DNA of 32,154 nt, taken from NCBI GenBank assembly GCA_902793315.1, contig CADBCT010000002.1:66973-99126 (forward strand). Reading direction: 5' to 3'. The stretch comes from an uncultured Erysipelotrichaceae bacterium (lineage in GTDB: Bacteria; Bacillota_I; Bacilli_A; RF39; UBA660). Of the stretch, positions 1 through 32,154 are shown in pieces (the first letter of the stretch is position 1; each line of letters opens with the position of its first letter). The notes under the pieces were generated by a model. The model had not been told where the DNA came from. It was given only the letters and a program-made list of their open reading frames with translations, and made no database searches. The position numbers and the translations under genes are program-made.

Positions 1-408
1 ATCTTTCTTTTCTATATCGAGTACTTCACTATTACAAATAATATTTACTCCCTTTAATTCTGCTTCTCTTAATAATACATTCTTAATAGTAGTTGCTTGG
101 CTAGAAAAAGGATAATAATAACCATTCTTAATCTTAGGAATAATACCTAATTCATCAAAGAATTCTTTTACACCATTTAGATTCTTATCACTAATAATCT
201 TATCTACAATATCAATATTCATACTATGATAATTTTTAGTACTAAATATTTCATTAAAATAATTACATTTACCATTACCTGTTAATAAAAGTTTTTTTAA
301 GGGAGTATTATTCTTTTCTAAGACAATTACATTATTATTTTTATTCTTAGCTTTTATCGCAGTAACTATACCACTAGGTCCTCCACCTATTATAATAATA
401 TCACTCAT
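1..408 (-). CDS. HI0933/BaiN-type FAD-dependent oxidoreductase, N-terminal part (runs off the window)
   Basis: The reading frame starts at ATG 408 behind a strong AAGGAGG site and stays open to base 1, giving 136 residues. The N-terminus has the Rossmann dinucleotide-binding motif GGGPSG after a short hydrophobic strand, then an acidic strand end (VIVLE), as expected for FAD binding. The stretch TGNGKCNYFN matches the G-x-G-[KR]-C-N signature that marks the HI0933/YhiN flavoprotein family (about 400 residues when complete). The reaction is uncertain: family members include bile-acid-modifying BaiN, but most have no known substrate. It is a cytoplasmic flavoprotein, transcribed away from the deacetylase gene. 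The family call is firm and the function is open. Confidence 0.85.
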   Translation of the reverse strand, partial: MSDIIIIGGGPSGIVTAIKAKNKNNNVIVLEKNNTPLKKLLLTGNGKCNYFNEIFSTKNYHSMNIDIVDKIISDKNLNGVKEFFDELGIIPKIKNGYYYPFSSQATTIKNVLLREAELKGVNIICNSEVLDIEKKD

Positions 409-432
409 AGGTCAACCTCCTTAATCACTCAT

Positions 433-441
433 ATTATATCA
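433..441 (-). promoter_or_regulatory. Extended -10 promoter of the flavoprotein gene
   Basis: Read on the minus strand, this is TGA followed by a perfect TATAAT, an extended -10 element, 25 bases before the start codon. No good -35 hexamer is seen 17 bases upstream, which is common with extended -10 promoters. Confidence 0.55.
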
Positions 442-471
442 AATAAAGCTAATTATTACTACTAAATAATA

Positions 472-500
472 TTGTTTAAAATTTATTTTTAATATATACT
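472..500 (+). promoter_or_regulatory. Promoter of the polysaccharide deacetylase gene
   Basis: A weak TTGTTT (472-477) and TATACT (495-500) are separated by exactly 17 bases, 15 bases before the start codon. The GGTGAT ribosome binding site lies at 507-512. Confidence 0.5.
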
Positions 501-515
501 AATAGTGGTGATAAT

Positions 516-2186
516 ATGAGTATGAAGAGTAAAAAGAAATATAAATTAAAGCATAAAAAAGTTATTTTAATTACATGTATATGTTTAATAATATTAATCA
601 TAGGAATGGCTTATTTCGTTAATAAGACTTATGAAGATAGTATTCTTAAAACATTAAAAGCTAATTATAATCAATATATTATTACCAATAAAAAAGCTAA
701 TTTATATAATGAAAAACATAAAAGAATAGGAACCATCTCAAGTGGCTATTATTTAGAATTAACTAAAATTAGTAATTTAACTCCTAAGAATAAATATCTA
801 CAGATTAAAGATACTCCTTATTATCTTTCTTATAGAGACATCAAGAAAACTGAAAAGCAAGAAATTAAAAAAACTACTAATAATTCATATTATTTAGATC
901 TTAATCAAACCCTAAAAACTAAAAACAAAATTACATTAGTTAATAATAAAACTAAAATAGTTTTAAATAATGGAATATCTACTAACATTAAGTCAATTGA
1001 TGATAAATATTACTATATTTCATTTTTAGCTAATGACTTTAAAATAAAAAAAGATAATTCAATAAAAGTTACTAATAATAATAAAAATGATAAAAGTTAT
1101 GTTAGTGTTATCTTATATAATACAATTAATGATAGTTGTAGTGATGATACTTGTTTTCATCCTAATAGTATTAAAGCTCATATTAATAAGTTAAAAAAAG
1201 ATGGTTATTACTTTATTACTTCTGATGATTATACTAGATATTTAAAGGAATATATTAATCTAAAAGAAAAAGCCATTTTATTAATTACTAATGATACTAA
1301 TGATTTTACTAAGAGTATTGAAAATGATACGAATACTAAAATTAACAGTATTAAAGATCTTAAGAATATGAAGTTTTCTAATAGTAATAAAAAATCAACA
1401 AGAGCTGATAAAAAAGATTCTTTAAATAATTATTATCCTAAAAAGTATATGGTTATTGATGAATACCTTAAAATGGCTGAAGGATTAGATATTAAAGATG
1501 CTGGTCCACAAAATACAGCTAGTGAAATAGCAGTTGTTAATTATCATTTCTTTTATAATCCAACGTTAGGTGAAGAATGTAATGAGTCTATTTGCTTAGA
1601 TACTAGAAAATTCGAAGAACAATTAAAATGGTTAAAAGACAATGATTATAAAACGTTAACTATTAATGAATTTGCTGATTGGAAAGATGGGTATATTGAA
1701 TTACCTAGTAAATCTGTTTTACTTACTATTGATGACGGTGCTATGGGTACTGGAAAACATAATGGTAACAAATTAATTCCTTTGTTAGAAAAATACAAAG
1801 AACATGCCACCCTATTTTTAATAACTGGTTGGTGGGATTTAAGTAATTATCAATCTCCTTATTTAGATGTTCAATCACACACTCATAATCTACATTTTGA
1901 GGCACAATGTGCAGATGGACGTGGAATGGTTGCTTGTTCTGATTATAAAACAGTAAAGGCCGATTTAGCTCAATCATTGAAAGTATTGGGTGATAAAACT
2001 TCGTTTTGTTTTCCTTTCTATTCATATGATAATGAATCATTACAAGCTATTAAAGAGTTAAACTTTAGAGTAGCTTTTATTGGAGGAAATGTAAAAACTA
2101 ATAGAAATCAAAAAAATCACTTAATAACAAGGTATCCTATTTTAAGTGATATTACATTAGAACATTTTATAAATATTGTTGAATAA
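516..2186 (+). CDS. Membrane-anchored polysaccharide deacetylase (NodB/CE4, PgaB/IcaB-like motif)
   Basis: This 556-residue protein has a basic N-terminus and one membrane segment (about residues 16-34), so the rest should lie outside the cell. Residues about 50-110 look like a small SH3b-type region. The catalytic NodB domain is at about 330-556: D406-D407-G408 in TIDDG supplies the metal-binding and base aspartates, and SHTHNLH gives H455 and H460. The H-x4-H spacing resembles IcaB/PgaB enzymes that remove N-acetyl groups from poly-beta-1,6-GlcNAc, rather than the H-x3-H of peptidoglycan and chitin deacetylases. Residues about 193-262 repeat the first half of the NodB domain in degenerate form. 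Likely substrate: an N-acetylated surface glycan. It has its own promoter and a terminator, so it is a single-gene unit. Family is sure; substrate is an inference. Confidence 0.85.
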   Translation: MSMKSKKKYKLKHKKVILITCICLIILIIGMAYFVNKTYEDSILKTLKANYNQYIITNKKANLYNEKHKRIGTISSGYYLELTKISNLTPKNKYLQIKDTPYYLSYRDIKKTEKQEIKKTTNNSYYLDLNQTLKTKNKITLVNNKTKIVLNNGISTNIKSIDDKYYYISFLANDFKIKKDNSIKVTNNNKNDKSYVSVILYNTINDSCSDDTCFHPNSIKAHINKLKKDGYYFITSDDYTRYLKEYINLKEKAILLITNDTNDFTKSIENDTNTKINSIKDLKNMKFSNSNKKSTRADKKDSLNNYYPKKYMVIDEYLKMAEGLDIKDAGPQNTASEIAVVNYHFFYNPTLGEECNESICLDTRKFEEQLKWLKDNDYKTLTINEFADWKDGYIELPSKSVLLTIDDGAMGTGKHNGNKLIPLLEKYKEHATLFLITGWWDLSNYQSPYLDVQSHTHNLHFEAQCADGRGMVACSDYKTVKADLAQSLKVLGDKTSFCFPFYSYDNESLQAIKELNFRVAFIGGNVKTNRNQKNHLITRYPILSDITLEHFINIVE

Positions 2187-2208
2187 GAAGAATTTATTTC
2201 TTCTTTTT
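2185..2208 (+). terminator. Terminator of the deacetylase gene
   Basis: AAGAAGAA (2185-2192) pairs with TTCTTCTT (2198-2205) around a five-base loop, followed by a run of T on the plus strand. The 3' end touches the stop codon of the convergent ftsW gene; the U-tract favours plus-strand use. Confidence 0.65.
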
Positions 2209-3289
2209 ATATGTTTTTAGAAATATTTAAAATTATTCCTATTGAAAACATACTTATTAATAATGATGATCCCCCATAACTAAGAAATGGTAAAGTTACT
2301 CCAGTTACAGGAATTAATCCTACTACTACCATTAAATTCATAATAGCTTGAAAAATTAGTTGAAAGCTAATTCCAAAAACTAAGTATTTAGCAAATAAAT
2401 CCGTACAATTAAGAGCTATTCTAACTGTTCTATATAATAAAATTGAAAATAATCCAACAACTATTATAGCCCCCAATATACCAAATTCTTCAGCAATAAT
2501 TGAAAATATAAAATCAGTTTGAGGTTCTGGTAAATAAAAGTGTTTTTGAATTGAATTTAGATAACCAGTTCCTAATAATCCATGAGGTCCAATAGCATAT
2601 AAACTCTGAATAATTTGAAAACCCGTTCCAAGTTCATCATTCCATGGGTTAATAAAAGAAGTTATCCTATTCATTCTATATGGAGCAATAATAATTAAAA
2701 AGATTATTCCAAGTATACCCAAAATTCCTCCACCAATGAAAAATTTGATATTTACTCCACTAATAAATAAAATCGAAATAATTGACATTAGTAATATAAG
2801 TCCTGTACCTAAATCTGGTTGTAACATAATTAATCCAAATATTGATAAAACAATTATTAATAATGGAATTATTCCTTTAAAATTATTATTTAAATAATCA
2901 TTATTATTAGCTAAATATTTACTGCTGAAAATAATTAAACCGATCTTAGCTGCTTCACTTGGTTGAATACCTAAGGAGCCTATTCCAAACCAACTTCTAC
3001 TTCCATTTCTAATACTTCCAACACCAGGAATTAAAACTAAAATTAATAATAAAAAACAACTTAATAGAATTACATTAGCATATTTATAATATACTTTATA
3101 ATCAATACGAGAAACTATTTGTAATATTACTATTCCGATTAAAAAGAATACTAGTTGATATTTAAAGTAATGAAAACTATCATTAAACTTGTAATTTGCC
3201 CAAATATTAGAAGCTGAATAAATCATAATAATTCCAAAAATAGATAAAGCAATAATTGTTAAGAGAAGAGTTTTATCTATTTTTTTCAT
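2207..3289 (-). CDS. ftsW: FtsW/RodA/SpoVE family peptidoglycan glycosyltransferase (SEDS)
   Basis: This is a 360-residue integral membrane protein with about ten hydrophobic segments, typical of SEDS glycosyltransferases, which polymerise lipid II with a class B PBP partner. Diagnostic stretches are NGSRSWFGIGSLGIQPSEAAK near residues 95-115, the PDLGTG segment near 158-163, the large extracellular loop with GFQIIQSLYAIGPHGLLG, and the C-terminal LPFLSYGGSS. The start ATG 3289 follows TAGGTGATAAT. It lies 54 bases downstream of mraY, after a terminator-like hairpin, so it depends on readthrough or a nearby promoter. FtsW is preferred to RodA because mraY and a PASTA-bearing division-type PBP are adjacent, but sequence alone does not settle division versus elongation. 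Confidence 0.85.
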   Translation of the reverse strand: MKKIDKTLLLTIIALSIFGIIMIYSASNIWANYKFNDSFHYFKYQLVFFLIGIVILQIVSRIDYKVYYKYANVILLSCFLLLILVLIPGVGSIRNGSRSWFGIGSLGIQPSEAAKIGLIIFSSKYLANNNDYLNNNFKGIIPLLIIVLSIFGLIMLQPDLGTGLILLMSIISILFISGVNIKFFIGGGILGILGIIFLIIIAPYRMNRITSFINPWNDELGTGFQIIQSLYAIGPHGLLGTGYLNSIQKHFYLPEPQTDFIFSIIAEEFGILGAIIVVGLFSILLYRTVRIALNCTDLFAKYLVFGISFQLIFQAIMNLMVVVGLIPVTGVTLPFLSYGGSSLLISMFSIGIILNISKNI

Positions 3290-3319
3290 ATTATCACCTA
3301 TTAAATACTATGAAAAAAG

Positions 3320-3344
3320 CAAAAAAAAAGAACATAGTTCTTTT
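3320..3344 (-). terminator. Terminator after mraY
   Basis: On the minus strand AAAAGAAC (3337-3344 on the complement) pairs with GTTCTTTT around a three-base loop and runs into nine U. It overlaps the mraY stop codon (3343-3345) and precedes ftsW. Confidence 0.7.
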
Positions 3345-4323
3345 ATACCCAAACTCCAAAAATAATTCCAGCCATTGATAGTATTAATCCTACTACCCAA
3401 AATAACTTAACAATATCATTTTCAGACCAACCTAGTTTTTCAAAATGATGATGTAGAGGTGTCATTAAGAATAACTTACGATGAAAAACTTGAACCCAAA
3501 ATGTTTGTAAAATTACCGTTAGTGTTTCAATTACAAAGACAGAAGCAACTACCAACAAAGTTAATTCACGGTGAGTTAGAATAGCAATAGCTCCCATAAC
3601 AGCACCTAACGCTAAAGAACCTGTATCACCCATGAATACTTTAGCTGGATGTGTATTGTAAATTAAAAATCCCATTAAACTTCCTGTTAGAATTAAACTA
3701 AATATTCCAATATCTTCAAAACCAACTGACAATGAAATAAGAGCAAAAGCTATAAAAGCTATCGCTGATAAACCACCAGCTAAACCATCCAATCCATCAG
3801 TTAAATTAACGGCATTACTAGCTCCAACTAGAATAAATAAGATAGCTAAACCATATAGCCAACCAAATTCTAAATCAATGTGTAAAGTTCCTACTACCCA
3901 AGCTGTTTGACCACCACTACGCATATAGATATAGAAAAAGCCAATTGCAATCAATACTTGCATAAACAATTTTTGATAAGTAGTAAGTCCCTCATTATTC
4001 CCTTTTCTAATTGATAAAAAGTCATCCATAAAACCAATACAAGCATAACCTATAAAAACAAGTAAAACAATTCCTAAGTTAGATGTATAAGATATTTTAT
4101 TTGTCATTATTAATCCAATAGTAGCAACTATCGTAGGAATAATAAATATTAATCCTCCCATAGTAGGAGTACCTTCCTTTTTACGATGAGCATCGCCTAC
4201 AAAAATAGAAATTTTTTGTCCAATATGAAGTTTTTTTAAGATTGGTAACATAAATAATCCTAGTACTACTGAAGATAAAAAACCAATCATTATGGCAAAA
4301 ATAGCTTTAGTTAATAATAGCAT
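3343..4323 (-). CDS. mraY: Phospho-N-acetylmuramoyl-pentapeptide transferase
   Basis: MraY transfers phospho-MurNAc-pentapeptide from UDP to undecaprenyl phosphate, making lipid I at the inner face of the membrane. The 326 residues match the usual 320-330 and show about ten membrane segments. Family motifs are all present: DAHRKKEGTPTMGG near residues 44-57, FMDDF, NLTDGLDGLAGG near 173-184, FMGDTGSLALG near 230-240 and TPLHHHFEKLGW near 288-299. The paired aspartates and the HHH triplet are the Mg2+/substrate residues of the family. A GGAGTG ribosome binding site precedes ATG 4323, and an extended -10 promoter lies just upstream. It lacks its usual neighbours murD and murG here. Confidence 0.97.
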   Translation of the reverse strand: MLLLTKAIFAIMIGFLSSVVLGLFMLPILKKLHIGQKISIFVGDAHRKKEGTPTMGGLIFIIPTIVATIGLIMTNKISYTSNLGIVLLVFIGYACIGFMDDFLSIRKGNNEGLTTYQKLFMQVLIAIGFFYIYMRSGGQTAWVVGTLHIDLEFGWLYGLAILFILVGASNAVNLTDGLDGLAGGLSAIAFIAFALISLSVGFEDIGIFSLILTGSLMGFLIYNTHPAKVFMGDTGSLALGAVMGAIAILTHRELTLLVVASVFVIETLTVILQTFWVQVFHRKLFLMTPLHHHFEKLGWSENDIVKLFWVVGLILSMAGIIFGVWV

Positions 4324-4348
4324 ATTTTTTCACTCCATTTCTCAAAAT

Positions 4349-4357
4349 ATTATATCA
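4349..4357 (-). promoter_or_regulatory. Extended -10 promoter of mraY
   Basis: TGA directly followed by a perfect TATAAT on the minus strand, with a leader of only about 20 bases to the mraY start. No good -35 is seen at the usual distance. Confidence 0.55.
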
Positions 4358-4411
4358 TAATTACAAAAATAATATGCTATTTTAGTAATTATTTACAACA
4401 AAGTTTACATA

Positions 4412-6313
4412 TTATTTCATAAACAATCTGATTCTACTTCGATCCTCAACTTTAGTTCCTGCTTTTGGAGATTGATAAGAAACAATGTTTCCAGTACCAT
4501 TTTTTATTATTTCAAAATTAATGAGTAATTTTTTTGCTTCTTCATAGTTTTTTTCAATTACATTAGGTACTTCATATGTAACTTTATCATTCCATTCTAA
4601 ATCTTTAGTAATTTCTTTAGATTGCTCTGGTATGTTTAATACTTTAATAATATCAAGTAATATTCTTCTAGCAATTGGTGTCGTTGTATAACTAGATAAC
4701 ATAGCCGTATGTTTAGGATTATCTATTGCTAAATAAAAAACGGCATCTGGATCATTAGCTGGAACTATACTCATAAATGACATAATATAATTATTACTTA
4801 AATATTTGCCATTCTCAACTTTTTGAGCAGTACCTGTTTTTCCTCCGATTCTGTATCCTTCAATATAAGCACTTTTTCCCCCACCTTTCGCTACTACACT
4901 TTCAAGCGCATAACGCATTGTTGAAGAAGTTTTACTACTAATAACTCTTCTTTTTAATACCTTGTTATTTTCATAAATAATTGTATTAGTATTATCGCTA
5001 ATATTTTTAACAATATATGGTTTATATAAATATCCGCCATTTACTACAGCACTAACTGCCATTACTTGTTGGATTGGAGTTACACTAATACCTTGTCCAA
5101 AAGCTGAAGTGGCTAATTCAACATTACCAACCCGATTAAGTGGAAAAATAATCCCTTCACCTTCTCCGTTTAAATCGATTCCTGTCTTAGTACCAAATCC
5201 AAATTTATTAATATAACTAAATAATCTTTCTTTCCCTAATAATTGCCCTAATTTAACAAAACCTGGATTGCATGAATTCTCTATAACTTGCAGATAAGTT
5301 TGATCTCCATGCCCTCCTGCTTTCCAACACTTTAAAGTACTTCCATCTACTTTTACTTTACCAGAATCATAAAAATGATCTTTAAAAATATCTACTACAT
5401 TTTCTTCAATAGCCGAAGACATAGTAACTATTTTAAATGTACTCCCAGGCTCATATGAAGCCCAAATAGGTAGATTTCTACTTAATATCCTTGAATCATA
5501 TTTTTGATAATTATTAGGGTTATAACTTGGTAAAGAACTCATTCCTAATATTTCACCATTTTTAGGATTAACTACAATAGCCAATGCCATATCTGGATTA
5601 AACATATCTCTAATATTATTCATTTCTCTCTCAAGAGATTTTTGGATATTAATATCAATAGTTAGAGTAATATTCATTCCTGATATAGGACTTACATAAG
5701 TATCATTAATTGTCAATTTATTACCATGAGCATCACTATAATATTTAATTGCTCCATCTTCTCCAGTTAAATACTTATCATATTGTAATTCTATTCCAGA
5801 TAAACCTTGATTATCTATGCCAACATAACCAATTGTATGAGCAAGCAAATTATCATACGGATAATTCCTTTTTGACTCTTTAATTAGATAAACTCCTGAA
5901 TGCTTTAATTTATTAATTCTTTTAGCTGTTTCATATGATAACCTTCTTCCTTCAGGATGCACTCTTTCAATTGAAGTTTTCTTATAAACATGCTTCTTCA
6001 TATTAGAATAAGAAACATTAAGAATCTTAGATAAATCTGTTGTAACTTGCTTTTTATTCTTTATTTGATTAGGTACTAATATTAACGAAGTAGTAGTTAA
6101 ATTATCTGCTAAAACCTTTCCATTTCGATCTAATATTTTCCCGCGATCAGCTTTTAATTCTAAATTTCTACTCCATAAATCTTGTGCTAAATTATTTAAC
6201 TTAGAATACTCAAACAATTCAATATAACATATTTTTATAATTACTAATATTAATAGAATAATCATTAATAAAAAAAGTATCTTAATACGTTTATCAATAT
6301 TCCTTATAAACAT
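4412..6313 (-). CDS. Class B penicillin-binding protein (transpeptidase) with one C-terminal PASTA domain
   Basis: This 633-residue enzyme cross-links peptidoglycan outside the membrane. It has a short cytoplasmic tail and one membrane anchor (residues about 10-30), a PBP dimerisation domain with RGKILDRNGKVLADN near residue 57, and a transpeptidase domain with the three catalytic motifs: S291-T-F-K294, S347-C-N349 and K492-T-G-T. A single PASTA domain (about 570-633) ends the protein. The start ATG 6313 has an AGGTGA site. It is followed by mraY and ftsW on the same strand, so it is probably the partner of that FtsW. It is a diverged relative of the second PBP at 17796-19934. FtsI/PBP2x/SpoVD type is clear; the exact role among these is not. 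Confidence 0.9.
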   Translation of the reverse strand: MFIRNIDKRIKILFLLMIILLILVIIKICYIELFEYSKLNNLAQDLWSRNLELKADRGKILDRNGKVLADNLTTTSLILVPNQIKNKKQVTTDLSKILNVSYSNMKKHVYKKTSIERVHPEGRRLSYETAKRINKLKHSGVYLIKESKRNYPYDNLLAHTIGYVGIDNQGLSGIELQYDKYLTGEDGAIKYYSDAHGNKLTINDTYVSPISGMNITLTIDINIQKSLEREMNNIRDMFNPDMALAIVVNPKNGEILGMSSLPSYNPNNYQKYDSRILSRNLPIWASYEPGSTFKIVTMSSAIEENVVDIFKDHFYDSGKVKVDGSTLKCWKAGGHGDQTYLQVIENSCNPGFVKLGQLLGKERLFSYINKFGFGTKTGIDLNGEGEGIIFPLNRVGNVELATSAFGQGISVTPIQQVMAVSAVVNGGYLYKPYIVKNISDNTNTIIYENNKVLKRRVISSKTSSTMRYALESVVAKGGGKSAYIEGYRIGGKTGTAQKVENGKYLSNNYIMSFMSIVPANDPDAVFYLAIDNPKHTAMLSSYTTTPIARRILLDIIKVLNIPEQSKEITKDLEWNDKVTYEVPNVIEKNYEEAKKLLINFEIIKNGTGNIVSYQSPKAGTKVEDRSRIRLFMK

Positions 6314-6334
6314 AAGTCACCTCGATAAAGTATA

Positions 6335-6362
6335 TGAAAAAAAAGAATAAAAATTATTCTTT
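6335..6362 (-). terminator. Terminator of the LysR-type regulator gene
   Basis: A perfect nine-base stem (6342-6350 with 6354-6362) and three-base loop, followed on the minus strand by a run of eight T. The regulator's stop codon (6354-6356) lies in the stem. Confidence 0.75.
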
Positions 6363-7235
6363 TTCAACATTTAACATATTAATAAATTTTTTAGTCGCAG
6401 TAGTTGCAAACTCTTCTAAATAAATAAGACAAACATCTGTTACTGGCAATTCATTATTAAAATTAAGTATTTCATAGTCATGGTTATTAGTAAGTAGAGA
6501 ACTATTAATTACATATCCTACTCCTAAACCTTCTTTAACTAAATCAAGTATTCTTTCTCTATTATCTACTTCAATTAATGGTTCTAGTTTAAGATTATTA
6601 GATTCCATATATTCATCTAATTTATAACGTAATGAATTATTATAGCTAGGCAAAATTAGCTTATATTTATTAAGATCTTCTAAATTATCTATTTTTATAC
6701 TATTATTTAATTTTTTATTATAAATAAAGGAATTATTCAACTTTGATAAAATTATCTTTTTAATATTCTTTTTACTAGTAATAGGTAATGTATCAATAAT
6801 AACATCGATTTTTCTATTTTCTAACATTTCAAGCATCTCAGAAGTTGTTTTACTAATAATTTCAAATGTTATTCCTGGATACTTCTTTTTAAATTTAGTT
6901 AGATAATCAGTTAAAACAAACACTCCAAGCTGATTAACTATTCCTATTCTAATTGTTCCAACGCTTAAATTATTTATTTTCTTCAAGTGATCTTCTGCTT
7001 CATTTAATATATTAAAGGCAGTTGAAATATATCCGTATAATTCTTTTGCTTCTTCTGTTGGTTCAATTCCTTTAGAATTTCTATAAAACAATGTATACCC
7101 CAACTGATTTTCTAATTCTTTCAAACTATAACTAATAGCTGGTTGTGATACATATAGTTTATTAGCTGTTTTAGAGATACTTTTTTCTTCATATAAGTAT
7201 AAAAATATCTTATATAAATTATAGTCAGTATTCAT
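6354..7235 (-). CDS. LysR-family transcriptional regulator
   Basis: The 293-residue protein has the classic LysR N-terminal winged helix-turn-helix: ISKTANKLYVSQPAISYSLKELENQLGYTLFYR lies across residues about 17-50 (shown in part in SQPAISYSLKELE), followed by a periplasmic-binding-protein-like effector domain (about 90-290). I chose ATG 7235 rather than GTG 7244 because the GTG is part of the AGGTG ribosome binding site. It has its own promoter with a palindrome in the spacer, and its own terminator. No divergent target gene lies next to it, so the usual LysR context clue is missing and its effector and regulon are unknown. It sits between the ABC exporter and the PBP gene, both on the same strand. 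Confidence 0.92.
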   Translation of the reverse strand: MNTDYNLYKIFLYLYEEKSISKTANKLYVSQPAISYSLKELENQLGYTLFYRNSKGIEPTEEAKELYGYISTAFNILNEAEDHLKKINNLSVGTIRIGIVNQLGVFVLTDYLTKFKKKYPGITFEIISKTTSEMLEMLENRKIDVIIDTLPITSKKNIKKIILSKLNNSFIYNKKLNNSIKIDNLEDLNKYKLILPSYNNSLRYKLDEYMESNNLKLEPLIEVDNRERILDLVKEGLGVGYVINSSLLTNNHDYEILNFNNELPVTDVCLIYLEEFATTATKKFINMLNVEKE

Positions 7236-7256
7236 GGTATTCACCTCGTAAGAGAT

Positions 7257-7285
7257 ATTATAGTTTGCTTTTATATAAAAGTCAA
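7257..7285 (-). promoter_or_regulatory. Strong promoter of the LysR gene with a 14-base palindrome in the spacer
   Basis: TTGACT (7280-7285 on the complement) and a perfect TATAAT (7257-7262) are separated by 17 bases. The spacer and the -35 edge hold the perfect palindrome CTTTTATATAAAAG at 7268-7281, a candidate autoregulatory operator. Confidence 0.75.
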
Positions 7286-7308
7286 ATGTTATAAGTTAAT
7301 TTTATAAA

Positions 7309-7337
7309 GAAAAAGTGTAGGTTTAAGAACCTACACT
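7309..7337 (-). terminator. Terminator of the ABC exporter operon
   Basis: AGTGTAGGT and ACCTACACT (7314-7322 and 7329-7337) form a perfect nine-base stem with a six-base loop, followed on the minus strand by TTTT. The stop codon of the last permease lies in the loop. Confidence 0.85.
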
Positions 7338-8099
7338 AGTATATCTTTTCATTCCTAAATAGAAAATTATTATACAAGGAATCAAATAAACTATTACTAT
7401 TAATGGAGAAAAGCCATAAATAATAGAATCATTTTTTCCTAAAAAATATAATAATGGATAATAATTTACAAAAGCATATGGAATAATAAAAGTAAAAAAC
7501 AGAACAAATCCTTTGGAAAAAACTCCTATTGGATATTGTGCCATATGTTTGCCACCATCAGTGAAAACATTTCTTACTTCTAAGCCTTGAATAGTATAAA
7601 AGCAATAAGAAGCTGCGACTAAGAAGATTCCAAAGAAGATTACACAAGATGATAAAAGCATTAATAAGAGTGTTATTACTTTCATTAGATTCCATTTTAT
7701 ATTTAGTTTAATAATTGCGATTATTAAGACTATTATAGCTTGTAATAAACGACAACTTTTAACAAAGTCACTATCACTACAAAGTACTTGTAAAATAATA
7801 TTTTTAGGTCTTAATAATAGTCTATCGAAATCTCCTCTAATAATTAATTTATCAAAATGATCTATTCCTCTTGCAAATACTTCATTAGAAGAAAAACCAA
7901 ATTGAATAATTGCAAAACAAAGAAGTACTTCATACATTGTAAAACCCTTGATATTATTAAACTTACTAAACAAAGCTATTATTATAAAATAATAAGTAAA
8001 GAAAACTAATATTTGGGAAAGAAAAGATAAAATGAAATTTACTCGGTATTCTAATTCTGATTTTAAATGCATACCAAGTGATTTAAAATAAATTTTCAC
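7323..8099 (-). CDS. ABC-2 type transporter permease (second permease of the operon)
   Basis: This 258-residue protein has six hydrophobic segments and the start KIYFKSLGMHLKSELEYRVNF, typical of the ABC-2 permeases found in ATPase-permease-permease operons (PF06182-like). It starts at GTG 8099, directly after the stop of the upstream permease, and its AAGGAGG site lies inside the end of that gene, so the two are translated together. With the ATPase at 8900-9880 and the permease at 8100-8903 it should form a heteromeric exporter in the cytoplasmic membrane. The substrate cannot be read from sequence; relatives include drug, viologen and uncharacterised exporters. Confidence 0.88.
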   Translation of the reverse strand: MKIYFKSLGMHLKSELEYRVNFILSFLSQILVFFTYYFIIIALFSKFNNIKGFTMYEVLLCFAIIQFGFSSNEVFARGIDHFDKLIIRGDFDRLLLRPKNIILQVLCSDSDFVKSCRLLQAIIVLIIAIIKLNIKWNLMKVITLLLMLLSSCVIFFGIFLVAASYCFYTIQGLEVRNVFTDGGKHMAQYPIGVFSKGFVLFFTFIIPYAFVNYYPLLYFLGKNDSIIYGFSPLIVIVYLIPCIIIFYLGMKRYTSVGS

Positions 8100-8903
8100 T
8101 TATCCTCCTTGAACCACTACTCTTTTCAAATTTTTCTTCATCAAACTATGTCCAATTAATATTAATAATATTAACCAAGTAGTTTGAATTATTATTCCTG
8201 GTAAACAGGTTTTTATTGGGATGTTTCCAACATAAATACGAAATGGCAAATCGCTTATATATTGGAATGGTAATAATTTAGATATCTTTTGCAAAAAGAT
8301 AGGAAAGAAAGGGATGGGAACTACTACTCCTGATAAAATATCAGCAATTGTGATCATAATATTAACTATTCCTTTTTCACTCATAGTAGCCAAAGTAAGT
8401 ATTGGATAAAGAACTGTTAGAGATGTGACTAATAGAGAACCAATTATAAGTGATAATAAGAAAACTATAAAACTACTTAGAGATGCTGGTAATCCTAATC
8501 CGTATGGTGCTGGTAATAAAGAAGTAACTAAGATTAAGGGGAAGAATCTTAATGTTACATCAGCTAATTTTTGACCAAGTACTTTAAAATACCACATAAA
8601 GTATAAATCTTTAGGTCTAGCTAATTCGTAAGAAATAGTTCCTTCTCTGACCATCTTGAATAATTCTTGATCTCTAGTAAATTGATTTACTAGTGCTAAT
8701 AATGCTTGGTTTAACCAAAGATAAGTAATTGTTTGAGCTAGAGTCATAGGAATATCTTTTCCTCCTGACTCATAGAAAGCAATATAAACCATAATATAGA
8801 CAAAACCAAAGAAGAACTGTGTTGCAATACCAGCCCAAGCAGCACTCCTGTATTGAAGTCCACTTATAAACTTCAATTTAAAGTAAGAATAATAGGCTTT
8901 CAG
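8100..8903 (-). CDS. ABC-2 type transporter permease, probably starting at a CTG codon
   Basis: This is the first of two permeases, with six hydrophobic segments and LQYRSAAWAGIATQFFFGF near the N-terminus, a hallmark of this ABC-2 permease group. A TTG at 8876 could start a 258-residue form, but it has no ribosome binding site and would cut off the usual amphipathic N-terminus. Reading upstream in frame gives KAYYSYFKLKF from CTG 8903. That CTG overlaps the ATPase stop as CTGA, the same geometry as the common ATGA coupling, and a GAGG lies ten bases upstream. I therefore annotate the 267-residue form. Partner of the ATPase at 8900-9880 and the permease at 7323-8099. Confidence 0.8.
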   Translation of the reverse strand: MKAYYSYFKLKFISGLQYRSAAWAGIATQFFFGFVYIMVYIAFYESGGKDIPMTLAQTITYLWLNQALLALVNQFTRDQELFKMVREGTISYELARPKDLYFMWYFKVLGQKLADVTLRFFPLILVTSLLPAPYGLGLPASLSSFIVFLLSLIIGSLLVTSLTVLYPILTLATMSEKGIVNIMITIADILSGVVVPIPFFPIFLQKISKLLPFQYISDLPFRIYVGNIPIKTCLPGIIIQTTWLILLILIGHSLMKKNLKRVVVQGG

Positions 8904-9880
8904 ATCTGATAATCCTCATATAATCTTACAATCATTTTATCAATTGGCTCTTGTTCTATCTCAATATCTTCAATGGAAATCTTATGAGACAAAAAAGTCA
9001 ATAATTCAGAAATAGATATTAGTTTATTATTTATTACTAATTCATATCCATCTTTATTCTTTTTTTTGCTAATAATTCCCTTTTTCTTAAAGTTCAGTGT
9101 ATCCTTTGTTTTAACACTGATATAAGTTTCTGTCTCATATTTGTCTTTTAGTTTTTTGAGACTACCATCATATAAAACTTTTCCCTTTCCTATCAAAATT
9201 ATTCGTTTAGCGAGTGTCGTTATATCTGACATATCATGAGTAGTCAAGATTATTGTTGTATGTTTTTCTTTGTTTAATTTCTTAATAAAATCTCTGACTA
9301 ACTGTTTTGAAACAGCATCTAATCCAATAGTTGGTTCATCTAGAAATAGGATTTCTGGATTATGTAATAATGATGCCGCTATTTCACAGCGCATTCTCTG
9401 TCCTAGACTTAATTGTCTAACAGGAATGTTTATGATATCTTGTAGATTTAATTTTTCAATCAAATCCTTCTTAGTAGTACGATATTCTTCTTCAGGAATT
9501 TCATAAATATCTCTTAATAAATCAAATGTATCTTCTGCAGGAATATCCCACCATAATTGGCTTTTTTGTCCAAAGACTACACCGATTTTTTTGACATATT
9601 TTACTCTTTCTTTCCAAGGAGTCATACCAGCTATTTTACAACTTCCTGAATCAGGATTTAAAATACCACTAAGAATTTTAATAGTAGTACTTTTTCCTGC
9701 TCCATTAGGTCCAATATAGCCAACTATTTCTCCTTTTTCAATTGAAAAAGAAATATCATCTACTGCCTTAATGTTCAAATACTCGCGTTTAACGAATGAT
9801 CTGAATGCTTCTTTCAAGCCACTCTTTTTCTTAGCAACTCGAAAGGTTTTAGATATCTGCCTAACCTCGATGAATGACAT
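8900..9880 (-). CDS. ABC transporter ATP-binding protein (ABC-2 exporter, DrrA/YadG-like)
   Basis: This 326-residue ATPase powers the two permeases encoded after it. Motifs in order: Walker A GPNGAGKSTT near residues 58-67, the Q-loop region GQKSQLWWD, the signature LSLGQRMRCE near 158-167, Walker B EILFLDEPTIGLD near 174-186 and the H-loop LTTHDMSD near 211-218. About 100 residues follow the ATPase core and end in EQEPIDKMIVRLYEDYQI, the usual C-terminal extension of this exporter type. It begins at ATG 9880 with AAAGGAG upstream. Its transcript carries a leader with a terminator-like hairpin at 9905-9948, which suggests controlled expression. Substrate unknown. Confidence 0.93.
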   Translation of the reverse strand: MSFIEVRQISKTFRVAKKKSGLKEAFRSFVKREYLNIKAVDDISFSIEKGEIVGYIGPNGAGKSTTIKILSGILNPDSGSCKIAGMTPWKERVKYVKKIGVVFGQKSQLWWDIPAEDTFDLLRDIYEIPEEEYRTTKKDLIEKLNLQDIINIPVRQLSLGQRMRCEIAASLLHNPEILFLDEPTIGLDAVSKQLVRDFIKKLNKEKHTTIILTTHDMSDITTLAKRIILIGKGKVLYDGSLKKLKDKYETETYISVKTKDTLNFKKKGIISKKKNKDGYELVINNKLISISELLTFLSHKISIEDIEIEQEPIDKMIVRLYEDYQI

Positions 9881-9904
9881 TTAAAATTTCACTCCTTTCC
9901 ACGC

Positions 9905-9948
9905 AAAAAAACCACATATTTCCCATATGTAGGTATGTTAAATACATA
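9905..9948 (-). promoter_or_regulatory. Attenuator-like leader of the ABC exporter operon (terminator and competing antiterminator)
   Basis: In the transcript ACATAT and ATATGT (9925-9930 and 9914-9919) pair around five bases, extended by CC/GG with one bulge, and seven U follow (9905-9911). This is an intrinsic terminator 25 bases before the ATPase start, with no room for a later promoter. The preceding gene has its own terminator at 10013-10037, so this one sits in the leader. Upstream TATGTA (9943-9948) can pair with TACATA (9926-9931), which would break the terminator stem. The stems are short and AU-rich, so thermodynamic support is modest. Confidence 0.5.
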
Positions 9949-10012
9949 GTTGAATTGCAAAAACGTCGATATCACAGTATCATATATCAAAAAAAAAGTA
10001 AATAGAAAAATT

Positions 10013-10037
10013 AAAAAAAGTTGTAAACAACAACTTT
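10013..10037 (-). terminator. Terminator of the superoxide reductase gene
   Basis: AAAGTTGT and ACAACTTT (10017-10024 and 10030-10037) form an eight-base stem; on the minus strand seven T follow. The stop codon (10036-10038) overlaps the stem. Confidence 0.8.
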
Positions 10038-10374
10038 ATTTTAATTCATTTACCCATAAACCATGCTTGTTGCAATAACTATATGCTTTCATTCCTTCGC
10101 GATAATCAACTTCCATTTTTGGCTCATCACCTGGTTTAAAATGTTTAATTATTTGCATATCACCATAATCGACCATAATCCATTCAATATAGTGATCTTC
10201 TTCCATAACATGATTAACTACTACTGTTACCTTAGTATCTTTTTTTTCTACTACTGGAACATGTTTTTCAAATGCTGCATCAACGCTATTAGATTTTATT
10301 ACTTTGTCATCTACATTTTCTACTTCTTTTAACAATAACATAACATTGTTATTATTACATTTTACTACTTTCAT
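10036..10374 (-). CDS. Superoxide reductase, one-domain (neelaredoxin/desulfoferrodoxin C-terminal type)
   Basis: The 112-residue protein reduces superoxide to hydrogen peroxide in the cytoplasm of anaerobes, using electrons from rubredoxin-like donors. The five ligands of the [Fe(His)4(Cys)] site can be seen: His in EKHVPV, His in VVNHVMEEDHYIEWI (first and second His), and Cys and His in SYCNKHGLW. EKHVP also holds the Glu-Lys pair next to the iron. The family usually has HPM where this protein has NHVM, a mild change. The N-terminal desulforedoxin domain of two-iron enzymes is absent; only one Cys (C6) remains there. I chose ATG 10374 over TTG 10395 because AGAGGAG lies eight bases before it. 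It is a single-gene unit with a promoter and terminator. Confidence 0.92.
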   Translation of the reverse strand: MKVVKCNNNNVMLLLKEVENVDDKVIKSNSVDAAFEKHVPVVEKKDTKVTVVVNHVMEEDHYIEWIMVDYGDMQIIKHFKPGDEPKMEVDYREGMKAYSYCNKHGLWVNELK

Positions 10375-10397
10375 TCTAACACTCCTCTTATACAATT

Positions 10398-10426
10398 ATC
10401 ATATAATTATTTTACTAAATAGTAAA
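10398..10426 (-). promoter_or_regulatory. Promoter of the superoxide reductase gene with a palindrome at the -35
   Basis: TTTACT (10421-10426 on the complement) and TATGAT (10398-10403) are 17 bases apart. The -35 is one arm of the perfect inverted repeat TTTACT-AAAT-AGTAAA (10411-10426), a candidate operator that does not match the PerR box consensus. Confidence 0.55.
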
Positions 10427-10458
10427 GAAAAGATATTAGAAAAAATCTAATATCTTTT
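10424..10458 (-). terminator. Terminator of the DUF1292/giant-protein operon
   Basis: A perfect 13-base stem (10428-10440 with 10446-10458) with a five-base loop, T-rich on the 3' side in the minus direction. The stop codon of the giant protein (10457-10459) is in the stem. Confidence 0.85.
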
Positions 10459-13400
10459 ATCTTCTTCTATGACTATGTTCATTCTCTTCTTCATTTTCAT
10501 TTTCTTCTTCATTCTCAGGTTCCATTTCACCCAATTCTTTTCTTCTTCTTTCCTTCATAGCATCTATTGTTTCATTTCCATAGCCACGTTTAATCATTGT
10601 TTCTTGATCTTTAGCTAATTTACCAAATAAAACTTGAGCAGATCCTAAACCAAGCATAGTTGTCAAGAAGTCATCAGGTAATTTTCCTGCAGCATTTTCA
10701 ACTGTATAGTTAAGTAGACTTTCAGCATCATCCATAACAGTTGAAATTGAATCTAAACCTTCTCCTATAGCTCCAGGATGAGCAAGTTCATAATCAAATG
10801 AAGTTAAGAATGCATCTAAATCATAATTATTGTTACGAGCATATTCTTGTAATTGTGGCATATAGTCCGCAATAAATTGATGTCTAGTTTCAGCCAATTC
10901 TCTAAGAACATCTTCATTAGCCCTAAGGTATTGAACACTAGTCATTTCTCCAGCATTAAATCTCCTTTGATTTTCAGCAAGAGTCCTTGTTGTTCTTTCC
11001 ATAACAGAATTATACCATTCATGAATGTCGGTATCATCATAACGACTGAAATCCCAGCCACCGCCATCATGAGCAGTTCTATCAAATCCTCGTCTTTCAC
11101 CTAATCCAGCTAATCCGCCAGTATCAGTATAACCTTGAGCTTCCATTCCCTTAGCAATTGATTCACTCTGATCTACTTGATGTTGAGCAGTATCTCTAAC
11201 ATTTTGAGCACCAGCTTGATTACGAGCATCTACTTCTCTTAATCTATCTTCTGCTTGTCCTATTTCTTTATGAGTTTTATAAGCATTATACATACCAACT
11301 ACCGAAGATACAGCAGTAACAGTCATAATAACATTTCTGATAAATGGATCTCCACGATAATCAAATTGTTCAGCAATAGGCATATAATATGTTTTTCCAA
11401 CTGATCTTTCTCCTAATATACCTTTCTTGATTTCAGTATTATCCATTAGAACGCCTTCCATTTTCATGAAATTGTCAACTACTATTGCAGGATCTTTTTC
11501 TTTATCAATAGCATCCAACAATTTTCCACGATAGCTACCTAACTCTAACAATTCATCAGAAGACAATTCTTGTTCTTTTGCCCAACGGTAACCAGCATAT
11601 ATCATTTTACTTCTAACAGCTTTAAAATCTTCTTGAATTCCATGAACACCAGAACTTAATAACTGATTAACTTTTTCACGGTCTTCCATTATATACATAA
11701 TAGCTCGAGCTGCTTGACCTAATAATGCTTCTTGTGCATTATTATATTCGTTCTTATTAACCTCACCTTTAGCTAGTTTTTCTCGAAGCTCATCAATTAA
11801 TTTCAATGTTTCAAGTAAAACCGCATAGTTATTTTTCATATTATTATTTAATTTTTCAATTTTAGCCATTCCAAATTCTAATAATTTTGGAAGTAAAGCA
11901 TCATTGAAACCAGTAAGTTTTAATTGTTGAATTTCATTTCCTTTATACTTATCAAAAAGTATTTGTTTTTCTTCTTCTGTCAATTTATCCCAATTTTCTT
12001 GGAATTTCTTCATCATACCTTCTACTCTACCACCATCTAAGATTGACCAAATTTCAGCAAAATACTTACTAATACCTCTAAATAGTGCCTTACCAGCAGC
12101 TGGAACAAATCCAAAGACATTGTATTCAACTCTTTTTGTTCTTAAATCATTAACAAAGTCTTTAGCAACTGTTACTTTTGATGCTTGTAGTCGTCTAAAG
12201 TCTTTTGGTTTATTTTCAATTCCTTCTTTTAATTTTCCAAGAACGGTATATAAATTAGCCACTTCTTCTGGTTCTTCTTGTTTAGTTGGTTCTGCTTTAG
12301 GTTCTTTTTTAGGTGTTTTTTCTGAAGTTTTATCTGGAGTCGGATCAGATTTTCCAACTGGTGTTACATCTGAAGGTGGCTCTGGTGTTAAATTTGAAGG
12401 TGTTTCTGGTGTTCCCTCAGGAGTTTTCTCTGGAGTCACATCAGGTGTTACTTCAGGAGTTTTTTCTGGAGTCACATCAGATGTTACTTCAGGAGTTTGC
12501 TCTGGTGTTACATCTTCTTTTTTCTTTTCAGTCTTTCTTTTTATCTTAAAATGAGTAAGTTGTGTTTCACTATCTAGTCCCATATCAGCATCTGAAGCTT
12601 GATGATCAAATTCTATCTCTAATTCATTAGGATCTATTTCTCTATATTCTGGATAATCGTTATACATAATCTCAAGTACACGATTTTTAAGAATTTCTTC
12701 TTGTTCAGCTTCAGTATAATATATAGGCTCTCCATTATTATATGATTTTACTCTTGGTAATGAATCCATTGGATAAGTACCTGAATATAATTCTTCTTCT
12801 ACTTCAACAGTATTTTCAACTTCCTTTGTTTGCTTTCTTTCTATTGTAAAGCGAGTAAGTTGAGTTTCACTATCTAGTCCCATATCAGCATCTGAAGCTT
12901 GATGATCAAATACTATCTCCAATTCATTAGGATCTATCTTTTCGTATTCTGGATGATCCTTATACATAATCTTAAGTACACGATCTTTTAGAATTTCTTC
13001 TTGTTCAGCTTCAGTATAATATATAGGCTCTCCATTGTTATATGATTTTACTCTTGGTAATGAATCCATTGGATAAACACCTGAGTATAATTTATTATCA
13101 TTTTCAGAAGTGTTTTCTTCCTCTTTTTCTTTACTTTCAGCTATTAAAGTCTTAGCCTTTTTATCTGCTTCTTTTAATTCTTCTGAAGTCATTTGAACTT
13201 CATTAGCAGGAGTTCCTTTTGCTACAGTACTTTCAATACCATATAATGCTTTAACTAATTCTAATGAAGAAACTTCTCTATTTTCTAATTTAGCATTACT
13301 TATTTCTGTAGCCGCATCTTTTATAGCATTCCTAATTTGATCCATTTCTTCTGGAGTTCTATCTTCAACTTTCTTTTTATAGATATCATATAAACCCTTT

Positions 13401-14841
13401 TGTTTTAATATCTGTCTTATAATGCTCTTATCTCTTAATGTGTTTGTAATTTCTTGATATTCTTCTGGTGTCAAAGCATCTAATGCTAATGTATCTGCTT
13501 GAATTAGTTCTTTTTCTTCTTGTAATGATTCTATAGCACTCTTTCTTTCATTAATAATATTTTTTAATTCTATATTTTTATCTCTTATCTTACTTATTTC
13601 TTCACCAAGTTCTTTAACTTCAGTAGTATTATCTTTTTCTAAAGCTTTCTGTAGTTTTTCCTCTAATTTGGTTATATTTTTATTATTAGAACCATATTCA
13701 TTTATAAGTGTTTCTACTTCTTTTGCTAAACTTGTTATTTTAGCATTAATCTCTTTTAAACGAGTTTCTTTATCTACTTCTTTTTCTTCATAATCAGAAT
13801 CATTAGTCAACTCTTCAATAGTTGTTTCTCTTTCTTTACGCCACTTTTCTTCAAGTCCCCTATCAGCTAGCATTTTATCCCTATCTCTAGTTACTCTTGC
13901 TAATTCTTTACGTAATTTTTCAAGTTCTTGATCTTTACTATCTTCAACATCTTTATTATTTTCAATAAGACTTGCCGCATCAAATACTTTTGGAGCATTC
14001 TCTACTTCTTTTTCTAAAGACTCAATTCTTTTATTATTATCAGTAATTTTAGCTTCTATTTGTTTTACTGCTTCGTCATATCCTCTAACACTCTCTACTT
14101 TAGCTCCATCTTCTTTAAGTAGTTGTTCTTTAAGTTCAATATTAGCTTCTTTATCTTTTTCATATGAGCTGTTTTCCTTTTGTAAAGCTGCTAATTCTTC
14201 TCTTGCTGCTAGATGTAATTCTTCTCCTACTCTATCGAAAATTTCATCTGCTTCTTCTCTAGTTATACTCCCTTCAGCAACAAAAGAATCTAATCTTTCA
14301 GCAACGCTTTCAATAGTATCTCTTTCAGTAAACTCCAAATCTAAACTAGAACCAGCAAATGCTTTTGAAGTTGGATCATATGTCAACACTGATGTATCAT
14401 AAGCACTTTGTCTAAACTCTTTATCTTTTATAGAATTAGTTATATCTAGAATAGCATAATCAGAAAACCCATATTGTTTTGCATTAGATAAAATTTCTTT
14501 CTTATAATCATCATCATCTATTGAAATAACTATATCAGCAATTTTTCTTTGATTAAGTCCATATTTATTTGCACTACTTACTATTTCCTTCTTAGAGTCA
14601 TCACTCATTTTTAAGATTTCTTCAAAATCAGGTAACTCTGCTTTTGAAACTACTTCTTCAGACTGGACTTCCTCAGCTTTAGCTGCAGTAGCTATTTTTT
14701 CACCAGCTATTTCTAAAACATCTTCTAATTGTGCTATACTCTCTTTTAATTCTTGTTTTTCTTTGTTGTCTGCATTTTATCAAATATTTTTTGATAATCT
14801 TCTTGAGCTTCTTCTAGTGTTTTTCTTTTTTCTTCAGCCAT
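10457..14841 (-). CDS. Giant coiled-coil, repeat-containing cytoplasmic protein of unknown function, with a one-base frameshift near the start
   Basis: I do not recognise this protein. The best start is ATG 14841, behind GGAGG, but that frame stops after 31 codons at 14746. A shift of one base in the AAAA run at 14775-14778 joins it to the 1383-residue frame, which then reads through without a break; repaired, the product is about 1461 residues. The joined part is the same Glu/Lys-rich helical sequence on both sides, so this is one gene. Internal translation from ATG 14608 is possible but that ATG has only a poor ribosome binding site. No signal peptide is seen. In order: a helical N-terminus with two 30-residue repeats (SDDSKKEIV..., DDDDYKKEIL...), a long predicted coiled coil (about 13140-14250), two near-identical 100-residue repeats, a Thr-Pro-Glu linker, and a mostly helical C-terminal half with one short hydrophobic stretch near 11285-11340. 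It ends in an acidic tail and HSHRRR. It is co-transcribed with a DUF1292 gene. Confidence 0.8.
12429..12500 (-). repeat. Two 36-base tandem repeats encoding the Thr-Pro-Glu linker
   Basis: The 36-base unit starting with TCTGGAGTCACATCAG occurs at 12429 and 12465 with few changes, followed by partial copies. On the coding strand it gives TPEVT-DVTPEKTPE-type residues. The whole low-complexity linker spans about 12262-12525. Confidence 0.8.
12553..13091 (-). repeat. Near-perfect 300-base tandem duplication inside the giant gene
   Basis: The segment 12553-12791 recurs at 12853-13091 with a period of exactly 300 bases and only scattered differences. Each copy encodes YPMDSLPRVKSYNNGEPIYY, then an EAEQEEIL helix, then DPNELEI-FDHQASDADMGLD. 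The copies are joined by a variable acidic spacer. The exact period and high identity point to a recent duplication or ongoing homogenisation. Confidence 0.95.
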
Positions 14842-14853
14842 AAATACTGCCTC

Positions 14854-15129
14854 CTAACTATTTGCTTCCTTGTCTATTTGTTGTAAAACATCATGCACCA
14901 TAGCTAATTCTGCAGGATCCGTTACATTTTCTAACTCTGCTTTTGGATCTAACAAACTTGCTGCAGATATATAAATGTTTTGTCTTCCATTTTTTCCAAA
15001 ACTATGATCAGTATAACCAAAGTATGCTTTCATAGTATCTTCTGAATGAAAAGTAAACAAAATATCACAATCAATTAATTTACCGTCTTTTTCAATTTGT
15101 ATTTTTTCATTATCAATATCAAAGCCCAT
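14854..15129 (-). CDS. DUF1292 (YrzB-like) small protein
   Basis: This 91-residue acidic protein matches the DUF1292 pattern: an I-E-K-DG start, CDILFTFHSEDTMKAYFGYTDHS in the middle, and a C-terminal helix with DPAELAMVHDVLQQID. Homologues such as YrzB of Bacillus are of similar length (about 90) and have no settled function; they are often found beside yrrK and alaS genes, which are not here. The start ATG 15129 follows TTGGAGGAATAAAT. It is the first gene of a two-gene operon; the stop lies only 12 bases before the start of the giant coiled-coil protein, whose GGAGG site falls in that gap. The linkage suggests a related role but gives no mechanism. Confidence 0.85.
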   Translation of the reverse strand: MGFDIDNEKIQIEKDGKLIDCDILFTFHSEDTMKAYFGYTDHSFGKNGRQNIYISAASLLDPKAELENVTDPAELAMVHDVLQQIDKEANS

Positions 15130-15164
15130 ATTTATTCCTCCAATATATACATATATTCCTATTA

Positions 15165-15193
15165 ATTATATCATTTTATGCTTGTCAAATCAA
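15165..15193 (-). promoter_or_regulatory. Promoter of the DUF1292/giant-protein operon
   Basis: TTGATT (15188-15193 on the complement), a 17-base spacer ending in TGA, and a perfect TATAAT (15165-15170). GCTTG-N6-CAAGC (15180-15195) surrounds the -35 and could be an operator. Confidence 0.7.
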
Positions 15194-15217
15194 GCGATAT
15201 TAAACATTTACCCAAAC

Positions 15218-15243
15218 AATAAAAAGTAGGTTTTACCTACTTT
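15218..15243 (-). terminator. Terminator of the exported-protein pair
   Basis: AAAGTAGGT and ACCTACTTT (15223-15231 and 15235-15243) form a perfect nine-base stem with a three-base loop, followed by a T-rich stretch on the minus strand. The stop codon at 15237-15239 is within the stem. Confidence 0.85.
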
Positions 15244-15794
15244 ACAGCTCTTACTTTTACATTTATATAATCATCTTTTGTTAATTTGCCTGGTGTTACA
15301 ATTTTCACCTCATAATATATTGATTCTTTTTCATCCTTAGGAACTTCTCCACAATCTATTGTTTCTTGTTCTTGTCCTTTTAATAAATTTACGTTACTAC
15401 CATGTTTAGTTAATTCAATTTTAGTATCAGTAGTATTTTGAACATCAATATAGTAATGAAGATTTTCTTTATTAACAGTATTATTACTATAATTAGTCAC
15501 TTTAAATATATATGTTTCACTACTAGCATTTAAAGCTCTCAAATTAATATTAAAAGGTGCTTCTTCAGCTTTGTTTACGATTGGTACAACAATATTTGCT
15601 TTTAGTTCATTCTTTAACTCATTCTTTTTCTTTATTACAACTATACTTAATACAATTACTACAACTACTAATATTGCAAAGATTATTTTCAAAATATTTG
15701 TTGAATCAAATTGTTCCTTTTTTGAAATTTTTTTAGTAGTCACTTTCTTTTTAACATTTTTCTTTGTACTTTTACCCTTTCCTTTTTCTGCCAT
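15237..15794 (-). CDS. Membrane-anchored protein with an extracellular beta-sandwich-like domain, unknown function
   Basis: The 185-residue protein begins with a very Lys-rich cytoplasmic tail (residues 3-27), has one membrane segment (about 33-54, IIFAILVVVVIVLSIVVI), and then a domain of about 110 residues outside the cell. The pattern Y-I-F-K-V-T-N-Y, HYYIDVQNT and IYYEVKIVTPG suggests an Ig-like or TasA-like beta-sandwich, as in many SipW/TasA-associated Firmicute proteins; this is by residue pattern only. It contains a single Cys. A GGAGG site precedes ATG 15794, nine bases after the stop of the 15804-17168 gene, so the two form an operon. Confidence 0.75.
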   Translation of the reverse strand: MAEKGKGKSTKKNVKKKVTTKKISKKEQFDSTNILKIIFAILVVVVIVLSIVVIKKKNELKNELKANIVVPIVNKAEEAPFNINLRALNASSETYIFKVTNYSNNTVNKENLHYYIDVQNTTDTKIELTKHGSNVNLLKGQEQETIDCGEVPKDEKESIYYEVKIVTPGKLTKDDYINVKVRAVK

Positions 15795-15803
15795 AATTAC
15801 CTC

Positions 15804-17168
15804 CTACTTCTTTAATCTTTCTTTTAGCTTCTCAGTTCTATTTGCAAATTTATCCTTTGTTTCATCACTAAGTGTCGATGATAAAACTGATTCTGTTACA
15901 TCTTCTTCAATTGTTGCCTTATTACTAACTTCAGAATTTAAAGTTATCTCTCCACTTAAAATACTTACTTTTTTAGTTAAATACTTAAAAGATAGCTTTT
16001 TTTCATTATTAAACGATTTATTATCTTTAACATTAGTATTCTTAGATGAATAAATAATATCATACTTTGTTTCTTTATCATCAAAATTCAAAGTAAAATA
16101 TGTTCCAAAATCATTTTTTTCTAATTTTATAGTACCTACTTCTTTACTAGCAGAATCACTAATTTTTCCATCTATTATTTTTTGATCATCCTTTAACTTA
16201 ATCGCATAAATAACAGTATCATCTTCAATATAATATAAAGTTCCTTGTGATGAATCACCTAGGTAGCTATAAATTTTCTTTTCATCACCTTTTAAATGAA
16301 CTATTTCATATTTTAAAGCCACATTACGGTATTTACTAACATAAATATTAATAGTATATGACTCTTGCTTTTCTAATATCTGAGTACTATTCTTAATCTT
16401 ATACTTTGAAAAATTTTCATCAATACTTGTTAATATTTCATTAGCTCTAGCATCATCTTTCAAATTACTAATTATTGAATTCAAAATTTCATGAATCCTT
16501 TTATCATCAATTCTAAGTGATACCTGATTAACTTCTTCCTTAGAACCATCAATATTTTCTACTACATTATATTTTTCAAAATACTCTTCTTTAATACTAC
16601 TCTTTAAAGCATTTATTACAGCACTATGCAAATAAGTCATATTTTCAACAGTATTACTACCATCATTAAACATTTCAAAATAATTATTTGTTCCATCATT
16701 AACATACTTATTTAAAACATCTTCAACATAATAATAGCTAGTAGAATTATCAATCAAATACTTATAATGCAATAGTTTTTCTTTATCTAATAAACTTTCT
16801 ATTTCTATTAAAGCAGTCTTTTTCTTACCTTTTTGGTTAATAGTAATATTATTAGTTGTAGCAGATAAATTTTTAATTGTCTTATACTTATCTAAATATT
16901 CTTTATTTGTCTTTGATTTATTTAAATAATCTTCACTGTCTAAGTCAAAATCTAAAGTAGAAGTAATACTAAAAGTTTCATTTAAATTATATTTATCATC
17001 TATTTTAGTATAATTAGTTATTTTATTATCTAATCTATCAATTCCTACTTCAAAAATATGTTTTGGAGTAGTTAACTTAGTAAAATATATTCCGAAAAAT
17101 ATTGATAAACCTGCTATCAATATTAAGATTATTAAAATTAAAATTTTGATTACCCTTTTCTTGTTCAC
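15804..17168 (-). CDS. Membrane-anchored extracellular protein, unknown function
   Basis: I do not recognise this family. The 454 residues start with MNKKRVIK and a long hydrophobic segment (about 7-29) without a lipobox or clear cleavage site, so it is probably anchored with its N-terminus inside. The remainder is hydrophilic, rich in Asn, Asp, Lys, Ser and Thr, with alternating beta-type stretches (for example SFKYLTKKVSILSGEITLNSEV), and closes with a basic helix NRTEKLKERLKK. No catalytic motif is visible. The start is GTG 17168 with GGGATGTGAT upstream. A consensus promoter lies before it, and it is co-transcribed with the smaller anchored protein at 15237-15794; the two may work as a pair at the surface. 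Confidence 0.75.
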   Translation of the reverse strand: MNKKRVIKILILIILILIAGLSIFFGIYFTKLTTPKHIFEVGIDRLDNKITNYTKIDDKYNLNETFSITSTLDFDLDSEDYLNKSKTNKEYLDKYKTIKNLSATTNNITINQKGKKKTALIEIESLLDKEKLLHYKYLIDNSTSYYYVEDVLNKYVNDGTNNYFEMFNDGSNTVENMTYLHSAVINALKSSIKEEYFEKYNVVENIDGSKEEVNQVSLRIDDKRIHEILNSIISNLKDDARANEILTSIDENFSKYKIKNSTQILEKQESYTINIYVSKYRNVALKYEIVHLKGDEKKIYSYLGDSSQGTLYYIEDDTVIYAIKLKDDQKIIDGKISDSASKEVGTIKLEKNDFGTYFTLNFDDKETKYDIIYSSKNTNVKDNKSFNNEKKLSFKYLTKKVSILSGEITLNSEVSNKATIEEDVTESVLSSTLSDETKDKFANRTEKLKERLKK

Positions 17169-17192
17169 TAGGTATCACATCCCACTATAATA

Positions 17193-17220
17193 ATTATAAC
17201 AAAAACTCAGTTCTTGTCAA
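17193..17220 (-). promoter_or_regulatory. Near-perfect sigma-A promoter of the exported-protein pair
   Basis: A perfect TTGACA (17215-17220 on the complement) and a perfect TATAAT (17193-17198) are separated by 16 bases, 25 bases before the GTG start. It is the best promoter match in the window. Confidence 0.85.
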
Positions 17221-17229
17221 TTAAACAAA

Positions 17230-17255
17230 AGAAAAAGCAAAGATTACTTTGCTTT
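17230..17255 (-). terminator. Terminator of the mraZ operon
   Basis: AAAGCAAAG and CTTTGCTTT (17234-17242 and 17247-17255) form a perfect nine-base stem with a four-base loop, then T-rich on the minus strand. The last gene's stop codon (17254-17256) overlaps the stem. Confidence 0.85.
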
Positions 17256-17781
17256 AATTAGACTCTGTAATTAGAGCTAAATTATAATTAAAATTCTTGG
17301 GAGTGTTTCCACTTATTGAAGGACTATAGTAGATTGTTATGCAATATTCAATTGCTTCTCCTGGTAATAGAGTCTTTCCTTCAATATCTGTTGTTGTAAT
17401 TGAAACAGGATAGATTAAATTCTTATAAGTACTAATATTATAATCCGGATTTTTATGAATACTAACAATTCTAGCAGGAAGAGTACCTTTGTTTTTAATT
17501 GTTGCTGTATATGTCAATTCATCATGAGCAGCAAATAAAGAAAAATTCATATTTAAAACCTTTCCAGAAGATTCAATTGATACTTCTCCAACAGGAGATT
17601 TTGTTGAACCTTTAATAGTACTTTTCTTAGATATATCACTAAATACTACATTAAAACTTTCTTCTTTATCTTTATAAGCTTTTAATTTTACAGATATAGC
17701 AATAAAACCAATAGCCATTAAGACAATTGTAATACATAATACAATAATAATATTATTACGTATATTAATCATTTTTTTCAT
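17254..17781 (-). CDS. Small membrane-anchored Ig-like protein at the end of the mraZ operon
   Basis: This 175-residue protein has one N-terminal membrane segment (about 12-32) and an extracellular domain with beta-strand patterns such as LTYTATIKNKGTLPARIVSI and YPVSITTTDIEGKTLLPGE, which resemble TasA/CalY-like or DUF11-like Ig folds. It starts at ATG 17781, with GGGATGAT upstream, 15 bases after the stop of the class B PBP, and the operon terminator follows. Its place right behind ftsI, where mraY normally sits, hints at a role at the septum or cell surface, but that is only context. I do not recognise a named family. Confidence 0.75.
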   Translation of the reverse strand: MKKMINIRNNIIIVLCITIVLMAIGFIAISVKLKAYKDKEESFNVVFSDISKKSTIKGSTKSPVGEVSIESSGKVLNMNFSLFAAHDELTYTATIKNKGTLPARIVSIHKNPDYNISTYKNLIYPVSITTTDIEGKTLLPGEAIEYCITIYYSPSISGNTPKNFNYNLALITESN

Positions 17782-17795
17782 CAAATCATCCCTTT

Positions 17796-19934
17796 TTATT
17801 GATATTTAGGAGCTAATTTAAGTGTAATTTCCATTCCATTAGTAATAGCAGTCCCTGGAGCAACAGATTGTTCTGTAACATATCCTACTCCATCTAATTT
17901 AACCTTTAAACCTAGTTTTTGTAAAATATCTTTACCTACTTTTGAAGATAATCCTTGAACACTAGGTACTTTCATTGAACTATCATTAGTTATTAAATAT
18001 ATTATATCATTATTTGTCATTATATCACCACTATTTGGTGATTGATTAATAACTTTACTACCATTTCCAATTACTTGATACTTTATTCCTTTAGCAGTTA
18101 AGTCTAACTTCACATTCTCAGTTTTTTGATTGATAAAACTTTCTACTTGATACTTAGTAATATTAATAGTCTTTGAAGAGTTACTATCACTATTACCATA
18201 ATATTTTGATATATTAGCAACTATCTCTTTAACCGCATTACTAACTGGTTTTTGACTACCACCACTAGGTTTTTTAATTGAAGCATAGATAATTACTTGA
18301 GGATTACTCTTAGGATAAATACCTGCAAAAGAAGAAATAATATCTTCTTTACCACTTAGGTAACCCCCTCCTTTTTCATTAGCTATTTGAGCAGTACCTG
18401 TTTTACCTATTAATTCACCACTATCAATTCGATATCCACTACCAGTATTTCCATAACCATTAACACAATCGCTCATTAATTGAATCATTTTCTGTACCGT
18501 AGCAGTTGATGCAACTCTTTCTACTTCTTTACGTTTATTTTCAACGATAGTTTCCTTAGTATCTGAATCAACTATTTTTGAAATAACATATGGTTCTAGT
18601 AATACTCCATCGTTAGTAAGCGGAGTAAGTGCTTTAACATTTTGAATTGGTGTCGTAGTAATACCTTGTCCAAATCCAGCATTATAGATTTCTGTCTCAT
18701 ATTTAAAATCTAATTTACCTTTCATTTCATTAGGTAATTCAATACCAGTTTTTTTACCAAAACCTAATTTTTTGAAGTATTGTTTAAGCATTAAACTAGA
18801 CATATGTCTATTAATAAGATTAATAACTCCAACATTACTACTCATAGCATAACCTTTATCAAAGGAGATTACTCCCCAACCTCCACGGTCCCAGTCACCT
18901 ATCTCAGTACCATCGCTAGTAGTATAAACTCCTGAACGATATGTTTCACTACCATTATAAACTCCATTTTCCATTGCAGCCATATAAGTAAATGTTTTCA
19001 TAGTACTTCCAGGCTCATATGGAGAAGAAATCATCATATCAAGATAATTAACTAAATCTCGCTTATTCGGATCAAAAGAAGGACTACTACTAGTTCCTAA
19101 AACAGCACCAGTTTTAGCATCTAGAATAGTTATATGAAACCATTCCCAGTTATAACCTTTATGGGAATTATTTATAGCTTGTTCTATAAAGAATTGAATA
19201 TTAGAATCAATTGTTAAATAAATATCTTTTCCTTGAATAGCATCTTTTCTAACTACTGGTGTATCAGCTATTTTATAACCTTTTAAATCTTTTTGATAAG
19301 TAAGATGTCCATCTTCTCCTTTAAGTAATTTATCATACTGTTTTTCTACTCCTAATTCTCCAATTATATTAGATTTTTCATCAGTTTTAGTATAACCAAT
19401 TGTATAAGAAGCAAAGTTACCTTTAGGATAATATCTTTTAAAACTTTCAATAAAATCTAAACCAGGAAGATTTAAATCTTCTATTTTCTTCTTAGTTAAT
19501 TCATTTAAATCTTTACCTTTAGTACCAAACTCTGTTTGATAAACATTTTCTTTAGATAAATATTTTAATACATCATCTTTTTCCATTCCAATTATTGGAG
19601 CTAACTTAGTAGCTGTCTCTTCTTTATCTACAACATGTTGTGGTTTTTTCTTATTAGTTGTTCTTTTAGGATCTAAATAAGCTATTAATTTATATGATGC
19701 TACATTTTGAGCTAAAACATCACCATTTACTGAATAAATTGATCCTCTCATTGCTGAAATAGTTTCTGTTCTAGTAGTTCTATTACTAGCTAACTCTTTT
19801 AAATTAACACCATCTATTTCACTAGACATTCCTAATTGAATGATTCTCCCTATCATTAGGCAAAATAAAAGAAGAGAACCTAATATAACCAATTTAGAAT
19901 ATCTAATATTATTTTTTCTCTTCCTTTTAGCCAA
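17796..19934 (-). CDS. ftsI: Class B penicillin-binding protein with two PASTA domains (FtsI/PBP2x type)
   Basis: The 712-residue transpeptidase cross-links septal peptidoglycan. It has a basic cytoplasmic tail, one membrane anchor (about 14-32), the dimerisation domain with MRGSIYSVNGDVLAQN, and a transpeptidase domain with S310-T-M-K313, S365-S-N367 and K511-T-G-T. Two PASTA domains fill about residues 590-712 (RYQV... region and VPSVQGLSSKVGKDILQKLG onwards), as in Streptococcus PBP2x. The start is TTG 19934, 17 bases after ftsL, behind GGATGTGAT. Its place after mraZ-rsmH-ftsL is the standard ftsI position, which supports the division role over that of the PBP at 4412-6313. Confidence 0.93.
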   Translation of the reverse strand: MAKRKRKNNIRYSKLVILGSLLLFCLMIGRIIQLGMSSEIDGVNLKELASNRTTRTETISAMRGSIYSVNGDVLAQNVASYKLIAYLDPKRTTNKKKPQHVVDKEETATKLAPIIGMEKDDVLKYLSKENVYQTEFGTKGKDLNELTKKKIEDLNLPGLDFIESFKRYYPKGNFASYTIGYTKTDEKSNIIGELGVEKQYDKLLKGEDGHLTYQKDLKGYKIADTPVVRKDAIQGKDIYLTIDSNIQFFIEQAINNSHKGYNWEWFHITILDAKTGAVLGTSSSPSFDPNKRDLVNYLDMMISSPYEPGSTMKTFTYMAAMENGVYNGSETYRSGVYTTSDGTEIGDWDRGGWGVISFDKGYAMSSNVGVINLINRHMSSLMLKQYFKKLGFGKKTGIELPNEMKGKLDFKYETEIYNAGFGQGITTTPIQNVKALTPLTNDGVLLEPYVISKIVDSDTKETIVENKRKEVERVASTATVQKMIQLMSDCVNGYGNTGSGYRIDSGELIGKTGTAQIANEKGGGYLSGKEDIISSFAGIYPKSNPQVIIYASIKKPSGGSQKPVSNAVKEIVANISKYYGNSDSNSSKTINITKYQVESFINQKTENVKLDLTAKGIKYQVIGNGSKVINQSPNSGDIMTNNDIIYLITNDSSMKVPSVQGLSSKVGKDILQKLGLKVKLDGVGYVTEQSVAPGTAITNGMEITLKLAPKYQ

Positions 19935-19951
19935 GATATCACATCCTAATT

Positions 19952-20251
19952 CTAATTGTTACTAGCAACAGACTTTATATTACCATTATTATAACTTAAT
20001 CCTTGCTGTTCTGCAACTTCTTGAATCTTTGTCAATGAAGCCAATTCGTCAATTGTCATTGCAAGCGACTCATTAGTTTTCTTTTGAATTTCTATTTCTT
20101 TCTTTTGTTTCTCTACTTCAAAATTAATCTTCGCTAAAGTAGCTTTAGAAAAAACTATTGAAATAGGAGCTATAACCAACAAGAAAATAGCTAGAGAATA
20201 GATTAATTTCTCAAACTTAGACATTTTAATTTTCTTCTTGTACTTTTTCAT
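19952..20251 (-). CDS. ftsL: Cell division protein FtsL
   Basis: FtsL is recognised by place and shape rather than sequence: 99 residues, a Lys-rich cytoplasmic tail (1-14), one membrane segment (about 15-34) and an extracellular leucine-zipper-like coiled coil (about 37-75), located between rsmH and ftsI. In Firmicutes it pairs with DivIC/FtsB and activates FtsW-FtsI at the septum. GGAGTG precedes ATG 20251, and the gene lies ten bases after the rsmH stop. The Ser-Asn-rich end (residues 84-99) is not conserved in the family. Confidence 0.85.
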   Translation of the reverse strand: MKKYKKKIKMSKFEKLIYSLAIFLLVIAPISIVFSKATLAKINFEVEKQKKEIEIQKKTNESLAMTIDELASLTKIQEVAEQQGLSYNNGNIKSVASNN

Positions 20252-20261
20252 CTAATCACTC

Positions 20262-21191
20262 CTATTTTATTTTTTCAATTACTCTTAACTTAGAGCTTCT
20301 GGCTCTAGGATTATTCTTTACTTCTTCTTCGCTAGGACTAATTGCCTTATTATAAACCAATTTATAGTCTGGTAAATATTCTTCTGGTATATTAGGCATT
20401 CCTTTTACTTTATCATCTATTTTACATTTTTCATTAAATACTCTTTTTACAATTCTATCTTCTAATGAATGAAAAGTAATAATAGCGCAACGTCCCCCTA
20501 TGTTTAGCAAATCTAAAGCTTGTAATATTGCAGGTTCTAAGACATCAAGTTCATGATTTACTTCAATTCTTATTGCTTGAAAAATCTGTCTTGCTGGATG
20601 TTTATCAAGCCTAAATTTCATCGGAACTGCTGTTTTTATTACTTCTACTAATTCTAAAGTAGTTTCAATTTTTTTCTTTTCTCTATATTCAACTATTTTT
20701 TTTGCAATGTTATTAGCAAATTTAGACTCTCCATATTGTTTAAAAATCCTAGCTAATTCTGCTTTTGAATAGTTATTTACAACTTCATAGGCTGATAGTT
20801 TTTGACTTTTATCCATTCTCATATCAAGTCTAGCTTCATTATGATATGAAAAGCCTCTTTCACTATCATCTAATTGAGGCGAAGAAACCCCTAAATCAAA
20901 TAGGATTCCGTCTACCTTTGACACATTAAGTTTATTTAATTCTTCTTTCATGTGAACAAAATTACTCTTAATGATAGTGAAGTTAGTACCGATCTTTGAT
21001 AAGCGATCGGTACTATGCCGAATTGCTTCACTATCTTGGTCAAAGGCGAATAAATACCCCTCTTTTATTCTATCCAAGATGTTACTACTGTGTCCTCCAT
21101 AGCCTAAAGTCGCGTCTACAATAATACTATTTACTTTTAAATTTAGGGAGGAAATAGATTCATTAAGTAATACGCTTATGTGTTTTTCCAT
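20262..21191 (-). CDS. rsmH: 16S rRNA (cytosine-1402-N4)-methyltransferase
   Basis: RsmH methylates C1402 of 16S rRNA at the ribosomal P site using S-adenosylmethionine. The 309 residues match the usual size. Motifs present: HISVLLNESI at the start, the SAM-binding DATLGYGGHS near residues 26-35, FDLGVSSPQLDDSERGFSY near 99-117, LDMRMD, HPARQIFQAIRIEVN near 200-214, ITFHSLEDRIVK near 239-250 and NPRARSSKLRV near the end. It overlaps the mraZ stop as TAATG, showing translational coupling. Position after mraZ is standard for the dcw cluster. Confidence 0.97.
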   Translation of the reverse strand: MEKHISVLLNESISSLNLKVNSIIVDATLGYGGHSSNILDRIKEGYLFAFDQDSEAIRHSTDRLSKIGTNFTIIKSNFVHMKEELNKLNVSKVDGILFDLGVSSPQLDDSERGFSYHNEARLDMRMDKSQKLSAYEVVNNYSKAELARIFKQYGESKFANNIAKKIVEYREKKKIETTLELVEVIKTAVPMKFRLDKHPARQIFQAIRIEVNHELDVLEPAILQALDLLNIGGRCAIITFHSLEDRIVKRVFNEKCKIDDKVKGMPNIPEEYLPDYKLVYNKAISPSEEEVKNNPRARSSKLRVIEKIK

Positions 21192-21628
21192 TATAGATCA
21201 ACACTCTCGCTAAATAAATTTTCGGCTATGTCTGACATACTGTCCTTTGTAGAATTGAAGAAATCATTCCAAGCTTCTTGCGCCCAAATTTCAAGTCTAT
21301 CACCTGTTCCAATAATCACACAGTCTTTTACAATATTTGCATAATCAATTAATGGAGCAGTTACATTTACACGTCCTTGTTTATCCAATTCTACATTAGT
21401 AGCACCTGACATAAAGAAACGATTAAAAGTTCTCGCATCTTTCTTAGTGAAAGGCAAAGCATTAAGTTTAGTTGTAATTTTAGCCCAGTTTTCTAGCGAA
21501 TAGACAAAAAGACAATTTTCAATTCCTCTGGTAACGATAAATTCTTTGCCAAGTTCCCCGCGGAACTTAGCAGGAATAATAATTCTGTTCTTTTCATCTA
21601 TCGTATGATGATATTCTCCTATAAACAT
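21191..21628 (-). CDS. mraZ: Transcriptional regulator MraZ
   Basis: MraZ is a ring-forming AbrB-like DNA-binding protein that controls the dcw operon. The 145 residues hold two SpoVT-AbrB folds with the family signatures GEYHHTIDEKNRIIIPAKFR (residues about 4-23) and DKQGRVNVTAPL (about 84-95). I chose ATG 21628 over GTG 21640 because family members start MF-GEY and the GGGGGAT site lies just before it. Three direct repeats that look like MraZ binding sites lie directly upstream, so autoregulation is likely. First gene of the operon mraZ-rsmH-ftsL-ftsI-17254. Confidence 0.96.
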   Translation of the reverse strand: MFIGEYHHTIDEKNRIIIPAKFRGELGKEFIVTRGIENCLFVYSLENWAKITTKLNALPFTKKDARTFNRFFMSGATNVELDKQGRVNVTAPLIDYANIVKDCVIIGTGDRLEIWAQEAWNDFFNSTKDSMSDIAENLFSESVDL

Positions 21629-21631
21629 AAT

Positions 21632-21672
21632 ATCCCCCACTTTTCACCACAATCAACCACTACTTAAGTATA
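21632..21672 (-). promoter_or_regulatory. Three MraZ-type direct repeats and a -10 element upstream of mraZ
   Basis: On the minus strand three ten-base units follow each other: AGTGGTTGAT, TGTGGTGAAA, AGTGGGGGAT (21632-21661). The shared GTGG core with ten-base period matches the known MraZ box layout (three or four GTGG/TGGG repeats). The last unit also contains the ribosome binding site. TATACT (21667-21672) just upstream is a possible -10; no clear -35. Confidence 0.75.
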
Positions 21673-21740
21673 TATTATCTAAATCTATTTAAAAAGTAAA
21701 GAAGAAAAAAGTGTTTTTTCTTGTTTTGACACTTCCTTTA

Positions 21741-21769
21741 CAAAAAAAATCAACACCTAAGTGTTGATT
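21741..21769 (-). terminator. Terminator of the glycosylation genes
   Basis: AATCAACAC and GTGTTGATT (21748-21756 and 21761-21769) form a perfect nine-base stem with a four-base loop, followed by eight T on the minus strand. It overlaps the stop codon of the glycosyltransferase at 21768. Confidence 0.9.
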
Positions 21770-22658
21770 AATCTAAATTGATTTTAATTCTTATAACATA
21801 TGGTAATCTACCATTTATTTCTGAATATATTTTATTTAAATACAAGGAAAATAACCATAGATAGATGAATAATATTATAAACAGTAATACTAACAGGCAA
21901 ATAGTTAACTTAATATTTTGAATAAAAATGCTCATTAATAGCACAAGTAAAGACATTATTATTCCAAAAGCAGCCAATTTAGATAATGGTAAAATTGAAA
22001 AACTAATAATTCCTTTCAAGGCATATCTAAATTGATTAATTAAATTAAATTTACTCTTCCCTGCTTGCCTTTTGTTAGGTACATATGAAATTGAATGTTG
22101 TTTAAATCCTAAATAAGAAAACAAACCTTTTGTAAATCTATTCTTCTCGGTTATTTCAAGCATTGCTTTAACAACATTTCGTCGCATTACTCTAAAATCA
22201 GAAGCCCCTATTTCATAATTTTGACCTGTATTATTTTCCATAATCTTATAAAAACACTTTTTCATAAATCGTTGTATTTTCTTAGATTTTGAATAATCAT
22301 TTACCATTGTTACAATATCATAGTCAGAGTTTTTTTCTAAAAATTCTAACATCTCAACAATATATTTTGGATCTTGTTGCAAATCAGCATCTATAATTGC
22401 TACATAATCAGAAGCAGAATATTTAAAGCCTGCATAAATAGCAGCATCTTTACCAAAATTTCTTGTAAAGGATAATACTCTAACATTTCTATTTGTTAAA
22501 GCTAAATGCCTCATTTTTTTAAATGTATTATCAGTAGATCCATCATCTACGAAAATTATATTATGTTTTTTGTTTCTCAGTTTTTTTCTTATTTCTTTGA
22601 AAATTAATTCTATGTTTTCTTCTTCGTTTTTTGCTGGAACTATTATGTCTATGCTCAT
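21768..22658 (-). CDS. GtrB/CsbB/DPM1-type polyprenyl-phosphate glycosyltransferase (GT2)
   Basis: The 296-residue enzyme should move a sugar from a nucleotide onto undecaprenyl phosphate at the inner membrane face. The GT2 domain shows IIVPAKNEEENI at the start, FVDDGSTDNT, FTRNFGKDAAIYAGF and the metal-binding DADLQQDP, then GASDFRVMRR and NRFTKGLFSYLGF, the family's membrane-near signatures. Two membrane segments (about 225-280) and the end KIYSEINGRLPYVIRIK complete the GtrB layout. I chose ATG 22658 with GGTGAT upstream. It overlaps the yfhO-like gene by 98 bases in a different frame. It is a paralogue of the enzyme at 25275-26228. The sugar is unknown. Confidence 0.88.
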   Translation of the reverse strand: MSIDIIVPAKNEEENIELIFKEIRKKLRNKKHNIIFVDDGSTDNTFKKMRHLALTNRNVRVLSFTRNFGKDAAIYAGFKYSASDYVAIIDADLQQDPKYIVEMLEFLEKNSDYDIVTMVNDYSKSKKIQRFMKKCFYKIMENNTGQNYEIGASDFRVMRRNVVKAMLEITEKNRFTKGLFSYLGFKQHSISYVPNKRQAGKSKFNLINQFRYALKGIISFSILPLSKLAAFGIIMSLLVLLMSIFIQNIKLTICLLVLLFIILFIYLWLFSLYLNKIYSEINGRLPYVIRIKINLD

Positions 22659-25200
22659 ACTTATCACCGAACCTCTTTGCAAAAATCACTTTTATTTTAT
22701 CATAAAATAACAAAACATACAAAGCTATTAATGATATTATCATTCCTATTTTCATGCCATAAATATTATATTTTAATACCACTTTATGATTTCCAGCTGG
22801 AATATCAGCAGCTAATACAGCATCGACTAGAGCATACGTTTTTACTTGCTTATCATCAACGTATACTTTCCACCCTTTATCATATGGTATTGAAGTATAT
22901 AAAACCATATTGTTCCTTGCAGTTATTGTTCCTTCAATTCTATGTTCCTTAAAATCAGTTATTTTAAATGATCCTGAATTTAATCTTTTATAAGCGTTAA
23001 TGAACGTATCATTGTCAAAGCTATAAACTCTAAATTTGTCCTTTCCCTTAGGTGTATCATAACTTATATAAATATCATCGTATCCATTCATTTCAATAAC
23101 AGAATATTCCATATCACTTTTTATTTCCGAATAATCTATATCTGTATCTACATTAGATTCATATTCTTCTTTTCGATAATATAAAACATCATTGATAATA
23201 TAATAATTAACCGTATCATTTTCAATAAATGCATATAAATTAGTAGCATCGGTATGTAGAGAATATTTAATCACAATACTTCCATCATTTTCCTCAACTA
23301 ATTCTTTATCATAGTCTGTAATTTTAGTAAACGGACTCATTCCTGTAGTTATATTAATAAAATCATTTTGGTTTTTAATGGCATCTTTACTTGAACATTT
23401 CCAATCCCGAATATAAGTTGGTACAGCAAATGCAATACTATTATTATATTTAAATTTGAATGTATCATCATTTATTAACTTATAATCTTCTAAGTTGTTT
23501 TTTCTCTTAATCAACATATACTTTATATCAAACATCATGTCAAAAACTGGTGTTTGACTACTATATATGTATGAATTAGCCCCATTGTTCTTTATCCCTA
23601 ATTTACTTTGAAATTCATTAAAACCATAGCCATTCATAGAACTAAACGATGTAAACCCATAATAGTTTAACATTGATGAATCATTGTATGTAGCAAAGTC
23701 ATCAGTTGCAATTCTATAAAACAAATCATCTGAATCTTGTTTTTTAATTGCTTTTACTTTTGCTCCATATTCATCTAAAATTTCATTAAAATTCTTAACA
23801 TTTTGATCAATATTCCAATTAGTATTGGTATTATTTACTAGTTCATATGAAAGTATTCCTAATGCTAAAATAAACACTACTTTTTTAAATTTAGTATATC
23901 TAATCCCCAAATAACAAATGAAATACAAGACAATAATAATTATATTAGTATATAAATTTTTGACAGAAATAATTCTAACTTTCTTATTTAATAATAAAAA
24001 TACTAAAAATATTATAATAATTATAAATATAGCAAATACATATTTAAACTTAACTTTATCTAATTTCTCAAAAGAATAGGCACTAATAACAACCAAGACA
24101 AAAATATAAAGAAAAGAATATCGATATGGCAAATCGTTTGGAATATGAAATGCATGAAGTATAAAATCTAATTGAGGTATAAAAAATGGTAATATCATTA
24201 ATACTAGTAATACTAAATATGCTAACTTAACTCGAGTTTCAATTTTATGATTAAAAATAAACATTAATGCTAGCAATAGTGACAATACACCAGCATAAAT
24301 ATTAGGAGCATCTGTTTTAGATAAAACTGGTGTTGTTGAAAATACACCACTAAAATGCTTTTGCAATATTTCAAAAATAGTAAATGAATAATAGACAAAA
24401 TTAGGCATTGTATCAGTTGATGCGGAAGTTGTTGTAAATGCATAAAATTGTGGAATTAATAAAAATGCTAATAAAGACCCTGCAGTCAATGATGATACGA
24501 CAAAAAGTGATACTCTTTTGCCCTTATCAACATTTTTATTCAGAATTAAATATATTAAAAAATATACAACTGAAAAAATGCATATCATATAACCAATAAA
24601 GTAGTTTGAAAAAATACTTATTGCTAAAGATAAAGTATATAATTTCCACTTTCCTTCATCAATTAATTTTTCTATTCCAAGCACAACTAGCGGTAATAAA
24701 TATACTCCATCAAACCACATAAGATTCCAATAATATGCAGTAAAATACCCAGATAATGCATAAGATAAACCTAATAATATAAAATAAGCATTTTTTTTGT
24801 GAAATTTATTACATAAATAGTAAACCATTAAAGTTGCAGCTAATACTACTTTCAAAGCTATAATTATAGAAAAAGATGTTAATAATCCTTTTTTAGAAAA
24901 GAAAATCATTATCAAATTTAATGGACTTGATAAATAAGTTAAATAATTTCTATAAAAAGGTAATCCTAAGCCCATTGTAAAAGAATATGTAGACATAGAA
25001 AAAGTTTTTATACGATTATATAATTCAAACATAAAAGGACAATACTGATGAAAAAAGTCTACATCCAACAATCCGTTTTTACCTAAAGGTGTTACATCTT
25101 GTAAAAAATAAATTATACCGGTTAATATAATCGAACAAAATATAGTAAAAATATAAATCTTATTTTCAGAAAAAAATTTTTTAATTTGTCTTTTTTTCAT
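22561..25200 (-). CDS. YfhO-family multi-spanning membrane protein (probable GT-C glycosyltransferase)
   Basis: The 879-residue protein has about 12-13 membrane segments in its first 450 residues, a large extracellular region, and a last membrane segment near the C-terminus. YfhO signatures are FTMGLGLPFYRNYLTYLSSP, ALSGYFTAYYWNLMWFDGVYLLPL and SNYFIGYMICIFS; the last quarter has the typical SMNGYGFN and AVDAVLAADIPAG-like pattern. In Listeria and Bacillus, YfhO works with a CsbB/GtrB-type enzyme to add sugars from undecaprenyl phosphate to lipoteichoic acid outside the cell. A GtrB-like gene follows directly here, which fits. I start at ATG 25200 (GGTG upstream) rather than GTG 25212. The final 32 residues are Lys/Arg/His-rich and are read from DNA that also encodes the start of the next gene. 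Confidence 0.87.
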   Translation of the reverse strand: MKKRQIKKFFSENKIYIFTIFCSIILTGIIYFLQDVTPLGKNGLLDVDFFHQYCPFMFELYNRIKTFSMSTYSFTMGLGLPFYRNYLTYLSSPLNLIMIFFSKKGLLTSFSIIIALKVVLAATLMVYYLCNKFHKKNAYFILLGLSYALSGYFTAYYWNLMWFDGVYLLPLVVLGIEKLIDEGKWKLYTLSLAISIFSNYFIGYMICIFSVVYFLIYLILNKNVDKGKRVSLFVVSSLTAGSLLAFLLIPQFYAFTTTSASTDTMPNFVYYSFTIFEILQKHFSGVFSTTPVLSKTDAPNIYAGVLSLLLALMFIFNHKIETRVKLAYLVLLVLMILPFFIPQLDFILHAFHIPNDLPYRYSFLYIFVLVVISAYSFEKLDKVKFKYVFAIFIIIIIFLVFLLLNKKVRIISVKNLYTNIIIIVLYFICYLGIRYTKFKKVVFILALGILSYELVNNTNTNWNIDQNVKNFNEILDEYGAKVKAIKKQDSDDLFYRIATDDFATYNDSSMLNYYGFTSFSSMNGYGFNEFQSKLGIKNNGANSYIYSSQTPVFDMMFDIKYMLIKRKNNLEDYKLINDDTFKFKYNNSIAFAVPTYIRDWKCSSKDAIKNQNDFINITTGMSPFTKITDYDKELVEENDGSIVIKYSLHTDATNLYAFIENDTVNYYIINDVLYYRKEEYESNVDTDIDYSEIKSDMEYSVIEMNGYDDIYISYDTPKGKDKFRVYSFDNDTFINAYKRLNSGSFKITDFKEHRIEGTITARNNMVLYTSIPYDKGWKVYVDDKQVKTYALVDAVLAADIPAGNHKVVLKYNIYGMKIGMIISLIALYVLLFYDKIKVIFAKRFGDKYEHRHNSSSKKRRRKHRINFQRNKKKTEKQKT

Positions 25201-25246
25201 ATCATACACCACTATAATTTTATCAAATATTATTATAAAAGTATAT

Positions 25247-25274
25247 AAAAAAAATTAGTAGTAAACTACTAATT
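25247..25274 (-). terminator. Terminator of the heptose operon
   Basis: AATTAGTAGT and ACTACTAATT (25253-25262 and 25265-25274) are perfectly complementary around two bases (so the working loop is larger), followed by eight T on the minus strand. It starts next to the stop codon of the GT2 gene at 25275 and separates it from the yfhO-like gene. Confidence 0.85.
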
Positions 25275-26228
25275 CTAATCATACTTATCTATTTTTTTTA
25301 GGCCATCACTACTCTCTTTAATTATAAACTTTGGCCTATCTTTTATTTCTAAATATATTTCTGCTAAATATTCTCCTATTATTCCCAAAACCAATAAAAC
25401 TAATCCAAATCCGAACAATAACACACACATTATAGATGAATATCCTGACGATATATCAGGCGAAATAAAATGATTTATGATTGTAAAGAACATATAAGCA
25501 ACAGCAATTATACAAAAGATGACCCCAGTAACTGAAGCAATCTTTAAAGGCACAGTGGAAAAAGAAGTAATTCCTCTTAAAGCATAATTGAAAGCACTTT
25601 TCATTGGCAGCTTTGTTTCACCAGCTATACGTTCATGATTTTCAAATGAAATCCATTTTGTCTTAAAACCAACCCAAGAAAAAATTCCTTTTGTAAATCT
25701 TTCATTTTCCTTCAAAAGTAGTACTGAGTCTACCATTTGTCTAGTCATTAATCTAAAATCACGGGCACCATTTTTTATTTCATAATTAGAAATCTTACTC
25801 ATCAACTTATAAAATAAATTAGCAAACAATGACCTAAATAATGGTTCGTTTTTACGATCTTTTCTATATGTTGCAACACAATCAAAATCTTCTGTTTTTA
25901 ATATTTGATACATTTTTTCTATTAAATATGGAGGATCTTGTAAATCAGAATCCAAAATTGCTACAAAGTCTCCAGTAGAAGCTTTTAAACCAGCATACAT
26001 TGATGCATCTTTTCCAAAATTTCTGGAAAAAGAAAGATACTCATAATTGTATTTTTTATGATACTCTTTCATTATTTTTAAAGTATTATCAATAGACGCA
26101 TTATCTACTAAAATCACTTCAAATTTAACTTTAGACATACTTTTTTTTAATTTAAGTAGTTCTTTATTTAAATATGGAAGAGCTTTTTCTTCATTATAGC
26201 AAGGTATAATTAATGATATTTTATCCAT
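25275..26228 (-). CDS. GtrB/CsbB/DPM1-type polyprenyl-phosphate glycosyltransferase (GT2)
   Basis: This 317-residue membrane enzyme has the full GtrB layout: SLIIPCYNEEKAL, VDNASIDNT, FSRNFGKDASMYAGL, the metal site DSDLQDPP, GARDFRLMTRQMV, ERFTKGIFSWVGF, then two membrane segments (about 228-255 and 266-290) and EIYLEIKDRPKFIIKES at the end. It should load a sugar on undecaprenyl phosphate. ATG 26228 was chosen over GTG 26237, because that GTG is part of the AGGTGAT site. It overlaps the SDR gene by eight bases and is the last gene of the heptose operon, so a heptose or heptose-derived sugar is a plausible donor, an inference from context. The canonical members use UDP-Glc, UDP-GlcNAc or GDP-Man. 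Confidence 0.9.
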   Translation of the reverse strand: MDKISLIIPCYNEEKALPYLNKELLKLKKSMSKVKFEVILVDNASIDNTLKIMKEYHKKYNYEYLSFSRNFGKDASMYAGLKASTGDFVAILDSDLQDPPYLIEKMYQILKTEDFDCVATYRKDRKNEPLFRSLFANLFYKLMSKISNYEIKNGARDFRLMTRQMVDSVLLLKENERFTKGIFSWVGFKTKWISFENHERIAGETKLPMKSAFNYALRGITSFSTVPLKIASVTGVIFCIIAVAYMFFTIINHFISPDISSGYSSIMCVLLFGFGLVLLVLGIIGEYLAEIYLEIKDRPKFIIKESSDGLKKIDKYD

Positions 26229-27258
26229 TATTATCACCTATTATTTTATCTAAAATTTCACAAGTATATTTAACAGTTTTATCTATTCCCTCTTTTAAAG
26301 ATGTTTTAGGTTGCCAACCATAATTGTTATAAGCATGTTCATTTGATAAGCAAGTATATTTAAGAACTTCATGTTCTAATAATTCTGTAGATATAGGATA
26401 TGGCTTACTGTACAATTCCGGATAGTTATTCCAAAAATGAGAAACTTTCATATACTTAGTTTTTATCTTTTCTTTACCCATAGCTTCAGCTATTAAAGCT
26501 GTTATTTCCTTTATAGATACAACTTTGCCAGTTGAAACATTAACAGTATCAAAGCTTTTATTTTTTCTAACTAATAAAGCCAAGTCAATTAAATCATCAA
26601 CATAAACAAAATCTCTTTTTTGATTTCCATCAGAATGAAGTATTGGACTATTACCTTTGTACAATTCTCTAATTATATAAGCCATTACAGGAGGCTGTGT
26701 TCTTAAACAATCAGCATGTGGTCCATAAACATTAGCGAATCTCAATATAACTATTGGTATATGATATGCATCATAAAAAGCTTTACATAATTGTTCTGCA
26801 GCATATTTCGTACTAGGATATATTAAACTAGGTTTTTCAACAACATCTTCAACAGAAGGAAAATCTGTATTATTTTCATAAACTGCTGAGGTACTGGCAA
26901 AAATAATTCTTTTTACTCCATACTTTCTAGATAAATTTAAAATTATTGTAGTACCTACTATATTAACCTCGGTAGCCTCAACTGGATTATTTTGACAATC
27001 AGGAAGTGGTGTAATACCAGCGAAATGATATACAGTATCAAATTTATTTTTAGAAAATAATTCTTCCATATACTCAAGATTTCTAATATCTTCGCGACAT
27101 ATTTCTTGACTAAAATCATGGCCTTCAAATACTAAATTATCATCTCTTCCATACGAAAAATTATCCAATAAGGTTACTTCTTCACCCTCTAGAAAAAGTC
27201 TATATGCTAATTGAGAACCAATAAAGCCAGCTGCACCCGTAATTAAAATTTTACTCAT
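26221..27258 (-). CDS. Extended SDR-family NAD-dependent sugar-nucleotide epimerase/dehydratase
   Basis: The 345-residue enzyme acts on a nucleotide sugar. It shows the NAD-binding G8-x-x-G11-x-x-G14 motif, D32 at the end of the second strand (NAD rather than NADP), H-F-A-G near 78-81, a Ser-rich strand ASTSAVYE (121-128) and the catalytic Y147-P-S-T-K151. LRFANVYGPH and KRDFVYVDDLIDLALL are typical of UDP-glucose 4-epimerase and GDP-mannose dehydratase relatives. The active-site Thr/Ser before the Tyr is present, but the D-E pair of 4,6-dehydratases is not evident, so an epimerase or related enzyme is more likely. It overlaps gmhA by eight bases, and its GGAGG site lies inside gmhA. It may convert the activated heptose made by this operon, or supply another sugar. 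Confidence 0.9.
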   Translation of the reverse strand: MSKILITGAAGFIGSQLAYRLFLEGEEVTLLDNFSYGRDDNLVFEGHDFSQEICREDIRNLEYMEELFSKNKFDTVYHFAGITPLPDCQNNPVEATEVNIVGTTIILNLSRKYGVKRIIFASTSAVYENNTDFPSVEDVVEKPSLIYPSTKYAAEQLCKAFYDAYHIPIVILRFANVYGPHADCLRTQPPVMAYIIRELYKGNSPILHSDGNQKRDFVYVDDLIDLALLVRKNKSFDTVNVSTGKVVSIKEITALIAEAMGKEKIKTKYMKVSHFWNNYPELYSKPYPISTELLEHEVLKYTCLSNEHAYNNYGWQPKTSLKEGIDKTVKYTCEILDKIIGDNNG

Positions 27259-27838
27259 CTTTTAAGTAACCTCCTTTACCATATAATTTATAAAGAACTG
27301 AAATTATTAAATGTTCTAAAAATAAATGAATATCTTCAGTAATTTGCATATGTTCAATATTAGAATTTATATTATAATCTGATATCTTTTTTAGCTTGCC
27401 GCCATCATAACCAGTTAAACTAATGATTGTAGCATTTTTTCTTTTAGCATAAGAAACAGCTTTTATAATATTTTGAGAATTACCACTACCAGAGATAGCA
27501 ATAACAATATCATTTTTATTTATTCCTATATTTTTCAATTGATACTTGAACACTTCATCATATCCTTCATCATTTGCTATTGCTAAAATAAGAGGAACAT
27601 TATCGTTTAAACAATTAAACTTAAAAGTTTTATCAGTCTTTTTAAATATAGCTTTATTAAAATCATTATTAATATGAGAGGCAGTAGACCCACTACCACC
27701 ATTTCCAAAAATGAATATACGTTTTTCATTGTTTAATGCATCAATTAGAATATCTATTATTGATATTATATTTTCAACATCCAAGGCATGCAAAATCTCT
27801 ATCTCATTATTAATATATTCATCTATTATTTTTTTCAT
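27251..27838 (-). CDS. gmhA: Sedoheptulose 7-phosphate isomerase (SIS domain, GmhA type)
   Basis: GmhA turns sedoheptulose 7-phosphate into D-glycero-D-manno-heptose 7-phosphate, the first step of heptose nucleotide synthesis. The 195 residues match the family (about 190-200). The phosphate-binding SIS loops are FGNGGSGSTASHINNDF (about 44-60) and ISGSGNSQNI (about 114-123); the catalytic Glu and His fit TEDIHLFLEHL near 169-179. An AGAGGTG site precedes ATG 27838. It lies nine bases after the heptose-kinase gene and before the SDR gene. The kinase and nucleotidyltransferase-phosphatase genes beside it make the GmhA assignment secure over other SIS proteins. Confidence 0.93.
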   Translation of the reverse strand: MKKIIDEYINNEIEILHALDVENIISIIDILIDALNNEKRIFIFGNGGSGSTASHINNDFNKAIFKKTDKTFKFNCLNDNVPLILAIANDEGYDEVFKYQLKNIGINKNDIVIAISGSGNSQNIIKAVSYAKRKNATIISLTGYDGGKLKKISDYNINSNIEHMQITEDIHLFLEHLIISVLYKLYGKGGYLKDE

Positions 27839-27847
27839 AATGCACCT

Positions 27848-28834
27848 CTAATCTTTATAAACTATTCTACTTCCTTCATCATCTATTTTAAAATTGACTT
27901 CTTTATATGATGATAATGCTTTTCTTACTTTATTCTTTTTATTTAAAGGAACATACAAAAGCAAGAATCCTCCTCCACCAGCACCTAGAATTTTACCTCC
28001 TAGAGCTCCGTTCTTAATAGCTAAATCATACATATTATTAATATCTTTATTGGATACTCCACTTGCAAATTGTTTTTTTATTTCCCATGCTTTTCCAAGT
28101 AAATATCCAAAATTATCCAAATCATTATTCAATAAATATTCTTCAGATAAGGTTACCATCTCGACTAATGAATCTAATATTTCACTTTTGTTTTTAGTAG
28201 TCTTCTTTTGTTCTTTAAAAATCGCTTTAGAGTCACGCGCATTTCCAGTATAAAAAAACATCAAATGATTCAACAAGTTTTCTTTAATTTCATCATTTAA
28301 ATTAAGCTTTTTTATTGAAACCGTATCATCATTATTGAAGATATACTTATTAAATCCCCCATATGAAACAGCATATTGATCTTGAATTCCTATTTCTTGA
28401 TGTAATCTATTTATTTCTATATCAATTGCTTCTTTAGCCAGTTGTTCTTTTGAAACTTTTTCGCCCTTATAAGCATGTAAGGCATTTAAAACTCCAACAG
28501 CTAATGATGATGATGATGCTAATCCAACTCCAAGATTTGTCATAGGTAAATCAGCTAAATATAGAATTTCAATCCCTGAAGTAATATTAGTTATTTTTAA
28601 TGCTTCTCGAATAATATTGTGTTTAACTTCATCAACATTATCAACCAATTCATTATCATTATAAACTAATCGAATTTTATCATCAAATCTTTTATTTACT
28701 ACTATATATACATGCATATCTAATGCTGTACTAATTACACATCCATACCCATATTTAGAGTTATGAAAGTAGTCATAAAAATCAGTACCTCCACCGAAAA
28801 ACGAAGCACGTAATGGGGTTTTTGAAACAATCAT
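27848..28834 (-). CDS. hddA: D-glycero-D-manno-heptose 7-phosphate kinase (GHMP family, HddA type)
   Basis: HddA phosphorylates heptose 7-phosphate at C1 (alpha), giving the 1,7-bisphosphate of the GDP-heptose route. The 328 residues are the usual length. GHMP motifs: SKTPLRASFFGGGTDF at the N-terminus, the ATP-binding LGVGLASSSSLAVGVLNAL near 99-117, and KILGAGGGGFLLLYVP near 279-294. EIGIQDQYAVSYGGFN near 150-165 is typical of HddA. ATG 28834 follows directly on the stop codon of the fusion gene, and the GAGGTGAT ribosome binding site lies inside the last codons of that gene. The kinase is unlike HldE of the ADP-heptose route, which argues for GDP-heptose here. Confidence 0.93.
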   Translation of the reverse strand: MIVSKTPLRASFFGGGTDFYDYFHNSKYGYGCVISTALDMHVYIVVNKRFDDKIRLVYNDNELVDNVDEVKHNIIREALKITNITSGIEILYLADLPMTNLGVGLASSSSLAVGVLNALHAYKGEKVSKEQLAKEAIDIEINRLHQEIGIQDQYAVSYGGFNKYIFNNDDTVSIKKLNLNDEIKENLLNHLMFFYTGNARDSKAIFKEQKKTTKNKSEILDSLVEMVTLSEEYLLNNDLDNFGYLLGKAWEIKKQFASGVSNKDINNMYDLAIKNGALGGKILGAGGGGFLLLYVPLNKKNKVRKALSSYKEVNFKIDDEGSRIVYKD

Positions 28835-30028
28835 TTAATCACCTCTTAAATAGTCTGTAACTGCATCTTTAAGTGAATATTCTTCACCAACTAAAATGCC
28901 CTTAACTCTTGCAGCCTTAGCAGCTTCCATATCTCTTTCATCGTCCCCAAAAAATACGCATTCAGTTAAATTTAATGACAAATCCTTTTGAGCTTGATAT
29001 AAAAGTCCGGGTTTTGGTTTTCGACACAAACAGCCATCATCCCAATTATGTGGACAATAATATATATAATCTATTTTTGCACCTGCCTTAGCTAAATCAG
29101 ACTGCATTTTATCATGAATTTTATTTAAATCATCAATAGTTAAATTCCCTCTAGCAATTCCTGGCTGATTAGTAATCAAAATAGTTATTATATTATTATC
29201 ATTTAACATTTTTATGGCTTCAATTGCGCCACTTAGCCATATAAAATCTTTTGCCTTTTCAATGTAACAAGCTTTAGGAGCTCGCTTATTTATAGTACCA
29301 TCTCTGTCCAAAAAAACCACCTTTTTGGGTTTAAAAAATTCATCTGTTAATGACATTCTTTCAAATGATCCAATCGAATAATATCTATGAGAAGTAACAG
29401 TAGCAAATAATCCTTTATTAGAAACAAGTTTAGGAAAAACAGCTTTTGAAAAATTTCTATTACTACCATATTCTAAATCTAATACATTTTTTTTAACAAT
29501 AGCATATCCTATTTCTACTCCATTAAGACTTTTATCTTCACGAGATTTATCATAAGTTATAACTAAACCATCACTATTTACAAAAACATTATTTTTTGTA
29601 TACAAATCAATATTATCATAAACAGATAATTCTATGCTTGCTTTATGCTTATAAAAATTATTGACTAAACTATCAAAATCAATTGGACAATAATTATCAC
29701 AATACATAAGAAGAAAACTTTCCTCAAGTTTTTCTTTAGCGTGTATTAATCTATCTAATGTATCATAAGACTCCGGAGTAATATCATATGATATTTTTAC
29801 TCCATACTTTTCTCCGGTACCTAAATAGTTAATGACTTTTTGAGGTAAATATCCTAATAATATTACAATGTTTTTTATGCCAATTTTTTTTACTTGCAAT
29901 ACTAAATGTTCAATAAATGGAACTCCATTAATTGGATACATTGGTTTTGGATTATTATTAGTAAATGGTTTTAAGCGTGTTCCCATTCCACCAGCCAAAA
30001 TAACAGCTTGCTCAACTTGTTTTTTCAT
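28835..30028 (-). CDS. Fused heptose-1-phosphate nucleotidyltransferase (HddC-like) and heptose-1,7-bisphosphate phosphatase (GmhB-like)
   Basis: This 397-residue protein joins the last two steps of activated-heptose synthesis. Residues 1-230 are a sugar-1-phosphate nucleotidyltransferase: L11-A-G-G-M-G-T-R-L, PKPMYPING (27-35), and YCDNYC (109-114) as the metal-binding segment. Residues 235-397 are a HAD phosphatase of the GmhB type: VVFLDRDGT with D241 and D243 as nucleophile and acid, LITNQPGIARG, the zinc loop CPH-(6)-CLC and FFGDDERDMEAA. Together they would remove the 7-phosphate and add the nucleotide, presumably GMP, to the 1-phosphate. A GAGG site precedes ATG 30028. It is the first gene of the operon, driven by the promoter at 30055-30083. 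Confidence 0.93.
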   Translation of the reverse strand: MKKQVEQAVILAGGMGTRLKPFTNNNPKPMYPINGVPFIEHLVLQVKKIGIKNIVILLGYLPQKVINYLGTGEKYGVKISYDITPESYDTLDRLIHAKEKLEESFLLMYCDNYCPIDFDSLVNNFYKHKASIELSVYDNIDLYTKNNVFVNSDGLVITYDKSREDKSLNGVEIGYAIVKKNVLDLEYGSNRNFSKAVFPKLVSNKGLFATVTSHRYYSIGSFERMSLTDEFFKPKKVVFLDRDGTINKRAPKACYIEKAKDFIWLSGAIEAIKMLNDNNIITILITNQPGIARGNLTIDDLNKIHDKMQSDLAKAGAKIDYIYYCPHNWDDGCLCRKPKPGLLYQAQKDLSLNLTECVFFGDDERDMEAAKAARVKGILVGEEYSLKDAVTDYLRGD

Positions 30029-30054
30029 AGTAAAACCTCATTTTCACTGTTTAT

Positions 30055-30083
30055 AGTATAGCATATTTGTTTTTTTTAGTAAA
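30055..30083 (-). promoter_or_regulatory. Promoter of the heptose operon
   Basis: TTTACT (30078-30083 on the complement), a 17-base spacer ending in TGC, and TATACT (30055-30060), with an extended -10. The leader to ATG 30028 is about 20 bases. Confidence 0.75.
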
Positions 30084-30108
30084 ACATTAAAAAAAGTTAA
30101 TTTTTATA

Positions 30109-30151
30109 TACATACCATTATTGATATATGCTATACTTAAAAAAAGTATAG
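30109..30151 (+). promoter_or_regulatory. Extended -10 promoter of the DUF2079 gene overlapped by a hairpin
   Basis: TGC-TATACT (30129-30137) is an extended -10; TACATA (30109-30114) is a poor -35 at 17 bases. CTATACTT and AAGTATAG (30131-30138 and 30144-30151) form a perfect inverted repeat over the -10 and the predicted start of transcription, ending at the GAGGTGA ribosome binding site. Confidence 0.6.
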
Positions 30152-30162
30152 AGGTGAGATTT

Positions 30163-31908
30163 ATGAAGAGAGTTTTCAAAACATCTAATATTATTTTCAG
30201 ACTATTATCAACATGGTTAATTACTTTCATAGCATGCAAAATAATTACAAAAGATACTTTTTATAATATTAGCTTTGCTAGTGACTTAAGTTTACCTATT
30301 ATTATATTAATATTCTTTATCACATTTATTATATTAACCATCATTAGTTATTTTCTTAAAAAAGAGAATTTTGAATATATTTTAGCAATAATTTTATACA
30401 CAATTTGTTCAATATATTGGTCATTTTCAATTCGAAATGCATTTTTTCTTTTGACACTATTTTTATTATTTATACTATTATACAAATACAAATTAGAAAG
30501 TATTAAAATGAACATACAAATAAGTAATAAAACAACTATGGTAATTGTTGCTTTATCTGCAATAATAATGTTTTCAAGCATTGCAATAGTAACAGTTCTT
30601 AGATATAAAACTTTTAGTGCATCAAATTTTGATTTAGGAATACCTTCACAAAACTTTTACTATATGAAAAAAACTTTAATTCCATATTCTACAACTGAAA
30701 GAAATCAATTTCTAAGTCATTTTGCAGTGCATATATCACCTATTTATTATCTTGGATTACCTATATATGCAATTTTTTCAAGTCCTACTACATTACAACT
30801 ACTAGCTGCTTTATTAATAGCTTCTGGTATTATTCCAATATATTTAATTTGTAAAAACAAAAAATTTTCTAACATTATAATAGTATTGCTCTGCCTATTA
30901 TATGCGTTATATGCTCCAGCTATATGTAGTACATTTTATGATTTTCATGAAAATACATTTTTAACCCCACTCTTACTATGGTTATTTTACTTCTATGAAA
31001 AAAAGAATTATAAACTATACTGGCTGGCACTGCTCCTGGTATTATTTGTAAAAGAAGATGCTCCATTATATATTATAATTTTTGGTATTTATACCTTGTT
31101 TGATAATAATAAAAAACTAGGCATTACAACTACTTTAATTGGTTTAATATACTTTATTGCGGTAAATATCATATTGACACATATCGGTGAAGGACCGATG
31201 TCATATAGATACGAAAATTTAATTCTTGATAACGAGGGAATGTTGGGTGCTATTAAAACTATAATTTCTAATCCGGGATACTTTTTGAATCAATTAACAT
31301 TATCTGATCCAGCTCAAAGCGCTTACAAAATAGAATATCTATTGCTTTTGTTTTTACCACTTGGATTTATTCCTTTTAAACATAAGCAATGGAAGAATTA
31401 CATATTACTAACACCTTTATTATTAACTATTATGACAACTTATATATATTGTTATCTTATCGATTTTCATTATAGCAACGGAGTTGTTGCTTTCATATTT
31501 TATTTAATGATATTGAACGTAAAAGAATTTAAAAAATATAATTATTTGTTTGTATGCTTATTTGGAAGTATATTAGTTTATACAGCTCAACCTTATAACC
31601 AAATATCACTATACTCTACTATGTATTATAAGGAATTTACAATGTATAATGGAATGGAAACATTTTTAAAAAACGTACCAAAAGATGCCTCAGTAAATGC
31701 ATCTGGTCTTATTGTAGCGCATTTAGCTAATCGAGATACATTATATGAAATTTTATATCATGACAATGAACCAGATGTGGATTATGTAGTATTAGATGGT
31801 AGAATAATAGATGAATATAATGATGTATATGATGCCTATATCTCTAATGGCTACTATGAGTATAAAAAATCGGATAATATAACTATCCTAAAAGATGGTA
31901 ATAATTAG
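30163..31908 (+). CDS. DUF2079-family multi-spanning membrane protein (putative GT-C glycosyltransferase)
   Basis: The 581-residue protein has about 11-12 membrane segments and a small extracellular C-terminal domain. DUF2079 hallmarks are FDLGIPSQNFYYMKK near residues 150-165, FLSHFAVHISPIYYLGLPIYA, YDFHENTFLTPLLLW and KEDAPLYIIIFG near the middle, and the late VNASGLIVAHLANRDTLYE and VDYVVLDGR. The early Asp in FDLG and the His residues are in outward loops, as in GT-C enzymes that use polyprenyl-phosphate sugars; activity has not been shown for the family to my knowledge. I chose ATG 30163 (GAGGTGA upstream) over TTG 30121. It is divergent from the heptose operon and has its own terminator, suggesting a second transfer enzyme for the same lipid-linked sugars. 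Confidence 0.85.
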   Translation: MKRVFKTSNIIFRLLSTWLITFIACKIITKDTFYNISFASDLSLPIIILIFFITFIILTIISYFLKKENFEYILAIILYTICSIYWSFSIRNAFFLLTLFLLFILLYKYKLESIKMNIQISNKTTMVIVALSAIIMFSSIAIVTVLRYKTFSASNFDLGIPSQNFYYMKKTLIPYSTTERNQFLSHFAVHISPIYYLGLPIYAIFSSPTTLQLLAALLIASGIIPIYLICKNKKFSNIIIVLLCLLYALYAPAICSTFYDFHENTFLTPLLLWLFYFYEKKNYKLYWLALLLVLFVKEDAPLYIIIFGIYTLFDNNKKLGITTTLIGLIYFIAVNIILTHIGEGPMSYRYENLILDNEGMLGAIKTIISNPGYFLNQLTLSDPAQSAYKIEYLLLLFLPLGFIPFKHKQWKNYILLTPLLLTIMTTYIYCYLIDFHYSNGVVAFIFYLMILNVKEFKKYNYLFVCLFGSILVYTAQPYNQISLYSTMYYKEFTMYNGMETFLKNVPKDASVNASGLIVAHLANRDTLYEILYHDNEPDVDYVVLDGRIIDEYNDVYDAYISNGYYEYKKSDNITILKDGNN

Positions 31909-31922
31909 TTATAAATTAATAT

Positions 31923-31954
31923 AAAAAGAAGTGTATAATTTACACTTCTTTTTT
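31923..31954 (+). terminator. Bidirectional terminator between the DUF2079 and Hint-domain genes
   Basis: A perfect 13-base stem, AAAAAGAAGTGTA (31923-31935) with TACACTTCTTTTT (31941-31953), and a five-base loop. It has T-runs on both strands and serves both converging genes. Confidence 0.9.
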
Positions 31955-32154
31955 ATTTGATTGGTCTTAAACTTCTTCTAATATTATGAACTAGTATTTC
32001 TTGAGTTCCAACATAGAAATTATGAGTACTTTCAACTTCTATATTATAAACTGTTTCATTAATATCTTCTGAATCTATTTTAACGACTTTATGATTTGTA
32101 TTGTTAGAATACTTAACCAAATCATTAATATTTATATCTTTTGCAGGTATATAA
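31953..32154 (-). CDS. C-terminal part of a Hint-domain autoprocessing protein
   Basis: The frame runs from the window edge to a stop at 31953-31955 and gives 66 residues. ETVYNIEVESTHNFYVGTQE followed by ILVHN is the classic end of Hint domains (PT-HINT of polymorphic toxins, inteins): Y-N-[IL]-x-V, HNFYV and the terminal His-Asn (31983-31988). The next residue is Ile, not Cys, Ser or Thr, so it should cleave rather than splice. Only nine residues (IRRSLRPIK) follow the His-Asn, so no toxin domain follows. The upstream part of the protein lies outside the window, and its passenger domains are unknown. Confidence 0.85.
   Translation of the reverse strand, partial: YIPAKDININDLVKYSNNTNHKVVKIDSEDINETVYNIEVESTHNFYVGTQEILVHNIRRSLRPIK

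What the first reader, a model, noticed from the sequence alone, without database searches (positions are those of the whole stretch)
21768..31908. A possible heptose-based envelope glycosylation system in a Gram-positive: GDP-heptose pathway plus two GtrB-like lipid loaders and two GT-C-like membrane proteins
In one locus the window encodes GmhA, HddA and a fused HddC-GmhB, which is the whole route from sedoheptulose 7-phosphate to nucleotide-activated D-glycero-alpha-D-manno-heptose. Directly downstream are an SDR enzyme and a GtrB/DPM1-type GT2, then a YfhO-type protein and a second GtrB-type GT2; a DUF2079 protein is divergent. Known three-part systems (CsbB/GtrB, flippase, YfhO) add GlcNAc or similar sugars to teichoic acid. 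DPM1 enzymes use GDP-mannose, and GDP-heptose has the same manno ring, so a polyprenyl-phosphate-heptose donor is chemically reasonable. I know of no such donor being described. The link is inference from gene order; the enzymes of the pathway are read from motifs.
Basis: partly seen in the sequence, partly recalled or inferred. Interest (0 to 1): 0.85.

Follow-up and report, generated by a model that had tools for sequence, protein, structure and literature searches.

The report
Heptose operon with altered lipid-sugar loader
A small uncultured bacterium carries an operon that should make an activated seven-carbon sugar and sits with membrane glycosylation genes, and one of its lipid-loading enzymes has an altered nucleotide pocket, which makes a lipid-carried heptose donor, not described in the papers searched, a testable though unproven idea.

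Summary
On the minus strand they form one apparent operon ending at a terminator-like site: hddC-gmhB fusion, hddA, gmhA-like SIS, SDR, GT2a, YfhO, GT2b. It is an accessory island upstream of mraZ, absent there in three same-genus genomes. The heptose-YfhO link is not general: in 193 genomes of the order, hddA (12) and YfhO (101) co-occur at chance, and GT2-YfhO pairs recur at 16 loci in genomes with no hddA match. Both GT2s are GtrB/PgfS-type (known members use UDP-sugars), not DPM1-type. Two findings nevertheless favour the core idea. (1) GT2a has Asn-Ala where Asp43-Gly44, at the nucleobase, is invariant in 156 other GtrB-type enzymes; the only other two deviants are GtrBs directly downstream of heptose genes in two relatives, while nine distant GtrBs in heptose-positive genomes are normal. 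(2) The operon's nucleotidyltransferase has lost the LGTxG base loop and has TxxRL, as in a CTP-using enzyme; GDP-heptose is therefore doubtful and CDP-heptose plausible. Best reading: NDP-heptose (perhaps CDP), probably modified by the SDR, loaded on undecaprenyl phosphate by GT2a. No biochemistry; confidence about 0.4.

The parts
28835..30028 (-). hddC-gmhB fusion: sugar-1-phosphate nucleotidyltransferase (about residues 1-232) + GmhB-type HAD phosphatase (235-386)
   Evidence: base loop YDTLDRL instead of LGT[AG]G; AlphaFold pLDDT 88, HddC 5xhw TMt 0.86
27848..28834 (-). hddA-like GHMP kinase (heptose 7-phosphate 1-kinase)
   Evidence: NCBIfam HddA 156.6 bits, best PDB 3k85
27251..27838 (-). 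gmhA-like SIS isomerase; subgroup with Asp for the presumed catalytic Glu and EDxH for QExH
26221..27258 (-). SDR, epimerase-type (YxxxK present, no dehydratase DE pair)
   Evidence: 56% identical ortholog in the same position in G245
25275..26228 (-). GT2a: GtrB/PgfS-type polyisoprenyl-phosphate glycosyltransferase with N43-A44 (GtrB numbering) in the nucleobase pocket; ORF may begin at GTG 26237
22561..25212 (-). YfhO-family (PF09586) GT-C-like membrane protein
   Evidence: 500.5 bits, full length; PgfM2/PgfM1 best NCBIfam models, below cut-off
21768..22658 (-). GT2b: second GtrB/PgfS-type GT2, normal D43-G44; Asn at R122 and Ser at R125; overlaps yfhO by 98 bp
21748..21769 (-). terminator-like hairpin + T-run directly after GT2b
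   Evidence: 3 sites found in the region, 1.6 expected
30029..30120 (.). divergent intergenic region, presumed promoter region of the operon
   Evidence: gene arrangement; weak -10/-35-like match at 30083-30055, no enrichment over shuffles
30121..31908 (+). DUF2079 membrane protein, divergent neighbour; possible GT-C partner, membership in the system not shown
   Evidence: PF09852 155.4 bits

Best explanation
The operon converts sedoheptulose 7-phosphate to a nucleotide-activated heptose (isomerase, 1-kinase, 7-phosphatase, nucleotidyltransferase; inferred from family membership). The nucleotide is probably not GDP and may well be CDP (inferred from the base loop). The SDR then acts on the nucleotide-heptose, most likely as an epimerase or C4 oxidoreductase (inferred). 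GT2a loads the heptose on undecaprenyl phosphate (inferred from the GtrB fold, conserved acceptor and catalytic residues, gene overlap with the SDR, and its uniquely altered nucleobase pocket). A GtrA-type flippase encoded elsewhere and a GT-C protein (YfhO, or the divergent DUF2079) would transfer it outside to an unknown envelope acceptor (inferred). GT2b, with a normal pocket, probably serves a conventional UDP-sugar with YfhO (inferred). Shown here: gene content, order, conservation and residue changes. Not shown: any activity, sugar or acceptor.
For: Seven co-directional genes with short gaps or overlaps (0, 9, -8, about -8, 62-74, about -98 bp depending on start codons) and a terminator-like site after GT2b. 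The four-gene cassette hddC-gmhB, hddA, gmhA, SDR is conserved in order at 50-56% identity in another family (G245), so the SDR travels with the heptose genes there. GT2a keeps D94, D96, R122, R125, D157, R200 and has the GtrB fold. D43 and G44 are invariant in 78/78 other family GT2s and 78/78 distinct viral GtrBs; GT2a has N, A. The only other deviants, at 44, are the two GtrBs downstream of heptose genes in G185 and G028. Nine distant GtrBs in heptose-positive genomes are normal. Counting two lineages, p about 8e-5. The nucleotidyltransferases of the window, G245 and a phage heptose cluster have TxxRL at the base loop, as in glucose-1-phosphate cytidylyltransferase 1TZF (T108-G-G-R111-L), against LG[TSN]xG in 21/21 other heptose-locus relatives. 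A GtrA gene exists in the genome on C3.
Against: In G245 the gene after the cassette is a different GT2, though the contig ends soon after. GT2a relatives at 45-54% identity occur in 112 of 193 genomes, nearly all without hddA, so the family's ancestral donor is not heptose. Known GtrB-type loaders use UDP-sugars (PMC8035078, PMC4728340). There is no flippase gene in the operon. The altered-pocket pattern rests on three genes in two lineages; position 44 was noticed in the survey itself, so the p-value is optimistic; and the G185/G028 nucleotidyltransferases have the normal LGTAG loop, so pocket changes do not map simply to one nucleotide. The Thr that contacts cytosine in the CTP-specific CpgD is Arg in the window by the LicC alignment, so CTP use is a prediction only. 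The heptose could instead be used by GTs of the C3 glycan cluster.
Confidence: 0.4

Rival explanations
1. The operon makes a nucleotide-heptose that cytoplasmic glycosyltransferases build into a capsule or teichoic-acid-like polymer, for instance those of the genome's C3 cluster. GT2a, YfhO and GT2b are an ordinary CsbB/PgfS-YfhO decoration unit using UDP-sugars that happens to share the island.
For: YfhO and hddA are statistically independent; GT2-YfhO pairs recur in genomes with no hddA match; several hddA loci in relatives are polysaccharide-type clusters with TagO/WecA-like genes, ABC transporters and ordinary GTs; C3 holds GT2, GT1, ABC transporter and ligase genes.
Against: Does not explain the changed nucleobase site in GT2a and in both other heptose-adjacent GtrBs, unchanged elsewhere, or why GtrA-GtrB follows gmhA by 15 bp in G185.
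Confidence: 0.35
2. [quoted passage not shown]
For: Overall best family matches of the nucleotidyltransferase include mannose-1-phosphate guanylyltransferase and HddC; the G185 and G028 heptose operons with a GtrB have the usual LGTAG loop.
Against: Base loop of the window enzyme is not GTP-type; both GT2s are GtrB-type by sequence, and GT2a by fold; PfDPMS keeps the Asp that GT2a has lost (PMC5526996).
Confidence: 0.13
3. A Pgf-like protein glycosylation system: the SDR is a PgfE-type UDP-sugar 4-epimerase feeding both GT2s, YfhO is PgfM-like, and the heptose genes are a separate accessory upstream in the operon.
For: Best NCBIfam matches of both GT2s are PgfS and of YfhO PgfM2/PgfM1; Pgf is GT2 + epimerase + two membrane proteins (PMC5856776); SDR orthologs occur without hddA in G172 and G068 beside GtrA, GT2 and an NTP-transferase.
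Against: The SDR is orthologous to one inside the G245 heptose cassette, where no PgfS-type GT2 is seen, and scores far below the GalE cut-off (139 against 262); only one YfhO; PgfS scores below cut-off.
Confidence: 0.12

Closest known systems
CsbB-GtcA-YfhO (three-component teichoic acid glycosylation, B. subtilis/S. aureus/Listeria; PMC5836110, PMC8035078)
   Same: GtrB-type GT2 and YfhO-family GT-C in one operon; Gram-positive-type cell wall genes nearby
   Different: Two GT2s, no flippase in the operon, upstream sugar-biosynthesis genes, altered nucleobase pocket in GT2a; CsbB and relatives load GlcNAc, Gal or Glc
Pgf system of Streptococcus mutans (pgfS-pgfM1-pgfE-pgfM2; PMC5856776)
   Same: PgfS-type GT2, YfhO-type membrane protein and an epimerase-type SDR in one cluster
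   Different: One YfhO not two, two GT2s not one, heptose genes, SDR not a recognised GalE
[quoted passage not shown] Campylobacter capsules, PMC10680097)
   Same: All four activities predicted, clustered with an SDR
   Different: HddC and GmhB fused; nucleotidyltransferase base loop is not GTP-type; GmhA subgroup with Glu to Asp
Polyisoprenyl-phosphate GTs GtrB (5EKP, PMC4728340), ArnC and DPMS (PMC5526996)
   Same: GtrB-type sequence and fold; GT2a keeps all tested catalytic and acceptor residues
   Different: N43-A44 in GT2a; DPMS-type architecture absent
Glucose-1-phosphate cytidylyltransferase RfbF (1TZF)
   Same: TxxRL base loop shared with the operon's nucleotidyltransferase
   Different: Overall the domain scores better against HddC, MurU and mannose-1-phosphate guanylyltransferase models; the match to the RfbF model covers only the N-terminal part

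Membership tests
Multi-component transmembrane glycosylation (CsbB-GtcA-YfhO type) | Membrane-linked GT-A (GtrB-type) enzyme with acceptor/catalytic residues | tested here: met
   GT2a: D94, D96, R122, R125, D157, R200 kept; fold GtrB. GT2b keeps D157 and R200 but not R122 or R125
Multi-component transmembrane glycosylation (CsbB-GtcA-YfhO type) | GT-C-type glycosyltransferase in the operon | tested here: met
   YfhO PF09586 500.5 bits
Multi-component transmembrane glycosylation (CsbB-GtcA-YfhO type) | GtrA/GtcA or Wzx flippase | tested here: inconclusive
   None in the operon; one GtrA (PF04138, 90 bits) elsewhere in the genome, on C3. Known systems can share a distant flippase (PMC8035078)
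Multi-component transmembrane glycosylation (CsbB-GtcA-YfhO type) | Lipid-linked monosaccharide and its polymer acceptor | not testable with these tools
   needs lipid and cell-wall mass spectrometry
Pgf protein glycosylation (S. mutans) | PgfS equivalog score | tested here: not met
   287 and 206 bits against a cut-off of 500; best-matching model all the same
Pgf protein glycosylation (S. mutans) | Two YfhO-type proteins PgfM1 and PgfM2 | tested here: not met
   one YfhO in the operon and in the 70%-complete genome
Pgf protein glycosylation (S. mutans) | UDP-glucose 4-epimerase PgfE | tested here: inconclusive
   SDR best GalE 139 bits against cut-off 262
GDP-heptose pathway | GmhA, HddA and GmhB present and clustered | tested here: met
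   assignments below equivalog cut-offs
GDP-heptose pathway | GTP-type HddC nucleotidyltransferase | tested here: not met
   LGTxG-type loop replaced by YDTLDRL; 21/21 other heptose-locus relatives keep it, G245 is the second exception
DPM1/DPMS | DPMS-type sequence and fold | tested here: not met
   GtrB 214 bits against DPMS 61; TM 0.77-0.78 against 0.55
Cytidylyltransferase (RfbF/LicC type) | CTP-type base loop and CTP use | tested here: inconclusive
   TxxRL shared with 1TZF and LicC the best single PDB hit, but the RfbF model matches only the N-terminal part; activity untested

The most novel reading that the evidence does not exclude
A heptose-based envelope modification in a Gram-positive lineage in which a cytidylyltransferase-like enzyme makes CDP-heptose and a GtrB-type enzyme with a re-shaped nucleobase pocket turns it into undecaprenyl-phosphate-heptose, a lipid donor found in none of the papers searched.
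Probability: 0.22. Interest if true: 0.75.

Novelty: new variant of a known kind. Interest (0 to 1): 0.5.

Why it matters
If GT2a loads a heptose, it would add a seven-carbon sugar to the lipid-linked donors known for extracytoplasmic glycosylation, and would give CDP-heptose, whose physiological role is described as elusive (PMC11573728), a possible use. The D43/G44 pocket site and the TxxRL loop are simple sequence markers to predict nucleotide use in GtrB-type loaders and heptose nucleotidyltransferases, and to mine for similar systems. If not, it is still a clear case of a heptose cassette placed in front of a common GT2-YfhO unit.

Tried and rejected
DPM1-type identity of the GT2s: rejected by sequence and fold. 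General co-distribution of heptose genes with YfhO: rejected. A single clade of heptose-associated GtrBs: not supported; GT2a does not group with the G185/G028 pair. Dehydratase function of the SDR: not supported, the DE pair is missing. The Tyr two residues before the metal-site Asp, shared with RfbF, was considered as a second CTP marker and dropped, because relatives with a normal LGTxG loop also have it. Finding more operon copies through genome contigs with the hddA protein gave only a Chloroflexi locus with a normal loop. A viral-contig scan with the GT2a protein alone found nothing; scans with alignments worked. The plasmid search with the fusion gave only 26-32% matches among the rows listed. 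Literature phrase search for undecaprenyl-phosphate-heptose: no paper, which does not prove absence.
Full report
OBSERVATION. The window lies at G000:C2:66973-99126 of a 1.07 Mb, 70% complete, low-GC genome assembly. From the divergent region at 30029-30120 the minus strand reads hddC-gmhB fusion, hddA, gmhA-like SIS, SDR, GT2a, yfhO, GT2b. Gaps and overlaps are 0, 9 and -8 bp for the first three junctions; with the likelier ATG starts the SDR-GT2a overlap is 8 bp, the GT2a-YfhO gap is 62-74 bp and YfhO and GT2b overlap by 98 bp. A terminator-like hairpin with a T-run follows GT2b directly (21769-21748); then come mraZ and mraW. I therefore treat the seven genes as one transcription unit (inference; promoter-like matches were not above the shuffled expectation).

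ACCESSORY ISLAND. In three same-genus genomes (mraW 79-85% identical) the mraZ-mraW-ftsL-PBP block is conserved, but other genes lie upstream of mraZ and the operon is absent there. Those genomes show no hddA or YfhO match in the searches made.

HEPTOSE SIDE. The kinase is closest to solved HddA-type kinases (3k85, 4n3o), the SIS protein to phosphoheptose isomerases, and the C-terminal HAD domain to GmhB phosphatases. The SIS protein belongs to a subgroup, shared by many heptose loci, in which the presumed catalytic Glu is Asp and QExH is EDxH (residue roles from my knowledge of GmhA structures). None of hddC, hddA and gmhA reaches its NCBIfam equivalog cut-off. A four-gene cassette with the same fusion and order occurs in another family of the class (G245: 54, 50, 56 and 56% identity). 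There it is followed by a different GT2 and, soon after, the contig end. SDR orthologs without hddA occur in G172 and G068 next to GtrA, a GT2 and an NTP-transferase, so the SDR is not strictly tied to heptose. The SDR has YxxxK but no dehydratase DE pair. An SDR acting on the nucleotide-heptose has precedents in Campylobacter heptose clusters (C4-dehydrogenase, reductases; PMC10680097).

NUCLEOTIDE. In 21 of 21 other heptose-locus nucleotidyltransferases aligned, the base loop is LG[TSN]xG; the window has YDTLDRL and G245 YETGLRL. A 90.6 kb viral contig (L238) carries SIS, HddA, transketolase halves, an RmlC-like protein, SDRs and a nucleotidyltransferase 42% identical to the window's, with DDTGRRL. 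The CTP-using RfbF of known structure has T108-G-G-R111-L at the aligned place. That its Arg111 matters for substrate binding is from memory only. LicC, another cytidylyltransferase, is the best single PDB sequence hit of the domain (65.9 bits), just ahead of mannose-1-phosphate guanylyltransferase (61.9) and HddC (56.7). By fold the nearest structures are GMPP, MurU and HddC. So GDP is not established and CDP is plausible. The cytosine-contacting Thr of CpgD (PMC13228409) is not conserved in the window, so this remains a prediction. CDP- and UDP-heptose are known from other, HldE-type enzymes, with physiological roles described as elusive (PMC11573728).

LOADER SIDE. GT2a and GT2b are GtrB/PgfS-type by profile and PDB search and, for GT2a, by predicted fold (GtrB TM 0.77-0.78, ArnC 0.73, DPMS 0.55). 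The model has mean pLDDT 82.6 and is weaker in the juxtamembrane part. Known loaders of this type use UDP-sugars (PMC8035078). GT2a relatives at 45-54% identity are in most of the 112 of 193 genomes of the order that match it at E <= 1e-60 and often pair with YfhO: 17 GT2-YfhO pairs were found among listed hits, only the window's in an hddA genome (a lower bound because the hit list was cut). hddA was found in 12 of 193 and YfhO in 101 of 193, with 6 in common (Fisher p = 1). The heptose-YfhO link is therefore particular to this island.

POCKET. The GtrB structure places Asp43 on the nucleobase, and the equivalent Asp39 of PfDPMS contacts guanine (PMC5526996). Positions 43-44 are Asp-Gly in all 78 other family members examined and in 78 distinct viral GtrBs. 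GT2a has Asn-Ala. The only other deviants are two GtrBs downstream of heptose genes: G185 (Asp-Ala, after gmhA through a GtrA gene that starts 15 bp from gmhA) and G028 (Asp-His, in a run with an acyltransferase and a GtrII-type protein). Those two form one clade apart from GT2a and also carry Glu at D157. Nine GtrBs lying elsewhere in heptose-positive genomes are Asp-Gly. Counting the pair as one lineage, two of two deviant lineages being heptose-adjacent has p about 8e-5. Position 43 was chosen from the structure papers and the GT2a alignment before the survey; position 44 was noticed in the survey, and relatedness among the normal sequences is ignored, so this p-value is optimistic. GtrBs within 10 kb of hddA in 2 of 11 other genomes is itself more than the 1.9% per genome expected from density (p about 0.02), but envelope genes cluster anyway. 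An Asn at 43 could pair with cytosine better than with uracil or guanine (chemical reasoning, untested). GT2b is normal at 43-44 and is probably a conventional loader, though it has lost R122 and R125.

CONCLUSION. Which GT-C protein acts (YfhO or DUF2079), which flippase (a GtrA on C3) and which acceptor are unknown.

LIMITS. The genome is incomplete; relatives are unnamed in the tools used; hddA searches sampled 193 genomes of the order and 395 of the class; only part of the GtrB hit list was read; the viral GtrB set is skewed to one sub-type; absence of a published undecaprenyl-phosphate-heptose rests on a phrase search of open papers.

Noticed in passing
L238 (IMGVR_UViG_3300010233_001188), 33-6821: A 90.6 kb viral contig carries a heptose set with split transketolase, RmlC-like protein and a TxxRL-type nucleotidyltransferase.
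   Followed up: partly
G000:C3, L067 8406-14570: Glycan cluster with GtrA, a UbiA prenyltransferase and a HAD-domain protein close together, suggesting a polyprenyl-phosphate-pentose (DPR-like) route; nearby an O-antigen-ligase/GT1 fusion and a choline-binding-repeat C39 protein.
   Followed up: no
window 22561-22658: yfhO and GT2b overlap by 98 bp in different frames, an unusually long overlap between two apparently intact genes.
   Followed up: partly
window 27251-27838 and gmhA of L002, L017-L021, L055, L057, L059, L060: A GmhA subgroup in heptose loci has Asp for the presumed catalytic Glu and EDxH for QExH; whether its substrate is the usual one is untested.
   Followed up: partly
L021 13985-14962 and L019 16128-17081: GtrB-type enzymes beside heptose operons with Glu in place of the putative catalytic Asp157 (Asp in all 156 others) and several changed donor-loop residues.
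   Followed up: partly
L072 494-5400 and L073 8176-13071: Conserved cluster of GtrA, short GT2, SDR (50-53% to the window SDR), NTP-transferase and an LPG_synthase_TM protein in genomes with no hddA match; product unknown.
   Followed up: partly
window 10457-14608: 1383-residue protein without Pfam match inside the division/cell-wall gene region; similar to part of an ORF in L068 and to a gene at the same place in same-genus L322.
   Followed up: no
window 2207-21640: The mraZ-mraW-ftsL-PBP block is separated from a second PBP, mraY and ftsW by genes of unknown function, desulfoferrodoxin, an ABC transporter and a LysR regulator.
   Followed up: no
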